A stretch of 64,000 nucleotides of DNA from Elusimicrobiales bacterium (lineage in GTDB: Bacteria > Elusimicrobiota > Elusimicrobia > Elusimicrobiales > UBA9959). Shown here piece after piece: positions 1-64,000 of the stretch. Where the stretch lies: positions 548,505-612,504 of the forward strand of contig JAQTOU010000002.1 of the NCBI GenBank assembly GCA_028713125.1, written 5' to 3'. A model generated the notes under the pieces. It searched no databases. It was given only the letters and a program-made list of their open reading frames with translations, and had not been told where the DNA came from. The position numbers and the translations under genes were made by a program. How positions within the stretch are numbered: position 1 is the stretch's first letter; each line of letters starts with the position of its first letter.

Positions 1-2
1 GC

Positions 3-914
3 GCGTTAGCCACAAAAGCGCAGGCCGCGAATGCCGATATCAGCGACGTAGACGGTTCTAAGATCACCGGCGCTGGCACGATAGTAGCCGACCGGATAGC
101 GACCGGCAACCTGGGCGCTAGCGTGGTGGCTTCGTCGTTATCTATAAGCGGTTTCTACAGCGCGCCTGATATCAGGACGAACCTTGGCCTTGCGATAGGC
201 ACCGACGTATTGGCGCCTGCCGGTAGCGGCGCTTCGCTGACCAACCTGACCGCGGCCAATATAGCCGCGGGCAACCTGGGCGCGAGCGTGGTAGCGTCGT
301 CGTTATCTATAAGCGGTTTCTACAGCGCGCCTGATATCAGGACGAACCTTGGCCTTGCGATAGGTACCGACGTATTGGCGCCTGCCGGTAGCGGCGCTTC
401 GCTGACCAACCTGACCGCTGCCAATATAGCCGCGGGCAACCTGGGCGCTAGCGTGGTAGCATCGTCGTTATCTATAAGCGGTTTCTACAGCGCGCCTGAT
501 ATCAGGACGAACCTTGGCCTTGGCGCGTTAGCCACAAAAGCGCAGGCCGCGAATGCCGATATCAGCGACGTAGACGGCTCGAAGATCACCGGCGCTGGCA
601 CGATAGTAGCCGACCGGATAGCGACCGGCAACCTGGGCGCTAGCGTAGTAGCTTCGTCCATCGCAGTCGACGGTGTCTATACTAACGCTATAATAAACTC
701 CGCGGTGACTGACGCTAAGATATCCGGTATGTCAGCGTCAAAATTAACGGGAGTATTACCGCAGACTGTAGTTGTTTTTAGCGATGCAAACTGTGATACT
801 CTTACACCTGCAGCTGTCGGTCAATTCTGTTACGATACGGGCGCGAACCTCATAAGTGTTTCCACGAGCACTAGTGTAGGGGGATATGCCTCATTGACAC
901 TAGGCGGGTGGTAA
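3..914 (+). CDS. Repeat-built surface or fibre-like protein, 3-prime part
   Basis: The reading frame is open from the window edge to a TAA at 912-914, so the true start lies outside. The visible 303 residues are low-complexity, rich in Ala, Gly, Ser and Thr, with near-identical 55-residue units (VVASSLSISGFYSAPDIRTN followed by an AIGTDVLAPAGSG or GALATKAQAANAD variant). The last 50 residues are non-repetitive, contain two cysteines and end in LGGW. The style recalls trimeric fibre or tail-fibre stalks and large exported repeat proteins, but I recognise no named domain. It is followed after 78 bases by another exported protein gene. Role unknown; extracellular location is inferred from composition only. 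Confidence 0.7.
   Translation, partial: ALATKAQAANADISDVDGSKITGAGTIVADRIATGNLGASVVASSLSISGFYSAPDIRTNLGLAIGTDVLAPAGSGASLTNLTAANIAAGNLGASVVASSLSISGFYSAPDIRTNLGLAIGTDVLAPAGSGASLTNLTAANIAAGNLGASVVASSLSISGFYSAPDIRTNLGLGALATKAQAANADISDVDGSKITGAGTIVADRIATGNLGASVVASSIAVDGVYTNAIINSAVTDAKISGMSASKLTGVLPQTVVVFSDANCDTLTPAAVGQFCYDTGANLISVSTSTSVGGYASLTLGGW
123..521 (+). repeat. In-frame 165-bp tandem repeats
   Basis: Units begin at 123, 288 and 453 and differ by only a few silent changes. The third unit follows the first two for 23 codons and then switches to the alternative segment also seen at position 3. The repeat length is an exact number of codons (55), so copy-number change keeps the frame. Confidence 0.85.
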
Positions 915-992
915 TTTAGGAGCAGGTAATGCGGGCGTAATATCGCATCTTTCTGGCAGTAATGTCTGAAATATGTAGCGGGATGGCTTTTT

Positions 993-2543
993 ATGAAATA
1001 TAAAAGCGTGGGTCTGGCTTTGGCGGGAGTGGCGCTTGCTTGCGGCGTTTTGCCCGCCGCGGCGGCTAATATGATGGAGACCAGGGCCTTTACCAGCGGC
1101 CTGGCCATCTCTAATAGCGGCGGCTATGCGCTTGAGTCCACCGTCGGGGAGGTCTCAGGATCCACCATGGCGGCTTCAGGCAAGGGGCTGCGCTCCGGCC
1201 ATGCCGGGACCAGCCACAGCCCCGGCGCGGTTTACGACCTTACGGCCTCCACCAGTTCCGCCAACGACGTGCTTTTCCAGTGGACCAGCGTCGGCAGCGA
1301 GGGGCTCGTCGGCCAGGCCAGCGCGCTTGAAATTAAAATAGCCACCTTCCCGGTGACCTATGCTAATTATTCAACTATAAATTCTTCCCTTACCCTGGCC
1401 GCGCTCACTGCCGGCACTGTGGACCAGAAACTTTATTCCGGGCTCCAGGCCGGCAAGACCTATTATGTGGCCATCAGGGTCCGCGACAGCAGCAATATGT
1501 ACGGCCGGCTCTCGGCCAACGCCAGCTTCGGCACCGCTCCGGTAAGGCCGCGCGCGCCCGTGGTCCGCGGCGTTCTGGCCGGCGGCAACTTCACCATGTC
1601 CTGGGACGCGGTGCTGTACAATACCGAGGGAAGCACCATCTCCATTAAAAATTACGAGGTTTATTCCAGCACCGCGCTCACCGGCACGGTCTCGGCGGCT
1701 ATAACACTTTCAAGCTCCACTCTTTCCTACACCGTGGCCACCAGCCCCGTAAAGTGGTACTTCGTGAAAACGCTGGACAGCGACAATGTGCGCAGCGAAT
1801 CTTCCATCTGGCTCAGCAATGCCGACGACGTGGTCCGCACCGTCTCCGAAGACAGGCGCGCTATAGTCGACCTCCCGCCTTTCGTAGACGAGGACCTGCG
1901 CGCGGCCGGCCTGGTCCCTGTCATGGAGAGCCAGCCTGCCTTCGAGACCGGCGCCACCGTGGTGTCCTATAAGTTCTACCTGAGGGACGCGTCCAACAAC
2001 GAGGTGAAGCGCACTCTGCCGCAGGACGTTACGCTTACCATGCCGCTTTCAAAGACCGGCTCCTTCACTGTCAGCGCTTTCTCGCCGGCCGCTTCCTACA
2101 GCGACTACGACTATGCCGTTTACTACTATAACGGCGTGGAAGACGTGAAGCTGGGCGGAACCGTGAACCCGGAGAGCGGCAGCGTGGCCGTGGTCACGCG
2201 CCAGACCGGCCTCTTCAAGGTGAAGCGCGTCGTCAGGGCGCAGAGCTTCAGCATAACGCAGACCGTGCCGCGCAAGACCTTCACGCCCAACGGCGACGGG
2301 ATCTGGGACGAGTTCAATATCATCTTCGAGAACCCCGAGGGCCTCTCTATAAGCAGCGCCAAGATCTACGACCTGTCCGGCGCCGAAATAGCCACCCTCA
2401 GGGCCGGAACTTATAACTCCGAGGCTTCGCTGTCGTGGGACGGGCGCAGGTCCGGGGGGGACAAAGCGCAGGCCGGCATCTATGTCTACCAGTTCAAAGC
2501 CGGCAGCAAGTATTATAACGGCACGGTGGTCCTGGCCAGGTAA
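993..2543 (+). CDS. Secreted Fn3 and FlgD-like Ig domain protein
   Basis: 516 residues. An N-terminal signal peptide (hydrophobic run to about residue 25, ending AAA/N) is followed by a short GYALESTVGEVSGSTM segment common in exported repeat proteins, then fibronectin type III-like strands (about 80-280). The C-terminal 90 residues carry FTPNGDGIWDEF and a SWDGRRSGGDKAQAGIYVYQ stretch, the hallmark of FlgD-like or gliding-associated Ig domains at the end of exported proteins. I infer a cell-surface or secreted protein, perhaps with a C-terminal sorting or attachment domain. No clear ribosome-binding site precedes this ATG, but the signal peptide supports it. Confidence 0.75.
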   Translation: MKYKSVGLALAGVALACGVLPAAAANMMETRAFTSGLAISNSGGYALESTVGEVSGSTMAASGKGLRSGHAGTSHSPGAVYDLTASTSSANDVLFQWTSVGSEGLVGQASALEIKIATFPVTYANYSTINSSLTLAALTAGTVDQKLYSGLQAGKTYYVAIRVRDSSNMYGRLSANASFGTAPVRPRAPVVRGVLAGGNFTMSWDAVLYNTEGSTISIKNYEVYSSTALTGTVSAAITLSSSTLSYTVATSPVKWYFVKTLDSDNVRSESSIWLSNADDVVRTVSEDRRAIVDLPPFVDEDLRAAGLVPVMESQPAFETGATVVSYKFYLRDASNNEVKRTLPQDVTLTMPLSKTGSFTVSAFSPAASYSDYDYAVYYYNGVEDVKLGGTVNPESGSVAVVTRQTGLFKVKRVVRAQSFSITQTVPRKTFTPNGDGIWDEFNIIFENPEGLSISSAKIYDLSGAEIATLRAGTYNSEASLSWDGRRSGGDKAQAGIYVYQFKAGSKYYNGTVVLAR

Positions 2544-2571
2544 GGGAAAGCGGGCGGCTGATAGGCGCAGG

Positions 2572-2599
2572 CTTAAAAACGGGCGGTTCCCGTTTTAAG
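2572..2599 (+). terminator. Hairpin after the Fn3 protein gene
   Basis: An 11-bp inverted repeat (CTTAAAAACGGG / CCCGTTTTAAG) lies between 2543 and the next gene. It has only a TTTT inside the stem and no longer T-run after it, so it is a weak intrinsic terminator or attenuator at best. Confidence 0.4.
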
Positions 2600-2622
2600 G
2601 CCGCTACATTCAGGTAATATTT

Positions 2623-4068
2623 ATGAAACAGGAAAAAGCTAAAATAATAACTGTGGCAAAAGGCTTATTTCTCATATTCTGTGGTATTGCCGCGGCTACT
2701 ATGAACGCTAAAGCTTCTTTTTCAGCCGATTCCGCCTGCGGGGCAAGGTCCGCCGCTATGGGCGGCGCCTTTACCGCCGTTTCCGGGGGCGCCGAGGCCA
2801 TTTGCTCCAACCCCGCCACCCTCCTTGAGCTTTCCTCGCCGGAGCTTACCGCCGCCTATGGGCGCCTCTTCTCCGGCCTTACCGACGATTCCAAGATCGG
2901 CCAGGGCTATTTCGGCTTTGCGGCTCCCGTTAAGCGCTACCTTCCCGGTGCGGCTGCCTTCGCCTGGAACGATACCCGCCTGAGCGAGGCCTATTCCGAA
3001 ACCTCCTATTCCGTCAGCTACGCCACCACCGTTTACCGCGGGATAGGCGCCGGCCTTACCCTTAAATATCTCCGCCGCAGTTATGTCTCCGACGCTTACA
3101 CCGCGCTCGACCCGGTCTTCGCCAACGGTTACGCCAAAGGCGCGCTGGGAGCGGACCTGGGCTTTTTCTACCGGCCCCAGGCTAATTACGCTTTCGGCCT
3201 TTCCCTCAAGAACATAAATAAGCCGGATATGGGCCTGGCCTCCGCCGACCGCCTGCCCGTGGAAGTGCGCGCCGGCGCCTCCTACCTTATGAGGGCGAGC
3301 CTGCTGGACATCGACGCCGCTTTCGCCGGCCCGGACTATACGATCTCGACCGGCCTGGAATATTCTTTCCAGAAGCGCTACGCCCTGCGCATGGGCCTGG
3401 CCGCGGGGAATAATTCCCGCCGCAACGTGAACATCGGTTTCGGCGGGCGCTTCGGCCTGGCCGCTTTCGATTACGCTTTCAGCCTGCCTATCGGCGGCAT
3501 CGCCAATACGAACGGCTCGCACCGCCTGGCTTTCTCTTTCCGCTTCGGAAACGAAGCCGACCTGCTCCGCGCCGAGGAACTCGCCGCGGCCGCCGAGCTC
3601 AAGCGCGCCCAGGAAAAGACTTTCCTGCAGGAAGAAAAGATCCGCGTTCTGCAGGAGCGCCTCGACGGCGTAGTCCGGCAGCAGGGCGCCGTCCCCGCGC
3701 AGCAGCCCGTGCAGGTGATCCAGCTGGCTCCCGCCCCGGCGCAGCCCGCGCTCCAGGCGCAGCCCGATTCAGCCGCGCAGGCCGAGATCGCCCGCCAGCT
3801 CGACGTTCTTAAGGCGGAACTCGAGAAGTCACGCGCCGAAATGGAAGCCATGAAGGCGCGCGCCGCGGCCAAGCCCGCCCCGCAGCCCAAGCCCGCCCAG
3901 GCCGCCGCTCCCCACAGCTACGTGGTCAAGGAGGGGGACACCCTGGAGAGCATAGCCGCTTCAGTGTACGGCAACGCTTCGCGCTGGCCCGAGATCTACC
4001 GCGCCAACTCCGGCTCCCTGGGCCGCGGCGGCGAGGTGAAACCCGGGCAGGTGCTGACGCTGCCTTGA
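2623..4068 (+). CDS. PorV-like outer-membrane barrel with coiled coil and C-terminal LysM
   Basis: 481 residues. A signal peptide (to about residue 30) precedes a barrel-like region (about 35-310) starting with ARSAAMGGAFTAVSGG and NPATLLE, the signature of PorV/UPF0164-type outer-membrane proteins. Residues 315-430 form a Glu/Ala-rich coiled coil with Pro/Gln linkers. The end (about 432-481) is a LysM domain (YVVKEGDTLESIAASVYGNA) expected to bind peptidoglycan. The protein would tie the outer membrane to the cell wall. It heads an operon with two giant coiled-coil proteins and a membrane response regulator; the next gene starts 9 bases after its stop. Confidence 0.8.
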   Translation: MKQEKAKIITVAKGLFLIFCGIAAATMNAKASFSADSACGARSAAMGGAFTAVSGGAEAICSNPATLLELSSPELTAAYGRLFSGLTDDSKIGQGYFGFAAPVKRYLPGAAAFAWNDTRLSEAYSETSYSVSYATTVYRGIGAGLTLKYLRRSYVSDAYTALDPVFANGYAKGALGADLGFFYRPQANYAFGLSLKNINKPDMGLASADRLPVEVRAGASYLMRASLLDIDAAFAGPDYTISTGLEYSFQKRYALRMGLAAGNNSRRNVNIGFGGRFGLAAFDYAFSLPIGGIANTNGSHRLAFSFRFGNEADLLRAEELAAAAELKRAQEKTFLQEEKIRVLQERLDGVVRQQGAVPAQQPVQVIQLAPAPAQPALQAQPDSAAQAEIARQLDVLKAELEKSRAEMEAMKARAAAKPAPQPKPAQAAAPHSYVVKEGDTLESIAASVYGNASRWPEIYRANSGSLGRGGEVKPGQVLTLP

Positions 4069-4077
4069 ACATAATTT

Positions 4078-7000
4078 ATGAAAGAGAATTTTGACGAATC
4101 TTCCCTGAACGAGGCCGCAATAAACGACGTGGAAACCGCGCGTCTCGCCCTGCGCTGGGCGCTGGACAAGATCCGCGCGCAGCACGAGGAGGACCTGAAG
4201 GTCCGCCAGAGCCTGCAGGATAAAGCCAGCCAGGTTTCCTTCCTCGAAAACCAGCTTAAAGCCAAGAACGTAGAGATCGACCGCTCCACCCGCGTGCACG
4301 AGGAGGAGATGAAGTCCCGCCAGAGCTCGCTGGAGTACCAGTTCCATTCCCGGCTCGAGCGCCTGACCGAGCGCGAGAAAGAGCTGGAGGATAAAGTTTC
4401 CAAGAACGAGGAGATCCTCAAGCAGAAAGAGCTGCGCCTGCAGGACGACTACCAGAAGAAGTCCGAGGAGCTGCGCGGCCGCTGGGCGTCGGTGGAGGGC
4501 GAACTGTGGCAGCTGCGCCAGGAACAGCTGGCCAAGCAGCAGGAATTCGAGCGCGTCTACGGCGCCCGCCTGGAAGAGGAAAAGAAGAGATTCGCCGAGG
4601 AAGCCGCCGTCCAGAAGAACAACCTCGAGGAGACCTACCGCAACCGCGTCGAGGAGCTCGAGAAGCGCGAGCGCTCTTCCAGCGACGAGCTGAAGAAGCA
4701 GGAGGCCGTGCTGAAGTGGGCCAAGGACAGCTGGCAGAAAGACACCGAGGAGCGCGAGCGCGCCCTGAAGCACAAAGATCTCGAGATCGACAAGAAGATC
4801 CTGGAGAAGAACCAGGAGATAGACGATTACAAGGTGAAGGTCTCCCTTTTCGAGAAGCAGCTCCGGGAATTCCCCGAGGCCATGAAGCGCCGGGACGAGG
4901 ACCTCAACCGCTACAAGGACGCCATCTCGAGCCTCGAGAGCGTTATCCGCACCCTTGAAGTGGAGAAGAAGAACCAGCAGGCCGACTACGAGTCCCGCCT
5001 CGCCAAGGCCGGCGATTCCATAGAGACGGAGCGCAACCGCTACCGCGAAATAGAGTCCGAGATCCCCAAGCGGCTCAAGATAGCCATCGAGCACGAGCGC
5101 AACCGCTACGCCGAGAAGCTGCAGGAGATAGAGCACGGCTACCGCGAAGACCTGGGCAAGCGCCAGGACGAGGTGGAATACCTCCAGCGCAACCTCCGCA
5201 CTTTCGAAGAGACCATCAAGACCCTGCAGGCCGAGCGCGAGGCTTTCTCGCACAAGGTCGAGCAGATGCAGACCCAGTACAATGTCAAGCTGGAGGAATT
5301 CTCCTTCCGCGAGAAGCAGCTGCAGTCCGAGTACGACGTGCGCCTCAAGGTGGAGATGGAGAAGCACACCGCCTCGCTGCGCTCCGAGATCGAGACCGCC
5401 GGCCGCATCTACGAGGACAGCCTGCGACTGAAGGTGGAGGAGATCTCCCACCTGCGCAGGGATATAGAAGAGCTTTCCAAAGAAAAGGCCGCCGGCAAGG
5501 AGCAGCAGGTTTCGCTGCGCCGCGAGATGGAGGCCGCCGACGCCCGCGCCGCCTCCGAGCAGACGGCCCTGCGCGCCAAGCTGAAGGCGGAGTACGACCA
5601 GAAGCTGGCGGACGAATCGGTACACGCCGAAAAGCGCCACTCCGCGGAAAAACAGAAATTCGTGGACGAGCTGGAAGGCCGCAAGATGGAATTTATGGCC
5701 GAAGTCGGCCGCAAGGACGAGGATATCAATACGCTGCGCCTTTCCCTCCAGAAGGCGGGGGAAGACCTGCGGATGCTGCGCCAGAAAGCCGGGGAGGAGC
5801 AGAAAGCGGCCGTCGCCGAGGAGCGCGCCCGCTCCGCCGCGGAGCTGGACGACAGGTCCGCCCGCCTGGCCGCCACTATCGCCCTGCGCGACGAGAAGAT
5901 CGCCGAGCTGTCCAAGGCGCTTGACGCCTCCAAGATCGAAAGGGAAGAGACCGTGCTGCTCGAGCGCGAGCGTATGCAGCGCCTCTACACCGAGAAAGAG
6001 AAGGCTATCGACGAGGAGCTGGCCGCCCGCGACGCCGAGCTGTTCCGGGTCCGCGAGGCGCTGGTAAAGGCCGCCGCCGAAAAGGACGCTATCGCCTCTG
6101 GCTACGCCGCCGAGAAGCGCGCCCAGGAAGAAAAATACGCGGCGCTCGCCGCGCGCCTTACCGAAGAGGAAGCCGACGCCGGCGTAAAGCTGGACGCCGC
6201 GCTGCGCCGCGAGGCCGACCGCTACGGCGAGATAATCGAGCGCAAGAACCGCGAGCTGGAAGCCGCCGCCCAGCTGCGCCAGTCCCAGGATGAGACCTAC
6301 AGGAAGACCCTCGCCGACTTCCGCAATAACCTTTCGGATACGCTCGCTAAATTCGAGGCCCTCAAGAGCACGGCCGAGGAGCGGCAGATGCAGCTTTCCG
6401 TGCTGCAGATAGAGCTGGCCCAGGAAAAGAAGCAGGCCGGGGACCAGATCTCGTCGCTCTCAGCCAAGCTCTCCGACAAGGACAGGCTCCACCGCGAGCT
6501 CCGTTCCGAGTTCGACAGCTTCAAGGAAGCTTTCGAGGAGGAGGTCAAGGCGGGCGAAAGGAAATACAATGACGCCCTCCTCAAGCTGCGCGCCGCCGAG
6601 GAACAGAAGGCCGCCAGGGACAAGCAGATAGACGCGCTCAAGCGCGACGGCGAGCTGCTGCGCGCGGAGAACCAGCGCCGGGAGCACGAGGCGGCGGAAC
6701 TGAAGAGCGCCTCCGCCAAACAGATCGAGAACGACCGCCGCGAGATCCACGCCGCCGGCGAGCGCCGCGCCCACGAATACGCGCAGAAGGAAAAAGCGCT
6801 GCTGGCCGAGATCTCCTCGCTCCGCGACATCTTTAATTCCAAGGACCTCCAGCTGGAGAAGCACAAGGTCCAGTACGACGAGGCCCGCAACAGCGCCGAG
6901 CGCCTGAAGGCCATGCTCGAGGAGGAGCGCGCGAAGCAGGCTGAGACCGACGCGGCCCGCCGCGCCACGCTCGAGAGCATACAGAGCGCTTTTGAGAGCG

Positions 7001-7581
7001 AGAGGAACAAGCGCGAGGCGGCCGAGGCCGCGGCCCAGTCCGCCATCTCCGCGCTGCGCGACAAGGCCGCGGAGTTCTCGGGCCAGCGCTCGGAGCTCGA
7101 GGGGCTTATCCGCTCCGTAGAGCGCATGAAAGTTTCCTTCGAGGAAGAGCGCCGCAAGCGCGCCGAGGCGGAAGCCGCCGCCGAAAGTTCCGGCCGCGCG
7201 CTGCGCGATAAAGCCGAAGAATCCCTGGAGCACCGCTCTGAAATAGAGGCCCTGCGCCACGCCGTGGACCGCATGAAAGCGGCTTTCGCGGACGAGCGCA
7301 AGAAGCGGGCCGACGCCGAACTGATGGCGGGCACCATGCGCTCCGCGCTTAACGAGAAGACCGAGGAAACGATGGGACGCGCTTCCGAGGTCGAGGCCCT
7401 TAAGCACGGCATCGAGCGCCTCAAGCACGCTTTCGAGGAAGAGCGGGCCAAGCGCGTAGAAAGCGAGCTCCTCGCCCAGACCGCCCACTCGGCCCTGCGC
7501 GAAAAGCAGGAAGAATTCATCCGCACCCAGAAACTCGTGGATCAGCTCAAGGACAAGCTCAAGATATGGAAGAGCAAGTAA
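4078..7581 (+). CDS. Giant coiled-coil protein (1167 residues)
   Basis: Almost the whole protein is heptad-type coiled coil, rich in Glu, Lys, Arg, Ala and Leu, with no signal peptide or membrane segment, so it should be cytoplasmic and rod-shaped. Residues 971-1167 are four consecutive 49-residue repeats (pattern AFEEERxKRxEAE...SALRxK...EVEALxxxIERLK); 49 is exactly seven heptads. I recognise no enzymatic domain. Its stop overlaps the next gene (start at 7566) by 16 bases, indicating translational coupling with the coiled-coil kinase. Likely a cytoskeletal or scaffold protein for the downstream kinase; that role is inference from context. No good Shine-Dalgarno precedes this ATG. Confidence 0.8.
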   Translation: MKENFDESSLNEAAINDVETARLALRWALDKIRAQHEEDLKVRQSLQDKASQVSFLENQLKAKNVEIDRSTRVHEEEMKSRQSSLEYQFHSRLERLTEREKELEDKVSKNEEILKQKELRLQDDYQKKSEELRGRWASVEGELWQLRQEQLAKQQEFERVYGARLEEEKKRFAEEAAVQKNNLEETYRNRVEELEKRERSSSDELKKQEAVLKWAKDSWQKDTEERERALKHKDLEIDKKILEKNQEIDDYKVKVSLFEKQLREFPEAMKRRDEDLNRYKDAISSLESVIRTLEVEKKNQQADYESRLAKAGDSIETERNRYREIESEIPKRLKIAIEHERNRYAEKLQEIEHGYREDLGKRQDEVEYLQRNLRTFEETIKTLQAEREAFSHKVEQMQTQYNVKLEEFSFREKQLQSEYDVRLKVEMEKHTASLRSEIETAGRIYEDSLRLKVEEISHLRRDIEELSKEKAAGKEQQVSLRREMEAADARAASEQTALRAKLKAEYDQKLADESVHAEKRHSAEKQKFVDELEGRKMEFMAEVGRKDEDINTLRLSLQKAGEDLRMLRQKAGEEQKAAVAEERARSAAELDDRSARLAATIALRDEKIAELSKALDASKIEREETVLLERERMQRLYTEKEKAIDEELAARDAELFRVREALVKAAAEKDAIASGYAAEKRAQEEKYAALAARLTEEEADAGVKLDAALRREADRYGEIIERKNRELEAAAQLRQSQDETYRKTLADFRNNLSDTLAKFEALKSTAEERQMQLSVLQIELAQEKKQAGDQISSLSAKLSDKDRLHRELRSEFDSFKEAFEEEVKAGERKYNDALLKLRAAEEQKAARDKQIDALKRDGELLRAENQRREHEAAELKSASAKQIENDRREIHAAGERRAHEYAQKEKALLAEISSLRDIFNSKDLQLEKHKVQYDEARNSAERLKAMLEEERAKQAETDAARRATLESIQSAFESERNKREAAEAAAQSAISALRDKAAEFSGQRSELEGLIRSVERMKVSFEEERRKRAEAEAAAESSGRALRDKAEESLEHRSEIEALRHAVDRMKAAFADERKKRADAELMAGTMRSALNEKTEETMGRASEVEALKHGIERLKHAFEEERAKRVESELLAQTAHSALREKQEEFIRTQKLVDQLKDKLKIWKSK

Positions 7582-10500
7582 GCCATATAAGCGACCTTGA
7601 AGGTCTGAACTCAGAACTTGAGGGCTTTCTCGCCGACCTGCACGGCCGCGAGGAGTCCATGTCCGTGCGCGTAAAAGCCCTCGAGGAAGAGCTGGCCGGG
7701 GTCCGCAATTCGGCCGCCGCCGCGATGGGCCGCATGACGCAGAAGGAGACCTCCCTCGCCTCCGCGCTGGAGCAGCTGCGCGCCGCCCTCAATAGTGAAA
7801 CCTCCAGGAGCTCTACCCTCTCCCTTGAGAGGGAAAACCTGTCCCGGCAGCTGGAAGTGGTTTCCGCCCGGCTTGAAGATTCCAAGGCTTCCGCGGCTGA
7901 AAAAGAGGAACTGCTGAAAGCCGCGCGGGCTTCCGCCAAGGAGGAGTCCGCGAAGTCCTCCGCGGCGATAGAGGGGCTCCAGGGTTCCCTGCTTACGGAG
8001 AGCTCCAGGGTAGCGGTCCTTGCCGCCGAGCGCGACGGCCTGCTCCGCCAGGTGGAGGATATCTCCGGCCGCCTTAAAGACGCTAAAGCCATCGCCGCAG
8101 AAAAGGACGCTTTGATGCAGGAGGCCCGCGCGGCCGCCAAGGAGAAGTCGGCCGTGCAGTCCGCGGCGCTCGACCAGCTCCGCGCTTCGCAGGAAGACCT
8201 GGCCGCGAAAACGGCCGCCCTGAGTTCGGAGCACGACGGGCTACTTGCCCGGCTGAAAGAATATTCTTCCCTGCTCCAGGAGGAAAAAGACGCTTCCTCG
8301 AAAAAGGACGCTTTGCTCGATGAAACCCGGGCCGCCGCCAAAGCCAAGAGCGCTGAACTGTCCGCGGTCATCGACCAGTTGAAGACCTCGCTGTTCGAGG
8401 AAAGCCTGAAGGTGGAGGCCATGGTTTCGGAGCGGAACGGGCTGCTAAGGCAGTTCGAGGAGTCCGCCTCGCTGCTCGAGGGAGAGAAAGCCGCTTCCGC
8501 GAAAAAAGACGCTTTGCTGAACGAGACCCGGGCGGCCGCGAAGGCCAAGGCCGCCGAACTCTCCGCCGCTATCGACCAGGTAAAGGCCTCCCTGCTCGAA
8601 GAAAATTCCAAGGTGGAGGCCCTGGCGCTCGAGCGCGACGGCCTTCTCCGCAAGCTCGAGATGGAGGCACGCAGTCTTGAGGCGGAAAAATCCAGGTCCG
8701 CGGAAAGAGAGCTGCTTATTAACGGGGCGCGCTCCGCGCTCAAAGACAAGGACGCGGAGATCGAGAGGCTGCTCAGGACCGCGGAGGACCTGAAGACCGA
8801 GCTTACCCTCGAGCGCGCCAATGTGAAAGACCGGGAGGCCCAGCTGCAGAAGGCCGCAAGATTTACGGAAGGCGTCGAGCGCCGCCTCGACCAGGCCGCG
8901 CAGGAGAACTCGCGCACCGAAGAGGGCTACCTCCTTAAGATAGAGCTGGTAAAGAAAGAGCTGCGCGAGCAGACCAAGCGCACCGAAGAGATAGAGCGGA
9001 AGCTGTCGGCCGCCGGCGCCAGGCTTGAGGACTCGCTCGACGAGGTCGGGAAAAAAGAAAAAATGCTGGCCGAGGCCAACGCGGCCCTGGCAGAAAAAGA
9101 CGCTCAGCTTAAAGACGCCAACCTGAAACTCAAAGAGCTGACGAAAGAATTCGCGGAAGTCAAAAGTGGCAGCGGGCACGAAAACGTCCAGCGCGCCAGG
9201 GAGATGACCGCCTCCATGGCGGCCCGGGTCGAGGAACTCGAGAACGCGATGTCCGAAGCCGCGGCCCGCAGCCTGGAAAAATTCCGCGCCTCCCAGGCGG
9301 AGCTCAGCGCCTCCAAGGCGGCGCTCCGCGTCAAGGAAGAGGAAAACGCCAGTCTTAAATCCCGGGAAAGCTCCCTTATAGGCGAGCTCTCCGACGCCGA
9401 AGAAAAATGGAAGCTGGCATCGGCGCAACTCCATAACGCGGTCTCAAGGCTGCGGAACGCCGAGAACGAGAACGAGATAGCGCTCGGGCGCCTCAAGTCC
9501 GTGGAAGAGGAGAGGAATAAATTCCGCGCGGCCGCGATCAAGGCCGAAACCGCCTCCGCGTACATGGCAGCGCAGGAATCCAGGGCGCGCGACGGCGAGG
9601 CCTCCGGCCTTATGGCCGCCCTCGAGGAGCAGGCGGGGATGTACACCGCCCTGCTGCGCAAATACGACGATATCGTCCTGCTTAATGAAAACCTGGCCCG
9701 CGAGAAAGCCGGCGACAGGGCCGAGGCCGATTCCCTGCGCGAGGCGCTCAAATCCGCGCAGGCCGCGGCCGAGGCGGAGTCGGGCGAGAAGCGCGGCGTC
9801 CAGTCCGGCCTCGCCGGGAAGCTCCGGGAAGCGGAAGCGCAGCTGAAGAAAAAGGAATTCGAACTTGAGGAGGCCTGCGCCATCGCCAAGGCGGCCGGCT
9901 CCGAGGCCGTCTCGCTGCGCGCCCGTCTGAAGGAAACGGCCGCTTCCGCCGCCGCGGCGGCCGGCGAGGCCGAAGCCGAGAAGTCCCGCTACGCCGCGCT
10001 TACCGAGAAAATGCGCGCCGCCGACGCGCAGCTGAAGAAAAAAGAATCGGAGCTGGATGAAGCCAGGAACTCCCTTAAGTCCGCGCAGGAAGCGGCGGAG
10101 GCGGCGACCGGGGAGAAGAAAGGCCTGCAGGCCGGCCTGGCCGAGAAGCTGCGAGGCGCGGAAGCGCAGCTTAAGAAAAAAGAATTCGAGCTGGAGGAGG
10201 CCCGCGCCGCGGCGGCTTCCGCCGGCGACGAGGCTGCCCTGCTGCGCGCCCACCTGCAGGAGACGGCGGCGTCCGCCGCGGGAGAGGCCGAGGCCGAGAG
10301 GGCCCGCTACGCCGCGCTTTCCGAAAGGATGCATAACGCGGACGCGCTGCTCAGAAAAAAAGAATTCGAACTGGACGAAGCCCGGGGCGCGCTTTTCGCG
10401 CTGGAGAACGAATGTTCCCTGCTGCGGGCCAGCCGCGCGGCTCTCGGCGAGAAATACTCCCGCGAGATCCATGCCGAGAACGAGCTGCTGAAAGAGGCGC

Positions 10501-11585
10501 AGGCCAGGGTGGTGGAGCGGGATTCCTCCATCGCGCGGCTTTCCCTGGCGGAGGAAGAACTCAGGAAAGAGGCGGAGGCGCTTAAGAAGGAAAAGCAGAA
10601 TCTGCTTTCCCTGGTGCGCAAAAAATCCGCCGCCTCGACCCATTCCGTCAAGGTCTCGGAAGCCGAGCGCATGCTGGCGGACAAAGAAAGCCGCCTTATG
10701 AAGCTCCGCTCCGAACTGGAGAACACCCGTGCGGAAAAAGCGGAGCTGCAGGGCAGGGAAAAGGAGCTCCGCGAGGAGCTCAAGGCCCGGCCCTACCGCG
10801 CCATGCTGCGCGAGGCGGAGGATAACCTCCTGATCAAGGAGAAGATGCTGGCCGAAGTGACTTCGCGCATGAAGAAGATCGGCAAGGACTTCGAGGACCT
10901 TAAAGACCGCGGCCAGGCCGCCGGCGCTCCCGGCTATATTCCTGATTTCGAGGAGCTGGTGGCCGGGGTGGCGCACCAGGTGGCCAATTCCATCAGCATC
11001 ATCCGCAGCCACGCGGAGTTCTGCGCCGAAACCCCGGAGGCGGAGGGCGCGAAGGAATCGCTGAACGTAATAGTCCGCAATATCGTGAACCTGCAGAAGA
11101 AGATAGACATAATAATGAATTTTTCAAAGCCGGTCATCCCTCAGCGCTCGCCGGAGCGCCTGGCGGCCGTGCTTTCCGAAGTTATGAACGGGCTCCGCTC
11201 TTCCGGCCGCCTGGAGAATATAAAAGTGAGCGTTAAGGGGGGGGAGAAGCTCAAGCCCGTCAACCTGGACAGGGTGCGTTTCGCCTCGGCGGTGGAGCAG
11301 CTGCTCCTCAACGCCGTGGAGGCCATGCCCGACGGAGGAGACCTGTCGGTGCTCCTTTCCGGCGGCGACGGCAGGCAGCGCCTCGAAGTGTCCGACACGG
11401 GGGCCGGGGTCGAAAAGAAAAACCTGGCCGCAGTTTTTCATCCTTTCTTTACCACGCGGCCCGGCAAAATGGGGCTGGGCCTTACCCTCGCCCGCAACGT
11501 GGCCAGGGCGCACGGTGGCACGCTGGAACTTCTGAACAATCCGGACAAGGGCGCCAGGGCGGTGCTGGAAGTGCCCGAAGCCTGA
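7566..11585 (+). CDS. Coiled-coil histidine kinase (1339 residues), soluble
   Basis: Residues 1 to about 1110 are continuous coiled coil, including about five 67-residue repeats (near 90-420; AAAKAKSAELSAxIDQ...ERDGLLRxLE) and a second family with AQLKKKEFELEEA. The C-terminal 220 residues are a histidine kinase: H-box VAGVAHQVANS with the phospho-acceptor His near residue 1137, N-box EQLLLNAVEAMPDG, G1 DTGAGV, F-box FFTTRPGKMGLGL. The His is followed by Gln rather than the usual Glu. There is no membrane segment or PAS/HAMP domain, so the rod itself is probably the input. The cognate regulator follows 8 bases downstream. Confidence 0.88.
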   Translation: MEEQVSHISDLEGLNSELEGFLADLHGREESMSVRVKALEEELAGVRNSAAAAMGRMTQKETSLASALEQLRAALNSETSRSSTLSLERENLSRQLEVVSARLEDSKASAAEKEELLKAARASAKEESAKSSAAIEGLQGSLLTESSRVAVLAAERDGLLRQVEDISGRLKDAKAIAAEKDALMQEARAAAKEKSAVQSAALDQLRASQEDLAAKTAALSSEHDGLLARLKEYSSLLQEEKDASSKKDALLDETRAAAKAKSAELSAVIDQLKTSLFEESLKVEAMVSERNGLLRQFEESASLLEGEKAASAKKDALLNETRAAAKAKAAELSAAIDQVKASLLEENSKVEALALERDGLLRKLEMEARSLEAEKSRSAERELLINGARSALKDKDAEIERLLRTAEDLKTELTLERANVKDREAQLQKAARFTEGVERRLDQAAQENSRTEEGYLLKIELVKKELREQTKRTEEIERKLSAAGARLEDSLDEVGKKEKMLAEANAALAEKDAQLKDANLKLKELTKEFAEVKSGSGHENVQRAREMTASMAARVEELENAMSEAAARSLEKFRASQAELSASKAALRVKEEENASLKSRESSLIGELSDAEEKWKLASAQLHNAVSRLRNAENENEIALGRLKSVEEERNKFRAAAIKAETASAYMAAQESRARDGEASGLMAALEEQAGMYTALLRKYDDIVLLNENLAREKAGDRAEADSLREALKSAQAAAEAESGEKRGVQSGLAGKLREAEAQLKKKEFELEEACAIAKAAGSEAVSLRARLKETAASAAAAAGEAEAEKSRYAALTEKMRAADAQLKKKESELDEARNSLKSAQEAAEAATGEKKGLQAGLAEKLRGAEAQLKKKEFELEEARAAAASAGDEAALLRAHLQETAASAAGEAEAERARYAALSERMHNADALLRKKEFELDEARGALFALENECSLLRASRAALGEKYSREIHAENELLKEAQARVVERDSSIARLSLAEEELRKEAEALKKEKQNLLSLVRKKSAASTHSVKVSEAERMLADKESRLMKLRSELENTRAEKAELQGREKELREELKARPYRAMLREAEDNLLIKEKMLAEVTSRMKKIGKDFEDLKDRGQAAGAPGYIPDFEELVAGVAHQVANSISIIRSHAEFCAETPEAEGAKESLNVIVRNIVNLQKKIDIIMNFSKPVIPQRSPERLAAVLSEVMNGLRSSGRLENIKVSVKGGEKLKPVNLDRVRFASAVEQLLLNAVEAMPDGGDLSVLLSGGDGRQRLEVSDTGAGVEKKNLAAVFHPFFTTRPGKMGLGLTLARNVARAHGGTLELLNNPDKGARAVLEVPEA

Positions 11586-11593
11586 GGAAATTT

Positions 11594-12838
11594 ATGTCAC
11601 GTATCCTTATAGTGGACGACGAACCCGACATGCGCCTTGCGGTGCGCAATGTCCTGAAGCTGCGCGGCTATGAGATTTCCGAGGCCGGAGACGGCCCTTC
11701 GGCCCTCGAGATGGCCAGGGAAAGCCGCCCCGACCTCGTGCTGCTGGACATGCGCCTGCCGGGCATGGACGGTATCGAGGTCCTGGAAGGCCTTAAAAAG
11801 ATAGACGACACGGTCCCGGTAGTGATGATAACCGGCTACGGCCACATCCAGTCGGCAGTGGACGTTATGAAGCTCGGCGCCAGCGAATACCTGCAGAAGC
11901 CATTTGAGAACGCGCAGCTCGTGGAGACGGTAAAGAGATTTATACAGAGCCCGGCTAAACGGCGCGTCCCCGCCGAAGACTCCGGCGGCGGGGTCGCCGT
12001 CGCGGTAAAAGTCCAGGCTCCCGTGCGGCAGCCGGCGCTCCAGCCGGCCGCTTCGGTCCAGGCTCCGGCCGCCGCCGTCCAGGCGCCTCAGGCCGCCCGG
12101 AGCGCCCGGAATCCTTTCTATGTCCTGGCCGCCTCGCTGGCTCTACTCCTGGCCGGCTTCGGCGTCTACCGGCAGGTGCAGGCCAATTCAGCCGGCTACT
12201 ACCGCGAATATCCCGGCGTCGCGGCCAACATCTCTTCCCTGGTCTGGGCCGACGGAAAACTTTTCGCGGGCGACTGGCTCTCCCAGTCGGTTTACCTCTA
12301 TTCGGCGGACAAGGACGGGCTGCACCTGGAGGAAACTTTCCCTCTCGAGAAAACCCATATCAGCGGACTGGCCGCCGCCGGCGACACGCTCTATATAGCC
12401 GACTCCTGGAAAAAGACCATCGAGGCCAGGCGGATCGCCCCCGGGCTGCCGCTTCTTAAAAGTTTCCCGGCGCCCGGCAAGGTAAGCGCGCTGTTCTATG
12501 ACGGGGAATACTTGTGGACCTGCGACAGCGAGGGGAACGCGGTGCTGCGCCGTCCTGATTCGGAGCTGACCCCGTCCGTTTCTTTCAAGCTCCAGGAGAA
12601 GCCCGACCAGATCTTCAAGGACAAGGACTACCTGTGGACGGCGGTCTCCTCGACCGGCAAGATCTACCGCCATAAGCTGGACGACAGCCTCACTCCGGAC
12701 GGGGTGTTCGCGCTCAAGACCCGGAGGGAAGGCGCCCCGCTTTCAGCGTTCGCCTGGCGCGGCGAAAGGCTATGGCTGGCAAGGGACGGCCTCGGAATTA
12801 TCTTCGAGGCGGGAAGAGCGGAACTTCTAAAGGAATAA
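11594..12838 (+). CDS. Response regulator receiver fused to a membrane helix and predicted beta-propeller
   Basis: 414 residues. Residues 1-120 are a complete CheY-like receiver (DD at 8-9, phospho-acceptor D52 in LLDMRLPGMDG, T80, K102). A Pro/Ala/Gln linker (about 130-170) leads to one membrane helix (about 174-192, FYVLAASLALLLAGFGVY). Residues 195-414 contain repeated strand units with paired aromatic/Asp motifs (SLVWADGKLFAGDWLSQSVY, YDGEYLWTCDSEGNAVLRR, KDYLWTAVSSTGKIYRH), most like an NHL/WD-type propeller outside the cytoplasm. There is no DNA-binding or enzymatic output. It sits 8 bases behind the kinase gene with an AGGAAATTT leader. It could also be read as a sensor whose receiver is the cytoplasmic module. 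Confidence 0.85.
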   Translation: MSRILIVDDEPDMRLAVRNVLKLRGYEISEAGDGPSALEMARESRPDLVLLDMRLPGMDGIEVLEGLKKIDDTVPVVMITGYGHIQSAVDVMKLGASEYLQKPFENAQLVETVKRFIQSPAKRRVPAEDSGGGVAVAVKVQAPVRQPALQPAASVQAPAAAVQAPQAARSARNPFYVLAASLALLLAGFGVYRQVQANSAGYYREYPGVAANISSLVWADGKLFAGDWLSQSVYLYSADKDGLHLEETFPLEKTHISGLAAAGDTLYIADSWKKTIEARRIAPGLPLLKSFPAPGKVSALFYDGEYLWTCDSEGNAVLRRPDSELTPSVSFKLQEKPDQIFKDKDYLWTAVSSTGKIYRHKLDDSLTPDGVFALKTRREGAPLSAFAWRGERLWLARDGLGIIFEAGRAELLKE

Positions 12839-12871
12839 AGGATAGTGAAAGCCTTGCATAAGGAAGGCAAA

Positions 12872-12903
12872 AGAAACCCCGCCGAAGCGGGGTTTCTTTT
12901 TTG
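12872..12903. terminator. Bidirectional terminator between convergent genes
   Basis: Perfect 11-bp stem AGAAACCCCGC / GCGGGGTTTCT with a CGAA tetraloop, followed by TTTTTT on the plus strand. It separates the coiled-coil operon from the convergent pilin gene. Confidence 0.9.
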
Positions 12904-12945
12904 TGCTGCCACCTGACAACTTTAAGACCGGCTTGCCGGCCGTAT

Positions 12946-13395
12946 TTAGTCGATCAGTTCGTTCAGGACGGCGGACGGGTTGGCCATCTTGACCTGGGCC
13001 ATATCGGGCACGTTGGCCGTAACGGCGTAGTTGCCGTAGCGGGCCGCGACGCTGGAATTGGTCGTGTGGCGGGTGACGGTGATCTGGAAGCAGGGGCCGC
13101 TGGCGCAGTTGCCCGCGTTGACCACCGCGGTGAAGAACTTGGTCGTTATATTGCCGGCGGTCATGCCGTTGTACATGATGTCGAGCTGGGTGAAGTCGGA
13201 GGTGTACACGCCGCCGCGGGCCAGGTACCTTTCCTCGGCGGACTTGACGGAGGAGATCAGCGACATGGCTTCCGCCACGCGGGCTTTCTCTACGACTTTA
13301 AAGTATTGCGGTATGGCTATGGAAGCCAGGATACCGATGATGAGCACGACCACGAGCAACTCTATCAGCGTGAAACCTTTTCTATTGTTTTTCAT
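12946..13395 (-). CDS. Type IV pilin / pseudopilin
   Basis: 149 residues. The N-terminus is a textbook prepilin: short basic leader MKNNRKG, cleavage before F, then TLIELLVVVLIIGILASIAIPQ with the conserved Glu at +5. The rest is a short globular domain with two cysteines 4-5 residues apart. It is assembled into type IV pili or a type II secretion pseudopilus; PilT is encoded in the same window (19294-20382). A strong GGAGGGG ribosome site precedes the ATG. The gene is monocistronic, ending against the terminator at 12872-12903. Confidence 0.93.
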   Translation of the reverse strand: MKNNRKGFTLIELLVVVLIIGILASIAIPQYFKVVEKARVAEAMSLISSVKSAEERYLARGGVYTSDFTQLDIMYNGMTAGNITTKFFTAVVNAGNCASGPCFQITVTRHTTNSSVAARYGNYAVTANVPDMAQVKMANPSAVLNELID

Positions 13396-13493
13396 AAATC
13401 CCCCTCCGTAGCGTTAATTATCAGAACTTATAAAGAGTATATCACAAAAAAACATTCCGTTGTGTGGATTCTTTGTGAGTTTTCTGTGAGGGC

Positions 13494-14198
13494 TTATTCA
13501 GCCTCGTCCCATTTATAGCCAAGGCCTTCCACGGTGATAAGGTTCCCGTGCATTTTCCCGAGGCTCTTGCGGATGTTCTTTACATGCGTATCTATCACGC
13601 GGCTGGTATTGAGATACGGCCTGCCCCAGATCCTCTCCATCAGGAACTGGCGCGTCATCACCCGGCCTGATTTTTTTACCAGGAGGTGCAGGATCTCGAA
13701 TTCCTTGGGCGACAGGTCGAGGAGCCTGTCGTCTATCTTCGCCTCGTGCCTGGGGTAGTTTATGACCAGGGCGCCCGAGGAAATGGTCTCTTCCGCGCCG
13801 TCCCGCTCTTCGGCGGAGAGGCTGCGCCGGATAAGGGCTTTGACGCGGGCTATGAATTCGGCCGGGCTGAAGGGCTTGGTCATGTAATCGTCGCCGCCAA
13901 GTTCCAGGCCCAGCACCTTGTTCACCTCGCTCCTGTCGGTGGTCAGAAAGATTATAGGTACTAGCCTGGCCGGGCTTTCGGAAGCGCGCACCTGCCTGCA
14001 GAAATCCAGGCCGCTCATGCCGGGCAGCCTGAGGTCCACCACCATCAGGTCGGGGGTGAACTTGACCAGCGCCGCCAGCGCCTGCTCCGCGGAGGTGCAG
14101 GTGAGCACGGTGTAATTCTCAAGCTCCAGGCGCTCCTTCACCGCTTTCAGGAGCGCGTGTTCGTCGTCGATCACAAGGATGGTCTGTTTTGCCGGCAT
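13494..14198 (-). CDS. OmpR/PhoB-type response regulator
   Basis: 234 residues: receiver domain (1-120; DDEHAL acidic pair, VVDLRLPGM phospho-acceptor, K in YMTKPFSPAEF) and a winged-helix DNA-binding domain (about 135-232; LSPKEFEILHLLVKKSGRVMT, RVIDTHVKNIRKSLG, GLGYKW). It is a transcription factor controlled by the histidine kinase encoded 11 bases upstream (14210-15613). Ordinary family member of normal length; its target genes cannot be read from here. Confidence 0.95.
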   Translation of the reverse strand: MPAKQTILVIDDEHALLKAVKERLELENYTVLTCTSAEQALAALVKFTPDLMVVDLRLPGMSGLDFCRQVRASESPARLVPIIFLTTDRSEVNKVLGLELGGDDYMTKPFSPAEFIARVKALIRRSLSAEERDGAEETISSGALVINYPRHEAKIDDRLLDLSPKEFEILHLLVKKSGRVMTRQFLMERIWGRPYLNTSRVIDTHVKNIRKSLGKMHGNLITVEGLGYKWDEAE

Positions 14199-14209
14199 AA
14201 GAACGTCCC

Positions 14210-15613
14210 TCAGGAGGGCAGGAAAATAGAGAAGGTGTTGCCGCCCGCGCCGCTCTCCGCCTCTATCCTGCCGCCATGCAGCTCTATCAGGTATTTGGCT
14301 ATGAAAAGCCCGAGCCCGGTGCCCTGCCTGGCGGACGGGTATTCCCGCCTGCCCGAGCTGATCCTGTAAAACTTGCTGAAAATATTCTTAAGCTCGTGGG
14401 GCGGTATCGGGGCGCCGGTGTCGCAGACGCGCACTTTCTGCCAGCCCGGCAGGGTCTCGATAAAAACGCTGACCGAGCCGGAGTCCGTGAACTTCACGGC
14501 GTTGCCTATGACGTTGGCCAGGACCTGGTAAAGGCGGTCCTGGTCGCCGCGGACGTCGGGTATCTCCCCGGCCACGATGAATTCCAGCTTGAGGCCTTTC
14601 TGCGCGGCGTAGGTCTTGAAAGCGCGCACCGCCCGGTCCACCAGGTTCTCGAGGTTCATCGGTTTCAGGTCGAGCGTCAGCTTGCCGGACTCTATCCTGG
14701 AAACCTCGAGCATCGAGTCTATGAACCGCTTCAGGCGCTGGGAATGTTCGTTTATCGAGAACACCTGTTCCGGGATCCTGGCGGATTCGCGTTTTTCCGC
14801 AAGCTTTAAAATAATATCGGAGCAGAGCTCGATGCCGGTTACCGGGGAGCGCAGGTCATGGGTTATGCTGGAGACGAAATCCCTTTTCATCTCGTCGTAT
14901 TCCTTGAGCTTGTCCGCCATCTTGTTGAACTCGGCGGCAAGCCCTCCCAGCTCGTCTTTGGAGGCGATCGGGACCCTGTGGTCGAGCTGGCCCGAGCCGA
15001 TGATGCGGGCCGCCTCCTCTATAGTCTGGATCGGGCCGGCTATCACCCGGGTTATTATCAGGGTGCCGGCGCAGCCTATGGCGAAAGCGATGGAGAGGAT
15101 TATAAAAAAGTTGGCCGATGACTGCCGCAGGGAGGAATCCATTTCCTGGTAGATCAGCTGGGTCGAAAAGTCCACGCGCGCGGTGATCTCTCCGGTCCTG
15201 CCCCTGGCGCTGAACGACGCTTTCAGGATGTCGACCCCGTTGTCGCTGCTGGTCTCCCATGTGCCGGTGTTCGGGGGGGAAAAATTTTTGAAATAGTAGC
15301 GGAACGGGGGAGGGTAGGGGCTGTAGTAGCGGTCTTCCATGAAAACCCGGCCGTCGGGCCCGCTGCAGGAAACCTTGATAATTTCAGGGGCTTTGAGGAA
15401 CTCCTTGAAATATTTATAAGCGGAAGACTTGTCCGGGGTGCGGTACATCTCCTTGCACACTTCCGACATCGAGAGCAGGATCTGCAGGTTTTTCCGCTGG
15501 CTGTTGGCGGAGATGGAGGACCATTCGTTATGCTGGAACAGGAAGGCGGTTACCGCCGAGATCGCTGTCAGGAGTGTAAGGATGAAGAGGATGAGTTTTG
15601 TGCGTATACTCAT
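14210..15613 (-). CDS. Membrane sensor histidine kinase with HAMP domain
   Basis: 467 residues: first membrane helix (about 6-26), a periplasmic sensor region of about 125 residues, second membrane helix (about 155-178), HAMP linker (to about 232), HisKA H-box FVSSITHDLRSPVTG and HATPase with N (NVIGNAVKFT), G1 (VCDTGAPI) and G2 (GTGLGLFIAKYL) boxes. Paired with the downstream OmpR-type regulator. It starts 8 bases from the tRNA-Lys gene (15621-15692), so it may be co-transcribed with it. The sensed signal is unknown. Confidence 0.95.
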   Translation of the reverse strand: MSIRTKLILFILTLLTAISAVTAFLFQHNEWSSISANSQRKNLQILLSMSEVCKEMYRTPDKSSAYKYFKEFLKAPEIIKVSCSGPDGRVFMEDRYYSPYPPPFRYYFKNFSPPNTGTWETSSDNGVDILKASFSARGRTGEITARVDFSTQLIYQEMDSSLRQSSANFFIILSIAFAIGCAGTLIITRVIAGPIQTIEEAARIIGSGQLDHRVPIASKDELGGLAAEFNKMADKLKEYDEMKRDFVSSITHDLRSPVTGIELCSDIILKLAEKRESARIPEQVFSINEHSQRLKRFIDSMLEVSRIESGKLTLDLKPMNLENLVDRAVRAFKTYAAQKGLKLEFIVAGEIPDVRGDQDRLYQVLANVIGNAVKFTDSGSVSVFIETLPGWQKVRVCDTGAPIPPHELKNIFSKFYRISSGRREYPSARQGTGLGLFIAKYLIELHGGRIEAESGAGGNTFSIFLPS

Positions 15614-15620
15614 GAAAAAA

Positions 15621-15692
15621 TGCGCCCGGCGCGATTCGAACGCGCGGCCACTCGCTTAAAAGGCGAATGCTCTACCCCTGAGCTACGGGCGC
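15621..15692 (-). tRNA. tRNA-Lys (anticodon UUU)
   Basis: A 72-base cloverleaf: 7-bp acceptor GCGCCCG/CGGGCGC, D-stem GCTC/GAGC, anticodon loop CTTTTAA giving UUU, TTCGAAT T-loop, discriminator A. CCA is not encoded. A TATAAT box at 15722-15717 on the minus strand is well placed for its promoter. Confidence 0.97.
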
Positions 15693-16005
15693 TTATCTTT
15701 CCAGAACCGAGTTTCAATTATACATATTTTTCGCCGGCGAACAAAATCGTGCCCGTTCCGCGGCCGCGTTTTTCGCCGTCTTCCACGCGATCCGGACCGC
15801 TGGAACGGCAGCGCCGCCGGCGCGCCGCGGGCTCAGTTTTGCTAACGCGCAAAATTAGGGCTATCCTGCGCTTGCGCTTTCCGGCGCACTGCGCCGGCCG
15901 GCTCCGCCGGGGATACACCCCGGCTTGCGCCTAAAGCAAGGCTTTGGCTCAGCCGCCCTCCGGGTAATTTTGCTAACGCGCAAAATTAGGGCTATAATAT
16001 ACCGC
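15693..16005. other. Intergenic region with duplicated promoter-like block
   Basis: 313 bases with no gene. A 26-base block (TTGCTAACGCGCAAAATTAG plus GGCTAT) occurs at 15839-15864 and again at 15969-15994. Between the two are GC-rich palindromes (GGCGCACTGCGCC, GGCCGGCTCCGCCGG). The downstream copy ends in TATAAT and forms the ftsQ promoter; the upstream copy ends in TATCCT and is weaker. Confidence 0.7.
15970..15998 (+). promoter_or_regulatory. Promoter of the ftsQ-ftsA-ftsZ run
   Basis: TTGCTA (15970-15975), a 17-base spacer, and TATAAT (15993-15998). The ATG of the first gene is at 16006, only 7 bases past the -10 box, so transcription would start at about the A of ATG and the message should be leaderless. 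No Shine-Dalgarno is present. Confidence 0.7.
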
Positions 16006-16842
16006 ATGGCGGCAAAGAAAAAATACAGGGTGACGGTGCGGGCCAAGGTCCGTAACCAGCTGCTCAGGCGCGGGGGCGCCGCGGCCGGGGTGGCGCTCGG
16101 GGTGCTGTTCGCGTCCTGGATCTTCGGGGCCGGCATAAAAGCTTCCCGCCAGTTCCTAGAAAGCAGGATTTTTTCTTTCATGCCCGGCTCTTTTGAAATA
16201 AGCTGCCCCTCGCCGGAGGTGGCCGCTTCCCTGAAAGAGCTCGCCGACAGGGCGGTAAAGTCCCGCCTTAGCGCCGGGCGCTGCGCGGAGCTGGAGCGCG
16301 AAGTGAAAAGCCGCCATCCAGGCCTGGCTTCCGTAAAAGTTTCCAGGAATTTCCTGACCGGCAAGGCCGGGATAACCGCCGTTCCCGAAGAGGTGGTTTC
16401 CGCGGTGCTCGCCGACGGGGCTACAGTCTATCTAGGGACGACCGGAAGGCTGATGCCTGAAAAACTTTCGGCGTCCGCCCCCGACCCTTTCTCCGTGGAA
16501 CTCGCGGGGGCGCCCCGGGAAGCCCCCGGGTTCGCGGCCTTCCTTTCCGGCCTTAAACCTCTCGCCGGCCTTTTCTACTCCGCGCCGCTGGCGCTTTACT
16601 GCGACGGGAGCTCCTGGGATTGCCGCCTCAAGCTGGAGGACGGGACTATCGTGCTCTGGGGGAAATTTGAATTTACACGGCTAAAAGTATTAAGATTGAA
16701 TGAAGTCATGCGAGACGCCTCCCGGAAGACAGCCGGCCCGCTGCGCGCGGACCTGCGGTCCTTCAGGGAAGGAAAAATTTTTGTTTCCGCAGTAAAACAG
16801 ACAGTTACGCCTAAAAAGCCGGCCCGGGCCGGCGCCTTTTAA
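16006..16842 (+). CDS. ftsQ: FtsQ/DivIB-like cell-division protein
   Basis: 278 residues. Basic cytoplasmic tail, one membrane helix (about 24-45), then a periplasmic part with a POTRA-like segment (about 60-130) and a C-terminal beta domain. This topology and the position directly upstream of ftsA and ftsZ identify it as FtsQ/DivIB, the scaffold that links early and late divisome proteins. Sequence conservation is weak, as usual for this family. The start at 16006 (MAAKKKYRV) is preferred over an in-frame upstream codon because the promoter lies directly in front of it. The next gene begins 33 bases after its stop. Confidence 0.8.
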   Translation: MAAKKKYRVTVRAKVRNQLLRRGGAAAGVALGVLFASWIFGAGIKASRQFLESRIFSFMPGSFEISCPSPEVAASLKELADRAVKSRLSAGRCAELEREVKSRHPGLASVKVSRNFLTGKAGITAVPEEVVSAVLADGATVYLGTTGRLMPEKLSASAPDPFSVELAGAPREAPGFAAFLSGLKPLAGLFYSAPLALYCDGSSWDCRLKLEDGTIVLWGKFEFTRLKVLRLNEVMRDASRKTAGPLRADLRSFREGKIFVSAVKQTVTPKKPARAGAF

Positions 16843-16875
16843 AGAAACGTTTTATATCGGCTTTTGGAGCATCAT

Positions 16876-18108
16876 ATGGCAAAATCTGAAATAATAGCCG
16901 GGCTTGACATGGGTTCAAGCCGGGTAACCTGCGTAATAGCCGAGCGCGACGACGAGCACAATAAAATACGGGTGCTGGCCGGCGCCTCCGTCCCCTGCAA
17001 GGGCCTCAAGGGCGGCGTGGTGGTCAACATCGAGGAGACCGCAAGGGCCATAGAGCACGTGATGGACGCGGCCGAGAGCAAGGCCAACGAGGTCGTCGGC
17101 GAGGTTTACCTCGGGGTGCGCGGCGCGCATATCCAGGCTTTCGACAGCAAGGGCGGCTACAATATCGCCCGCACCGACAAGGAGATCACCGGCGAGGACG
17201 TCTCCAACGTGATCGAGAACGCCAAGACTTTCCAGCTTTCCCCGGACCGCGAGATCATGCACGTGATCCCGCAGGGCTTTTCCCTGGACCGCCAGCGCGG
17301 CGTCCCGAACCCCATCGGCATGGAGGGCGCCCTGCTCGAGGTCGGCGTCCACATCATCACCGCCTCCAGCCCTGCCATAAACAACCTGGTCAAGTCCGTC
17401 TCTAAAGGCGGCTTCAGGGTGGTCGCGCCTATTTATACACTGCTCGCCGTCGGCGAGCTCATAGTATCGGAAGAGGAAAAAGAACTGGGCTGCATCCTGA
17501 TAGACGCCGGCGGGCAGACCACCTCCATAGGCATCTATTCCGAGGGCGGCATCCATTTTTCCAAAGAGATCAGCATGGGCGGCGACAGCATTACCCGCGA
17601 CATAGCCTACGGCCTTGGCACGACCATCGCCGCGGCGCAGGAGATAAAGGAAAAGCACGGCGCGGTCATCTCCAAGATACTCGAGGACGACAAACCGATA
17701 ACCATCACCAAGCTGGACGGCCGCACCAAGAAGGAAGTGAAGCCCCGCGAGCTGCTGGAATTCATACAGCCGCGCGCCGAGGAAATTTTCGACAAGATAA
17801 ACCAGGCGGTGCAGTCCTCCAACTACGCCGACCTGCCAGGCGGGGCCATCCTTACCGGCGGCGCCGCCCTCCTGCGCGGCATGCCCGAGGCGGCGGAGGT
17901 CATGCTGGACCTTAGCCAGTCGAGGCTGGGCCTCCCGGCGCAGGAAATACTGCAGTGCCCCGAGGAATACATGACGCAGGCCTACGTCGGGGCCGTGGCG
18001 CTGGTGTGCTACCCGCACCTGAAGACCTGGAATACCGACGTGCCCGGCCCGGCCCGGAGCGGCTCGGTCGAGAAGAAGCTCTGGCGCTGGTTCAAGGACC
18101 TCTTTTAA
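16876..18108 (+). CDS. ftsA: Cell division protein FtsA
   Basis: 410 residues, actin-like ATPase fold. It shows phosphate-1 DMGSSRVTCVIAE near the N-terminus, the SHS2 insert, IDAGGQTTSIGIY (phosphate-2), LTGGAALLRGM (adenosine motif) and a C-terminal amphipathic helix (KKLWRWFKDLF) for membrane attachment. It anchors FtsZ to the membrane and recruits divisome proteins. GGAG at 16866-16869 sets the start at 16876. Its TAA overlaps the ftsZ ATG (TAATG). Confidence 0.97.
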   Translation: MAKSEIIAGLDMGSSRVTCVIAERDDEHNKIRVLAGASVPCKGLKGGVVVNIEETARAIEHVMDAAESKANEVVGEVYLGVRGAHIQAFDSKGGYNIARTDKEITGEDVSNVIENAKTFQLSPDREIMHVIPQGFSLDRQRGVPNPIGMEGALLEVGVHIITASSPAINNLVKSVSKGGFRVVAPIYTLLAVGELIVSEEEKELGCILIDAGGQTTSIGIYSEGGIHFSKEISMGGDSITRDIAYGLGTTIAAAQEIKEKHGAVISKILEDDKPITITKLDGRTKKEVKPRELLEFIQPRAEEIFDKINQAVQSSNYADLPGGAILTGGAALLRGMPEAAEVMLDLSQSRLGLPAQEILQCPEEYMTQAYVGAVALVCYPHLKTWNTDVPGPARSGSVEKKLWRWFKDLF

Positions 18109-19256
18109 TGTCTGAAAACAGGATACGTTACAACGACCTGAACGACCGCGAGGCCGTGATAAAGGTCATAGGCGTGGGCGGCGGCGGCGGCAACGCCGTG
18201 AACCGGATGGTCGAGGCCGAGATCCGCCTGGTGGACTTCGTGGCCGTCAATACCGACGCCCAGGACCTGCGCCGCAGCAAGGCCCCGAACCGGATCCAGA
18301 TAGGCGAAACGCTCACCAAGGGGCTGGGCGTGGGCGGCGACCCGGCGAAGGGGGCCGCGGCAGCCCTCGAGTCAGCCGACATGATCAAGGAAGCCGTGGC
18401 TGACGCCGACCTGCTTTTTATAACCGCCGGGATGGGCGGGGGCACCGGTACCGGGGCCGCGCCCGTGGTCGCCCGCCTGGCCAAGGAAACCAACCCTAAC
18501 GCGCTCCTGATAGGCGTAGTGACCCGGCCTTTCGGCTTCGAGGGCAAGGCCCGGGGCGAGCAGGCCCAGGCCGGCATACACGAGCTGCGCACCCACGCCG
18601 ACTGCCTGCTGGTCATCCCTAACGACCGCATACTTTCCGAAGTCGGCCGCAACACCACCAGCGAGGAGGCCTACCGCAAGGCCGACGACGTGCTGCGGCA
18701 GGCCATCCAGGGCATCTCCGACGTGATCACCTGCGCCGGCTCCGTCAACGTGGACTTCCAGGACGTGCGCCGGATCATGACCAAGTCGGGCGAGGCCCTA
18801 ATAGGCATAGGCCGCGCCTCCGGCCCGGAGCGCCATATCGACGCGGCCAAGGAAGCGATCCACTCGCCCATGCTGGAGAGCGCCGTGATCGACGGCGCCA
18901 AAGGTATCCTGGTCAACTTCACCGCTTCCCGCTCCATCCTGATGGTGGAGATCCACGACGCAATGGAATACATCTGCATGCACGCCAACCCCGACGTTTT
19001 CATAAAGTACGGGCAGGCTTTCGACGATACCCTTGGCGACGAGCTGAAAATAACCGTGATAGCCACCGGCTTCGCCGCCAAGCGGACCGGCCTCGCCCCC
19101 GGCGAGTTCGGGCGCCGCCGCGGGCTCGACCGCGGGCGGTCGCGGCACGGCGACGACGATACCGTCCACCTGGCCCCTCCGCCGCTGCCCGGGACGGAAG
19201 ACATAGATAAACCTGCCTACCTTCGGCGGCCTACCGGCGCGCGGAGGCTTAAATAG
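18108..19256 (+). CDS. ftsZ: Cell division protein FtsZ
   Basis: 382 residues, tubulin-like GTPase forming the division ring. GVGGGGGNAVNRM at 23-34, the tubulin signature GGGTGTG at 110-116, the catalytic T7-loop sequence NVDFQDVRRIM, and a C-terminal peptide DKPAYLRRP that matches the FtsA-binding tail. Length is normal. Translation is coupled to ftsA through the one-base overlap at 18108. Confidence 0.98.
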   Translation: MSENRIRYNDLNDREAVIKVIGVGGGGGNAVNRMVEAEIRLVDFVAVNTDAQDLRRSKAPNRIQIGETLTKGLGVGGDPAKGAAAALESADMIKEAVADADLLFITAGMGGGTGTGAAPVVARLAKETNPNALLIGVVTRPFGFEGKARGEQAQAGIHELRTHADCLLVIPNDRILSEVGRNTTSEEAYRKADDVLRQAIQGISDVITCAGSVNVDFQDVRRIMTKSGEALIGIGRASGPERHIDAAKEAIHSPMLESAVIDGAKGILVNFTASRSILMVEIHDAMEYICMHANPDVFIKYGQAFDDTLGDELKITVIATGFAAKRTGLAPGEFGRRRGLDRGRSRHGDDDTVHLAPPPLPGTEDIDKPAYLRRPTGARRLK

Positions 19257-19293
19257 CGGCGCGGCGAAAGACGGCGGTCAGGGGAAATATTTA

Positions 19294-20382
19294 ATGGCTA
19301 TAAATTTGAACCTTCTTCTGAAAGTGATGGTGCAGAACAAGGCCTCCGACACCCATATAAGGGGCGACTCGCAGGTTTTCCTGCGGATCAACGGGCACAT
19401 CACCCCGATAAATTCCTCCAACATGACCGAGAAGGAAGTCGAGGACCTCGTCTTCCCCCTGTTCACCCCGCGCCTGAAAAAGATCTTCGAGGAGAAGCAC
19501 GAAGTCGACTTTTCCCACGAGGGCGGCGAACTGGGCCGCTTCCGCTTCAACGTCTTCACCCATAAGGGCAAGACGGGCGTGGCGATAAGGCACATCCCGC
19601 TGAAGATCCCGACTTTCGAGGAGCTGCGCCTGCCGATAGATTCCATCAAGAAGATCCTCACCAACGAGCGCGGCCTCATCCTCGTCACCGGCATCACCGG
19701 CTCGGGCAAGACCTCCACGCTGGCCGCCATGATAGAGTACCTTAACGCCACCTGGGACGCGCACATCATCACCGTCGAGGACCCGATAGAATTTTCCTTC
19801 GCCGAGAAAAAGTGCATCATAAGCCAGCGCGAGCTGGGCTCCGATACCACTTCTTTCGTCGACGCGCTGCGCGCCGCGATGCGCCAGGACCCGGACATCA
19901 TCCTGGTGGGCGAGATGCGCGACCTGGAGACCACGCAGGCGGCCATCACCGCCGCCGAGACCGGCCACCTGGTGTTCGGCACGCTGCACACGATGAACGC
20001 CGTGCAGACCGTCTCCCGCGTGATAGACCTGTTCCCGCCGCACCAGCAGGCGCAGGTGCGCATGCAGCTTTCGGAAAGCCTGCGCGGCATAATTTCCCAG
20101 CGCCTGCTGACCTGCACCAAGGGCGGCCGGCTGCCGGCGGTGGAGATCATGGTCAACACGCCGCATATCAAGAAGATGATCGCCGAGAACACTATCGACT
20201 CCATCACCGGCGCCATCGCCAAGGGCGGCTTTTACGGCATGCAGACCTTCAACCAGTCGCTGGTGAAGATGCATAAGGACGGCATGGCAAAGCTAGAGGA
20301 CATCCTGCAGGCTGCCTCCAATCCCGACGACGTGCTTCTTGCCATAAAGGGAATAGAGCAGGAGATAGAAGGGAAGCGCTGA
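19294..20382 (+). CDS. pilT: Type IV pilus retraction ATPase PilT
   Basis: 362 residues, hexameric secretion-type ATPase. Walker A GITGSGKT at 133-140, Asp box TVEDPIEF, Walker B DPDIILVGEMRDLET, His box GTLHTMNA, and a C-terminal LLTC...GRLPAVEIMVN region of the PilT subfamily. It depolymerises pili for twitching motility. Ribosome site AGGGG ahead of the ATG. Lies 37 bases after ftsZ, so division and pilus genes appear to share a transcript. Confidence 0.96.
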   Translation: MAINLNLLLKVMVQNKASDTHIRGDSQVFLRINGHITPINSSNMTEKEVEDLVFPLFTPRLKKIFEEKHEVDFSHEGGELGRFRFNVFTHKGKTGVAIRHIPLKIPTFEELRLPIDSIKKILTNERGLILVTGITGSGKTSTLAAMIEYLNATWDAHIITVEDPIEFSFAEKKCIISQRELGSDTTSFVDALRAAMRQDPDIILVGEMRDLETTQAAITAAETGHLVFGTLHTMNAVQTVSRVIDLFPPHQQAQVRMQLSESLRGIISQRLLTCTKGGRLPAVEIMVNTPHIKKMIAENTIDSITGAIAKGGFYGMQTFNQSLVKMHKDGMAKLEDILQAASNPDDVLLAIKGIEQEIEGKR

Positions 20383-20431
20383 TCCCGGGTTCGCTAGTGA
20401 ATTTAATTTTCGGATCTTAAGGAAGGTACCT

Positions 20432-21148
20432 ATGTTCGCTGAAGGCTATATCGGCATCGCGGGGATCATCGGCGTCGGGAAATCGACGCTCACCATGGAG
20501 CTGGCCAAGGCGCTGAATTTCGAGCCGGTGCTGGAAGAGGTGGGCGGGAACCCTTACCTCGAGAGCTTTTACGGCGACATGAAGCAGTTCGGCACCATCA
20601 TGCAGATCTGGCTGCTCAACCACCGCTTCCGCCAGCACCGCGAATTCGTCTCCCGCATCAGCCTCGGCAAGATCCGCGGCGTGGTGCAGGACCGGACCAT
20701 CTGGGAAGACACCATCTTCGCCCGCATGCTGAACCGCCATCCCGACAAGATCATCTCGGACATGGACTATAACACCTACCTGGACCTGTTCGACAACATG
20801 GTCCTGCGCGAGATGGTGTTCCCGCAGCTGATGATCTTCCTCGACTGCAGCGTCGAGACCTCCATCGCCCGCATCAAATCCCGCGGCCGCAACATGGAAA
20901 AGAGCATCGACCCCTCCTACCTTAAGAGCCTGCAGGAGAATTATTACGAATTCATCGAGGAGATGGAGGACGCCGGCGTGCGCATCCTGCGCCTGAACTG
21001 GGAAAGCTACCAGCCGATCAGCGAGGTCGCGCGCCTGGTGCATGAATATTCCCTGAAGCCCTCCGCCTTCACCAAGTGGGTGCGCCCGCTGCGCAAGATG
21101 GGGATGGACAACAAGGCCAACCTGCCCAACAAGGTGGCGGTTGGCTGA
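20432..21148 (+). CDS. Deoxynucleoside kinase family protein
   Basis: 238 residues. P-loop GIIGVGKSTL at the N-terminus, DRTIWED motif (the DRS-type substrate motif of deoxynucleoside kinases), LID-region arginines IKSRGRNMEK. It phosphorylates a deoxynucleoside (deoxyadenosine, deoxyguanosine or deoxycytidine; the substrate cannot be told from sequence). Its TGA overlaps the next ATG (TGATG), so it is coupled to cytidylate kinase and forms a small nucleotide-salvage unit. AAGG ribosome site upstream. Confidence 0.9.
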   Translation: MFAEGYIGIAGIIGVGKSTLTMELAKALNFEPVLEEVGGNPYLESFYGDMKQFGTIMQIWLLNHRFRQHREFVSRISLGKIRGVVQDRTIWEDTIFARMLNRHPDKIISDMDYNTYLDLFDNMVLREMVFPQLMIFLDCSVETSIARIKSRGRNMEKSIDPSYLKSLQENYYEFIEEMEDAGVRILRLNWESYQPISEVARLVHEYSLKPSAFTKWVRPLRKMGMDNKANLPNKVAVG

Positions 21149-21831
21149 TGCGCCCCAACGGAATCGTCATAGCCATAGACGGCCCGGCCGGAGTGGGCAA
21201 GTCCACCGTGGGCAAGCTGGTGGCGGGGCGCCTGGGCTACAGTTTTATAAGCACCGGCAAGATGTACCGCGCGCTGGCCTGGAAAGCGCTCGAGGCGGGG
21301 ATAAGCCTTGAGGACGACGGAAAGCTGGTGGCGCTCGCCGGCGCGGTAAAATGGGAGTTCCCTAAAGGTTCCGGCCCCGAAGCCGACGTCTCGCTCGACG
21401 GGCGCAGGCTGGACCTGGAGCTCTCCGAGGAGCGGGTCAGCAAGGCCTCTTCTGGCATAGCCAGGCTGGCCGGCGTGAGGCTGTTCATGCTCGGGATGCA
21501 GCGCGAGGCCGGGATCTCGGGCGGCGTAGTGATGGAGGGGCGCGACATCGGCACCAACGTTTTCCCCGACGCCGAGCTTAAGATCTACCTTGACGCCTCT
21601 CCCGAGGCGCGCGCCGAGCGGCGTTCAGGGCAGCTGCGGGCGCAGGGCCTCGAAGCCGACCATGCCCGGATCCTCGATTTTATCGTCAAGCGCGACGCGC
21701 AGGACTCCGGCCGCGCGAACAACCCTCTCAGAAAAGCCGAAGACGCGCACTATATGGATTCCACCTCCATGCCCCGGGAGAAGGTCGTGGAAGCTATCGT
21801 AGAGCTGTATAAGAGCTCTCAGCCCGGCTAG
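21148..21831 (+). CDS. cmk: Cytidylate kinase
   Basis: 227 residues. P-loop AIDGPAGVGKSTVG at residues 8-21, YISTGKMYRALAWKA-type substrate region (here FISTGKMYRALAWK), GRDIGTNVFPDAELKIYLDAS core and DxxRANNPLRKAEDA near the end are all diagnostic of CMP kinase. It makes CDP/dCDP from CMP/dCMP. Start fixed by the TGATG overlap with the preceding kinase gene. Confidence 0.97.
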   Translation: MRPNGIVIAIDGPAGVGKSTVGKLVAGRLGYSFISTGKMYRALAWKALEAGISLEDDGKLVALAGAVKWEFPKGSGPEADVSLDGRRLDLELSEERVSKASSGIARLAGVRLFMLGMQREAGISGGVVMEGRDIGTNVFPDAELKIYLDASPEARAERRSGQLRAQGLEADHARILDFIVKRDAQDSGRANNPLRKAEDAHYMDSTSMPREKVVEAIVELYKSSQPG

Positions 21832-21881
21832 AAGCCGCGTAAGCCGCCGGGCCGGAAGCTGCCGGGACCGGCCCAATTTAA

Positions 21882-22505
21882 ATGCCAACCGAGCCACACA
21901 AAGAAAGACCGCTCTCGCTGCTCCTGTTCTACGCCTTTTGCAGGTTTTTTTTCAGGTTCTTCAATTCAATTGAGGTGAAGGGCCTCGACAGGATCCCCGC
22001 CTCGGGCCCGCTCATAGTCGCCTGCAACCACCTTTCTAACGCTGACCCGCCCGCTTTGACATCTTCCCTGGCGCTGGTGCGCCTGCCCAATGTGATAGCC
22101 AAAAAAGAGCTATTTTCCTATTGGCCTATGGGCCCGATACTGAAGAGCTGGGGGGCGATCCCTGTAGACCGCGCCCGGGAGGGAGGGGACCTGGGGGCGC
22201 TTCGCGGCTGCCTTACCGCGCTGAAGAAAGGCGGCTGCCTTATCATCTTCCCCGAAGGCACCCGCGCCCTCGGCCGCAAGCTCACGCCCAAGCCCGGAGT
22301 GTCCCTGATGGCGCATAAATCCGGGGCCCCGGTGCTGACCGCGCGCATTTTCAACAGCGATAATTTCTCAAAATTAGGTAAAATAACTATTAAGTACGGT
22401 ACGCTCAGGACCTTCGAGCCCCCGGCCGACGGAGACCTGAAGGCGGCCTACGCCAGATTTTCAGAAGAATTGATGTCCGATATTTTTTCAATCAAAGAGG
22501 AGTAG
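21882..22505 (+). CDS. plsC: 1-acylglycerol-3-phosphate O-acyltransferase (PlsC family)
   Basis: 207 residues. The catalytic HX4D motif is visible as NHLSNADP, and the glycerol-phosphate motif as FPEGTRA. An N-terminal hydrophobic segment attaches it to the membrane. It adds the second acyl chain to lysophosphatidate in phospholipid synthesis. The cmk-plsC-rpsA order is common in bacteria. PlsY, the first acyltransferase, is encoded at 41126-41782. Confidence 0.93.
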   Translation: MPTEPHKERPLSLLLFYAFCRFFFRFFNSIEVKGLDRIPASGPLIVACNHLSNADPPALTSSLALVRLPNVIAKKELFSYWPMGPILKSWGAIPVDRAREGGDLGALRGCLTALKKGGCLIIFPEGTRALGRKLTPKPGVSLMAHKSGAPVLTARIFNSDNFSKLGKITIKYGTLRTFEPPADGDLKAAYARFSEELMSDIFSIKEE

Positions 22506-22512
22506 TACCCAC

Positions 22513-23712
22513 ATGGAAACCAACCAGACCCCCCAAGCGGAAGAGCAGGAGAACGCCCCCAAGGAAACGGCGCCCGGAGCCGACGAAGAGCTCTCGATGG
22601 CGGACCTCCTGAAGGCCGAGGCCCAGGTCTCCGAAAAAGTCCATTCCCGCGGCGTGGTCACGGTGAGGGTGGTGCAGGTCACCCCCGAACTCGTGCTCGT
22701 GGACATAGGCGAGAAAAAAGAGGGCGCTATCCCGCTGGCCGATTTCCAGGACGAGAAAACCCCCGTCCCCGGCGACGAGGTGCAGGCCGTGCTGGAGAAA
22801 AAGGGCGGGGAAGGCCGCTACACCATGCTCTCCCACCGCCGCGCCCGTGAAAAGGCCGCCTGGGAAATGACCAAGAAGATGTTCGAGGCCAAGGAGCGCG
22901 TAAAGGGCAAGGTCGTGGAGATAGTCAAGGGCGGCTACATCGTGGATATTTCCGGGATGCGCGCCTTCATGCCTCTTTCGCTTTCCGAGCTCGGCGGCGC
23001 GCACAAGCACTACCTGCCGCCCAATGCCAAAGTCAAATTTTACATCACGGACTTTAACGAGAGGGACCGCAAGGTCGTAGTCTCCCGCCGGCAGGTGCTG
23101 GAGGAGGACGAGAAAGCGCGCCGCGGCGAGGTTCTGTCCGAGGTCGTCCCCGGCGGCATAGTGCGCGGCGTGGTCTCCAAGATCACCGAGGAGGGCCTCC
23201 TGGTCCGCTTCCAGGGCATCGAGGGCCTTGTGCGGCCCGAAGACGTGGCCTGGCGGAACCAGGCGGAAGCCATGAAGTCCTACAAGCGCGGCCAGCGCGT
23301 GAAATGCAAGATCCTCGCCGTGGACAAGGCCGGTGAAAAACTGGCCTTCGGCCTGAAGCAGCTTATGCCCAACCCCGTGGACATGCTCAAGCGCAAATTC
23401 GCCCGCTTCGCCCGCGTTAAGGGCAAGGTCGTCTCCGTGGCGCCCGAGGGCGCCGTCGTCAAGATAGGCGAGCAGACCGAGGGCTGGGTCTCCGCCGAGG
23501 ATTACGGCGCCGAGGGCGCGCCGAAGGAAGGCCAGGAGCTCAACGGCATCGTCGTCGCCATAAATTCCTCCGATTTCCGCCTGGTGCTTTCCGTGAAGCG
23601 CGCCGAGGAAATGGAAGACCGCAAGCGCATGGCGCAGTATCTGAAGGGTTCTCCCACCCTGACCCTGGGTCAGATCCTGCTGGAGAACTCGGAGGATGAA
23701 GGTGAGCTATGA
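22513..23712 (+). CDS. rpsA: Ribosomal protein S1 (short form)
   Basis: 399 residues with four S1 RNA-binding repeats (about 45-105, 125-190, 208-276, 293-360), seen by VVTVRVVQVTPELVLVDIGEKKEG, GKVVEIVKGGYIVDISGMRAF and VSKITEEGLLVRFQGIEGLV. E. coli S1 has six; four is usual in several phyla. It feeds mRNA to the 30S subunit. AGAGGAG precedes the ATG. The 3-prime end overlaps the next gene by 17 bases. Confidence 0.92.
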   Translation: METNQTPQAEEQENAPKETAPGADEELSMADLLKAEAQVSEKVHSRGVVTVRVVQVTPELVLVDIGEKKEGAIPLADFQDEKTPVPGDEVQAVLEKKGGEGRYTMLSHRRAREKAAWEMTKKMFEAKERVKGKVVEIVKGGYIVDISGMRAFMPLSLSELGGAHKHYLPPNAKVKFYITDFNERDRKVVVSRRQVLEEDEKARRGEVLSEVVPGGIVRGVVSKITEEGLLVRFQGIEGLVRPEDVAWRNQAEAMKSYKRGQRVKCKILAVDKAGEKLAFGLKQLMPNPVDMLKRKFARFARVKGKVVSVAPEGAVVKIGEQTEGWVSAEDYGAEGAPKEGQELNGIVVAINSSDFRLVLSVKRAEEMEDRKRMAQYLKGSPTLTLGQILLENSEDEGEL

Positions 23713-24772
23713 GTCCCGTTCCGCGCAAAAAGGAGCGGAACAAAACAGTTCTTCCTCCATGCCGGTATCAGGAGACAAGCGCGGCCGCTTAAGGCACGCC
23801 CTCAAAAAAATACTTCACTCTTACGGGGCGCCGCTGGGCATGTTCTTGTTTTTCGTGCTCGCGGCGCTCTATATTTTTATGGGCCGCGCCCGCGGCCCCG
23901 CGCCCGAGTTCCCGCGCGCCCCGTCGGAATTCATGCAGGCGGCGCGCGCCGAGCGCAGGCTGGCGGAGCTGGGCAAGGTCCTGGAGGCTGATCCCGAAGA
24001 CATAAAAGCGCTGGCCGAGTCCGGCAGGCTCAAGTACCAGCTGGGCCAGCAGCGCTACATCGAGGCCATCGCCGACCTGGAGCGGGCTCGCAAACTTGGG
24101 CTGGCCGACGCTCGCTCCTTCTACTATCTCGGCAGCATGTACCAGGCCGTGGGCCTCTACGATTTCTCCGCGCAGGAATACCGCAAGTTCCTTAATAATT
24201 TCCCGGACGACTCCGAGGCCCGGATGCTCCTGGCCAAGCTCTGCTACGCCGCGGGGGACTACCCGGGCGCCGTCCGCGAGTTCGAGAAGCTGCTCAGCGA
24301 CGGGAGCCGCGACCCGGTGATGCTCGAGAACCTGGCTTTGTCGCGCTGGAAGAACGGGCAGGACTATTCTTCGACCCTCTCCGACCTGCGCGCGCGCGGC
24401 GCCGCCGGGGCTTTCCTGGCCGACTATGCCGAGGGGCGGATTAAATACGAGCTTAAGGAATATCCGGCCGCCCAGGCGCTGCTTAAAAAAGCCGCCGAAG
24501 CTGTTCCGGCCGCTGGGACTTTCGCGGACCAGTCCGCCCTGCTCTGGATGGCCGGAGACTCGGCCAACAGGAGCGGCGACGCCCAGGCGGCCCTCTATTA
24601 TCTGCGCGAGCTGATGAGGGCCAGCCCCGGGCATGAAGAGGGGCGTATCCTGCTCGCCAAGCTGGAGAAAGCCGCCGCAGCCGCCGAGAAGGCCCGCGCC
24701 GCGGCCGCGGAGAAAGCCCGCGTCGCCGCCGAGAAGGCCGCGAAAGCGCAAAGCGCCAGGAAAAAGCAGTAA
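23696..24772 (+). CDS. Membrane-anchored TPR protein
   Basis: 358 residues. A basic N-terminus is followed by one membrane helix (about 45-63, LGMFLFFVLAALYIFMG), then TPR units (about 80-330; ALAESGRLKYQLGQQRYIEA, YYLGSMYQAVGLYDFSAQEY, LLAKLCYAAGDYPGAVREFE), and a basic Ala/Lys tail. A protein-interaction scaffold facing the periplasm is likely. Start uncertain: the 23696 ATG has GGAGG directly against it and overlaps rpsA; a second ATG at 23759 is possible. No specific function recognised. Confidence 0.75.
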   Translation: MKVSYESRSAQKGAEQNSSSSMPVSGDKRGRLRHALKKILHSYGAPLGMFLFFVLAALYIFMGRARGPAPEFPRAPSEFMQAARAERRLAELGKVLEADPEDIKALAESGRLKYQLGQQRYIEAIADLERARKLGLADARSFYYLGSMYQAVGLYDFSAQEYRKFLNNFPDDSEARMLLAKLCYAAGDYPGAVREFEKLLSDGSRDPVMLENLALSRWKNGQDYSSTLSDLRARGAAGAFLADYAEGRIKYELKEYPAAQALLKKAAEAVPAAGTFADQSALLWMAGDSANRSGDAQAALYYLRELMRASPGHEEGRILLAKLEKAAAAAEKARAAAAEKARVAAEKAAKAQSARKKQ

Positions 24773-24782
24773 AACCCCGGTA

Positions 24783-27626
24783 ATGCGAATCGCTAATACT
24801 TTAAAGTCATTCCCCCGCGCCGTCCTGCTGGCCGGGGCCTGCTTCTTTTCCGCGCACCCGCTTTCCGCGCAGGAGAATAAGGTCATAATAAAGGACTTCG
24901 AGTGGAAGATCTGCGCCACCGAACACTTCGACATCCATTATTATCCCGCCTCCGAGCCCCTGGTGGCCTACGCCTCCGGCGTGCTCGAGGCCGCCTACCG
25001 GCGCGAGTCCGCGGACCTGAACCCGGAGCTCGGCAAGCGCATCCCTTTCTTCCTATACGTTACCCAGAACGATATGCAGCAGTCCGGCATCGCCGACGTT
25101 TCCGACGGCGTGGGCGGCCTTACCGAGCCCTTCAAGGACCGCTTTATGGTCTGGTCCGACGGCTCGCGGGGCTGGCTCAAAGACGTCATCGAGCACGAGT
25201 TCGCCCACGAGGTGCAGTTCAGCGTCCTGATAGACGGCTTCTGGAAAAGCGCGCGCATCCTTAAAACCTACATCTACCCGCTTTGGATGATGGAGGGCAT
25301 AGCCGAATACGAGACCGGCCTGAGCGACTACGCGGTGGAGAAACTTTATGTGCGCGACGCCGTGCTTTCAGGCGGGCTGATCCCGCTCAGCCGCCTGAAC
25401 CAGTTCGGCCACCTTAAGCCCCACCAGGTCACCCTGGGCTATAAGACCGGCGCTCAGGCCATCCGCTTCCTCGCGGAACAGTACGGGTCGGATAAACCAG
25501 GCAAAATGCTGGACCTGTTCCGGACGCGCTACGAAGCCGGCTCCGTGCTTCAGCCGCTCATAGGCACGGACCTGGACGGGTTCGAGGCGAAATTCAAGGA
25601 GTACCTGGAATTCAAATACCTCGCCGAGGCCAGGAACGAAAGACTGCAGGAGCCTGAGTTTTACGGCAAGAAGATCACGCGCGGCTCCGAGAATATTCCC
25701 GAGTTCAGCGTCAGCCCCGCTCCTTCGCCGGACGGGAAAAAAGTGGCGTTCCTGTCCACGCGGGCCGGGCATCCGCCCGAAGTGCGGATAAAGGACCTCG
25801 AAAACGGCAAAGAAAAGAAGCTGACGGCGCTTTCGGCCGGCGCGGAGAACATCCCCTACGGGCGCTTCACCAAGCCGCTGCGGAGCCTCGCCTGGTCCCC
25901 CGACGGCAGGTTCCTGGCCTTCTCCGGGCAGAAGAACCACCGCGAATATCTTTACCTGTATGCGCCCGCCTCCGGCAAAGTGGTCCGTGCCTCGGTCGCG
26001 GGGCTGACGGAAATGCGCCAGCCCGCTTTTTCCCCGGACGGCAGGCGCCTGGTCTTCGTGGGCATGAAGGGCGCTTTCAACGACCTTTACGAGGTCCCGC
26101 TCGACCTGCTCGCGGCCGGGGGAGAGCTGCCTTTCTCCAGCGCGGCGCGGCTGACGGACAGCGAGCAGGACGAAGCTTCCCCGGCCTATTCCCCCGACGG
26201 GGAAACCCTCGCTTATTCCTGCGAGATAGAAACTTCGAGCGGCCCGGCGCGGGCCTTGTGCGAGCTGCGGCGCGGCGGGACTCCGGCGGTCTATCCCCTC
26301 GCCGGCGGCAGCGTGTACGACCCCGTCTTCTCCGCCGACGGCTCCGGGATATATTTCATCTCCGACGCGGGGGACGATTTCGAGCTCTATCTCCGGGACC
26401 GGGCCGCAGGGACGGTCTCCCGGCTTACGCGGACCCTGGGCGGCATTTTCACCCCGGCGGTTACGGCGGATAAAATTTATTTCTCGGCGTTCAGGCGCGG
26501 CGGCATGGACGTGCACGCCGGCTCCCCGGAAAATTTCCTGTATGAAGCGCAGGGAGGGCCGGCGCCCGAGGCGCCCGCGTCTTTCGCCGTAAAGCCTTCA
26601 AGCGCCACATTTCTTCCCTACCGGTTCAAAGCTTCGACCGACCTGTTCTTTCCCGCCTTCCTTTTTTCCTCGCCCGGCGGTCTTTTCTGGATGAACTACT
26701 GGCAGGCCTCCGACATGCTGGGCCGGCATAACCTCGGCTTTTATCTGAATTATAATTCCGGCTCCAATTACCTTACCCTCCAGGCTAACTATTCCTATGT
26801 CCGCTGGCGAATGCCGCTGTTCCTGCAGACGAGCATGCTTACCTATAACGGGGTGCTTAACTCCGCCCGCCTTGAATACGACAAGCGCTACGCCAGGAAC
26901 GCCGTCGGGACCGCCTGGCCTTTCGACCGCTACAACCGCGTCGAGGCCTTCGCCGTGGCCAAGGACGAGACCAATAAGTACAAGGACATTAACTTTACCG
27001 AGAGGCTCCGCACCAGGGCCGTACAGACCGCCTACGTACGCGATACGGTGGGCGGCCTTTACCTGACCGCGGTCAGGGGCTCCCGCACCGAGCTCTCCTG
27101 GCTCGCGGCGGGCGAGAAGGCCGGCGGAAACCTGAAATACGACGTCTATACGCTGCAGTACCTTAAATACTTCCCGCTCTCCAAGCGCTCGACCTTCGTG
27201 AACCGCTTCGTGGCGGGCCGCAGCACCGGGCGCGACAAGCGGGCTTTCGACTTCGGCGGCCTGGGGGGCGTGCGCGGCTTTTCAGGCTCCTCGTCCATGA
27301 ACGAAAAGCCCGGCGTCTTCATGAATAACTCCGAACTCAGGGTGCCGCTGATCAAAGACATGAACTATTATATGTGGTACATGTTCCCGGATTTTTATTT
27401 CAAGTCGGTCTACGCCAAGCTGTTCGTGGATTCCGCCTACGGCTGGGACGACGGCGGAGAACTGCGTAATTTCGGGATTTCCAGGGTCAGGGGCGCGGTC
27501 GGGGCGGGCATAAACGTGCACACCTTCATCCTACAGACTTTCCAGCTGGTACTCAGCTTCGATTACGCCGTGCGCACCTCGGACGGCGGGAAGATCTTCT
27601 ATTTCTACCTGGGCCCGCTCTTCTGA
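24783..27626 (+). CDS. Peptidase-MA / TolB-like propeller / Omp85-type barrel fusion
   Basis: 947 residues. Signal peptide (to about residue 29, ending LSAQ). Residues 35-290 form a gluzincin-type metallopeptidase domain with HEFAH at 138-142 and a downstream Glu in WMMEGIAEYE (171-175). Residues about 310-590 are a TolB/PD40 propeller with repeats SPDGKKVAFLSTRAG, SPDGRFLAFSGQ, SPDGRRLVFVGM, SPDGETLAYSCE. Residues about 620-947 are a beta-barrel with the VRGF loop motif of the Omp85 family (near 828) and a terminal Phe. It should sit in the outer membrane with a periplasmic or surface protease arm. Substrate unknown. Confidence 0.82.
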   Translation: MRIANTLKSFPRAVLLAGACFFSAHPLSAQENKVIIKDFEWKICATEHFDIHYYPASEPLVAYASGVLEAAYRRESADLNPELGKRIPFFLYVTQNDMQQSGIADVSDGVGGLTEPFKDRFMVWSDGSRGWLKDVIEHEFAHEVQFSVLIDGFWKSARILKTYIYPLWMMEGIAEYETGLSDYAVEKLYVRDAVLSGGLIPLSRLNQFGHLKPHQVTLGYKTGAQAIRFLAEQYGSDKPGKMLDLFRTRYEAGSVLQPLIGTDLDGFEAKFKEYLEFKYLAEARNERLQEPEFYGKKITRGSENIPEFSVSPAPSPDGKKVAFLSTRAGHPPEVRIKDLENGKEKKLTALSAGAENIPYGRFTKPLRSLAWSPDGRFLAFSGQKNHREYLYLYAPASGKVVRASVAGLTEMRQPAFSPDGRRLVFVGMKGAFNDLYEVPLDLLAAGGELPFSSAARLTDSEQDEASPAYSPDGETLAYSCEIETSSGPARALCELRRGGTPAVYPLAGGSVYDPVFSADGSGIYFISDAGDDFELYLRDRAAGTVSRLTRTLGGIFTPAVTADKIYFSAFRRGGMDVHAGSPENFLYEAQGGPAPEAPASFAVKPSSATFLPYRFKASTDLFFPAFLFSSPGGLFWMNYWQASDMLGRHNLGFYLNYNSGSNYLTLQANYSYVRWRMPLFLQTSMLTYNGVLNSARLEYDKRYARNAVGTAWPFDRYNRVEAFAVAKDETNKYKDINFTERLRTRAVQTAYVRDTVGGLYLTAVRGSRTELSWLAAGEKAGGNLKYDVYTLQYLKYFPLSKRSTFVNRFVAGRSTGRDKRAFDFGGLGGVRGFSGSSSMNEKPGVFMNNSELRVPLIKDMNYYMWYMFPDFYFKSVYAKLFVDSAYGWDDGGELRNFGISRVRGAVGAGINVHTFILQTFQLVLSFDYAVRTSDGGKIFYFYLGPLF

Positions 27627-27716
27627 GGCGGCGGGGCGCCGGCAGGGCTTTTATATAAATTCCGGAGCGGTTAAGCGTATGGTAATCTATAGGGGGAATA
27701 TACTAGAATTCTGATT

Positions 27717-28787
27717 ATGAAGAACACCAAAATGATGTCCTTGTTTATCTCTTTATTACTCGCTCCCGCGCTGATGCTGTGCGCGCAGACCGCCGCTCCG
27801 AAAACGACTAAACCCGCCGCGAAACCTGCGGCCAAAAAGGCGGCCGTAAAGCCCGCCCCAGCGAAGCCCGCGCCCGCAGCGGTTCCCGCGCAGCGGCCCG
27901 AGGCCGCAAAGCCGGAGCCTGCCGTCGACCCCCTTGCCGCGGCCCTTGAAAAAATAAAGTCGACCGATCCCGTGGCGCGCCGCGAGGCCGCCGATTACCT
28001 GGGCCAGTCCCGCGACGCTAAAGGCGCTCCGGCCCTGCTTTCCGCGCTTGGTGACGACTCTCCCCGCGTGCGCCAGGCCGCGGCGGACGCGCTGGGCATG
28101 CTGACCTGGCGCCCGGCTTCGCCCAAGCTTTCCGAGATGCTTATAAAGGACGGCGACGCCAGCGTGCGGCAGCAGGCGGCCATTTCTCTTTCATACCTCA
28201 TGGACCAGGCCTCGGCTCCCGCCCTGGTGAAGGCGCTTAAGGACAGCTCGCCGGCGGTGCGCTACGCTGCGCTGCACACCTTGTCGGTAATGAAGTATGG
28301 CCCGGCCGAGGCCGAGATAATCGCCCTGCTTCCGTCGGAGGACGCAAATATGCGCCGCGGCGCCATTTCCGCGCTCGGGCAGCTGCAGTCCAGGAAGGCG
28401 GCCGGTGCCCTGGCCGGCGCCCTGAAGGACCCGGACCAGTATGTAAGGCTAGAAGCCGTGAAGGCGCTTGGCAGCATAGGCGATATTGCCGCCTCGGGAG
28501 AGCTTATAAAACTGCTTGCGCCGACCGAGCAGCCCCAGGTGAGGATAGAGGCCGCGTATTCGCTGGCGAAAATGCAGATGAACGACGGGCTTCTTACCGC
28601 CTACGAGTTCGCTAAATCCACCGACCTTAGTCTTAAGAGCCAGGCGCTTAATGTTATAGCCACGGTAGGCGACGATAAGAGCCTCCAGTTCATAAACGAA
28701 ATTTACGACGCGGAGAAAGATCCTTCCAGCAAGAGCATGCTCGACTTCGCGCGCCAGCGCCTGATGCTCAGGACCAAGCAGAAATAA
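27717..28787 (+). CDS. Exported HEAT-repeat protein
   Basis: 356 residues. Signal peptide (to about residue 22, ending LCAQT; the Cys could be a lipidation site but the box is poor), then a Pro/Ala/Lys-rich linker to about 80, then six to seven HEAT/PBS-lyase-type repeats (KSTDPVARREAADYLGQ, GDDSPRVRQAAADALGML, DSSPAVRYAALHTL, LPSEDANMRRGAISALGQL, DPDQYVRLEAVKALGSI). A protein-binding solenoid in the periplasm is likely. A TATACT box lies 12 bases before the ATG. No specific partner can be named. Confidence 0.8.
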   Translation: MKNTKMMSLFISLLLAPALMLCAQTAAPKTTKPAAKPAAKKAAVKPAPAKPAPAAVPAQRPEAAKPEPAVDPLAAALEKIKSTDPVARREAADYLGQSRDAKGAPALLSALGDDSPRVRQAAADALGMLTWRPASPKLSEMLIKDGDASVRQQAAISLSYLMDQASAPALVKALKDSSPAVRYAALHTLSVMKYGPAEAEIIALLPSEDANMRRGAISALGQLQSRKAAGALAGALKDPDQYVRLEAVKALGSIGDIAASGELIKLLAPTEQPQVRIEAAYSLAKMQMNDGLLTAYEFAKSTDLSLKSQALNVIATVGDDKSLQFINEIYDAEKDPSSKSMLDFARQRLMLRTKQK

Positions 28788-28810
28788 GAGGCCGGGCGGG
28801 CAGTAATCCA

Positions 28811-29152
28811 ATGTCAAAAAGATCAGCAAGGAACAGCCGCGCGGCGGCGCCCCGGCAGGGGCAGCAGGACCGCGCGGCCGCTCTGTCCGCGCCTAAATAC
28901 GGCGGAGCGGTGAGTGGAGTGCATGAAAATGCAGCCCAAACGGCTTCAGCCGCCGGAGAGACGGGGGGGGGCGGGGTAAAAGTTCTGACACTTTGGCTAT
29001 CCGCGCTGGTTTTGATCGTTTCCGGCTATGCTTTGCTTCATAAAGCTGATCCGGGGGGGCAAAACGCCTGGGCGATAGTGTCTCCCGCCCTGCTTTTATG
29101 CGGTTATCTGCTTATAATCCCGGCCATAGCCTGCACCTATCCCAAAAAATAA
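28811..29152 (+). CDS. Small membrane protein with two helices
   Basis: 113 residues. A basic, low-complexity N-terminal 55 residues is followed by two membrane helices (about 58-78 VLTLWLSALVLIVSGYALL and 86-108 AIVSPALLLCGYLLIIPAIA). I do not recognise the family; the layout resembles small inner-membrane proteins of the DUF3098 type. A terminator (29168-29193) closes the long forward gene run after it. Confidence 0.6.
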   Translation: MSKRSARNSRAAAPRQGQQDRAAALSAPKYGGAVSGVHENAAQTASAAGETGGGGVKVLTLWLSALVLIVSGYALLHKADPGGQNAWAIVSPALLLCGYLLIIPAIACTYPKK

Positions 29153-29167
29153 GGCTTAGACCGCCTG

Positions 29168-29193
29168 ATAGCGGTCCGCGGGCTGCTATTTTT
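29168..29193 (+). terminator. Terminator closing the forward gene run
   Basis: Stem ATAGCGGTCC / GGGCTGCTAT (two G-T pairs) followed by TTTTT, 15 bases after the stop codon at 29152. Confidence 0.7.
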
Positions 29194-29481
29194 GCCATAA
29201 AATAGCGCCGCCTTTTCCTCTTTTGCGGCATTTCACCTCTATATTTCAACCAAGTTGGCATATAATCCGGCATAAACCGGATTTTTCCGGCGGACAGACG
29301 CCCCAGGGTACTTATATAAGGAATAAATAGCGGCTTAAAAGTAATCCTGGTGCTGGTTTATTCCCTCCCGGTATTTAATTTGGTCATTTTCCCTCTTTTT
29401 TAGCTCATTATTATCCCTATTTCCCCTGTTCCCCCACCACCTGGGAGAAAGCTCCGGAGCGGGCGGATCTTTTGCCCCTTT

Positions 29482-30244
29482 CCTGGTGTTTTAATTTCTC
29501 CTCGGAAGATACGCAACCGCTCCGGTTCGGTCCGCCGGTTGCCATTTTGCCGGTCCGCCTGTCTTCATGGTATTTTCGGATCCTGAATAATCAGCCTGAT
29601 TTTCGGGTTAAATCCGGGCTTTGGACTTCATGGTATTTTTCAAAGCTCCTGGAATCAGCCTGTTTCCCGGCTTTCCTGCCCCCTTGCTCTTGATGGTGTT
29701 TTCGATTTACTTAAAAGTTGCCTCTTTTTGGGCTCCGATGGGGGGGCTTTTGGGGTCTAAAAGGGGGGGCTCTTTATGGTATTTCGGGTTCAGGCAGCCA
29801 TCCGGCTATCCAGGCCCTTATCCCTACCCTGGCGGTTCAGAGGGGCTTCAAGATCCTTTAAAAGTTGGCAACTTTTAGCAGCTTCCGGATCCGGGGTTTA
29901 CAGGTCTCTTTATGGTGTTTTTGAAGGCCGTGGTTTTGCCTGGATTTTGCCTCTTCAGGGGCGCCAATTTTTAAAAATCTGGCAGATCTCAAAATTTTGA
30001 AATTCAAAAAAACAGGCTAAAACTCTCTTTGAGGAGAGCTTTAGTCTGCTAGTAATAAAAAACTATAAACGGTGTTAGATATTAGTAAATAGTGCATATA
30101 AAACAAGCACTATTCGATATTTCATGATTGTGAATGTTGCTATGAGCATTGTATCGCGGGGGATAGCCTAGTTAACATAATATATCTTATCGCAAGTCCT
30201 TTCTGCCGGGAGGCGCTTTGCCTTGCTTCCTGGTATTTTGGCTG
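29482..30244 (+). repeat. Dispersed CTTYATGGTRTTTT repeats
   Basis: Copies or close variants start at 29482, 29563, 29626, 29689, 29772, 29906 and 30225. Spacing is 81, 63, 63, 83, 134 and 319 bases. The units at 29563 and 29626 also share ATCAGCCTG at similar offset. The repeats are too short and the spacers too uneven for a CRISPR array. Confidence 0.6.
30005..30047 (-). terminator. Minus-strand intrinsic terminator
   Basis: Read on the minus strand: a 15-bp stem (CAGACTAAAGCTCTC / GAGAGTTTTAGCCTG, 13 matches) with a small loop, followed by TTTTTTT. It would end transcripts coming from the gene at 30411-30908, leaving a 360-base 3-prime tail. Confidence 0.75.
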
Positions 30245-30410
30245 CTTATCGGGGTGTTTGACCGGGTTTGAAGCCGGCGGTTCTTTATTGGTTGGGGTTT
30301 GGATCCCCGGAGTCGGCGCGGCTGGCGTTTTTCCCTGTCTTTATGCCCTGGCGGGTTGGGTCGGGAAGGCGGCTTTTGGGTGGTCTACGGCCTGGTCTTC
30401 CGGCCGGTTT

Positions 30411-30908
30411 CTAGCCTGCCTGCCCGCTTATTTTCCTGGCCTGCAGCCAAGCCGATTCCAGGCCTTTATCCGTTATGTGGTAGGCCCTGTTCCTCTTGGT
30501 CCCGGAGGCTTTTACCAGGCCTTCTTTTAGCGCTTTGGTCAGCGTCCGATCCAGTCTTTCCGGGGCATAACCGGAGGCTTTTACCGCTTTTGAGAGGCTT
30601 ATGGCACTCACTTCCAGGCTGCCTTTTAGCTGTCTTTCAGCTGCTAAAAGGAGCAGAGCGGCGTCTCCTGCTTTTACTCCTAAATGCTTGTTTCTAAGCA
30701 ATATTAGGCCGTTTTTAGCCTCCGCCAGGGTGTCCCAGTCCGGATTTTGGCCTGTTTTTGACTGATTTGCAGCTGTCTGGACCGCCCCTTTCCCTGACTC
30801 TGTGAGCCGGTTGAGGAAGCCATCTTTTTCGCTTTGTATAAATTCGGCGGGGCCTTCGGCCTCGAATTCTGCCCCTGAGGGATGCTTGATCCTGAGCTTA
30901 TAATTCAT
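30411..30908 (-). CDS. Small protein with C-terminal winged-helix-like domain
   Basis: 165 residues. The first 40 residues (MNYKLRIKHPSGAEFEAEGP) look like a small beta unit. Residues about 95-160 (LSKAVKASGYAPERLDRTLTKALKEGLVKASGTKRNRAYHITDKGLE) have the order helix, helix-turn-helix, wing and ITDKG of archaeal/phage-type winged helices. I infer a DNA-binding regulator, possibly controlling its own promoter, whose -35 and start regions carry repeated TGACATAT sites. AGAGG precedes the ATG. No family can be named. Confidence 0.7.
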   Translation of the reverse strand: MNYKLRIKHPSGAEFEAEGPAEFIQSEKDGFLNRLTESGKGAVQTAANQSKTGQNPDWDTLAEAKNGLILLRNKHLGVKAGDAALLLLAAERQLKGSLEVSAISLSKAVKASGYAPERLDRTLTKALKEGLVKASGTKRNRAYHITDKGLESAWLQARKISGQAG

Positions 30909-30985
30909 GGTTTTTTGCCTCTTATCCGGATTTTACGCCCTTCATGGCTTTTATTTTTTTGCCTGTATTTTGCGGGCCGCGGTTG

Positions 30986-31055
30986 ATATGTCATTATTAT
31001 AGCCTATAATTTGTTATATGTCAATATATGGCATGTATATGGCAGTCATATGCCA
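30986..31055. promoter_or_regulatory. Phased ATATGKCA operator-like repeats
   Basis: ATATGTCA at 30986 and 31016, ATATGGCA at 31026 and 31037, and the inverted form TGGCATATG at 31055-31047. The last four are 10-11 bases apart, i.e. on one face of the helix. Two sites overlap the -35 box and the start region of the promoter, which suggests autoregulation or iterons. Confidence 0.6.
30996..31024 (-). promoter_or_regulatory. Consensus sigma-70 promoter
   Basis: On the minus strand TTGACA (31024-31019), a 17-base spacer and TATAAT (31001-30996): both hexamers and the spacing are exact consensus. It points at the gene starting at 30908, with a leader of about 80 bases. Confidence 0.9.
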
Positions 31056-31071
31056 AAGAATGTTGATAACC

Positions 31072-31080
31072 TGTGGATAA
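31072..31080 (-). other. DnaA-box match
   Basis: TGTGGATAA, the complement of the consensus DnaA box TTATCCACA, sits 17 bases beyond the repeat array. A single exact box; significance uncertain. Confidence 0.4.
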
Positions 31081-31214
31081 GAACCGGCAGAATACCGTGT
31101 CACGGTTGGGCGGGCCCGGTTATTCGTAACAGAGGGATCCTTGAGTATTTTGTGTTAAGGCGAGGGGGAGAACTGCGGGAAAGCTGTTCCCCCCTTTTCA
31201 TGCCTCTTTACGGG

Positions 31215-31256
31215 GGCTGGAAGGGGTGCAAAGACATGTTTCCCCCCCTTCCAGCC
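31215..31256. repeat. Stable inverted repeat
   Basis: GGCTGGAAGGGG (31215-31226) pairs with CCCCTTCCAGCC (31245-31256) around an 18-base loop. It is not followed by a T-run. The rest of 31061-31282 shows no gene. Confidence 0.6.
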
Positions 31257-31282
31257 GGTCCTGTGCCGTGGTTTGGGCAATA

Positions 31283-31304
31283 AAAAACCGGCTTATAGCC
31301 GGTA
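31283..31304 (-). terminator. Terminator of the barrel-protein gene
   Basis: On the minus strand ACCGGC-TATA-GCCGGT followed by TTTTT, 58 bases after the stop at 31362. Confidence 0.85.
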
Positions 31305-31361
31305 AACTACGCTTAATTTTGTCCCCCCCGCTTCTCAGTTACTCTTAGAGAGGACAGGCTG

Positions 31362-32690
31362 TCAGAATTTGGCTGAAATCGCCCCGTAGATGAGTTCTAT
31401 CTGTTTGCTCTGGGGGTAGAGGCTCAGGGGCGTGAAAACTGCGTAGACGGCGCTTAGCTGCAGGTTTTCCCCCATTGGATAGGAGGCTTTCAGGTTCCAT
31501 TCGCTGGCTATCTGGAGCGAGCCGCCGTTCGCGTTCTTGGAGGCGCGGAACTTGTAGATGTCCGCCGAAATTATAAGTTTTTTGTAAGGCAGGTCCGCGC
31601 CCAGGTTTATTATGTTCAGGCCGGAAACTCCGTCAGGCATGCCGTTAACCGTCCCGGTGGTCTTTATAATATCGTAAAGACTGGCTCCCGCTATCGCGCC
31701 GTAGCCCCTGCGCTCGAGGCCGCTGAACTTGCTGCCGAAAGCCGGGAAGAAAGCCTTGTCGGTGGTTGCGCCTGCGCCCGGGTTGCCGCTGGACCGGCCA
31801 TAGGCCAGGCGGAGCTTCGACTGGCCGAAAAAAGAGATGTTCTGGTTCCAGGAGCCTTTGAGCATGAAGGCGTGAGCCTCGTATTTGCCCGTGCCGCCGC
31901 CGTTCTTCTTCGCTGTGCCGCGCTGCACCACGGCCTCGCCGTCGAAGGTAAGCAGCTTCTGGCTGAGGAAGTAGCGCACGCCGGTGAACTTTTTGGTCTT
32001 GGACAGCGCGTCGAACAAAATGTCCTGCGAGGCGCCGTCGTCCTTCTCCCAGAAATGATAGACCTGCCAGAGGCCTTCGCTGGTCGGATAGTAGAGGGTT
32101 CCGCCGTAGATCTTGAAGAAGCGGTCCGTAAGGAAAGGCCTGAAGGCGAAAAGGTCGGCTTTCGCCCTGCCGAGGATGTTTTCCGCCTCGAGGCGGCCGC
32201 CCGGCAGGCCGAGGTCGTCGCCGGAAAGCGAGATCCCCTGGCCAAGAGTGAAATCCTGCCGGCCGAGGGTGGCGGTGATGTTGGGCCGCATGAATTTGTA
32301 GATCCTGACGTAGGCGGAGCGTATGAACGGCGTGCCGTTGGCGTTGGGCAGGCGGGCTGCGGCGTCGACGAACTGCGGGGAGGAGATGGTGTTCGTGGAG
32401 GACCCGGGACTGATGCTCTGAAGGACGATGCCCACGTCCATCGTGGACTCCTGGGTCTTTTCAAGCTGGATGCCCTTGATCACAAAGCCCAGGGTCGCGT
32501 TCTCCGAAAAAACAGGCTGCGAGTTGCGAAGATCGCGGTAGATCAGGTGCTGGTAATTCCCGGCCCGGATCTCGACGTTGGAGGAGAGGTCGAGCTTGGT
32601 GGCGTAGGCGCCGGGGGCGAAAGCGAGCAGCAGCGCGAGCGCCGTAAAGCGCCGGTGATGTCTGGCCTCTGATTTCTGAATCATGAACAT
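31362..32690 (-). CDS. Outer-membrane barrel (porin / alginate-export-like)
   Basis: 442 residues. Signal peptide (to about residue 30, ending GAYA/T) and then alternating amphipathic strands throughout with motifs typical of large porins: VEIRAGNYQHLIYRDLR, SAYVRIYKFMRPNITATLGRQDFTLGQG, and a final strand ending in Phe (YGAISAKF). The RQxFTLGQG block resembles alginate-export-type porins. Substrate cannot be told. Minus-strand TATAAT (32706-32701) lies only 10 bases before the ATG, so the leader is almost absent. Confidence 0.75.
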   Translation of the reverse strand: MFMIQKSEARHHRRFTALALLLAFAPGAYATKLDLSSNVEIRAGNYQHLIYRDLRNSQPVFSENATLGFVIKGIQLEKTQESTMDVGIVLQSISPGSSTNTISSPQFVDAAARLPNANGTPFIRSAYVRIYKFMRPNITATLGRQDFTLGQGISLSGDDLGLPGGRLEAENILGRAKADLFAFRPFLTDRFFKIYGGTLYYPTSEGLWQVYHFWEKDDGASQDILFDALSKTKKFTGVRYFLSQKLLTFDGEAVVQRGTAKKNGGGTGKYEAHAFMLKGSWNQNISFFGQSKLRLAYGRSSGNPGAGATTDKAFFPAFGSKFSGLERRGYGAIAGASLYDIIKTTGTVNGMPDGVSGLNIINLGADLPYKKLIISADIYKFRASKNANGGSLQIASEWNLKASYPMGENLQLSAVYAVFTPLSLYPQSKQIELIYGAISAKF

Positions 32691-32752
32691 TAGTAAGCTA
32701 ATTATAACAAAAAAAGGTTAAGGTTACCTTTGCGCGGCGGCCCGTTGAAATA

Positions 32753-32790
32753 AAAAAACCCGCCCGCCTTTCGGCGGACGGGCTCTTTTT
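32753..32790 (-). terminator. Terminator between two outer-membrane genes
   Basis: Stem CCCGCCCGCC / GGCGGACGGG (32759-32768, 32773-32782) with a TTTC loop. On the minus strand it is followed by TTTTTTT and ends the gene at 32811-33362. Confidence 0.9.
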
Positions 32791-32810
32791 GTTTCTCCCA
32801 GCAGCTTCTA

Positions 32811-33362
32811 TTAGAAGTTGTAGGTGAACTTTACGGCAGGGACGAAGTAGGACAGGTCCGAGTATACCATGTGGTAGGTCAGGTCAAGGCCCAGGCTCAT
32901 CTTGTCGGCGATCGGGTAAGCGATGCCGCCGCCGAAGTTGAAGCCGAACTTGGTGTCGGTCGCTTCAGCGCTGATCGCGCCGAGTGAGGCTTTCGCGGTT
33001 ACGCTGTAGTAACCTACGCCGACTTTGCCGTACAGGTTGGATTTCTTGCCGCCCATGTCCACTTCTTTGGAGTACTTCGCGTAAGGCGAAAGGCCCCAGG
33101 TGGAGAGTTCATAGTCTACGCCGGCGGTGGTCTTCTTGGGGGAGCTGATGTAGTTGAAAGCTCCGGCAATGGACCAGTTGTCGTTGATCTTGTAGCCGTC
33201 GTAGTCAAGGCCGAACGCCACTCCGCTGTCTACAACGTCGCCCGCGTTGCCGCTGGGAATTCCCATACCGAGCAGTACGCTGCCTTCTTTCTTCCACTCG
33301 CCGGCGAACACGGAGGTCCCGCATACGCCGAGCACCATAAGCGCTATTATTACTTTTTTCAT
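32811..33362 (-). CDS. Small outer-membrane beta-barrel protein
   Basis: 183 residues. Signal peptide MKKVIIALMVLGVCGTSVFA/G, then about eight amphipathic strands separated by Gly/Asn turns (VAFGLDYDGYKINDNWSIAGAF, YGKVGVGYYSVTA, FGFNFGGGIAYPIADKMSLGLDLTYH) and a terminal F (VKFTYNF). This is the OmpA/OmpW-like eight-strand barrel class. AAGGAGA ribosome site. It is driven by a near-consensus promoter (33657-33629) with a leader of about 260 bases and is bounded by a strong terminator, so it is probably abundant. Confidence 0.85.
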   Translation of the reverse strand: MKKVIIALMVLGVCGTSVFAGEWKKEGSVLLGMGIPSGNAGDVVDSGVAFGLDYDGYKINDNWSIAGAFNYISSPKKTTAGVDYELSTWGLSPYAKYSKEVDMGGKKSNLYGKVGVGYYSVTAKASLGAISAEATDTKFGFNFGGGIAYPIADKMSLGLDLTYHMVYSDLSYFVPAVKFTYNF

Positions 33363-33628
33363 TTGTACATTTCTCCTTGTTTTGTCGTAAGCCCGTTTCC
33401 GGGGTTTAGTTACGCGGCATCGTGCCGCATTCCTACGCTCTTCCCGCTGAGGCTTTAGGCCTTGCGGTTAGGGCCTGCCCCTTTTGGGGGCCTACGGCCT
33501 TGCTGGAACCCCTTGCGGGTTCCCTTGGGAGAAGCGCCTTTAAATTGGCGCTCCGCTACCCCCTTATTATCCCCGGGGTTGACGACATCCCTTCTGCACA
33601 GGATGCCCCCTTATTACAGAGCATGGTA
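33363..33628 (-). other. Long 5-prime leader of the small barrel gene
   Basis: No gene on either strand. It contains GC-rich inverted repeats (AGGCCTTGCGGTTAGGGCCT near 33454, GGAACCCCTTGCGGGTTCC near 33508). It would be transcribed as the untranslated leader of the gene at 32811-33362. Confidence 0.5.
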
Positions 33629-33657
33629 ATTATTGCAAAAAGACTTTAGAGTGTCAA
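33629..33657 (-). promoter_or_regulatory. Promoter of the small barrel gene
   Basis: Minus-strand TTGACA (33657-33652), 17-base spacer, AATAAT (33634-33629). Confidence 0.7.
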
Positions 33658-33701
33658 CTGCCTATCTATATTATTGGCTGTTTATATGTCTTATATGTAA
33701 A

Positions 33702-33734
33702 AAAGCCCGGTCCATATGTCATGGACCGGGCTTT
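33702..33734. terminator. Strong hairpin terminator
   Basis: Fourteen-base arms AAAGCCCGGTCCAT / ATGGACCGGGCTTT with a 5-base loop and T-runs on both sides. It ends the minus-strand gene at 33755-34423. Confidence 0.9.
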
Positions 33735-33754
33735 CTTCACTGTTTGCTCGCGGC

Positions 33755-34423
33755 TTATTTTTTGGCGGGGGCGGGGGCCTGCGGGGTCAGCTTTGCCTTT
33801 GCCTGCATGGCCCAGGAAGTTTCAGGATAAAGCAGGACTATTTTTTCGTAGGTCGTCTTGGCCAGGTCGGCGTTGCCGGAAAGCTCCTGGGTGCGGGCCA
33901 GCGAAGCGTGAACCTCGGGGGCTATGAAGTGCTCCGGGTACTTTAAAAGGAAATCCGAATACTGGACCTGGGCGCCGGCAAGGTCCCCTTCGGATTCCTT
34001 GCATTTCCCGGCGTTGTAGATGGCGAAAGGAGCGAGCTCTTTTGAATTCAGCAGCTTGGAATATTCCGCGTCCGCTTCCTTGAACTTGCCCTGCGCGTAG
34101 AGCATGTCGCCCTTGAAGAGCGTGGCGTAGGGAGCGGCGCTGGTGCTGCCGTAAGAGCTCTCTATTGCCGCGAGCTGCTGGATGGCCTGGGGGAAGTTCC
34201 CCCCGCCGGCCTGCTGCTGGGCTATGAAAAGGGTTTTCCACGCAGTGTCGCGCAGGCCCCGGTAATGGACCAGGAAGTAAACGGAGAAGACCGTTATGGC
34301 CAGCAGTATAACTACGGAGCCGATGAAGGTCTCGCGGTTGTTCTTTATCCAGTTAAGGGTGAGATCCATTTTCGCGGGGGCGGTGTCCGGCTTCCCGCTT
34401 GCTATCCAAGTATCTGAAGGCAT
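33755..34423 (-). CDS. Membrane-anchored TPR protein (YfgM-like)
   Basis: 222 residues. One membrane helix near 35-55 (FIGSVVILLAITVFSVYFLVHY) follows a cytoplasmic stub with DLTLNWIKNNRETF, then TPR units (about 65-205; AWKTLFIAQQQAGGGNFPQAIQQL, LFKGDMLYAQGKFKEADAEY, CKESEGDLAGAQVQYSDFLLKYP). This is the layout of YfgM/BamD-like periplasmic TPR proteins involved in envelope quality control; the precise partner is unknown. AGGAG seven bases before the ATG at 34423 supports this start; an in-frame upstream extension would run into the tRNA gene. Confidence 0.78.
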   Translation of the reverse strand: MPSDTWIASGKPDTAPAKMDLTLNWIKNNRETFIGSVVILLAITVFSVYFLVHYRGLRDTAWKTLFIAQQQAGGGNFPQAIQQLAAIESSYGSTSAAPYATLFKGDMLYAQGKFKEADAEYSKLLNSKELAPFAIYNAGKCKESEGDLAGAQVQYSDFLLKYPEHFIAPEVHASLARTQELSGNADLAKTTYEKIVLLYPETSWAMQAKAKLTPQAPAPAKK

Positions 34424-34459
34424 AGTGTGTCTCCTGGGCGTCTCTAAGCTGAAATCTGG

Positions 34460-34531
34460 TGCCCCCGAGAGGAATCGAACCTCTATTTGGAGTTTAGGAA
34501 ACTCTCGTCCTATCCGTTGAACGACGGGGGC
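34460..34531 (-). tRNA. tRNA-Arg (anticodon CCU)
   Basis: Acceptor GCCCCCG/CGGGGGC, D-arm GTTC/GGAC, anticodon loop TTCCTAA giving CCU, T-arm AGAGG-TTCGATT-CCTCT, discriminator A; CCA not encoded. Confidence 0.95.
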
Positions 34532-34730
34532 AACTGCCGCACCCCTCACATTCGTTCGGGGCGATTAACGCCGGGCCTTACAAGGTGCGGGCCCGGTGCT
34601 CTATAAGGAGGGCTCTGCCCTCCGTTCCATCATCGCTTGCTTCCTGCGCTTCGCTTGGGCGCTGCGCTGAACCTCCCGGAGCAGTATGACCGAACTGAAT
34701 TACTGCAGGGGAGAATGGTAAGAGCTGCTT

Positions 34731-35279
34731 CTACTGATATTTTATCAAAGAATAGAGGGGGCGGTCACCCATCTTGGCGCGGCCTTTTAGGAATTCGAGT
34801 TCTATCATCATGGCTACGCCGGCTACTTTGCCGCCCAGTTTCTCTACCAGGGCGCAGACCGCGGCAGCGGTGCCGCCGGTGGCGAGCACGTCGTCGACTA
34901 TAAGAACTTTCTCTCCGGCCTTCACCGCGTCCTCGTGCATCTCGAGCGTGTCTGTGCCGTATTCCAAAGCGTAGGTGGCGGCTACGGTCTTGTACGGCAG
35001 CTTGCCTTTCTTGCGCACCGGAACCAGCCCGGCGCCGAGCTCGATGGCAATGGGGGCGGCCAGCAGGAAGCCGCGGGCCTCTATTCCGAGCACCTTGGTG
35101 ATACCGGCTTTCCGGTACTGGTCGGCGAAGTGCCTGGTCATTTCGCTGAAAGCCGCGTGATCGGCCAGTAGCGGGGTGATATCCTTGAAGATTATCCCTT
35201 TCTTGGGGAAATCCGGCACGTCCCTTATAATGACCTTTAACCTGGCTTCCAAATTAGCGGCAGTAGTAGCTTGGGTCAT
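34731..35279 (-). CDS. apt: Adenine phosphoribosyltransferase
   Basis: 182 residues. The PRPP-binding motif VLIVDDVLATGGTAAA, FPKKGIIFKDITPLL at the N-terminus, and GIEARGFLLAAPIAIELGAGLVPVRKKGKLP are diagnostic. It salvages adenine to AMP with PRPP. It lies 7 bases behind the sigma-factor gene on the same strand. Confidence 0.97.
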   Translation of the reverse strand: MTQATTAANLEARLKVIIRDVPDFPKKGIIFKDITPLLADHAAFSEMTRHFADQYRKAGITKVLGIEARGFLLAAPIAIELGAGLVPVRKKGKLPYKTVAATYALEYGTDTLEMHEDAVKAGEKVLIVDDVLATGGTAAAVCALVEKLGGKVAGVAMMIELEFLKGRAKMGDRPLYSLIKYQ

Positions 35280-35286
35280 ATTCCCT

Positions 35287-36354
35287 CTATTTCTTTTTCG
35301 CTTTCGGCTGCACCCGCGGCGCGTAAGGCTTGGTCGGGATGGCGTCGCCCAGGATGTCGACTTTCGGCTTGGGCTGCTGCCAGCCGGGCTGCAGGTTGGT
35401 GTGGTCCGGCCTGCGGCCCAGTTCGATAAGGCCCATCTTTGCAGCCACGCGGCGCAGGCGGAGCAAGGCCCGCTCCTCTATCTGGCGCACGCGCTCGCGC
35501 GAAAGGCTGAGCTTCTTGCCGATATCGTTCAGCGTCATCGGGGTCTGGCCGGTGAGGCCGTAGCGGAACTCTACTATCATCCGCTCGCGCTCGCCGATCT
35601 CGACCAGAGCGTCCTTAAGGTCGTCGTGGAGGCGCAGGATGGAGATCAGGTTGTCTGGCGAAGCGGACTCGGTGTCCTTAAGAGTGTCTCCGACGGTGTC
35701 GTCCATGCCGTCGCTGCTAGAGAGAGGCGTCTCCATGGAGGACAGGCCGGTGACGATCTCGGAGGCGTTCAGGGCGGTGCGCACCTGGTTGGCGTTCCAG
35801 TGCATGTGCTTGGCCATCTCCGCCATCGTGGGATCGCGGCCCAGCTTGCCGTGCATATTGTCCCATTGCTTGAGCCATTTGCGCAGCGCGGTCCAGGCAT
35901 GCGGCGGGATGCGGATGGTCTTTGAATTCTCTTCGACAGAGCGGCGCACGTACTGCTCCACCCAGTAGGAGGCGTAGGTGGAGAAGCGGTAGCCCTTGCT
36001 GGGCTCGAATTTGTCGATGGCGTGAAGCAGGCCCAGGTTGCCTTCCTCCACCAGGTCCATCAGGTCGGCGCCCTGGTACAGGAAGCGCTTGGCGATCGGG
36101 ATCACGAGCTTGAGGTTCAGCTCCATGATGCGCTCTTTGGCCCGGCGGTCGCCGCGCTTAACGCGCTTCCAGAGCTCGTGCGATTCCTCGCGGGAGATCT
36201 TGTGGTCGATCTGGCTGATCTTGCGGATGTACTGGTTGGTGGAGTCGATGTTGATCGCGCCCAGCTTTTCTTTTTCCGCCGCCGGCTCTTTTACTTTTTC
36301 TTCTTTCTCCTGGGCTTCCGCTGATTCCTGCTCTTCTTCTTTTTCTTCGGCCAT
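35287..36354 (-). CDS. RNA polymerase sigma factor, sigma-70 family (group 1/2-like)
   Basis: 355 residues. An acidic N-terminal tail (to about 33) replaces region 1.1. Then come region 1.2 (NQYIRKISQI), region 2 (ERIMELNLKLVIPIAKRF, DLMDLVEEGNLGLLHAIDKFEPSKGYRFSTYASYWVEQYVRR), region 3 (IRIPPHAW), and region 4 with helix-turn-helix (TLNDIGKKLSLSRERVRQIEERALLRLR). A basic Pro-rich tail follows. It resembles RpoS/RpoD-type factors; whether it is the main or an alternative factor is not clear, but the shortened N-terminus favours an alternative one. Confidence 0.92.
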   Translation of the reverse strand: MAEEKEEEQESAEAQEKEEKVKEPAAEKEKLGAINIDSTNQYIRKISQIDHKISREESHELWKRVKRGDRRAKERIMELNLKLVIPIAKRFLYQGADLMDLVEEGNLGLLHAIDKFEPSKGYRFSTYASYWVEQYVRRSVEENSKTIRIPPHAWTALRKWLKQWDNMHGKLGRDPTMAEMAKHMHWNANQVRTALNASEIVTGLSSMETPLSSSDGMDDTVGDTLKDTESASPDNLISILRLHDDLKDALVEIGERERMIVEFRYGLTGQTPMTLNDIGKKLSLSRERVRQIEERALLRLRRVAAKMGLIELGRRPDHTNLQPGWQQPKPKVDILGDAIPTKPYAPRVQPKAKKK

Positions 36355-36364
36355 TTGTCCCTCT

Positions 36365-36643
36365 TTAAACCGTCGGTTTTATGTAAAAATCTTTTGACGA
36401 AGCTTCCTGGTCCAGCATTTCCTGCGTTTCGGCTTTCTCGACTTTGGCCCAGGGGTGGCCCGTCTTTAATTCCTTAAGGAACCCGTCCAGCGCGGGCACG
36501 CCGCCCTGCGCTTCCCCCTCCACCGAGCCGTCCAGGGAGTTGCGGACCCAGCCCGAGACGGAGTGCTTCTCCGCGGTCTCTTTTACGAACCAGCGGTAGC
36601 CCACGCCCTGCACGCTGCCGGTGATCCTGAAACTTAAACGCAT
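36365..36643 (-). CDS. acyP: Acylphosphatase
   Basis: 92 residues, normal for the family. Substrate loop [16 protein letters not shown] with its catalytic Arg, and [17 protein letters not shown] with the catalytic Asn. It hydrolyses acyl phosphates such as acetyl phosphate. Precedes the sigma factor by 10 bases. Confidence 0.94.
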
Positions 36644-36784
36644 ATATTTATATCCTCTACGCCTTAAATAATACTAAAAACTCCATGTGGAGGCAAGGAG
36701 GTATTGACAAGGCAAGAAGCGGGAAAGGAGGAGGGTTGAAAGTTGAAAGGTCCTGGGGAAGTGCGGGAGGCTGTATAATTAAAA

Positions 36785-36857
36785 TCGGGGCGGTGAGATT
36801 TGAACTCACGATCTCTCGCACCCGAAGCGAGCGCTCTACCAGCTGAGCCACGCCCCG
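36785..36857 (-). tRNA. tRNA-Pro (anticodon CGG)
   Basis: Acceptor CGGGGCG/CGCCCCG, D-arm GCTC/GAGC, anticodon stem CTCGC/GCGAG with loop TTCGGGT giving CGG, T-loop TTCAAAT, discriminator A. A minus-strand GCTATAAT box (TATAAT at 36907-36902) is the likely promoter. Confidence 0.96.
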
Positions 36858-37009
36858 ATTAAAATTGAAAGGTCCGCTGTCGAAACTTCTGCGACCTTCA
36901 TATTATAGCAAAACATCGCCAAGAAATCTCCGGCCCGGTTTCCCTTCCACGCTCCCGGCCCCGCCCCCCGACTCCCGGCCCCGGACTTCAGATTCTCGAT
37001 TTAGTCTTC

Positions 37010-38146
37010 TTACTTGTCGTTGCCGGTCAGGGCCTGGATAATTTTAGCGGCGATGTCCCGCGCGGCGTGCGGGCGGGCGTGCCCGGCCAGGGCGCGCGAA
37101 GCCAGCGCCAGCGCCTGCGGGGCCGCCAGGTATTTTTTTATCAGCGCCGGCAGCTGTTCCGGGGAGGCCGCCGTTACCGCCAGCCTGTGCCGGCGCAGGA
37201 AGCTCGTGTTCCGCTCCTCCTGCCCCGGGAGGGGCGAGTAAATTATAAAGGGCTTCGCCAGGGCCATCGTTTCGGCCAGGGTGACGCCGCCGGGCTTGCC
37301 GACCACCAGGTCGGCGGCCGCGTAGTAGAGCGCCGGGGAGTCTGTGAAGTCGACGAAGCGCAAAAACTTTTTTTCGTCCAGCTCCTTTTCAGCCTGGCGG
37401 CAGAGCCTGCGGTTGCTGCCGCAGAGGACCACGGCCTGGATCCGGCCGAGGAGCGGCTTTACGGCCTGCGCCGCGGAGAACAGGTCTCCGAGGCCGCGGC
37501 TGCCGCCGGTGATCAGCACGGTAAAGAGGTCGGGCGCCAGGCCCAGCTCTTTCCGTGCGGCGGCTTTGCCGGGCTGGGGCCCTGTGAACTCTTTGCGCAC
37601 CGGTATGCCGGTCAGGAAGATCTTTTCCGGCGGGGCGCCTTTTTCCTTCAGCGCCGCGGCCGCGGCTTTTTCGGGCGCGAAATACGCGGTTACGCCCTTT
37701 GGCGGCCAGTAGGCGTGGGCGCAGAAATCCGTAAGCACCGAGAAAAGCGGGAGGCGGGCGAGGCCCCTGTTCTTCGTGATCAGCAGCGAGGAAAAAGCCT
37801 GCGTGGAGATCGCCGCGCTGATATTCTTTCTGATCAGCAGGTCGGCCAGCCTCTGCGACGAGAAAGGGAGTATGGATTCCCTAAGGGCGCTGGCGGCAAA
37901 GGCGACGAAGTCGTTGTCGTAGACGTAATCCCAGACGGCGGGCGTCTTGCTTAGGAGCTGCAGGTAGGTCCTGGCCACGAAGGGCCCCAGGTCCGGATAG
38001 ACCTCGGAGAGGTCGACGAAGACCGGCTCGATTATGCTGGGCGGCAGGAATTCAGCCACGGCCTTGGCCGCGGCGTAGTGCCCGGAAGGCTTGGCCCCGT
38101 AGATGAGCGCGACTTTTAAAGGATACCCCGGAACCGCTGTTTCCAT
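37010..38146 (-). CDS. MGDG-synthase / MurG-like glycosyltransferase
   Basis: 378 residues, two-domain GT-B fold. The N-terminal half starts KVALIYGAKPSGHYAAAKAVAEFL and carries the diacylglycerol-binding segment of the MGDG synthase family; the C-terminal half has VLITGGSRGLGDL, VVLCGSN and the nucleotide-sugar motif KPGGVTLAETMALAKPFIIYSPLPGQEERN. It probably transfers a hexose from a nucleotide sugar to diacylglycerol to make glycolipid. Minus-strand TATAAT ends 6 bases before the ATG, so the mRNA is predicted to be leaderless. Confidence 0.88.
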   Translation of the reverse strand: METAVPGYPLKVALIYGAKPSGHYAAAKAVAEFLPPSIIEPVFVDLSEVYPDLGPFVARTYLQLLSKTPAVWDYVYDNDFVAFAASALRESILPFSSQRLADLLIRKNISAAISTQAFSSLLITKNRGLARLPLFSVLTDFCAHAYWPPKGVTAYFAPEKAAAAALKEKGAPPEKIFLTGIPVRKEFTGPQPGKAAARKELGLAPDLFTVLITGGSRGLGDLFSAAQAVKPLLGRIQAVVLCGSNRRLCRQAEKELDEKKFLRFVDFTDSPALYYAAADLVVGKPGGVTLAETMALAKPFIIYSPLPGQEERNTSFLRRHRLAVTAASPEQLPALIKKYLAAPQALALASRALAGHARPHAARDIAAKIIQALTGNDK

Positions 38147-38160
38147 AACTGAATTATAGT

Positions 38161-38225
38161 AAAAAGGGGACAGGCTACTTTTGCGGGAAGAGCCATGGTA
38201 AAAATAAAGTAGCCTGCCCCCCTTT
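38161..38225. repeat. REP-like inverted repeat
   Basis: AAAAAGGGGACAGGCTACTTT (38161-38181, first 20 shown as AAAAAGGGGACAGGCTACTT) pairs with AAAGTAGCCTGCCCCCCTTT (38206-38225) with one mismatch. The palindrome type is common next to REP-associated (Y1) transposases in other bacteria; none is present here. Confidence 0.65.
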
Positions 38226-38232
38226 CCCGGTG

Positions 38233-38238
38233 TATAAT
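38233..38238 (+). promoter_or_regulatory. -10 box of the metal-binding gene
   Basis: TATAAT, 6 bases before the ATG at 38245. No ribosome-binding site is present, so a leaderless transcript is predicted. Confidence 0.6.
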
Positions 38239-38244
38239 ATTGGG

Positions 38245-38448
38245 ATGAAAACCGTGATCAAAATTAAAGGAATGAGTTGCGGCGGCTGCCGCAAAAGCGT
38301 GGAGAACGCCCTTGCGCGGGTGCCCGGCGTGGTTTCCGCGGACGTCAGCCTGGAGAAGGCCGAGGCCTCCGTGGAGTTCGACGAAAACAAGGCCGCCCTC
38401 AAAGATCTGAAGGCGGCCATTGTAAAAGCCGGGTTCTCGGCGGAGTAG
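38245..38448 (+). CDS. Heavy-metal-associated (HMA) domain protein, CopZ-like
   Basis: 67 residues. GMSCGGCRKSVENAL carries the CxxC metal site (C12, C15), and the rest follows the beta-alpha-beta-beta-alpha-beta ferredoxin-like fold (VPGVVSADVSLEKAEASVEFD). It binds copper or a similar soft metal and delivers it to a partner; no P-type ATPase is nearby. Start chosen at 38245 rather than a GTG at 38230 because the GTG would overlap the -10 box. Its stop abuts the convergent serpin stop with no gap. Confidence 0.92.
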   Translation: MKTVIKIKGMSCGGCRKSVENALARVPGVVSADVSLEKAEASVEFDENKAALKDLKAAIVKAGFSAE

Positions 38449-39666
38449 TTACTCGGTCTTCGGCTCTTCCATCCTGCCCATGAAAAGTATCAGGCCTGTC
38501 TTCGCGTCCTCGATGAAGAACAGGAAAGGCCTGTTGGCGCGGAATTCGAACATATCGAAGGACATGGATTTCACGCCCATCGCCACGCCGGTGGCGGCGG
38601 CGGCCTCCGTCCCCTCCTCGTTAACTTCCACGAAAGCTTTGTGGAAGGCCGTCTGGATATAAAGCTTGTTCGTCCCGTCCATCCCTGAAAAGTCGGCCGC
38701 TCCCTCGGTGAAAGCCGCCGGCATGCCCAGCTCCGACAGGGTGTCGTTCAGGGTGAAGCCGGAGCTGAAGGTGAACCTGGGTAGGAAAACTTTTACCTTT
38801 CTCTTTTCCAGGCCTTTGCGGATGGCTTCAAGTTTTTCCGGCGTCAGCGCTTTTTCGGTGTCGGCCAGCGTCTTTCCTTCGCGCGGCAGCAGCACCAGCA
38901 TGGAGAGGCTGCCCCCTTTATAAGGAAGCCGCAGGGCCTGCAGCTCATCGCTCTCGGAATATTCCGCTTTGCGCGCGGCGGGCGCGGCCATCATTTTAAC
39001 CTTCACTTTTTCGCCTCCTGTCTTCGTGAAGTCGGCGTCCGCGGTCATGTCCTTGCTGAAGGGCTCAAGCCAGGTTCCTTTGAAATAAACCGCGTTCACC
39101 AGCACCAGGCGGCTGAGCGGGTTGAGCGCCCCTTTCGGGAAGAGCTCTTTGATTTTCCCTTTCGTCCGCTTCTCGGTCCAGCCGTTGATCTCGCCGCGCG
39201 CCGCTTCCGTTTTGGCCGCGAAGTCCACCTGGCCGGCCTCGGCGTCGTAATGCGCGCGCAGGCTCTTGATGTAGGCCGGGCGGAACGAGTAGCCTTCCTG
39301 GGCCCAGAAAGAATTTGCCTGGGTGAATTCCGCGCCTTTCGCGTCTTCGGCCAGGTCTTTCTTCAGGCTTTCAAATGAGGCGCGCCGGTCCAGCGGCCCG
39401 GGCTGGAAGGCGAACAGGCCCGCGATCTCCTGCGCCGTTTTCCCGCGGGCCCCTTCGTAGACCATGGCGAAAGCGGTGTGGATGCTGTACGGAGAGAAAA
39501 AGACATTGCCGGGCTTGCCGGCGGCCTTTGAATAGAACTTGAAAGCGATGGCGTTGGCGCGGGCCGCCGGGGTGAGGGCGGGCGCGGCCTCTTTCGTTTC
39601 CGCGGCCGACAGGCCCTGGACGAGCCCCGACACCAGTATCGCTGCAAGCAGGTTTCCGAGTTTCAT
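38449..39666 (-). CDS. Serpin-family protease inhibitor, exported
   Basis: 405 residues. Signal peptide (to about residue 21). Serpin core seen in NVFFSPYSIHTAFAMVYEGARGKTAQEI, LVLVNAVYFKGTWLEPF, and the C-terminal RPFLFFIEDAKTGLILFMGRM. The hinge EEGTEAAAATG follows the inhibitory consensus, so it is likely a functional suicide inhibitor. Counting from the hinge places P1-P1-prime at about Lys-Ser (GVKSM), suggesting trypsin-like targets. It acts in the periplasm or outside. AAGGAG precedes the ATG. Confidence 0.93.
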   Translation of the reverse strand: MKLGNLLAAILVSGLVQGLSAAETKEAAPALTPAARANAIAFKFYSKAAGKPGNVFFSPYSIHTAFAMVYEGARGKTAQEIAGLFAFQPGPLDRRASFESLKKDLAEDAKGAEFTQANSFWAQEGYSFRPAYIKSLRAHYDAEAGQVDFAAKTEAARGEINGWTEKRTKGKIKELFPKGALNPLSRLVLVNAVYFKGTWLEPFSKDMTADADFTKTGGEKVKVKMMAAPAARKAEYSESDELQALRLPYKGGSLSMLVLLPREGKTLADTEKALTPEKLEAIRKGLEKRKVKVFLPRFTFSSGFTLNDTLSELGMPAAFTEGAADFSGMDGTNKLYIQTAFHKAFVEVNEEGTEAAAATGVAMGVKSMSFDMFEFRANRPFLFFIEDAKTGLILFMGRMEEPKTE

Positions 39667-39719
39667 TTTAGTCTCCTTGCCCCTGATCTCTATGCGGATA
39701 TTCTACAATACTTGCGATA

Positions 39720-39746
39720 AAAAAAACCGGCGTCCGGCCGGTTTTT
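39720..39746. terminator. Bidirectional terminator
   Basis: AAAAACCGGC / GCCGGTTTTT stem with a short loop, between the serpin promoter region and tRNA-Pro(GGG). It ends the tRNA transcript on the minus strand. Confidence 0.8.
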
Positions 39747-39774
39747 AAGTTGCAGTTTTGTTTGACCAGCCTCA

Positions 39775-39846
39775 TCGGGGCGGCGGGAATCGGACCCGCA
39801 GTCTCTCGCACCCCAAGCGAGCGCTCTACCATTGAGCCACGCCCCG
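39775..39846 (-). tRNA. tRNA-Pro (anticodon GGG)
   Basis: Acceptor CGGGGCG/CGCCCCG, anticodon stem CTCGC/GCGAG with loop TTGGGGT giving GGG, T-loop TCCGATT, discriminator A. Minus-strand GCTATAAT (TATAAT at 39879-39874) lies upstream, the same promoter box as the other tRNA-Pro. Confidence 0.96.
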
Positions 39847-39905
39847 GTGGGGCCGGTCAAACTCTGCGTATTTATTATAGCAAATAAGGAAAGCGGGGCG
39901 AGGAG

Positions 39906-40244
39906 CTACAGTTCTTTTATCAGCTGCTGCAGCTCTTTCCTGACTTCCTCGAGCAGGTCGTGCTTGGCGGTGGCCGTCGCCGCGACGGCCTTCACCGATC
40001 TTTTCTGCCGCTTCTTCGCGGCCAGCGCCTTGCGGGCCCCGTCGAGGGAATAACCTTTTATGAAAACCAGGTCCTTGATCTCCAGCAGCGTGTCGATGTC
40101 GGCGCGGGTGTAGCGGCGGTGGCCGCTCGCCAGGCGCAGCGGCCTCAGCAGGCGGAACTTCTGTTCCCAGTAGCGTACGGTGTATTCCGGAACCTGCGCC
40201 TTCCTGGAAACTTCCGCCATCGTGAAATAAGTCTTTTCGGTCAT
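39906..40244 (-). CDS. MerR-family DNA-binding protein
   Basis: 112 residues. YFTMAEVSRKAQVPEYTVRYWEQKF is the MerR helix-turn-helix and RLASGHRRYTRADIDTLLEIKDLV the wing and dimer helix start. A basic C-terminal tail replaces an effector domain, so it is of the small MerR type often found beside HU/IHF genes. It probably regulates or organises DNA locally. The next gene on the strand (HU-like) is 35 bases upstream. Confidence 0.9.
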   Translation of the reverse strand: MTEKTYFTMAEVSRKAQVPEYTVRYWEQKFRLLRPLRLASGHRRYTRADIDTLLEIKDLVFIKGYSLDGARKALAAKKRQKRSVKAVAATATAKHDLLEEVRKELQQLIKEL

Positions 40245-40279
40245 CTCTTCTTTCTTCGACTCCCGATTCCCGATTCTTC

Positions 40280-40546
40280 TTACATCCCTATCGTCAGTTT
40301 TTTGGACGGCTTGAAGCGGATGCTCTTGCGCGGCCCCACCATCACGCGCTGGTTGGTTTTCGGGTTGCGCATCTGGCGCGGCATGCGCTCCTTGACCTTG
40401 AAGGTCCCGAAGTTGGAGATGACGACCTTGCGGTTCTCGCGCAGGGCCTCTCCCATGATCTCGAAAGTCTTGCAGACTGCCATCTTGGCGTCTTTCTCCG
40501 TGGTGAGGTGTTTCGTGAGCTCTCTTATAAGGTCAAGTCTGTTCAT
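40280..40546 (-). CDS. HU/IHF-family DNA-bending protein
   Basis: 88 residues. NRLDLIRELTKHL, KVVISNFGTFKVKERMPRQMRNPKTNQRVMV and RKSIRFKPSKKL match the HU/IHF fold including the DNA-inserting Pro region (RNPKT). A histone-like architectural protein. Its 5-prime end overlaps the next gene upstream by 14 bases. Confidence 0.95.
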   Translation of the reverse strand: MNRLDLIRELTKHLTTEKDAKMAVCKTFEIMGEALRENRKVVISNFGTFKVKERMPRQMRNPKTNQRVMVGPRKSIRFKPSKKLTIGM

Positions 40547-41126
40547 CTTCTTCCTCCCCCTCCTGCTTTTCTTCGTCTTCGCCGCCCTCGTCGGAAGCGC
40601 GGCCCTGCAGCCCGCCGTTCAGGAGCTGCCCGATGATGTCGTTGGGCTTGAGATTCTTCAGGTCCTGCTTGAACTTCACGACCTCGTCCTCGGTTATAGG
40701 CTTGCTCAGCACCTGGGTTTTTTCGAAAACCTGCTCGTTGATGAAAATAGGGCAGCCGAAGCGCACCGCCAGGGCCACCGCGTCAGACGGGCGGGAGTCC
40801 ACCAGGCGCAAATTGCCGCCGCCCGGCTCCGTGATATGGAGCTGGGAGTAGTAGGTGTTCTCGACGATGTCGGTTATGGTCACGCGGCTGATCGTAAGGC
40901 CGAGGGTTTTTATGACCGAGAAGATCAGGTCGTGCGTCATCGGGCGGGGCGAGGGATAGCCGGAAAGCCTTATGGCGATGGCCTGCGCTTCCATCGGGCC
41001 TATCCAGATAGGCAGGATGCGCGTGCCTTCGGTCTCGTCGAGGAAGATGATGGACTCGGTCAGGCTGGTGGCGATGGAGTAGATGCGGACCTCCACTTCT
41101 TTGCCGGGGGTTTTTTCAGTCGACAT
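40533..41126 (-). CDS. Bifunctional-nuclease (DUF151) family protein
   Basis: 197 residues. EGTRILPIWIGPMEAQAIAIRL, RPMTHDLIFSVIKTLG and VDSRPSDAVALAVRFGCPIFINE are the conserved blocks of the BFN/DUF151 family. The C-terminus is an acidic tail. Family members have reported DNase/RNase activity; the cellular role is unclear. Its ATG overlaps the plsY stop by one base. Confidence 0.9.
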   Translation of the reverse strand: MSTEKTPGKEVEVRIYSIATSLTESIIFLDETEGTRILPIWIGPMEAQAIAIRLSGYPSPRPMTHDLIFSVIKTLGLTISRVTITDIVENTYYSQLHITEPGGGNLRLVDSRPSDAVALAVRFGCPIFINEQVFEKTQVLSKPITEDEVVKFKQDLKNLKPNDIIGQLLNGGLQGRASDEGGEDEEKQEGEEEDEQT

Positions 41127-41782
41127 TATTTTTTCTCCCCGGGGCCGTCCGTGCCTTTATGTTTGAACGAGAGCTCGGCGCCTTTAAGGATGCGCCGTAT
41201 GTTGGCTATATGGGTATAGAACAGCAGGCCGCACACCGCGAGGGCGAGCAGGGTGAAGGGGCGCTGGTGGGCGTCCGTCAGGAACAGGCAGAGGATCGGG
41301 AGCGCCACGGAGGCGGACATGGAGCCGACGGAGATATGGTGCGTGATGGCCACGGCTGCCGCGAAAACCACTACGGCCCCCGCGGTAGGGACGGGCAGCA
41401 GCGCCATGAAAACCCCGGCGGCGGTGGCCACGCCCTTGCCGCCGTGGAAACTGAGGAAGACCGTCCAGATATGGCCCGCTATGGCCAGCGCGCCGGCGGT
41501 CACCGGTATCCACCAGTGACCTTTGCTGAACTCCGCGGCACCCTCCGCGTAAAAAAAGTGCATTGCTATCATGGCCGGGACGAAGCCTTTGAGGAAGTCC
41601 GCTATGAAAGTCAGTATGCCCGGCCCTTTGCCCAGCGTGCGGTAGACGTTAGCCGTGCCGGGGTTACCAGAGCCGTGCTGGCGTATGTCTATGCCTTTAA
41701 GCCGGCCTATGATATACCCGGTGGGGATGCCGCCGAGCAGATAGCTCGCGGTAAAAAGCAGGCCGATTTTAATGTTGGTCAT
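41126..41782 (-). CDS. plsY: Acyl-phosphate:glycerol-3-phosphate acyltransferase
   Basis: 218 residues, about five membrane helices. GGIPTGYIIGRLKGIDIRQHGSGNPGTANVYRTLG contains the PlsY glycerol-phosphate site and SGNPG loop; FHGGKGVATAAG is the second conserved loop. It starts phospholipid synthesis by acylating glycerol-3-phosphate. A Lys-rich tail follows the last helix. Confidence 0.97.
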   Translation of the reverse strand: MTNIKIGLLFTASYLLGGIPTGYIIGRLKGIDIRQHGSGNPGTANVYRTLGKGPGILTFIADFLKGFVPAMIAMHFFYAEGAAEFSKGHWWIPVTAGALAIAGHIWTVFLSFHGGKGVATAAGVFMALLPVPTAGAVVVFAAAVAITHHISVGSMSASVALPILCLFLTDAHQRPFTLLALAVCGLLFYTHIANIRRILKGAELSFKHKGTDGPGEKK

Positions 41783-41847
41783 TATTTAGATTATATAAAA
41801 AAGAAGGCTGCTAGGCGCCCGGTCCGCCGGCCGTCAGGCAGGGAGGG

Positions 41848-43098
41848 CTAATCCCTCGCCGCTCTCTTTTTAAGCCGGGCGTAGTTCTCCGGCGTGGCTT
41901 TAAATTTGATGGTCGCGCCCTCGGGACCATAGGAGGCTTCCTTGACCATGCAGGCTTCGTAGATCTCTTTTATCAGCCCTTTCGAGCCGGCCGGGACGGT
42001 GAGCTCGTAATCCCCCCAGCGCAGGGCCAGGGCCCGCTCGCTGGCTGCCAGAAGACCGTTCACGCCGGCCCCGGTGAGGGCCGAGACCAGCACCGGGCGC
42101 AGGCGCTGCGGCGCCCAGGCCGCGACAGCGGGGTCCTTCACGGCGTCGGCTTTATTGAAGACGTTAATGACGGGGATCCCCTTGACCCCGAGCTCCTCGA
42201 GCGTGGCTTTTACGGCCTCGTGCTGGAGCTTCGCTTCGGGGGACGAAAGGTCGTGGACGTGCAGGATGAGATCGCTGTAAAGGATCTCCTCCAGCGTGGC
42301 GCGGAAAGCGGTGATCAGGTCGTGCGGCAGCTTCTGGATGAACCCGACGGTGTCGGTGAAGAGCGCCCAGCCGCCCGAGGGCAGGCGCACGCGCTTGGTG
42401 GACGGGTCCAGCGTGGCGAAAAGCTTGTCGTCGGCGTAGATGCCGTGGCGGTTGCCGGTCAGGAAGTTCAGCAGGGTGGATTTCCCGGCATTGGTATAGC
42501 CCACGATGGACACCTGGGGCATGGGGACCGAGTCGCGCTTGCCGCGCTGGGTGGAGCGCTCTTTTTTTATCGATTCTATCTCGCTCTCCAGCTCGCTGAT
42601 CTTCACGCGCAGCGTCCTGCGGTCGTAGTCTATTTTTTTCTCGCCGGAGCCCTTGCCGCCTATCACGCCGCGCTGCTGGTCCATGGAGCCGCCCTTGCCG
42701 GCCAGCCTGGACAGGGAATAATTGAAGCGGGCCAGCCTGGCCTGGAGTTTTCCCTCTCTCGTGCGGGCGCGCATGGCGAAAATATCTATGATCAGCCGGG
42801 GGCGGTCTGCCACCGTGACGCCGAGCGCGCGCTCGAGGTTGCGCTGCTGCGCGGGGCCCAGCTCCTCGTCGAAAATAACGGCGCCCGCGCCGGTCTCCTC
42901 CACCAGCGCCTTCAGCTCCTCCACCTTGCCGGAGCCGATGAAAGTGGCGGGATTCCAGGCCTGGACGCGCACGCTGAGCTTTTTCACCGGCTCGAGGCCG
43001 GCCGTCTCGGCGAGGCGCCAGAGTTCGTCCAGCGAACTTTCGCCGGCGGCTCCCGGGGTCCTTCTCTTCAGTTCGGCCGCGACAAGTATCGTCTTCAT
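41848..43098 (-). CDS. hflX: GTPase HflX
   Basis: 416 residues. N-terminal HflX domain (FIGSGKVEELKALVEETGAGAVIFDEELGPAQQRNLE), coiled linker with the GGKGSGEKKIDYDRR block, and G domain with G1 GYTNAGKST, G3 DTVGF and G4 NKAD. A ribosome-binding GTPase that splits stalled ribosomes. Start at MKTILVAAELK, overlapping the miaA stop by 4 bases (ATGA). In E. coli hflX also lies downstream of miaA. Confidence 0.95.
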   Translation of the reverse strand: MKTILVAAELKRRTPGAAGESSLDELWRLAETAGLEPVKKLSVRVQAWNPATFIGSGKVEELKALVEETGAGAVIFDEELGPAQQRNLERALGVTVADRPRLIIDIFAMRARTREGKLQARLARFNYSLSRLAGKGGSMDQQRGVIGGKGSGEKKIDYDRRTLRVKISELESEIESIKKERSTQRGKRDSVPMPQVSIVGYTNAGKSTLLNFLTGNRHGIYADDKLFATLDPSTKRVRLPSGGWALFTDTVGFIQKLPHDLITAFRATLEEILYSDLILHVHDLSSPEAKLQHEAVKATLEELGVKGIPVINVFNKADAVKDPAVAAWAPQRLRPVLVSALTGAGVNGLLAASERALALRWGDYELTVPAGSKGLIKEIYEACMVKEASYGPEGATIKFKATPENYARLKKRAARD

Positions 43099-44060
43099 GA
43101 ATTTATTATTCTCTCCGCCAGCGCCGCCGCGTCGTAATCCCCGAATTTCAGCAGCTCGATCTTTACGGCGTTGCGGTAGCGCGCGAACCAGGTGTTCTGC
43201 CTTTTCGCGTAGGCCATAGAGGCCGCTATTATGGCCCGCACCGTATCCGGCCTCGAAAGGCGCCCGGCCAGGTGGTCCATCATCTGCGGGTAGCCGAGGG
43301 TCTTCAGGCCGGGGCAGTCCTCGGCGTACCCTTTCTCCAGCAGGGCTTTGGTTTCCTGCGCCCATTCGTCGAAGCGGGTCAGGGTCCGGCGCTTGACGCG
43401 CTCGGCGAGCAGGTCCTTCTGCCACTTTATGAAAATGAATTTCCCCTCATGCGCCGGGAGGGCGTTGAAGAACCTGCCGGACCAGATCTGCGAGACCGGC
43501 CTGCCGGCCAGGCGGGTTATCTCGATGGCGCGCATCACGCGCTGGATATTGCCCGGCGGGATGCGCGAGGCCGCCTCCGGGTCTATCGAGGCCAGCTCCG
43601 CGTGCAGGGCCTCCTTTCCGCGGACTTCGGCCAGCGCGGCCAGCTTCTCCCGCATCACGGGGTCGGCTGCCGGAAGCTCGTCGAGCCCGTTCCAGAAAGC
43701 CTGGACGTACATTCCCGTGCCGCCAGCCATGACGGGGACCTTTCCCCGCGCCTGGACTTCGGGGATCAATTTTTTAGTCTCTTTCACGAAACTGCCGGCG
43801 TCGTAGGTGGCGCGGGGATCGAGCGTGTCCACCAGGTGGTAGGGGACGCCTTCCACCAGGTAAGCCCGGCGGCCGGCCTGGGCTTCCGTCCAGGTCCCGC
43901 GCGGCTTGGCGGTGCCCGCCTCCAGGAACTTATAGATCTGTTTCGAATCGGCGGAAATTATTTCCCCGCCGAGGCGGCGGGCCAGCTCGAGAGCGATCTC
44001 CGTCTTGCCGGAGGCGTTTGCCCCCATCAGGGTGATCGGTTTAAGGGATTCGGGCGACAT
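43095..44060 (-). CDS. miaA: tRNA dimethylallyltransferase
   Basis: 321 residues. P-loop GANASGKTEIA, DSKQIYKFLEAGTAKP, and GGTGMYVQAFWNGL are MiaA signatures. It adds the isopentenyl group to A37 of UNN-reading tRNAs; MiaB (44610-45902) then thiomethylates the same base. I place the start at 44060 (MSPESLKP): an in-frame ATG at 44123 would put a strong hairpin terminator (44078-44116) inside the coding region. Confidence 0.93.
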   Translation of the reverse strand: MSPESLKPITLMGANASGKTEIALELARRLGGEIISADSKQIYKFLEAGTAKPRGTWTEAQAGRRAYLVEGVPYHLVDTLDPRATYDAGSFVKETKKLIPEVQARGKVPVMAGGTGMYVQAFWNGLDELPAADPVMREKLAALAEVRGKEALHAELASIDPEAASRIPPGNIQRVMRAIEITRLAGRPVSQIWSGRFFNALPAHEGKFIFIKWQKDLLAERVKRRTLTRFDEWAQETKALLEKGYAEDCPGLKTLGYPQMMDHLAGRLSRPDTVRAIIAASMAYAKRQNTWFARYRNAVKIELLKFGDYDAAALAERIINS

Positions 44061-44077
44061 TGGTTTTGGCGGTAATG

Positions 44078-44116
44078 AAAAGCGGCTAGTGGCTTGGAAG
44101 CCGCCTAGCCGCTTTT
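44078..44116 (-). terminator. Hairpin between the PilZ gene and miaA
   Basis: Perfect 12-bp stem AAAAGCGGCTAG / CTAGCCGCTTTT with an inner GGCTT/AAGCC stem; ends in TTTT on the minus strand. It probably ends transcription of the PilZ gene. Confidence 0.7.
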
Positions 44117-44130
44117 CCTTCATGCTTAGG

Positions 44131-44613
44131 TCACTTCTTCTTGAAGATGGATTCGTCTTTCTGCGGCTTATTGCACAGGCCGTGGGCCCGGCAGGTTTCC
44201 ACGCAGACTTCCGGCAGCTTCAGAGCGGTGCGGGTGTCGCAGTCGGAATAGTCCTCGGCCATCTCGTTGATGCGTTTGCGGTCGTCGTGGCTGATGTGGG
44301 AGAAGGAGATGCCGTTCATGAAGACGCCGCCCTTGTCCTTGACCCAGGAGATCTTGCCGGTGACCGGCATCTCTTTGGTCCCGTCCAGCTTAAGGATGAT
44401 ATTGAGTTCCTTGGTATGGGGCGGGGCCATGAAGGTTATCAGGCGCATTCCGCCGGCGGACAGGTCCGCGAGGATGGCGGGCTGGGGCACGGATTTGCCG
44501 TGGTCGGTGGTCGTATAAAATTCTATTTCCACAGGTTCCAGGATGCCGTGCAGCATCGGCAGGCGTACGTGCTGGCGCCTTTCTTTAACAACTTTGCTGG
44601 TTTTTTTGGTCAT
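44131..44613 (-). CDS. PilZ-domain protein
   Basis: 160 residues. ERRQHVRLPM (RxxxR) and DLSAGGMRL (D/NxSxxG) are the two cyclic-di-GMP-binding motifs of PilZ. A C-terminal extension (about 125-160) has four Cys (SDCDT, EVCVETCRAHGLC) that could bind metal. Likely a c-di-GMP receptor acting on pili or surface behaviour. ATGA overlap with miaB couples the two genes. Confidence 0.9.
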   Translation of the reverse strand: MTKKTSKVVKERRQHVRLPMLHGILEPVEIEFYTTTDHGKSVPQPAILADLSAGGMRLITFMAPPHTKELNIILKLDGTKEMPVTGKISWVKDKGGVFMNGISFSHISHDDRKRINEMAEDYSDCDTRTALKLPEVCVETCRAHGLCNKPQKDESIFKKK

Positions 44614-45902
44614 AAGAGTTTTCCGTTCAAAGTATTTTTATCAGCCTTTTCCACCAGGACTTCGGCCATCTTCCCGGGCGTTCCCCCTGCCTTGACTCTG
44701 ACCGCGAAATTTCCCGAGGCGCGGCCGTAAGTTTCGGTCTCAAAAAGAACTTCCTCTATTTTACCAATTCTTTCGTTTAAAATTACGCGCGAATTTGTTT
44801 TGACGGCGGCCAGCAGTTTTTCCAGCCTGGCCTCCATTTCTGCTTCGCTTATCGTAGCGGCCATTTCAGGTTTGTCCGAGCGGGGCGAATACTTGAAACA
44901 GTAGGCCATGGTGAACCGCCCCTCCTGCACCAGCTTCAGTGTGTCCTGAAAATCCTCTTCGGTTTCCCCGGGATAGCCTACTATGAAATCGGTGGAGACG
45001 GCCAGGTCCGGCGTCCCGGCGCGCAGCCGGGCGAGCAGGGCCAGGTACTGGGCGCGGGTATAGCCGCGGCGCATCAACTTCAGGATCCGGTCCGAGCCGG
45101 ACTGCACCGGCAAGTGCATATAGCGGGCAAGTTTCTTTTCCCGCGCGAGCAGGGCGGTGAAATCATCTTCGAAGTAAACAGGGTGCGGGCTCATGAAGCG
45201 CAGCCGCTGAAGTCCGGGCAGGGCCAGGGCTTTTTCCAGGAGTCCGGAGAACGTGGTCTTGTCCTGCCGCCAGGCGTTCACGGTCTGGCCCAGCAGGACT
45301 ATTTCTTTAGCGCCGGCTTCTATTTTCGCTGCGGCGTCTTTAAGGATAGCGTCCGCGGAAAGGAACACCGCCGGCCCGCGCACCGCCGGCACAATGCAGT
45401 AGGAGCATTTAAGGGAGCAGCCCCGCATGATGGTGACATAGGCGGTCTGCGGCGAGCGGAAAAGATTCTGATGCGCGGTTTCGCCTTCGGGAGAAGGTCC
45501 GAGCTGGTTTATGAGAGAGTCCTCGAAGGCCTCGATAGCTTTTGCCCCTACCACTTCGTCTACAAAAGGGAAACGGTTCTTTATGGCCTTTCCCCCCAGC
45601 TTCTGCGCGGCGCAGCCCACTACGAACAGTTTTCCCTCCGGCCGTTTCTCTTTCCAGACGCGCAGGCGACCTATCTGGGAGATGGCCTTGTCCTCCGCGC
45701 GCTGGCGCACGGTGCAGGTATTGACCACAACCGCGTCGGCCTTCTTGATCTCGTCGGTAAGTTCGTACCCCCGCCGCCTGAAGGCCGCGGCGATATTCTC
45801 CGAATCTGCCTCGTTCATCTGGCATCCGAACGTGATAATGCACACTCTCCGCGCGGGGCCGCCCGGAACGGGCGGCGACGCTGGATTTTGCCGTTTCTGC
45901 AT
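44610..45902 (-). CDS. miaB: tRNA-2-methylthio-N6-dimethylallyladenosine synthase, chimeric 5-prime end
   Basis: 430 residues. N-terminal cluster cysteines C27, C63 and C97, the radical-SAM motif CSLKCSYC (C162, C166, C169), and a C-terminal TRAM domain (SRVILNERIGKIEEVLFE). It methylthiolates i6A37 made by MiaA. The first 80 bases of the gene (45902-45823) belong to the mobile element: the same bases recur inverted at 47855-47934, and a diverged version stands at 62140-62061. The element joins at the Cys27 codon. The start has AAAGGA nine bases upstream, inside the element, and overlaps the 3-prime end of the recombinase gene. Confidence 0.96.
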   Translation of the reverse strand: MQKRQNPASPPVPGGPARRVCIITFGCQMNEADSENIAAAFRRRGYELTDEIKKADAVVVNTCTVRQRAEDKAISQIGRLRVWKEKRPEGKLFVVGCAAQKLGGKAIKNRFPFVDEVVGAKAIEAFEDSLINQLGPSPEGETAHQNLFRSPQTAYVTIMRGCSLKCSYCIVPAVRGPAVFLSADAILKDAAAKIEAGAKEIVLLGQTVNAWRQDKTTFSGLLEKALALPGLQRLRFMSPHPVYFEDDFTALLAREKKLARYMHLPVQSGSDRILKLMRRGYTRAQYLALLARLRAGTPDLAVSTDFIVGYPGETEEDFQDTLKLVQEGRFTMAYCFKYSPRSDKPEMAATISEAEMEARLEKLLAAVKTNSRVILNERIGKIEEVLFETETYGRASGNFAVRVKAGGTPGKMAEVLVEKADKNTLNGKLL

Positions 45903-47446
45903 TTGTTTTTTTCCTTTAAAATAAAAAAATTAAATGGCGCAAAAAATTCTGCATTTTTAATTTTTTTGTCGGAGATTTTGATGTTCCTGAACACCAGATT
46001 GAGGGCGCGTTTACGGGTGAGGTTGTCGGGTTTTCCCTTCCCCGGTTCTCCGACGGAGACATACTCGTTGACCCGCGCCAGATAGTCCGCGGATTTTTCG
46101 CGGTCTATCTGGCGCAGATCATAGAGGGCCACCAGTTTTTTCAGCTCTTCCGCTTCCAGGTAGAGCGACTGGTTTTTCTCTTCAAAGACCTCTTTGGAAA
46201 CATGGCCTTCCACGAAAATGTCGGTCAGTTTGCGCTGCTGTTCCAGGTTGCGGGCGAGCCTGGCTTTAAGTTCGCTTTTGGCCTGTTTTTCGCCTTCCGG
46301 GAGCGGGGCGGCCGGAAAAGTCATGTTCGTCCATCGGCTCCCAAAATCGTCGCTGCTGAGCAGTATTTCAAGGTATTCCTCTACCTGCGGCTCTATAACC
46401 TCGGCCTTTACGCTCTTGTTGGTGCAGGAGGAATAGCCGTTGTTCCGCGCGGAACAACGGTACCATTTCTTGGTGGCCCCGGTGCGGTGGTTGCAGACCG
46501 AAGACGCCCCGATATACTTGTGGTTGCACTTCTCGCAGAACAGGAGGCCGGACAAGATGTAATCGCCGGGGCGGGCGCGGCGGCACCTTATGCGCCTTTC
46601 GGCGCGAAGTTTTTGCGCTTGCGCAAAAACTTCATCGCTGAGTATGGCTTTATGTTTGCCCCGCGCGATTATGATCTTGTCCGTAGGGCACTTAACGTAT
46701 TTGTAGCCCTTGGGCGTCTTTTGGGTTTTGTCGTAATGGTGGGCGCTCCAAACTATTGTGCCGGTATAGATCTGGTTCTTTAAGATGTCGAAGATGGCCT
46801 TGGTGCCGAAACAGTTGCCTTTGCGGTTCCTTATGCCCTGCTTTGCCAGTAAAGCGCCTATGGCCCAGGAACTCTTGCCCTCAAGGTACAGGGCGTAGAC
46901 GTGCCTCACCACCTTGGCCTCGCTCTCCACCACCTCAAGCAGCTTGGCGGCCTTGTTATAGGTGTAGCCGTAGGGCGCGAACCTTGAACCCAGCCAGTTG
47001 CCCTGCATGGCGCTCTTTACCATGCCGGGGTACACGCGCTCCGCAATGCGGCTGCGCTCGAACTCGGCGAAACTGCCAAGCTGCTGGAACATCATGCGCC
47101 CGGTCGAGGTTGTGCTGTCAAAGGGCTCGCCGGCGGATTTAAAGCCCACGCCGTGGCCTGATAGATGGTCTACAAGGTTAAGCAGGTCCCTGAGGTTCCG
47201 GCTGAAGCGGTCAATTTTAGCTACCAGCACCAGCCCGAACTTGCCGCCTTTGGCGTCAGCCATAAGTGCGGCAAGCGCGGGCCTGTCCGTGGTGGCCCCG
47301 CTGATGCCGTCGTCCGAGTAGACCTTGTAAACCTCAAGACCCTCGCGCTTGGCGAAAGCCTCAAGGGTTTCCCTCTGCACAATAAGCGAGGTGCCTTCCC
47401 TGGCTTGGTCTTCCGTGGAGACCCTGAGATATAAAGCGGTTTTCAT
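45815..47446 (-). CDS. Large serine recombinase (integrase), left copy
   Basis: 543 residues. Resolvase domain with catalytic Ser10 (LYLRVSTEDQ), YSDDGISGATTDRPAL and DRFSRNLRDL; recombinase domain (PYGYTYNKAAKLLEVVESEAKVVRHVY); zinc ribbon (LLFCEKCNHKY ... YRCSARNNGYSSC); coiled-coil tail. It catalyses integration and excision at the miaB site. Start at MKTALYL with AAGG upstream, two bases behind the helix-turn-helix gene. Its last codons run into miaB (antisense-free, same strand) and stop just past the junction (SDAR). About two-thirds identical by eye to the right copy. Confidence 0.95.
   Translation of the reverse strand: MKTALYLRVSTEDQAREGTSLIVQRETLEAFAKREGLEVYKVYSDDGISGATTDRPALAALMADAKGGKFGLVLVAKIDRFSRNLRDLLNLVDHLSGHGVGFKSAGEPFDSTTSTGRMMFQQLGSFAEFERSRIAERVYPGMVKSAMQGNWLGSRFAPYGYTYNKAAKLLEVVESEAKVVRHVYALYLEGKSSWAIGALLAKQGIRNRKGNCFGTKAIFDILKNQIYTGTIVWSAHHYDKTQKTPKGYKYVKCPTDKIIIARGKHKAILSDEVFAQAQKLRAERRIRCRRARPGDYILSGLLFCEKCNHKYIGASSVCNHRTGATKKWYRCSARNNGYSSCTNKSVKAEVIEPQVEEYLEILLSSDDFGSRWTNMTFPAAPLPEGEKQAKSELKARLARNLEQQRKLTDIFVEGHVSKEVFEEKNQSLYLEAEELKKLVALYDLRQIDREKSADYLARVNEYVSVGEPGKGKPDNLTRKRALNLVFRNIKISDKKIKNAEFFAPFNFFILKEKNKCRNGKIQRRRPFRAAPRGECALSRSDAR
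45823..45992 (-). repeat. 170-bp inverted repeat, arm A
   Basis: Matches 47765-47934 in inverted orientation with one mismatch (45982 against 47775). It includes the last 29 or so codons of the recombinase core tail, the AT-rich miaB leader, and miaB bases 1-80. Confidence 0.93.
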
Positions 47447-47448
47447 AG

Positions 47449-47622
47449 CTACCTTATGGTTTCCTTCCACTTCTTTATCTTGCGCATGTCCGCCTCGGTG
47501 AACACCGGGTAGTTCCTGTAATCGCGTCCGGGCTTAATCCAGCCGCGGCTTATCCAGTTGTAGATGGTCTGACGAGTTACGCGCAGCAGTTTGGCGGCTT
47601 CAACCATGTTGTAGCGCTTCAT
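47449..47622 (-). CDS. Small helix-turn-helix protein (excisionase / AlpA-like)
   Basis: 57 residues: MKRYNMVEAAKLLRVTRQTIYNWISRGWIKPGRDYRNYPVFTEADMRKIKKW is one MerR-type helix-turn-helix, as in excisionases and AlpA regulators (shown here only as a description: MVEAAKLLRVTRQTIYNW is the key motif). Directly upstream of the recombinase gene with a 2-base gap, so it probably controls recombination direction. TATAAT ends 6 bases before the ATG at 47622 and no ribosome site is present: predicted leaderless. Confidence 0.85.
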   Translation of the reverse strand: MKRYNMVEAAKLLRVTRQTIYNWISRGWIKPGRDYRNYPVFTEADMRKIKKWKETIR

Positions 47623-47679
47623 AGGTAAATTATACAAAACTTTACACTTGTTGGGGGCAGCCGGTGGGGCGCGACCGAA

Positions 47680-47752
47680 CATTAACAGAAAAGCCCGCCA
47701 GGGCCGAGCGTATGCGAGGCCGGGGCGGGTTTTTAATAAACCAAGGTGCGCC
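47680..47752 (+). repeat. Terminator-bearing repeat, left copy
   Basis: ATTAACAGAAAAGCCCGCCA ... GGCGGGTTTTTAAT ... ACCAAGGTGC. The same block is present at 61520-61590 in the same orientation, with a different loop. The outer stem AAAGCCCGCC/GGCGGGTTTTT is an intrinsic terminator on the plus strand. Confidence 0.85.
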
Positions 47753-47764
47753 CCATCGGCGGGG

Positions 47765-47934
47765 GTTCAGGAACGTCAAAATCTCCGACAAAAAAATTAA
47801 AAATGCAGAATTTTTTGCGCCATTTAATTTTTTTATTTTAAAGGAAAAAAACAAATGCAGAAACGGCAAAATCCAGCGTCGCCGCCCGTTCCGGGCGGCC
47901 CCGCGCGGAGAGTGTGCATTATCACGTTCGGATG
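47765..47934 (+). repeat. 170-bp inverted repeat, arm B, with inverted attachment site
   Basis: Second arm. Its end (47934) joins directly to the 453-bp repeat, giving exactly the junction expected for the circular element (attP): recombinase tail, miaB 5-prime copy, then GAGCTGTGG. Confidence 0.93.
47855..47934 (+). pseudogene. Detached copy of the miaB 5-prime end (allele 1)
   Basis: Eighty bases identical to the start of the functional miaB, from ATG to the first two bases of the Cys27 codon, followed by TGAGCTG, which closes the miaB frame at once. Confidence 0.88.
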
Positions 47935-48385
47935 AGCTGTGGATTCAATTCAACCGTACCCTCTATAAGTTCCTCAAAACATTGTACGCCTGATCGGCTT
48001 TGGAAGCGGTAGGCCGAGCTTATCCGCGAGATGTCGTCGCAGGCGTGGCCACGCAGCGCGGCCCCGCACTGCTCCTTGCCGCGAGAAGCGGGTTCGCAAG
48101 GCTCGGCACTACGCGCCTTCGCTCTTGCTCCGCCGGTAGACTGCGCCTTATAACAACCTCCTTCTGCGCGGCCAGCCGGCCCCCAAAACCGGGGGCCTTG
48201 GCGGGCCGCTCCCGGGCCGCTTTCGCGGCCCGTACAGCAAGGTAGGCGGCATCTTATTGTGCCCCTCTTTGCGCGGCTGGGCGGCCCTGCCGCGCTGCGG
48301 TGTTGCTGTGCTGCACCCCCGGCCTGCCGGGCAGGCCGTACATCCCCGCATTTATTTTTTTCTTATTTTTAAATTATGGCCACCG
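47933..48385 (+). repeat. 453-bp inverted repeat, left arm
   Basis: Reverse complement of 61610-62062; I see no mismatch. Non-coding as far as I can judge, GC-rich, with strong hairpins (GGCCCCCAAAACCGGGGGCC, GGGCCGCTTTCGCGGCCC, GGCCTGCCGGGCAGGCC). Its first 63 bases continue the recombinase frame across the attachment junction. Confidence 0.93.
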
Positions 48386-48437
48386 ATAAGGATATACCTT
48401 ATTTCAGTTTCCCCTCTTTCAGGGTGGCAATAATTTA

Positions 48438-49055
48438 TCAGTTGGCAGACTTCTCTTTGGTAGTCCAGAAGCCTTCAAAGATGTATCCGATCTTAAATCC
48501 GAGCGCCGGCTTCAGCGTCCCGGCCTTTCCCCCGCCCACATTGTCCAGGTCGAGGTCGATAAGCCTATAAAAAATATCAAATGTGAAGCCTGTGGGCGTA
48601 TCAGCGAATTCATTGGTTGTGTAGAGCATCCCGGCGGAAATAATGGGAGCGGCGTAAAGCGTCGTGTCAGACAGTCCAAGGTCGGCATAAGCCTGTGCGG
48701 TGAAGCGCAGGGGCTTTCCCTGGACCTTTGGTGTCATGTACTCCATACCGAGCAATAGATCGAACAAATAGAACGTGTCCTTGCCGGTGTGCGGATTATC
48801 AACCTTAATGCTTTGGAACTGGAGTCCGCCAGTCTTGGATATGGTTTCATGCCCGACGGCGCGGAAACCAAAGCCCCAGGGCTTCACGCTCTCGCTGCCT
48901 CCTCCGGAAATATTCAAGGTCTGCGCCGTCGGCATTATCATGTAATATTCATTGGCAGCCATCCATTTGTAGACTGGTTTGGTTTCGGCCGCGTTGCTGT
49001 AAGCAATCACTCCGAAAGTGAAAGCAGTAAAGGCTAGAATCTTTTTCATGGTCAT
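48438..49055 (-). CDS. Exported barrel-like protein of the cargo
   Basis: 205 residues (203 if the second ATG is used). Signal peptide to about residue 22 (AFTAFTFGVIAYSNA/A). The rest alternates short amphipathic strands with Gly/Thr turns (WGFGFRAVGHETISKTGGLQF, TFDIFYRLIDLDLDN, LKPALGFKIGYIFEGF), consistent with a small outer-membrane barrel. I do not recognise the family. Its start overlaps the stop of the next gene upstream by 4 bases. Confidence 0.7.
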   Translation of the reverse strand: MTMKKILAFTAFTFGVIAYSNAAETKPVYKWMAANEYYMIMPTAQTLNISGGGSESVKPWGFGFRAVGHETISKTGGLQFQSIKVDNPHTGKDTFYLFDLLLGMEYMTPKVQGKPLRFTAQAYADLGLSDTTLYAAPIISAGMLYTTNEFADTPTGFTFDIFYRLIDLDLDNVGGGKAGTLKPALGFKIGYIFEGFWTTKEKSAN

Positions 49056-49456
49056 TTCTCGGTATATACGATTTTAAGTTTCGTGCCGGTGGCCGTAGCC
49101 TTGTATGGCCTGGTCCCGGCATTTATCGTCTTGGCAAACGCCTTCGCCGTAGTGGCCGCAGTCTGCTTCGCTTTGAGCGGAAGCATTATGTTCCAGCCGG
49201 ACACGTGGTTGATTGTGCCGTCAGGTCTCATAAAGCGAAAAATAGAAAGCCAAATCCCAATCGTGCCGTTTATGCTCGCATCATTGCGGCCAGTCGCGAT
49301 TCCAGAAATATTTGCGATTCCGGCTTTTCCCCCGACTGTGACTTTGTCTGCCAGTACTTCTATTGTCTGGGTTTTGTCGTAAGTGGATGCCTGTAGCTTT
49401 GCGCCCTTGGTGAGTTCGGTTACGGGATTATATGCTGAATTGATTTTCTTCTTCAC
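49052..49456 (-). CDS. Hypothetical cargo protein
   Basis: 134 residues from a GTG start with GGGAGGG 5 bases upstream. Beta-rich, basic (pI high by eye), with NGTIGIWLSIFRFMRPDGTINHVSGWNIMLPLK in the middle. There is no signal peptide. I recognise no domain. It is coupled to the barrel-like gene downstream. Confidence 0.6.
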   Translation of the reverse strand: MKKKINSAYNPVTELTKGAKLQASTYDKTQTIEVLADKVTVGGKAGIANISGIATGRNDASINGTIGIWLSIFRFMRPDGTINHVSGWNIMLPLKAKQTAATTAKAFAKTINAGTRPYKATATGTKLKIVYTEK

Positions 49457-49471
49457 AAGCCCTCCCCAAAA

Positions 49472-50167
49472 CTATATGTGTCCTTTTAGTGATTTGCGCA
49501 ACGTGTCTAACCTAAGCCATGCGCCATTTTTGTCCTGGAATTTCCATGCCTTCCACCCGTTTACTCCACTCCCAGTTAGGCTGAAAGCAGCGGCAGAGGG
49601 TGAAACATACTCCTTGCCATTAAAAATGATTGCTCCTGATTTGGAAACATGCGCGTTATAGGCTTTTCCCTTGTAAACAAATTGGATGGGGAGACGACAC
49701 TTTACGCAACCGGCCAGATCACTTTTTTTAATGGCTCTCCTCGACTGCTTATGCTTGGGCGCAATGCCGTTGCTAAAGATTTCTATCAGCTCTCTTTTTT
49801 GGAACTCTTTGATATCTTGCTTGAACAGTGCTTTAAGATCCTCTGCCGCAGAAAAACAGCCCTTTTGGGAATTCCCCTTTGGCATCAGGATTCTCAGGAT
49901 CAAGGATTCTAATTCGTGAACGTGGTCATGCGCATTGGTGAGGTAGACGCTAAACCTATCCCAGGTCTCGGCATGCTTGTCGACTAAATGATGCTTAAGA
50001 CGCCCTTGGAGATTAGAGGCCTTGCCGACATAGTAGAGCTTTGTCCCGTTATATAGGGCATAAACTCCATGCCGCCCTTTCACATGTTTTTTTATTAGTA
50101 GCGAATGTTTTTCAAGAGTGCTGCGGTTTATGTTTTCGAGGAACTGTGAAACCAGGTTGTTTTTCAT
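49472..50167 (-). CDS. GIY-YIG nuclease with C-terminal RAMA-like domain
   Basis: 231 residues. GIY-YIG core: GVYALY (34-39), YYVGKASNLQGRLKHHL (45-61; catalytic Arg in GR). The C-terminal 80 residues (AHVSKSGAIIFNGKEYVSPSAAAFSLTGSGVNGW) match the RAMA / DUF2924-like module often found in modification-linked enzymes, preceded by a CVKCR pair. Likely a restriction-type or modified-DNA-directed endonuclease. It is last-but-two in the defence run. Confidence 0.85.
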   Translation of the reverse strand: MKNNLVSQFLENINRSTLEKHSLLIKKHVKGRHGVYALYNGTKLYYVGKASNLQGRLKHHLVDKHAETWDRFSVYLTNAHDHVHELESLILRILMPKGNSQKGCFSAAEDLKALFKQDIKEFQKRELIEIFSNGIAPKHKQSRRAIKKSDLAGCVKCRLPIQFVYKGKAYNAHVSKSGAIIFNGKEYVSPSAAAFSLTGSGVNGWKAWKFQDKNGAWLRLDTLRKSLKGHI

Positions 50168-50210
50168 TGCGTATCACTCCAAGATTATGCAGCTGTTTCT
50201 AATTGCTGAC

Positions 50211-50864
50211 TTAAGTGCTAAGAATAAAAGACTCAAGCTTTGAGAAAACACTTGGATCAATGTGCTCCATGACATCCTTTATCGCTTCAGCCCTACTCTT
50301 CCCATATTCATTCGGATGGATACCGGGTAATAGAACTAGCAATGCGGTGTTTTTTAACTGGCTGGCAGCAAGACCTGCGGCGGCAAATAACTTTGGGTTT
50401 ATGTTCTGATCGGAAATAACAAAAAACACATATTTGAGGTTATCAGAGAAAGTCTTCTCCAGACGTTTGCGTTTGTGCCCGACCTTTTGCCACATACTTA
50501 CTGTTTGTCCCTGGAACTCAGCTGCAATCGCATCCGCTTTTTTGATGGAATCAGGAAACCCATTGCGGTTATATCCTAAATCCATCTTTAGATCAATCAA
50601 GAGCCGTATCTTTCCGTCCAAACAAACAACCAAATCCGGCTTAATCCTTGCATCTGTCCCCTTATGGATAGATGTTAGTGTCTGATTTATAAAAATATGA
50701 TCGAGGCCAGGGATGGAAGTGATAAGGTAGTGGGCTAAGCGGTCTTCTATCTCTGAAGCAATTGAACGGCTTTCCCCCCTGGATATTTTGGGGTGTGGCA
50801 CAATTGGAATCCGTGCAGCTCTATAGGCATCGACTACGGATTCGACAAAATTCTCTGGTTTCAT
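50211..50864 (-). CDS. PD-(D/E)xK nuclease-like protein
   Basis: 217 residues. IKPDLVV (D77) followed after one strand by LLIDLKMDLG (D91, K93) is the PD-(D/E)xK catalytic pattern, with candidate Glu residues in the preceding helix (SEIEDRL, 38-41). The C-terminal half (VFFVISDQNINPKLFAAAGLA) is Rossmann-like. Probably a DNA-cleaving effector of the neighbouring gene set. It follows the 77-residue gene by 3 bases. Confidence 0.7.
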   Translation of the reverse strand: MKPENFVESVVDAYRAARIPIVPHPKISRGESRSIASEIEDRLAHYLITSIPGLDHIFINQTLTSIHKGTDARIKPDLVVCLDGKIRLLIDLKMDLGYNRNGFPDSIKKADAIAAEFQGQTVSMWQKVGHKRKRLEKTFSDNLKYVFFVISDQNINPKLFAAAGLAASQLKNTALLVLLPGIHPNEYGKSRAEAIKDVMEHIDPSVFSKLESFILST

Positions 50865-50867
50865 GCT

Positions 50868-51101
50868 CTAATTCGACCTTATTGAATATCCCATGCCCGC
50901 GAGCGCTCGCTCTGCGGCTAACATCTTTCTGAATTCAGCCTGATAAGAGTCTGGGACGCCTACCTGCATACAAAATTCCTTCGGGTCCATATTCTTAAGT
51001 GTATGTGCGTGGATTAGGACCAAAGAATGGAATGTCGCCATCTTCCTCTTTTCACTTTCCGCAATCTGAAGTTGCGATTTTATCTGTTCAATTAATTCCA
51101 T
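50868..51101 (-). CDS. Small helical protein in the defence run
   Basis: 77 residues, mostly helical by composition (MELIEQIKSQLQIAESEKRK). The middle (LKNMDPKEFCMQVGVPDSYQAEFRKML) could be a helix-turn-helix-like unit. No family recognised. Packed between the 4TM gene (7 bases) and the nuclease gene (3 bases), so it is very probably part of one system. Confidence 0.65.
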   Translation of the reverse strand: MELIEQIKSQLQIAESEKRKMATFHSLVLIHAHTLKNMDPKEFCMQVGVPDSYQAEFRKMLAAERALAGMGYSIRSN

Positions 51102-51108
51102 GGAAATA

Positions 51109-51711
51109 TCAAGCTCTTTTGGGATGTGCTGTTATTAGGTAGAGAATTGTCGAAATCATTAGGCTCAACCACATAACAACATTTACAACAAACAAAGCAG
51201 TTGCTTTATCAGGGTCTTTGTACTCGATGGCCATCTTGGCGCAAGAAACACACATTAGTAGTATGGGGAACATCCAGGAATACAGAAATGCCGTCCACTT
51301 CGAAAAACAGGGGTAGCCCTTCAAATATGATTGTCCCTCCCGCGTAAATGCTTTCCCGTCAAATACCGGGGCAAGCTGATCTTCAAGACTATGCAGATAT
51401 ATATACTGGCGGTCAACATGCACGACTGTTTGAAAGTATTTAACAGAAGAAGCTAATAGCCCGAACCATATTAAGGCGCCCAAAAACGAGACATCTAAAG
51501 TTTCCCCTAATGAGAGACGATTTGTGATCATCTGTCCCAAGGCGGCGCCAGCCTGATTGGGGGCATACATCTCAAAAAGGGTTGCCGTAACCAGCAAAAC
51601 GACAAGAAGAAAGCATCTGTCTCGAGTTTGTAGATGTTCTTTAAGAGAAGTAAACGTATCCACATAGTGTTCATGAAGTGCACAGAATCTGTCAGTATCA
51701 TTTAGATTCAT
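51109..51711 (-). CDS. Four-helix membrane protein, candidate effector
   Basis: 200 residues. Predicted membrane helices at about 33-49, 75-97, 139-160 and 172-194, with a cytoplasmic middle loop of about 40 residues. The N-terminus is a soluble helix. The layout (helix, TM pair, loop, TM pair) is like that of SLATT/S-4TM effectors that pair with nucleotide-signal enzymes, but I cannot assign a family. Start codon overlaps the TIR-like gene stop (ATGA), so the two are translationally coupled. Confidence 0.75.
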   Translation of the reverse strand: MNLNDTDRFCALHEHYVDTFTSLKEHLQTRDRCFLLVVLLVTATLFEMYAPNQAGAALGQMITNRLSLGETLDVSFLGALIWFGLLASSVKYFQTVVHVDRQYIYLHSLEDQLAPVFDGKAFTREGQSYLKGYPCFSKWTAFLYSWMFPILLMCVSCAKMAIEYKDPDKATALFVVNVVMWLSLMISTILYLITAHPKRA

Positions 51712-52142
51712 GCGGCCTCCAAAACGCGTGCGACATTGTCTTCAGAGAAACCATCAATATATTTTCCGGTTGAAGTCAGAAACTCATCTGGGAACGCAAA
51801 ATCTGGCTTCAGCCTGACGACGGCAATTCTGTTCTTGTTTTCCTTGCTTTGGTGAATCTCGAAATTTATCCAATTCTTGAATCCAATCGCGGCACGATCT
51901 CGATGCGGTTGATTCGCAAACTGCCCAACAATAACGAGGGTATGTGTGGCTGCGTTAACTTTCGCCGTCAGGGCGGCTTTAATTCGCCCTACGTCATTGC
52001 TCTGTATTTCGGTCGGAGTCATATCATTAAAAGAAAATTCAAACTTGGGATTGGCATGCCATGCTTCGAGTAAATACTTGTAATGCTTATCCGCCTCATA
52101 ATCGAAACTCACAAAGACTTTCTTTTTTGAAAACATATTCAT
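51708..52142 (-). CDS. TIR-like (ThsB / DUF1863-type) protein
   Basis: 144 residues. KKVFVSFDYEADKHYKYLLEA, TLVIVGQFANQPHRDR, NWINFEIHQSKENKNRIAVVRL follow the MTH538/ThsB TIR-like fold: first strand and DYE loop, the LVIVG strand, and the WINFEI helix. In Thoeris systems such proteins make a cyclic-ADPR-type signal. I start it at 52142 because GGGAGG lies 6 bases upstream and the domain begins 8 residues in; an in-frame ATG at 52229 has no ribosome site. It precedes the 4TM gene. Confidence 0.8.
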   Translation of the reverse strand: MNMFSKKKVFVSFDYEADKHYKYLLEAWHANPKFEFSFNDMTPTEIQSNDVGRIKAALTAKVNAATHTLVIVGQFANQPHRDRAAIGFKNWINFEIHQSKENKNRIAVVRLKPDFAFPDEFLTSTGKYIDGFSEDNVARVLEAA

Positions 52143-52337
52143 GGCATGCCTCCCAGATAATGTGTCTTCCACTTCATCCCAAAATCCTTCCCAAAACCCA
52201 CCAATAGATTTAACGGTTGAATTCATCATTTTCTGGCAAGCGCCGCATTACTATGGATTCGATAATCTTTTTCCCCAACCCCAAACTCTGCTTAAGTGGC
52301 AGGCCTTTGCTTTCGCCCTAAACCTTCTGTCTAATGT

Positions 52338-53945
52338 TTACGGCAGACCCGGCAACCCCAGTTCTTTTAGGAACTTGTTGTGCTTGCTCTTAGCTGCCTG
52401 GATGTCTTTTTCAATGCCCTCTAGTTGAGTATGGGTCGCCGCCAGGTCAATCTCAGACTCGGCAATTGCGGTACTGATGTAGCGAGAGATGTTCAGGTTG
52501 TATCCTTCCTCGGCGATTCGCTCCATCGAGATCTTCTTTGAGTAACGCGGTTCATCTTTTCTAGATTTGTAGGTGTTGATAATCTTGGTTATGTGCTCTT
52601 CCGTTAGTTGGTTCTGACGTTTCCCCCTCGCGAAGTGCTCGGCGGCATTGATGAAGAGCACGTCATCGGGCTTTTTGCATTTCTTGAGAACGAGAATACA
52701 GACAGGAATGCCTGTGGAGTAGAAAAGGTTTTCGGGGAGACCGATGACGGTGTCTATATTGCCGTCTTTGAGCAACTTGGTGCGAATGCGTTCTTCAGCT
52801 CCACCCCGGAAGAGCACGCCGTGGGGCAGAATTATGGCCATCACACCTTCATCTTTGAGGAAATGGAAGCCGTGAAGCAAGAAAGCAAAATCCGCGGCGG
52901 ACTTCGGTGCCAGGCCGTAGTTCTTGAAGCGCACATCCTCGCCCATGGCCTCGCTGGGCTCCCACCGATAGCTGAAGGGTGGATTCGCTACGATGGCGTC
53001 GAAGTAAGGTTTCTTTGCGGGGTTCAGTTCGCGCAGGATATCCCAATCGTTGGTCAGGGTGTCGCCGTGGTAGATTTCGAACTCCGAATCTTTCACCCCG
53101 TGCAGCAGCATATTCATGCGGGCGAGGTTGTAGGTGGTGATGTTCTTTTCTTGTCCGTAAATCTTTCCGATGCCGTGCTGCCCCATGCGCTTGCGCACAT
53201 TGAGTAGCAGAGAGCCGGAACCACAGGCGAAGTCGAGCACGCTGGCGAGGCGTTTCTTCTTGCCGGTATTAGGTTCTTGGCTGTCTAGGGTAACGATGGC
53301 GGAGAGTATGTCGGAAATCTGCTGCGGGGTGTAAAACTCACCGGCCTTCTTGCCGGAACCTGCGGCAAATTGACCGATCAGGTATTCGTAGGCATCTCCT
53401 AATGCGTCAATATTGGTGGAGAATTCCGTCAGCCCTTTGGCGATTTCAGTGATGATGGTGCAGAGCTTGGCGTTGCGTTCGGCGTAGGTTCTGCCGAGCT
53501 TGTCCGAACCGAGATTGATCTCCGAGAATAGGCCATTGAAGGTGCTCTCAAATGATTCGTTTTCGATATATTTGAAGCCTGCCTGTAGAGTAGTGAGCAG
53601 CTCTCCATTCTGAGTGCGGGCCATATTTGCAATGCTGTTCCAGAGATGTGGCGGTTTGATGACATAGTGCACCTTGCGGCGCATCTGCTTTTCAAACTCG
53701 GAAATATCGTCGGGATTGTTGGCGTACCAAAGGGCCAACGGCACGCGGGGATCTTCCGCGCCGACACTGGCATACTCTTTCCCCAACTCCTTTTTGGCCG
53801 CCACTTCGTAATTATCCGAAAGATAACGAAGGAAGAGAAACGACAGCATATAGTCGCGGAAATCGTCAGCGTTCATCGCGCCGCGAAGTTGGTCGGCTAT
53901 TTTCCAGAGGGTATTGCCCAGTTGTTTTTGGTCGTTGTCGGTCAT
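52338..53945 (-). CDS. hsdM: Type I restriction-modification methyltransferase subunit
   Basis: 535 residues. N-terminal helical HsdM domain; SAM motif I DFACGSGSLLL (238-248); catalytic NPPF (321-324); GVLFRGGAEERIRTKLL further on. An N6-adenine methyltransferase acting with HsdS. ATGA overlap with the nuclease-like gene upstream. A gap of 195 bases separates it from the TIR-like gene, which may therefore have its own promoter. Confidence 0.96.
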   Translation of the reverse strand: MTDNDQKQLGNTLWKIADQLRGAMNADDFRDYMLSFLFLRYLSDNYEVAAKKELGKEYASVGAEDPRVPLALWYANNPDDISEFEKQMRRKVHYVIKPPHLWNSIANMARTQNGELLTTLQAGFKYIENESFESTFNGLFSEINLGSDKLGRTYAERNAKLCTIITEIAKGLTEFSTNIDALGDAYEYLIGQFAAGSGKKAGEFYTPQQISDILSAIVTLDSQEPNTGKKKRLASVLDFACGSGSLLLNVRKRMGQHGIGKIYGQEKNITTYNLARMNMLLHGVKDSEFEIYHGDTLTNDWDILRELNPAKKPYFDAIVANPPFSYRWEPSEAMGEDVRFKNYGLAPKSAADFAFLLHGFHFLKDEGVMAIILPHGVLFRGGAEERIRTKLLKDGNIDTVIGLPENLFYSTGIPVCILVLKKCKKPDDVLFINAAEHFARGKRQNQLTEEHITKIINTYKSRKDEPRYSKKISMERIAEEGYNLNISRYISTAIAESEIDLAATHTQLEGIEKDIQAAKSKHNKFLKELGLPGLP

Positions 53946-55108
53946 GACGTGGCTCCTGGTGTTGGTGCGGGTACTGTTGCGGGTGCCGGTGCACTTTGGA
54001 ACAGCATCGGGTTGAACGGATATCTGGTTATGAAATCTTGGAGGATTTTCCTGAAGTAGCTCTTGTTCTCCTCCAGCATCTCCTGCGGCTCATACAAAGA
54101 ATAGTTGCCGTGGCTAAGGATGTTGATGAGGCGCTGGTGCAGGAGTCCGTCCTCATCGTTGGCATCTTTTTTGATACAGGCAGAAAAATGTCTGTAGCCG
54201 TGAAAGCTGGCGGTCTTCTCCAGAATCGAACGCAGCATATTGAAATGATGCGTGAACAGCTTCCCACTCCGCTCCGCCTCGTAGAGCTCGGCTAGTGCCG
54301 CAACGTGGTGGAAGAATGGAGTCTCTCCTGTTTCTCGTATTATGTATCCCCCCGACTGCTTATCGCGGCTTAAGAAGTACTGAGAAGCCTTCTTGTTTCT
54401 GCTTTCGTCTCTGAACTCGTTATAGAGGACATTAAAAAATAGCGTGTGGTGGGTAGAGATGACTACCTTTAAATGACTACCCTTCTTCTTGAGTAAATGG
54501 GCCAGATTGTTTGCGACCGTTATGGCGTTGTGCTCATCAAGGGAAGAGATTGGGTCGTCGATGTAGATGTATTTGACCCATTTGTAAGGCCCGGTCCCAT
54601 CATCATCCATCGCAAGCTCTATGATGGCGAGGAAGAAGCACCAGATGAATATATTCTCCTCTCCACGTGAGACCTTAATATCGTCAATTGTTTTAGTTGT
54701 TGCGTGCTCACCTTCGCCTATCGTGATATTTCGAGAGAAGCTCACTTCCCACGCGCTAGTATCTATTTTGAAATCGAAATCAGCGTAGCGGTCCAGCAGT
54801 GGACGAATTCGGTTGTCCATTTCTAACTCACCGAGACCGGCGAAGAAGAGGGAGTCCTTGTTGATCTTAAGCACCCGCTCTCGGTCATTCTCAAGATCAT
54901 TGTCCCAATAGAATAAATCTTCGGTGAAGGCGTTGAAATAGAGCGTATCGCGCTCGTCCCCGTTCTTGCCGAGGTCTTTGAAGGCCGTGGACAGGCGCGT
55001 CTTACCTGTGCCGTTGTATGCGTAAAGAAGAATAAACTTCTTGGTCTCTAGTTCTCGACGCAGGTGAGTCGCCAAGGTATTCAGGTCCGCAAACGGGGTT
55101 GTGCTCAT
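53942..55108 (-). CDS. PrrC/RloC-like anticodon-nuclease ATPase
   Basis: 388 residues. ABC-type ATPase: Walker A AYNGTGKTRLS (30-40), signature VSRGEEN (147-153), Walker B with YIDDPISSLDEHN (182-194), His switch STHH (218-221). The C-terminal domain holds R293-x3-E297 and H333 (RSILE ... NILSHGNYS), the same order and spacing as the Arg-Glu-His triad of PrrC and RloC tRNA-Lys anticodon nucleases. PrrC (396 residues) is likewise embedded in a type I hsd locus and is released when restriction is blocked. The match is by motif only; specificity is inferred. Confidence 0.75.
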   Translation of the reverse strand: MSTTPFADLNTLATHLRRELETKKFILLYAYNGTGKTRLSTAFKDLGKNGDERDTLYFNAFTEDLFYWDNDLENDRERVLKINKDSLFFAGLGELEMDNRIRPLLDRYADFDFKIDTSAWEVSFSRNITIGEGEHATTKTIDDIKVSRGEENIFIWCFFLAIIELAMDDDGTGPYKWVKYIYIDDPISSLDEHNAITVANNLAHLLKKKGSHLKVVISTHHTLFFNVLYNEFRDESRNKKASQYFLSRDKQSGGYIIRETGETPFFHHVAALAELYEAERSGKLFTHHFNMLRSILEKTASFHGYRHFSACIKKDANDEDGLLHQRLINILSHGNYSLYEPQEMLEENKSYFRKILQDFITRYPFNPMLFQSAPAPATVPAPTPGATS

Positions 55109-56406
55109 GCTTCAGCATCCTCCGGGTATGGGAGAAGCTGCTGCATCAGCCCATTTTTGTGGGTCTTGAGCTCGTCGAGTTTCTTGGTGTTGGCAAAAAT
55201 CTCATCGTCTAATGCGGAAAGGCAGTCGGCGATTTTTATTTGTTCTGGTGGGGATGGAACCGGAACAAGCAGCTCTGAAAACTTGGAATAGCTGATCATC
55301 TTTCCGTCACGCAGCCCTTCGAGGTTTCTGGTGAGGATTCTAATAAATCTGTCCGTTTTTAAGTAGTGCTTGAAATAAGCATCACTCCCTGCAATGCGCC
55401 TTCGAAGAATTACGTATGCTGGACTGCATATCCCGTGATATTGAGAATACTCAATCCCACCTTGAAATGATCTAAGGCTAATGATGAAATCGCCAACTTG
55501 CACAACTTTGTAGTTCTCAATGCTCTTTTCTGTCACCGAAACATGATAATCAATCATGTTTCGGGGGATTGCACCGTATTCTTGTGTGATTGCAAGAATG
55601 GGAAGTCCGGGTTCAGGGCTTCGGTCATTAACCTGATCAAATAGACTAGATCCGGTTTCCTCCTCCCATGCCTTCTCTGACTGAAACTCTGGGAAGCGGA
55701 GGCGGGGTAAGGTTTCGCCTTCATTGGGAAAAAGCTGCTGCATTAGCCCTTTTTTATGGGTCTTGAGCGTGTCCACTTTCCTGGCTTGGGCGGCAATAAG
55801 CTCGTCCATAGAACTTAGGCAATCAGCAATCTTTTGTTGTTCGCGGAGTGATGATTCTCCATTGGGAAGCGGTACAGGCAAAGCCAGCAAATCGTTATCG
55901 TCTATGCTTAGCGACCCATGGGCACGGGCCCCAACCTCGATGAATCTCTTCAACCACTGCCCATGCAGATTTCCGAGGAACAGGTGGTTCAGATATTGGG
56001 GAATCGGTGAATCACCCTTGATTCGGAAACAGGTAAAAATGCTGTTCGGTACCGCTGCAAGCTCATTGCCAGAATACAAAGCAATAAACCCTTCAGGAAA
56101 TTCCTTAGTGGCGCTCTTGTTGTATGCAAAGTCGTTCTTTTTCAGCAGAAGGTAGTTCGCATAGGAGCTTCCAGCGATAATTCGCCCGAATTTCTCCATC
56201 TGGCTCACCAGTCCAATACCAGATGTGATGCTCATTGGGATGCAGGTCTTATCCCCCACTTTCTCGGTATTGATTGATACCACTGAGGCAAGTGTTTTTG
56301 TTGTCCACCCATTCGCGCCCCGAAACTCCGGAAAGCGCAACTTGGGCCTAAATGTGTGTTTGGCGTCCTGTTTTATGCCGGTGGCTTTTGCTTTTTTATT
56401 ACTCAT
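55105..56406 (-). CDS. hsdS: Type I restriction specificity subunit
   Basis: 433 residues with two target-recognition domains (about 20-190 and 235-400), each followed by the conserved helix (LREQQKIADCLSSMDELIAAQ, PEQIKIADCLSALDDEIFANT) and a LKTHKKGLMQQLFP repeat. It determines the methylated and cut sequence. The two recognition domains differ, giving a bipartite site. It overlaps hsdR by 8 bases and the PrrC-like gene by 4. Confidence 0.95.
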   Translation of the reverse strand: MSNKKAKATGIKQDAKHTFRPKLRFPEFRGANGWTTKTLASVVSINTEKVGDKTCIPMSITSGIGLVSQMEKFGRIIAGSSYANYLLLKKNDFAYNKSATKEFPEGFIALYSGNELAAVPNSIFTCFRIKGDSPIPQYLNHLFLGNLHGQWLKRFIEVGARAHGSLSIDDNDLLALPVPLPNGESSLREQQKIADCLSSMDELIAAQARKVDTLKTHKKGLMQQLFPNEGETLPRLRFPEFQSEKAWEEETGSSLFDQVNDRSPEPGLPILAITQEYGAIPRNMIDYHVSVTEKSIENYKVVQVGDFIISLRSFQGGIEYSQYHGICSPAYVILRRRIAGSDAYFKHYLKTDRFIRILTRNLEGLRDGKMISYSKFSELLVPVPSPPEQIKIADCLSALDDEIFANTKKLDELKTHKNGLMQQLLPYPEDAEA

Positions 56407-59400
56407 ACGCGCTGAGGCCTGAAATCTCGCGCCCCTGGGCGCGGTTGTTTAGAAGAGGAAGAAGGTCGTCCATGAGGGCGAGTTCGGCCTGGGTGCGGGC
56501 TTTCCATCCTAGCCCTAGCGGTGTCATGAGATCGCTCAACTGTTCACCGTCAAAAATCATGCGTTGCAGGATGCCGTCCACAAAGCTTTGTAGGGCGGCT
56601 GTGGTTAGGCCGTGTTTAGTGGCTATATTTGCCAATTCCTTATTTTCCTTTTCCGTCTTGAAACGGATGTAGCCGTCGCGAATGGCCGTTTCGCTGAGAC
56701 CTTCGCCTGCTTTAAGTGTTGCGATGTAGGCGGCGATGTCCTCCCGCTCGTTCATAAACTTGGCGTCTGAAGAGATGAGGCCAATGAGCTGTTCGCGGCT
56801 CAATCTTTGCTTGCCCGGGGCTTGTTGGGAGTAGTGGGCAATGAGGCCCATGATGTAGTCATAATCAATGAGGGCGGATGCAAAGAGGACGAACTCAAAG
56901 TCCGTCTGGTCACCGTAGGGCGTAGATTTTTCGGCAGCCTTGCCGTGTTGTTCCTTGAGCCGCAGGGCGGTCTCTAGATAAACACCGCGGAAGCCAAGCA
57001 GGTTTTCCTTGGGCAGGATTTCATCGATTTTGCCCTTATCTTCCTTGGTGAGGTCGGTGTATTGGTCAAGCTGGGTCTTGAGACGTTGCACTTCCTTGAA
57101 GTGGTTAATGAAGGCGGTACGTGCTTCATCTCCCTTGAGATTCGGTACGGCTTCAGGGACACAATCGAGTCCCTGGGATTTCATAAAGGCGTCCAACTTC
57201 TGCATGGCGCCCTCAAGCTTCTTGATAACCACAGGGGATTTGTCTACAAGCCAGATTTCACTAGGTTTCTTACCTGTGCTCTGGCCCGAGAATAGGGCGA
57301 TGGCGGCATCCACTGCCTCTTGCTGCTGACGGAAGTCTAGGATATTCCCGTAGGGCTTGGTTGCGTTGAGCACGCGGTTGGTCCGAGAGAAAGCTTGGAT
57401 TAAGCCGTGATGCTTCAGGGTCTTGTCAACATAGAGCGTATTCAAGTATTTGGAATCGAAGCCGGTGAGGAGCATGTCCACCACGATGGTTATGTCGATT
57501 TTGTGTTGATACTTACCTTGCTGGTCGGCTTTCCGTAAATCCTCGTTGGAATACTGCTGATCTTTGATGCGCTTTTGCACATCCTGATAGTAGAGATCGA
57601 ACTCGCCGAAGGTGTGGTTTGTGCCGTAACGGGTGTTGTAGTCGGCGAGGATGGCTTTAAGGGCTTCCTTTTTTTTCTCAGGCTCGACGGTGTTGTCTTC
57701 CTTTTCTTGCGGCAGGTCTTCCTGAATCTGCTGCACATCCTTGTTCCCCTCGGCAGGCGGAGAGAAGACGCAGGCTATATTGAGGGGCTGGAAGTCAGGG
57801 TCAGCAGCCTGCTTTTCCGCCTGAAGGTCGGCAAACAGGCCATGGTATTCAATGGCGTCATTGATTGAGGCGGTGGCGAGCAGCGCGTTGAACCGGCGTC
57901 CCCCTGTGGCGGCGTCGTGCTTGGATAGGATAGCTTCAATTACGGCTTTTTTAGCGAGTGGTTCACCCGGCTGAGGTAGCTTCTTCCCTTCCGGTTTGAA
58001 GTAATCTACATGAAAGCGGAGGACGTTGTTGTCTTCGATGGCGTGGGTGATGGTGTAGGCGTGCAGTTGCTTCTGGAAGAGGTCCTCCGTGGTCTGATAC
58101 GAGGCTTGTTGCCCTTCGATTTGTTGGTGGCTGGCGTTGTCCTCAAAGATGGGTGTGCCAGTGAATCCGAAGAGTTGCGCCTTGGGGAAGAATTCCTTGA
58201 TGGCCTTGTGGTTGTCGCCGAACTGCGAACGGTGGCACTCATCGAAAATGAAGACGATGCGTTTGTCGCGTAATGGCTCCAACTGCTCCTTGTAGGTGGG
58301 CCGGTCGTTCTTTTTCTTCTGCAGGTTTCGCTTGCTGTTTTCATCCAGCGCGAGGCCTAGCTTCTGGATGGTGGTGACGATTACTTTGTCGGCGTAGTCA
58401 TCGGAGACAAGGCGATGCACCAAAGTGGCGGTATTTGTGTTTTCCTCTACGCATCCTTCTTGGAATCGGTTGAACTCTTCGCGGGTTTGCTTGTCGAGAT
58501 CCTTGCGGTCTACAACAAAGAGGCATTTTTCGATATCAGGGTTGTCCTTCAGTAAGGTGGCCGCCTTGAAGGAAGTGAGTGTCTTGCCGCTGCCGGTAGT
58601 ATGCCAGATGTAGCCATTCCCGCAGTTCTGGTGGATGGTGTTTACTATCTGCTTTACCGCATAAATCTGATACGGGCGCATCATCATTAACTTCTGTTCG
58701 CTGGCGATGAGCACCATGTAGCGGCTAATCATCTGACCCAGGGTGCATTTAACAAGGAAGGTCTCTGCAAAGCTGTCTATGTGGGTGATCTTTTTATTGT
58801 CTTCTGCTGCGAACTGATATATGGGCAAGAATCGCTCGTCGGCATTGAAAGCAAAATGGCGGGTGTTATTGTTGGCGAAATACCAGGTGTCGCTACGATT
58901 GCTGACAATGAAGAGTTGCATGAAGCACAGCAGGGTCCTGGTGTAGCCGTTACCGGGGTCGTTCTTGTACTCTACGATCTGCTCCATGGCCCGGCGCGGG
59001 CTGATGCCGAGGGTCTTCAATTCGATCTGCACGGTTGGTACGCCGTTGATGAGCAGTAGTACATCGTAACGGTGGTGACTGTTGTCCGTATTGATGCGCA
59101 GTTGGTTAACAATCTCAAAGGTGTTTTTGCACCAGTCCTTGATGTTGACCAAGGTGTAGTTTAGCGGGGTGCCGTCATCTCGGGTGAAGCTGTTTCGTTC
59201 GCGGAGAGTGCGCGCTGCGGCGAAGACATCAGGGGTGATAATTTCGTCCAATAAGCGCGAAAACTCACTGTCCGTCAGGTGGACTTGGTTTAGAGCTTCG
59301 AACTTATCTCGAAAGTTTTGTTCAAGTGTTGCACGGTCCCGAATATATGGGCAATGGGTATACTTTAAATCGCCTAGTTTCTTAATCAGAGATTGTTCAA

Positions 59401-59416
59401 TTTCTAATTCAGTCAT
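56399..59416 (-). CDS. hsdR: Type I restriction endonuclease subunit
   Basis: 1005 residues. PD-(D/E)xK nuclease domain (D118 ... E132-L-K134), superfamily 2 motor with Walker A TTGSGKT (273-279) and DECH (392-395), motif III FGFTGTP, and the C-terminal helical domain. It translocates and cuts unmodified DNA. First hsd gene of the cluster, 6 bases after the DUF5131-type gene. Confidence 0.97.
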   Translation of the reverse strand: MTELEIEQSLIKKLGDLKYTHCPYIRDRATLEQNFRDKFEALNQVHLTDSEFSRLLDEIITPDVFAAARTLRERNSFTRDDGTPLNYTLVNIKDWCKNTFEIVNQLRINTDNSHHRYDVLLLINGVPTVQIELKTLGISPRRAMEQIVEYKNDPGNGYTRTLLCFMQLFIVSNRSDTWYFANNNTRHFAFNADERFLPIYQFAAEDNKKITHIDSFAETFLVKCTLGQMISRYMVLIASEQKLMMMRPYQIYAVKQIVNTIHQNCGNGYIWHTTGSGKTLTSFKAATLLKDNPDIEKCLFVVDRKDLDKQTREEFNRFQEGCVEENTNTATLVHRLVSDDYADKVIVTTIQKLGLALDENSKRNLQKKKNDRPTYKEQLEPLRDKRIVFIFDECHRSQFGDNHKAIKEFFPKAQLFGFTGTPIFEDNASHQQIEGQQASYQTTEDLFQKQLHAYTITHAIEDNNVLRFHVDYFKPEGKKLPQPGEPLAKKAVIEAILSKHDAATGGRRFNALLATASINDAIEYHGLFADLQAEKQAADPDFQPLNIACVFSPPAEGNKDVQQIQEDLPQEKEDNTVEPEKKKEALKAILADYNTRYGTNHTFGEFDLYYQDVQKRIKDQQYSNEDLRKADQQGKYQHKIDITIVVDMLLTGFDSKYLNTLYVDKTLKHHGLIQAFSRTNRVLNATKPYGNILDFRQQQEAVDAAIALFSGQSTGKKPSEIWLVDKSPVVIKKLEGAMQKLDAFMKSQGLDCVPEAVPNLKGDEARTAFINHFKEVQRLKTQLDQYTDLTKEDKGKIDEILPKENLLGFRGVYLETALRLKEQHGKAAEKSTPYGDQTDFEFVLFASALIDYDYIMGLIAHYSQQAPGKQRLSREQLIGLISSDAKFMNEREDIAAYIATLKAGEGLSETAIRDGYIRFKTEKENKELANIATKHGLTTAALQSFVDGILQRMIFDGEQLSDLMTPLGLGWKARTQAELALMDDLLPLLNNRAQGREISGLSAYE

Positions 59417-59422
59417 AACTAA

Positions 59423-60142
59423 TTATGCCGCCAATGCTACAGGCTTTTGGCTATATGTTTTTCCGTCCAGCGTGCGGCCAGCTTTCTTCTTGTTAACTCC
59501 GCCCCACTGTTTAAAGAAGAACGGGACGGTGGCTTTTGTGCACTTGGCCCTGATCTCCGTTACCCATTCGGGTTTCATCGGGCGAGCGCCGGGACCGGAT
59601 TCCCCCCCGACGATAACCCAGTCGATCCCGCGGAGATCTAGGCGTGGCAGTGGCCCAAGTAAGGGTTCGAGAGAAAGAAATTTGGTTTTCGCCCCGGTCT
59701 TCTTTAGGTGGTTCAGGCGGTTTATGTGCTTCTCGTTCTCAATCGTAACGCCCATGAGAATGTTGTCGGCCCAGGTGAGTTCCTTGCACATGCAGAGCAG
59801 GCGTTCGGAACGCTTGGTGAGTATTTGGAATTTGTGCCAGTGGGCCTGGCGCATTACCTCGAACATGTCCTTTATGAAAGTGCCAGGAACGTCCTTGTGG
59901 AAAAGGTCGCTCATGGAATTGACAAAGATGACCTGTGGCTTTTTCCAGGTAAGCGGCAGCTCCAGGGCATCTCTGTGTGTGGTCAGCTTAAAACCATTCT
60001 TGTAATGCGCCGAGCCCATGGCTTTCAGGCGCTTGGTCATGCGCTCTGCATAGCAATGCTGGCACCCGTCGCTGATCTTTGTGCAGCCGGTTACGGGGTT
60101 CCAAGTGGACTCAGTCCACTCAATGGCGGAGTTTTGTGACAT
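59423..60142 (-). CDS. Phage Gp37/Gp68-like three-Cys-motif protein (DUF5131)
   Basis: 239 residues. [20 protein letters not shown] with the three-cysteine motif [15 protein letters not shown] (C-x5... C-x2-C) and [27 protein letters not shown] are the conserved blocks of the Gp37/Gp68 family, a radical-SAM-like fold. Activity unknown. In many genomes it is paired with TcmP, as here: the partner gene lies 9 bases upstream. Confidence 0.93.
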
Positions 60143-60151
60143 ATATTTATC

Positions 60152-61249
60152 TTATCTGTTATATTTTATGATACTTTTCGGCTTATCCCAATTGCTTTCA
60201 GCTATATACATGCCTTTCTTGCCATCATTGATGTGTGTGACTGAAATTTCGCCGTTCTCCTTCATCTCATCAAGAATCGTTTTTACATGTTCCGGCAGGA
60301 ACCCATGTGTCGCCGTGAATTCTATTATTTGCTGGTTGCTCATACTCCCGAGGGACTTTAGTGTGTCCTTGAAAAGTGTGGTGAACTGAAGGAAATCGGC
60401 GTTGCATGTCCCGGTATTGAACAAGAGGTCTTCTCCGGCAGCACTCCGAATCCCTAAACCATCAGGGGATTTGTCCCAGAAGATCTTGTTAGCCAACATC
60501 ATTCCCCTCACATGTTTGGTAAGCAAAAATAATGTGTGCTTGCGCTGACCGCCGTCTAGCAGTATCGGGCGGACAAATTTCAATCCAAAAGACTCACGGA
60601 ATTTCTGGCAGATGGATTTGTTAAAGTCATCTATCCCGTCGTAGTTGTGGACCCCAAGCGTTGTAAAATTCTCAAGGAAATTCCGGGTGCCAGGCGGTAT
60701 GTTCTCTGTGGCGGCAAAACGGTATGCGTCTTGCGTCGGCAGGAACAGCATTACTTCGGTGTAATCGGACGCGATCAGTTGCCCAATATCGGTTAGCTGT
60801 ATGGTGCTATAAGCAAAGGGGTCCAAGAAGAAAAACTTTGGAATTTTTAACCTAAGGACGGGAGGCAATTGCAGAAGGATTTCATTAAAAGGTCTGCTCG
60901 TAGGCCCGATGATGGAGACGTTGCGGACAGGCCCGAATGCTTGAAGTTCAGTTTTGAGGTTCTCTATGTGCTCCGGGTTAATATCATTGAAAAGGATTTT
61001 TACATCGGGGTTTGGATGTGCCCTAAGCAGTGGCTCGGAGGATAGCATTAACTTCGCTTGTTCCAGCAGTACAAGCGGGCTCCCGGGGTTGTTCCCGTTT
61101 TTTCCAGGGCCGCAAAGGAGATCAGCAACGAAACATTTCCCAAAGGTCATCAAGACTTTTATGAGATATCCGCCGATGTAGTCCTGATAGAACTTTACTT
61201 TGGCTGCGGTGATATCAGTTTGCGTCGAGAAAAACTCTTCTTGCGGCAT
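60152..61249 (-). CDS. tcmP: Three-Cys-motif partner protein TcmP
   Basis: 365 residues. KVKFYQDYIGGYLIKVLMTFGKCFVADLLCGPGKNGNNPGSPL, a methyltransferase-like strand-loop (DLLCGPG), FFFLDPFAYSTIQLTDI and a C-terminal winged-helix-like end (EHVKTILDEMKENGEISV) match TcmP. It is the known partner of three-Cys-motif (Gp37/68) proteins; joint function unknown, probably nucleic-acid modification or defence. AGGAGG 8 bases before the ATG at 61249 fixes the start. First gene of the defence run. Confidence 0.9.
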   Translation of the reverse strand: MPQEEFFSTQTDITAAKVKFYQDYIGGYLIKVLMTFGKCFVADLLCGPGKNGNNPGSPLVLLEQAKLMLSSEPLLRAHPNPDVKILFNDINPEHIENLKTELQAFGPVRNVSIIGPTSRPFNEILLQLPPVLRLKIPKFFFLDPFAYSTIQLTDIGQLIASDYTEVMLFLPTQDAYRFAATENIPPGTRNFLENFTTLGVHNYDGIDDFNKSICQKFRESFGLKFVRPILLDGGQRKHTLFLLTKHVRGMMLANKIFWDKSPDGLGIRSAAGEDLLFNTGTCNADFLQFTTLFKDTLKSLGSMSNQQIIEFTATHGFLPEHVKTILDEMKENGEISVTHINDGKKGMYIAESNWDKPKSIIKYNR

Positions 61250-61265
61250 AAATGCCCCTCCTAAC

Positions 61266-61332
61266 CATAACGATATTATGGCTTTTATCGTAGATAAAGT
61301 GTAGCAGACCATCCCGACAACGTATTGTCGGG
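61266..61332 (-). promoter_or_regulatory. Operator-like inverted repeats before the defence run
   Basis: CCCGACAA-CGTA-TTGTCGGG (61313-61332) is a perfect 8-bp palindrome with a 4-base centre, and CATAA-CGATA-TTATG lies at 61266-61280. Both are just upstream of the tcmP start. A repressor site or a small hairpin in the leader; a minus-strand TACACT (about 61302-61297) could be the -10 box. Confidence 0.5.
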
Positions 61333-61417
61333 TTGCAAAACGCGATTTTGGCTGTTTTCTGCTCCCCGGGTGGGTAATTCCGCTGTACCTTAATTTGGGC
61401 GGGGGCAAATTCAGGCG

Positions 61418-61471
61418 GGCCAGGGCCAGGTGCCGCGGCCATCACGCGGCAAGCGGCTACTGGCCCTGGCC
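61418..61471. repeat. Nested inverted repeat in the cargo flank
   Basis: GGCCAGGGCCAG (61418-61429) pairs exactly with CTGGCCCTGGCC (61460-61471), with an inner GCCGCG/CGCGGC pair. No T-run follows. The stretch 61250-61519 has no gene. Confidence 0.7.
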
Positions 61472-61519
61472 TCTCCATATTTTCTTTGCTGTTTCCCCCG
61501 CCCCACGGGGGCTACATAA

Positions 61520-61590
61520 CATTAACAGAAAAGCCCGCCAGGGCGAGCGAACAGCGAGCCTGGGCGGGTTTTTAATATACCAAGGTGCCC
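61520..61590 (+). repeat. Terminator-bearing repeat, right copy
   Basis: Same block as 47680-47752 in direct orientation: ATTAACAGAAAAGCCCGCCA, a variable loop, GGCGGGTTTTTAAT and ACCAAGGTGC. Confidence 0.85.
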
Positions 61591-61609
61591 CCGTTTAAAT
61601 TCTTTCTCC

Positions 61610-62062
61610 CGGTGGCCATAATTTAAAAATAAGAAAAAAATAAATGCGGGGATGTACGGCCTGCCCGGCAGGCCGGGGGTGCAGCACAGCAACACCGCAG
61701 CGCGGCAGGGCCGCCCAGCCGCGCAAAGAGGGGCACAATAAGATGCCGCCTACCTTGCTGTACGGGCCGCGAAAGCGGCCCGGGAGCGGCCCGCCAAGGC
61801 CCCCGGTTTTGGGGGCCGGCTGGCCGCGCAGAAGGAGGTTGTTATAAGGCGCAGTCTACCGGCGGAGCAAGAGCGAAGGCGCGTAGTGCCGAGCCTTGCG
61901 AACCCGCTTCTCGCGGCAAGGAGCAGTGCGGGGCCGCGCTGCGTGGCCACGCCTGCGACGACATCTCGCGGATAAGCTCGGCCTACCGCTTCCAAAGCCG
62001 ATCAGGCGTACAATGTTTTGAGGAACTTATAGAGGGTACGGTTGAATTGAATCCACAGCTCA
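61610..62062 (-). repeat. 453-bp inverted repeat, right arm
   Basis: Exact inverted copy of 47933-48385 as far as I can check. Its outer end (GAGCTGTGG on the minus strand) is the end of the element at the junction with the second miaB 5-prime end. Confidence 0.93.
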
Positions 62063-63687
62063 GCCGAAGGTGATAATACAGACCCGCCGTGCGGCCCCGC
62101 CCGCCCCGGGCGGGGCGGCACGTTTATCTGATTTCTGCATTTGTTTTTTTCCTTTAAAATTAAAAAATTAAATGGCGCAAAAAATTCTGCATTTTTAATT
62201 TTTTTGTCGGAGATTTTGAGGTTCCTGACCAGTACCCCGAGTAGCCTTTTCTTGTCAGCGGCGTCCGGCTCTTTTTCCCCTATCTTACCGTCGGAGAGAA
62301 ATGCGCGCACCTTCGCGAGATAGTCCGCGGACTTTTCGCGGTCTATCTCGCGCAGATCGTAGAGGGCCGCCAACTTTTTCAACTCTTCGCCTTTCTCCAT
62401 CAATTCTTTATTTGAGGTCTCGAAAACTTCCTTAGACATGAGACCTTCTATGTAGGCGTCAGTCAATTTCGCCTGTTTAGCGAAATTGTCTGACAGGCTG
62501 TGGTGAACCGCCTTTTTAGCCTCTTTTTCGTCTTCCGGTAGTTTTACGGGAGGCACGGTCATGTTCGGCCATCGGCTCGCTAAAGTGGTGCTTCTAAGGA
62601 GCAATTCGAGCATCAATTCCAGTTGCGGCTCAATGTCTTCCGCCTTGATGCTCTTGTTGCGGCAGGTAGTATAGTTGTTGGTCCTTGAAGAGCAACGGTA
62701 CCATTTCTTGGTGGCCTTGGTGCGGTGGTTGCAAACCGAGGACGCGCCCACGAACTTATGGTTGCAGGTACCGCAGAACAGTAAGCCGGACAGCAAGTAA
62801 TCCCCCGGCCTGGCCTTACGGAGGGCTATGCGCTTTTCAGCGCGAAGCTTTTGCGCTTGCGCAAAGGCTTCCGCGCTGATTAGAGGGAGATGCCTGCCCT
62901 GTGCGGTAATAACCTCGCTGGCGGGGTTTTTGACGTATTTATAGCCCTTTGGCGTTCGTTTGGACTTGTCGTAGTGGTGGGTGTTCCATACGATCTTGCC
63001 GGTATAGATGGGGTTTTTAAGGATATCGCCTATGGTCTTGGTTCCGAAATAGTTGCCCTTCCGGTTCCTGACGCCCTGCCTGGTAAGGGCCGCGCCTATG
63101 GCTAAAGTGCTTTTGCCTTCAAGGTACAGGGCATAGATGCGCCGCACAACCTCGGCCTCGCTCTCTACCACCTCCAGCAGCTTGGCTGGCTTGTTGTAGG
63201 CGTAGCCGTAAGGCGCATAGCGGGAACCTTGCCAGTTGCCCTGCTTAGCGCCCTTGAGCATTCCTGGGAATACTCGCTCCGCTATGCGGTTGCGCTCGAA
63301 CTCTGCGAAACTGCCAAGCTGCTGAAACATCAGCTTGCCGGCCGAGGTTGTGGTATCAAAGGGTTCCCCCGCCGACTTAAAGCCTACGCCGTAACTGCAA
63401 AGTTCGTCCACCAGAATTAGGAGGTCTTTCAGGTTGCGGCTGAAGCGGTCCAGTTTAGCCACCAGCACCAGCCCGAACTTGCCGCCTTTGGCGTCAGCCA
63501 TAAGTGCGGCAAGCGCGGGCCTTCTGGTTGTGGCACCGCTAATGCCATCATCAGAGTAGACCTTATAGCTTTCGTGGCCTTCGCGTTTTACAAAGGCTTC
63601 GAGGGTTTCCCTTTGCACTTCAAGGGAGTAACCTTCCCGTGCCTGGTCTTCTGTGGAGACTCGTAGGTATAGCGCTATTTTAGTCAT
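62002..63687 (-). CDS. Large serine recombinase, right copy
   Basis: 561 residues; same domain order as the left copy: LYLRVSTEDQ with catalytic Ser, YSDDGISGATTRRPAL, PYGYAYNKPAKLLEVVESEAEVVRRIY, zinc ribbon LLFCGTCNHKF ... YRCSSRTNNYTTC. Its frame runs through the miaB allele 2 segment and over the junction into the 453-bp repeat, ending ELWIQFNRTLYKFLKTLYA, unlike the left copy which ends SDAR. It belongs to a second element extending right of the window. It overlaps the gene upstream by 8 bases. Confidence 0.94.
   Translation of the reverse strand: MTKIALYLRVSTEDQAREGYSLEVQRETLEAFVKREGHESYKVYSDDGISGATTRRPALAALMADAKGGKFGLVLVAKLDRFSRNLKDLLILVDELCSYGVGFKSAGEPFDTTTSAGKLMFQQLGSFAEFERNRIAERVFPGMLKGAKQGNWQGSRYAPYGYAYNKPAKLLEVVESEAEVVRRIYALYLEGKSTLAIGAALTRQGVRNRKGNYFGTKTIGDILKNPIYTGKIVWNTHHYDKSKRTPKGYKYVKNPASEVITAQGRHLPLISAEAFAQAQKLRAEKRIALRKARPGDYLLSGLLFCGTCNHKFVGASSVCNHRTKATKKWYRCSSRTNNYTTCRNKSIKAEDIEPQLELMLELLLRSTTLASRWPNMTVPPVKLPEDEKEAKKAVHHSLSDNFAKQAKLTDAYIEGLMSKEVFETSNKELMEKGEELKKLAALYDLREIDREKSADYLAKVRAFLSDGKIGEKEPDAADKKRLLGVLVRNLKISDKKIKNAEFFAPFNFLILKEKNKCRNQINVPPRPGRAGPHGGSVLSPSAELWIQFNRTLYKFLKTLYA
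62061..62140 (-). pseudogene. Detached miaB 5-prime end, diverged allele 2
   Basis: On the minus strand an ATG preceded by AAAGGA opens a frame starting MQKSDKRAAPPG and ending ARRVCIITFG at exactly the same base as the functional miaB (MQKRQNPASPPV ... ARRVCIITFG). Same length, 80 bases, but clearly different DNA. The next bases give TGA. It is the 5-prime end left from an earlier host gene or an earlier element. Confidence 0.85.
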
Positions 63688-64000
63688 GTCTTTTTGCCTG
63701 TAAGTCCTCATCAGCTAGGTGTTGCATTTTTCTTAGGATGTAAAGGTCGGCCAGAATTTTAATGCAGCCACAGTCGCTTAATGTTATTGGTCTATCGAAT
63801 TTATTGGTAAGTTTATAATTCTCTCCTAGGGCAATGTATTCCTTGGTGGCTAACTGATAATCTTTATAGGCAGCAGTAAAAAACTTCTGAAAAGCAGTTT
63901 CAAGGGATTCTCCATCATTATAGTCATTGTAAAACTTCATCGCAGATACAAGGGCATTAAAGAAAGTGATAAATATTTCTGGTTCAAAACGTGTGTGAAT
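63680..64000 (-). CDS. Hypothetical protein, 5-prime end outside the window
   Basis: The frame is open from the window edge to a TAA at 63682-63680; an ATG at 63940 is possible, but the 20 codons before it are also open and protein-like (RFEPEIFITFFNALVSA), so the start is probably beyond 64000. Mostly helical, with ITLSDCGCIKILADLYILRK. Unlike the left recombinase, which has a helix-turn-helix partner, this one is preceded by this unrelated small protein. No family recognised. Confidence 0.6.
   Translation of the reverse strand: MHTRFEPEIFITFFNALVSAMKFYNDYNDGESLETAFQKFFTAAYKDYQLATKEYIALGENYKLTNKFDRPITLSDCGCIKILADLYILRKMQHLADEDLQAKRHD

Follow-up and report, generated by a model that had tools for sequence, protein, structure and literature searches.

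According to a survey from 2025, 11% of non-motile species have rotor proteins but no filament, and an alternative function was all that could be suggested for them (PMC12199754). The locus described here bears on the question raised by that survey, namely the role of rotor proteins in filament-less species. It is contained in the window, as we call the whole stretch of DNA analyzed, which comprises 64,000 nucleotides of contig JAQTOU010000002.1 from an Elusimicrobiales bacterium with a genome of 3.48 Mb (assembly GCA_028713125.1).

The nearest functional analogue is the Agl-Glt machinery of Myxococcus xanthus (AglZ, FrzS) (PMC3169522; PMC1974792). It has in common with the present system a stator of the MotA/TolQ class, an envelope-spanning complex, chemosensory links (here found in relatives), and long coiled-coil proteins joined to receiver-like domains. 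In contrast to Agl-Glt, the stator is here of the flagellar MotA type and is associated with FliG, and the PorV-like barrels and the transmembrane receiver-propeller protein have no counterpart in the Myxococcus system. MglB-type roadblock proteins (Robl_LC7) are absent from all 198 genomes of the phylum, so that, as judged by MglB, the MglA/MglB polarity module is lacking and membership in this class was dropped.

The flagellar motor shares FliG_M/FliG_C, MotA, and MotB with the present system, and CheA, CheC, CheD, and CheY are encoded beside relatives of the locus. However, FliG is here extended by a TPR tail and differs in its N-terminal part, and giant coils and outer-membrane barrels are found where the flagellum has its rod, hook, and filament. 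FliG and MotAB are encoded elsewhere in the genome, outside the window; the FlhA export gate and the FliM/FliN rotor are absent from that genome, and a genuine flagellum was therefore rejected. Among the 198 genomes, with positive controls included, FliG was found in 59 and the MotB plug in 64, while FlhA and FliM/N above the cut-off (FliMN_C) were restricted to a single one (G032).

With type IX secretion and Bacteroidota gliding (PorV, SprA, GldLM; PorX/PorY), the locus shares a PorV-like barrel adjoining a CHU_C protein, and a two-component system alongside. It differs by its MotAB stator and by the LysM domain on the barrel. As to the SprA/Sov translocon, SprA_N (PF14349) gave no match at E 1e-3 in the window's genome, a search which a very divergent SprA could escape; membership in this class was dropped because SprA was not found.

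By sequence, the catalytic core of the kinase and the receiver of the regulator are those of AtoS/ZraS-type HisKA kinases and NtrC-type receivers. Unlike AtoS/ZraS, the kinase has no membrane sensor but about 1,100 residues of coil, and its H-box reads HQxxN; unlike NtrC-type regulators, the present one has its output in a propeller beyond the membrane and not in DNA binding. The kinase/regulator pair by itself would be a two-component system in a new variant form. The parts are known, yet none of the systems tested matches their combination. A search of the literature on FliG, gliding, or motility in Elusimicrobia, the coverage of which excluded preprints and most subscription journals, returned nothing on this system. 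Based on the failed membership tests and this incomplete search, what appears to be new is the machine, to which a putative function is assigned below.

The operon and its rod-kinase pair

The operon, which sits immediately ahead of ftsQ-ftsA-ftsZ, has the following features.

123-914, forward strand: 3' end of a gene for a repetitive surface protein (1474 codons; start upstream of the window; G000:C15:544994, L059:10995-15419)
993-2543, forward strand: secreted protein, 516 aa, with a CHU_C/FlgD_ig domain at the C-terminus (PF13585, E 1e-7; PF13860, E 2e-6)
2623-4068, forward strand: PorV/FadL-like outer-membrane barrel, 481 aa, with two helices and a C-terminal LysM
4078-7581, forward strand: rod gene, 1167 aa; N-terminal half conserved, C-terminal half variable in length
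6955-7557 (approximate limits), forward strand: C-terminal 49-residue (7-heptad) repeats of the rod, from a self-alignment lag of 49; rod lengths of relatives step by 49
7566-7581, forward strand: overlap of rod stop and kinase start, 16 bases, of invariant length in 20 of 20 loci
7566-11585, forward strand: soluble histidine kinase gene, 1339 aa; about 1,100 residues of coil with 67-residue repeats
10953-11579, forward strand: HisKA/HATPase_c core, with H1137 (codon 10974-10976) in HQVAN
11594-12838, forward strand: response regulator, 414 aa; receiver 1-118, Pro-rich linker, TM helix 174-200, propeller 203-413
12113-12193, forward strand: TM helix of the regulator (hydropathy and structure model)

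The 516-aa CHU_C protein has a signal-like N-terminus. The barrel is predicted, in a structure model of moderate confidence (pLDDT 61), to have the 14 strands of a PorV/FadL-type fold, together with two helices and LysM. Its best fold matches are PorV from type IX secretion complexes (6h3i_F, 8gl6_F), followed by FadL; the match to the PorV/PorQ sequence family is below the cut-off.

The first-pass annotation had described two giant open reading frames with a 16-base overlap, the second coding for a soluble kinase whose core follows about 1,100 residues of coil, flanked by a LysM barrel and a membrane regulator. All of this agrees with our analysis, down to the lengths of the reading frames and the overlap. 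The rod has 2 Pro, no Cys, and 17% Glu, and the first Pro of the kinase is not before residue 1076. Hydrophobic periodicity of about 3.5-3.6 residues extends over most of the rod and of the kinase coil, and the assignment as coil is based on this periodicity together with composition. In the middle of the rod (about 540-735) the periodicity peaks near 3.6, and part of it may thus be a single alpha-helix rather than a coiled coil. A Pfam search of the rod returned no domain match, and TM segments were predicted neither in the rod nor in the kinase.

Rod and kinase adjoin in 20 loci, a few of which are near-duplicates drawn from two collections, each with the identical 16-base overlap. Their recurrence indicates that the rod is not a chance open frame. 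Because the overlap is fixed even though the regulators of these loci have diverged to identities as low as about 45%, translational coupling is the natural inference. In genome G088, a single protein of 2599 aa has the rod N-terminus at its start and the kinase core at its end. This fusion was missed by an HMM of the rod N-terminus and was detected by pairwise alignment with shuffle and background controls (score 91, compared to at most 71 for 894 other coil windows; reached by 0 of 2000 heptad-preserving shuffles). The fusion and the fixed overlap indicate that rod and kinase belong together, as had been proposed, and they probably act as one unit.

Within genus and family, the genes follow one another in constant order (CHU_C protein, LysM barrel, rod, kinase, regulator). 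When six loci are compared with the window, mean identity over residues 1-450 of the rod is about 70-80%, and it is far lower in the C-terminal half. Rods of close relatives have 1118, 1167, 1216, and 1265 aa and thus differ by whole 49-residue (7-heptad) steps; among relatives, rods range from 897 to 1325 aa and kinases from 883 to 1574 aa. The expectation that the genes are conserved together holds within the family; in the phylum at large, the kinase does not always carry the giant coil, and some relatives from the class have a short kinase without coil.

The kinase core and the membrane-spanning regulator

The C-terminus of the kinase (1130-1338) matches HATPase_c with E 5e-18 and HisKA with E 7e-5, the latter narrowly below the curated cut-off, and its closest solved structure is ZraS (alignment E 9e-23). 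The DHp histidine and the N, G1, F, and G2 boxes of HATPase_c are present. The H-box had been correctly read as HQVAN with H1137, and the acidic residue after the histidine is replaced by Gln1138. Nearly all of the examined operon relatives have Gln at this position (HQ[VI][AS]N and HQ[IV]RN, in the family and most class relatives). A natural HQ motif is also present in FlrB/FleS-type kinases. For CrdS, HK853, and two further HisKA proteins, kinase activity requires the acidic residue and phosphatase activity does not; the latter depends on an Asn or Thr three residues further, and NtrB with the E140Q change is phenotypically kinase-negative (PMC3510030). The window kinase keeps the Asn of HQVAN, three residues past the Gln position. 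Autokinase activity is uncertain because Gln replaces the usual acidic residue; its presence argues against strong autokinase activity. The kinase may act mainly as a phosphatase, and with the Gln being conserved, local dephosphorylation seems as likely as local phosphorylation.

The regulator gene directly follows the kinase gene. Its model (mean pLDDT 85) consists of a receiver, a disordered Pro-rich linker (122-170), the TM helix, and a five-bladed propeller, and the folds most similar to it are those of glutaminyl cyclase propellers and of Spo0F. The receiver is nearly invariant, and the Asp pocket, phospho-acceptor Asp, and Lys of a phosphorylatable receiver are all in place (D8, D9, D52, and K102 in 24 of 24 aligned sequences). 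With the usual topology, the receiver would lie in the cytoplasm and the propeller in the periplasm. When the genomes of 84,980 species were scanned by a method that detects close relatives only, full-length relatives of the regulator were all from Elusimicrobiota or unnamed bins, and the remaining matches covered only the receiver part. In other families the receiver is replaced by TPRs or a receiver-like region, often coil-fused, followed by TM helix and propeller; this region, on inspection of the sequences, appears to be a degenerate receiver.

The giant coils might form a filament in the cytoplasm through which cell length, shape, or envelope stress is sensed and a signal is passed via the kinase to the membrane regulator; this is the function that the first-pass annotation had proposed. 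The coils themselves, the LysM barrel, the position just ahead of the cell division genes, and the 49-residue steps in rod length would suit such a sensor. However, lengths vary freely between relatives, the regulator has no DNA-binding output, and its output domain lies beyond the membrane. With a receiver predicted inside and a propeller outside, control from inside to outside fits better than sensing. The linkage to FliG in six families and the co-occurrence of propeller and FliG (see below) point elsewhere too, and we consider this function quite improbable and the earlier proposal unsupported.

Linkage to FliG, MotA, and MotB

A propeller search across the 198 genomes returned relatives in 53. 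In 11 genomes from six other families (f11, f15, f16, f18, f21, f22), the propeller gene shares an operon with FliG (FliG_M/FliG_C with TPR), a second barrel (UPF0164 with TPR), and giant coils. These operons usually also hold a CHU_C protein, a PorV-like barrel resembling that of the window, and a giant surface protein; a histidine kinase also belongs to the operon in f11. When propeller, barrel, and CHU_C proteins from outside the family were used as queries, the window genes were the best among the own-genome paralogues compared in 19 of 19 cases, one CHU_C query favoring the window gene only marginally. FliG and propeller occur together in 48 of the 198 genomes, with propeller only in 5, FliG only in 11, and neither in 134 (Fisher p 2e-29, uncorrected for descent). 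The presence of propeller, barrel, and CHU_C relatives in FliG operons of six families points to a motor-driven surface machine. In two genomes, CheA, CheC/CheX, CheD, and CheY-like receivers are encoded beside related regulators, as is a PilM/FtsA/MreB-like ATPase.

The cluster is divided in the family to which the window belongs, and the FliG half of its own genome is found on another contig, where a giant FlgD_ig protein, FliG-TPR, a coil, FlbD, and MotA are followed by MotB. The link between the two halves thus rests on the other families. The coil of this half has its ortholog in the joined operons, namely the coil with the Pro-rich head (E 3e-40), and MotA is nearest to flagellar MotA/PomA. 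In FliG-TPR, the residues aligned with what we take to be the stator-facing charges of flagellar FliG (E. coli numbering) are mostly changed.

The rod and the kinase coil gave no BLAST match at E 1e-3 to coils of the FliG operons, and homology between them is not claimed. That the rod has no match there, and that coil length and repeat number vary widely, could be taken to indicate that the coils act as passive spacers in a two-component system of the ordinary kind, the linkage to FliG being a neighborhood coincidence. Such a coincidence is hard to reconcile with synteny that recurs in six families, and the conservation of the first 450 rod residues across genera is unlike that of a passive spacer; of the explanations considered, this one has the least to recommend it.

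The main rival is a type IX-like system for surface-protein export or display, devoid of motility. The PorV-like barrel and the CHU_C protein would be its sorting pair, the coil kinase and the TM regulator would control sorting, somewhat like PorX/PorY over type IX secretion, and MotAB/FliG would energize export. The barrel models like PorV, there is a weak match to the type B sorting domain of type IX secretion, and the genome has several loci combining CHU_C, barrel, and signaling genes with giant surface proteins adjoining. On the other hand, the SprA_N search was negative in this genome, flagellar-type MotA and FliG are not known as export parts, and chemotaxis proteins beside relatives suit motility. 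We thus regard pure export as unlikely, though it deserves more weight than the filament sensor and the passive spacer.

A candidate non-flagellar surface machine

Gene linkage, domain architecture, conservation, and the lack of flagellar export and FliM/N genes are read from sequence. We consider it somewhat probable (about 55%) that the operon supplies control and scaffold as one half of a non-flagellar, envelope-spanning surface machine with FliG and MotAB, most likely serving gliding or the movement of surface adhesins. That a scaffold or filament forms, that the kinase exerts phospho-control over the regulator, that force is transmitted, and that motility results are inferences. The motor half would be the one located elsewhere in the genome, with FliG-TPR, MotA, MotB, a coiled coil, and a giant surface protein, joined in relatives by a second PorV-like barrel. 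Rod and kinase coil would form a cytoplasmic scaffold, perhaps a filament, and coupled translation would supply them in a fixed ratio. The kinase core at the scaffold end would set the phosphorylation of the membrane-anchored receiver, the state of which would control, through the TM helix, the propeller outside the inner membrane. The propeller may couple to the LysM barrel and the surface proteins, and the most likely output would be the switching or positioning of motor-driven movement of surface adhesins, that is, gliding.

A more general version, for which we see a little less than an even chance, is that in flagellum-less Elusimicrobiota FliG-TPR and MotAB power surface motility on giant coils, with the coil kinase steering it from inside to outside, by phosphorylation or dephosphorylation of the membrane-spanning regulator and thus via the periplasmic propeller. 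If true, a further engine would join the small number known for surface motility, a rotor protein of the flagellum would have been put to a new use, and two-component signaling would be shown in an unusual form, with an output beyond the membrane. For filament-less species with rotor proteins, the locus provides a concrete and testable candidate, a conserved non-flagellar cluster in which FliG, MotA, and MotB come with scaffold, envelope, and signaling parts of their own. A largely uncultured phylum would gain a predicted behavior. Weighing against the machine are the changed residues of FliG-TPR, the coil-less kinases of some class relatives, the lack of matches between the rod or kinase coil and the coils of FliG operons, and the absence of any recorded motility in these uncultured bacteria. 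As to the surface proteins, equivalents of the repetitive surface protein gene lead the operon in four further loci (L040, L041, L043, and L044).

A putative sigma-54 site ahead of the operon

The operon headed by the 1474-codon surface gene is probably under sigma-54 control. A sigma-54-like site, TGGCAAAGTCGTTGC, lies upstream of the window (L059:10920-10934, corresponding to G000:C15:544919-544933 in the window's own genome), 61 bases ahead of this first gene, and is immediately preceded by genes for a PAS kinase and an NtrC-type regulator. An identical site at an equal distance from the gene is present in genome G118, and the counterpart in G112 reads TGGCAACTTTGTTGC. A site of this kind was looked for in G142 and none was seen.

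Flanking genes, coil repeats and antisense frames

The genes facing the operon in the window, and those beyond them, are:

12946-15613, minus strand: genes for a type IV pilin-like protein, an OmpR-type regulator and a membrane histidine kinase
beyond these genes, plus strand: tRNA-Lys, then ftsQ-ftsA-ftsZ

Several relatives retain the pilin and division genes next to the operon. Among close relatives, the rod differs in length by whole units of 49 residues (seven heptads), the repeat region in the window being 6955-7557 (plus strand); the repeats of the kinase coil comprise 67 residues. Long open reading frames also occur opposite the coil genes:

3961-5640, 9444-11012 and similar, minus strand: antisense frames, the longest of 559 aa

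These are best read as by-products of the GC-rich, repetitive coil codons.

Related systems in Elusimicrobiota

Three additional FliG_C proteins, each of about 500 aa, are encoded on contigs 11 and 15 of the window's own genome (L165, L166, L167). One of these genes has MotA and two MotB genes directly after it, and two of the three adjoin CHU_C-barrel pairs. This genome may hold several related motors. FlhA and FliM/N were found only in G032 (L190, L153), which is probably the sole flagellate among the 198 sampled Elusimicrobiota genomes.

Weak SprA_N matches in 35 other Elusimicrobiota genomes (e.g., L191, L192), mostly in frames of 1400-1900 aa, possibly represent a divergent type IX translocon. 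At two loci (L071 and L068), a PilM/FtsA/MreB-like ATPase of 743-749 aa is grouped with CheA, CheC/CheX, CheD and CheY-like genes, linking an actin-like protein to chemotaxis phosphatases, and the group adjoins genes for receiver-TM-propeller proteins.

Follow-up and report, generated by a model that had tools for sequence, protein, structure and literature searches.

Receivers of two-component systems normally switch genes on inside the cell, and response regulators are catalogued by their cytoplasmic outputs, which bind DNA or proteins or act as enzymes. In the 64,000-nucleotide stretch of Elusimicrobiales DNA analysed here (the window), the gene at 11594-12838 encodes a 414-aa response regulator in which an intact receiver is joined through a linker and one transmembrane (TM) helix to a predicted periplasmic β-propeller, and this architecture is real, old and conserved. 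What emerges looks like a conserved and hitherto undescribed means by which two-component signalling could reach the cell envelope. A conserved family of this kind, its receivers linked across the membrane to periplasmic domains and its kinases soluble at the 23 loci measured, would widen the scope of two-component systems to include direct control, or sensing, of the envelope. A description of such a receiver-TM-propeller family was not found in the literature searched, which comprised openly licensed papers only, and within that incomplete coverage no use of the term 'transmembrane response regulator' was found either.

Architecture and conservation of the regulator

The regulator gene (+ strand, as are all features given below between 993 and 12902) starts with an ATG at 11594, its stop codon ends at 12838, and it contains no internal stops. 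Response_reg was the sole Pfam domain called in the protein (residues 4-113, E = 2.4e-33), and this match and residue conservation mark out a receiver domain at residues 1-119 (11594-11950). The phospho-acceptor D52 (11747-11749), T80 (11831-11833) and K102 (11897-11899) are all present, as the sequence-only reading had stated, and the acidic pair D8/D9 is in place as well. Then follow a Pro/Ala-rich disordered linker (residues 120-173, 11951-12112; pLDDT < 50 at 122-170), a single hydrophobic helix (residues 174-192, 12113-12169; Kyte-Doolittle 1.8) with arginines N-terminal of it, and a predicted periplasmic five-bladed β-propeller (residues 203-413, 12200-12832). The AlphaFold2 model of the 414-aa protein, built on 28 aligned sequences with a mean pLDDT of 84.6, displayed this same order, namely a CheY fold (1-119), an unstructured linker (122-170), a helix (174-200) and the propeller (203-413).

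By structural comparison using VIA-align, the receiver matched Spo0F (6ifh, Z 24.2, 43% identity) and the propeller matched a five-bladed glutaminyl cyclase (3mbr, Z 25.2, 207 aligned, 2.3 Å, 19% identity). At the sequence level the propeller showed weak SGL and NHL likeness, no one Pfam model covers it, and its profile found no significant match among PDB sequences (best E 1.5). As five-bladed glutaminyl cyclases head the fold matches (Z 20-25), the propeller could be thought of as a related enzyme regulated from inside; this is very improbable, given that its blades carry NHL/SMP-30-like D motifs at sequence identities below 20%, that Glu_cyclase_2 matched only one of 23 members, weakly (E 0.095), and that PF05096 matched in none of 41 genomes, with the controls matched. 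Hence membership of the glutaminyl cyclase family PF05096 was rejected, the fold being alike and the sequence family different.

A second membrane helix was not found in the regulator, so that the propeller must lie outside if helix 174-192 spans the membrane. Over the 10-residue flanks of the helix, a mean charge of +2.2 on the receiver side versus +0.9 on the other was determined in 52 full-length homologues (Wilcoxon p = 1.5e-5, the 52 rows not being independent of one another), and these charges fit an N-in orientation. We infer an N-in/C-out topology, and the earlier proposal of one membrane helix followed by a predicted extracytoplasmic propeller is supported.

Close homologues were identified in 26 of 32 genomes of the same genus and in three other genera of the family, on searching 61 genomes that include the source genome; among the named Elusimicrobiota relatives are Elusimicrobia bacterium GWA2_61_42 and GWC2_64_44. 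Relatives of the propeller occur in 111 of the 295 Elusimicrobiota genomes scanned, and the whole receiver-linker-helix-propeller chain was found in 24 of 40 distant loci examined; these 24 represent nine families, of which three lie outside the class of the window's organism. The 28 full-length sequences from genus and family and these 24 make up the set of 52, in which D8, D52 and K102 are invariant, and D9 and a T or S at position 80 are each kept in 50. Substitutions at these two positions were observed in L022 (genome G021; D9E, T80M) and L141 (genome G260; D9P, T80V), both retaining D8, D52 and K102. Plasmid records searched with the whole protein yielded receiver matches only, none spanning 80% of the query. 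A frameshift, misassembly or accidental gene fusion, which the sequence-only reading had named as what would undo it, is ruled out: the 52 full-length sequences that share the architecture come from many independent assemblies, which leaves it a negligible probability.

The upstream kinase and the operon

Only 8 bp upstream of the regulator gene lies that of a soluble coiled-coil histidine kinase of 1339 aa (7566-11585), the presumed cognate kinase, whose DHp/catalytic part (about 10953-11579) matches HATPase_c (E 5e-18) and HisKA (E 7e-5); its core resembles AtoS/ZraS, and no membrane helix was found in it. The kinase that had been read from the window is therefore there, and a histidine kinase gene directly precedes the receiver-TM-propeller gene in all 24 distant loci as well. 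Among 23 upstream kinases measured, none has a credible sensor-type membrane helix, the three minimal kinases that marginally pass the hydrophobicity threshold doing so at segments within the catalytic core; several, the smallest at 217-231 aa, consist of nothing but dimerisation (DHp) and catalytic domains. Where the propeller is joined to a pseudo-receiver or a coiled coil, a kinase gene stood beside it at none of 22 loci (some windows being short), and a histidine kinase-like gene was seen at three further loci, L131 (described below) among them, whose propeller protein is without an intact receiver. The regulator thus has the receiver fold, acidic pair, phospho-Asp, Thr/Ser and Lys of a response regulator and, by gene order, a co-encoded kinase, so phosphotransfer from the kinase at 7566-11585 to D52 is presumed. 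As the phospho-chemistry is conserved and the kinase gene is tightly coupled, the comparison of sequences indicates that selection acts on receiver phosphorylation.

Five genes, beginning at 993, 2623, 4078, 7566 and 11594, follow one another in the same orientation, with an overlap or an 8-bp gap between the last three. A probable intrinsic terminator of the operon, read from the sequence, lies at 12872-12902 (hairpin AGAAACCCCG / CGGGGTTTCT, then a T run). The first gene (993-2543) encodes a secreted surface protein with a CHU_C/FlgD-like C-terminal domain (about 2274-2501; CHU_C 32.3 bits, above the cut-off of 27), a predicted type IX secretion substrate. The second (2623-4068) encodes a PorV/PorQ-like outer-membrane barrel with a coiled coil and a C-terminal LysM (about 3919-4065), which scored 69 bits (E 5.2e-19) against PorV_fam NF033709, for which the curated cut-off is 90, and E 2.5e-7 for LysM, above the cut-off. 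The third (4078-7581) encodes a long coiled-coil protein of 1167 aa that is conserved in the operon, and shares its last 16 bp with the kinase gene. This order is conserved across the genus, adjoining a pilin gene and ftsQ-ftsA and, in some genomes, an OmpR/histidine kinase pair. On the opposite strand of the window (12946-15613), a type IV pilin-like gene, an OmpR-type regulator and a HAMP histidine kinase stand next to the operon, and the group is conserved there in several relatives. At a distance from the operon, two large serine-recombinase-like ORFs bracket an apparent type I restriction locus (45815-63711, named by eye), which has an extra ATPase-like gene between its subunit genes.

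Most propeller genes adjoin a gene for a PorV-like/LysM protein and many adjoin a gene for a surface protein with such a C-terminal domain, the barrel and surface-protein genes not being adjacent at every propeller locus; among the distant loci, a LysM-ending barrel neighbours many and a surface protein several. Genome-wide, 12 CHU_C and 32 PorV-family matches were counted, the latter often next to CHU_C genes, and a SprA-like protein of 1796 aa (L163:1092-6482, - strand) scored 119.7 bits (E 7e-35), below the 200-bit NCBIfam cut-off, with no SprA domain called by Pfam. The SprA-like protein and the CHU_C and PorV-family matches make it likely, on sequence grounds, that Elusimicrobiota have a divergent type IX-like system for export and display. 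GldL and GldM were not detected in this genome, and the control genomes were likewise silent, so this does not show their absence.

Proposed signalling across the membrane and its direction

The Pfam scan revealed no DNA-binding, AAA+, cyclase or other enzymatic output domain in the cytoplasmic part of the regulator, so that the receiver must work via partners or via the membrane; and the propeller, being so often encoded with a LysM-bearing barrel, is taken as the periplasmic dock of a trans-envelope assembly. Our favoured explanation, to which we would give slightly less than an even chance, is an inverted two-component system: the receiver, tethered to the membrane, would belong to such an assembly and be switched by a kinase that is soluble. 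Namely, the soluble cytoplasmic histidine kinase (7566-11585) would phosphorylate D52 of the receiver, which would hang by its flexible linker from the single TM helix, with the periplasmic five-bladed propeller at the helix's other end; the propeller would dock onto the coiled coil and LysM that make up the periplasmic part of the operon-encoded PorV-like outer-membrane protein, and the latter would carry or export the type IX-like surface protein. Phosphorylation would most likely cause the receiver to dimerise or to bind a cytoplasmic partner, e.g. the coiled-coil protein or the kinase, by which the whole assembly would be clustered, positioned or switched with no transcriptional output. 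In this scheme the type IX function in Elusimicrobiota that forms the context is predicted, gene order is what suggests that the propeller touches the LysM barrel, and the outward direction of control is presumed; outward signal flow is plausible, and the 'reversed flow' of information put forward earlier is a reasonable hypothesis, the inverted picture being strengthened by the solubility of the kinase. A more tentative proposal, which we regard as possible but somewhat doubtful, is that such inverted systems, with a soluble kinase and a membrane-spanning response regulator, exist phylum-wide, the phospho-receiver directly controlling the propeller and through it the LysM/PorV-like barrel and the surface protein with no transcription step; if true, this would be genuine inside-out signalling by aspartyl phosphorylation.

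How the signal might pass the membrane is constrained by the linker, which ranges from 14 to 61 aa (median 42.5) in the 52 full-length homologues and is not conserved in sequence. Since it is disordered, unconserved and of such variable length, a direct conformational push on the helix is unlikely, and the receiver more probably works by clustering, by dimerising or by docking to partners; with so long, disordered and variable a linker, there is also no evident structural route by which a signal would cross the membrane, which counts against the favoured explanation.

That a receiver may act on an envelope machine without an intermediary has a precedent in PorX of the Bacteroidota type IX system, whose CheY domain acts directly on the type IX membrane motor (PMC10951265, PMC5005315) and binds GldL, a contact kept by D54E and abolished by D54A (PMC10951265). 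Like PorX, the regulator has a receiver tied to a trans-envelope machine, with PorV-family and CHU_C partners here too, but PorX is soluble, bears a PglZ-type effector and is without a membrane helix, whereas the regulator has a helix and a periplasmic propeller. The protein was not assigned to the PorX family, as it reached 68 bits against the cut-off of 300 for T9SS_RR_PorX (NF052313), with the match confined to residues 3-119, and had no PglZ by Pfam. In LapD, too, a cytoplasmic signal acts on a periplasmic domain governing surface proteins, as proposed for the regulator, but LapD is a c-di-GMP-binding protein that works through HAMP and a signalling helix (PMC3032553), in contrast to the disordered linker and Asp phosphorylation here; a LapD-like inside-out receptor was rejected because the Pfam scan found no HAMP and no GGDEF/EAL in the regulator.

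Other known proteins share single parts with the system. The receivers of NtrX, FixJ, AtoC and Spo0F are indistinguishable from that of the regulator by sequence and fold, but the regulator differs from these proteins in spanning the membrane and in being without DNA-binding, AAA+ or cyclase output. PorE (PG1058) of the type IX system likewise links a five-bladed propeller to peptidoglycan binding (PMC5053529), but it is a predicted lipoprotein with TPR, CRD and OmpA_C in one chain, whereas here the LysM sits on the barrel protein. The archaeal MetOD3-REC-MetOD2 proteins are response regulators too, and one of their domains has been described as anchored in the membrane; there are four of these archaeal proteins, with another domain order and no propeller (PMC5847659).

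The layout of the regulator recurs in PknD of M. tuberculosis, in which a cytoplasmic phospho-signalling domain, a linker, one helix and an extracytoplasmic β-propeller follow one another (PMC4601284). PknD itself carries a Ser/Thr kinase and is described as an outside-in sensor, whereas the regulator is a receiver and the substrate of a separate kinase, and a PknD-like receptor kinase was rejected since Response_reg is the only cytoplasmic domain called by Pfam and a Ser/Thr kinase domain is absent. Because this same layout goes with a propeller reported to sense osmolarity (PMC4601284), a serious rival is that signals run outside-in, the propeller sensing the periplasm, the cell wall or the LysM barrel and altering phosphate uptake or retention by the tethered receiver, so that the sensor of the system would sit on the regulator and not on the kinase. 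We consider this rather unlikely. The solubility of the 23 upstream kinases measured, several of them without a sensor domain, and the presence of the PknD propeller (1rwl, Z 14.3) among the fold matches of a paralogue speak for it; however, the operon encodes no cytoplasmic output for such a signal, the huge N-terminal regions of the coiled-coil kinases could carry the input, and the linker is flexible.

Paralogues and other bearers of the propeller

The same genome encodes a paralogue (G000:C11:711093-712229, equal to L058:5094-6230) that has none of the receiver catalytic residues and aligns with the family over its full length (hhalign, 99.8%, E 3.8e-30). Its model has a CheY-like fold, a helix and a propeller, for which VIA-align listed 1rwl among the matches; as VIA-align listed propellers only, the fold of the pseudo-receiver rests on DSSP order and hhalign. 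The paralogue is conserved in the genus and beyond, and its gene adjoins a PorV-like/LysM gene of its own upstream and has no kinase gene beside it; that phospho-residues and kinase are missing together while fold, helix and propeller are kept speaks for the inverted two-component system. Other propeller genes encode TPRs or long coiled coils where the receiver would stand. In the propeller tree, a branch (100/99) separates the pseudo-receiver group from the rest, and a coiled-coil clade is nested among receiver-bearing propellers; the row labelled as coiled coil for L104 is a protein truncated at the end of its contig, with neighbours of the receiver type.

Non-phosphorylatable cytoplasmic modules thus also work with the propeller, which counts against the inverted switch; borne as it is by pseudo-receivers, coiled coils and TPRs too, the propeller may be a sensor or an anchor and not an output. 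As an anchor, it would only fix the receiver at an envelope site, e.g. the pole, set by the LysM/PorV-like complex, and the phospho-receiver would recruit cytoplasmic coiled-coil or motility proteins while the outside stays unchanged. The flexible linker, the very long coiled-coil partners and the occurrence of one anchor type under receiver, pseudo-receiver, TPR or coiled coil in different genes conform to this, but so consistent a co-encoding of barrel, LysM and surface protein would be left unexplained unless these define the site, and we judge the anchor unlikely. The series of phosphorylatable receiver, pseudo-receiver, TPR and coiled coil on one propeller allows the contribution of receiver phosphorylation to be asked.

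A split version of the receiver-propeller fusion is found at L131 (G079:C65, 1-4196), where a kinase, a free single-domain receiver, a LysM barrel and a coiled-coil-helix-propeller protein are encoded by four neighbouring genes. At L130, L133 and L134, proteins of ~690 aa consist of a coiled coil, a degenerate-receiver-like region, a helix and a propeller, with the barrel and surface genes present and the kinase absent. After the pseudo-receiver gene of the paralogue lies a small conserved gene (L058:6220-6531), which is PilZ-like by eye and had no Pfam or NCBIfam match.
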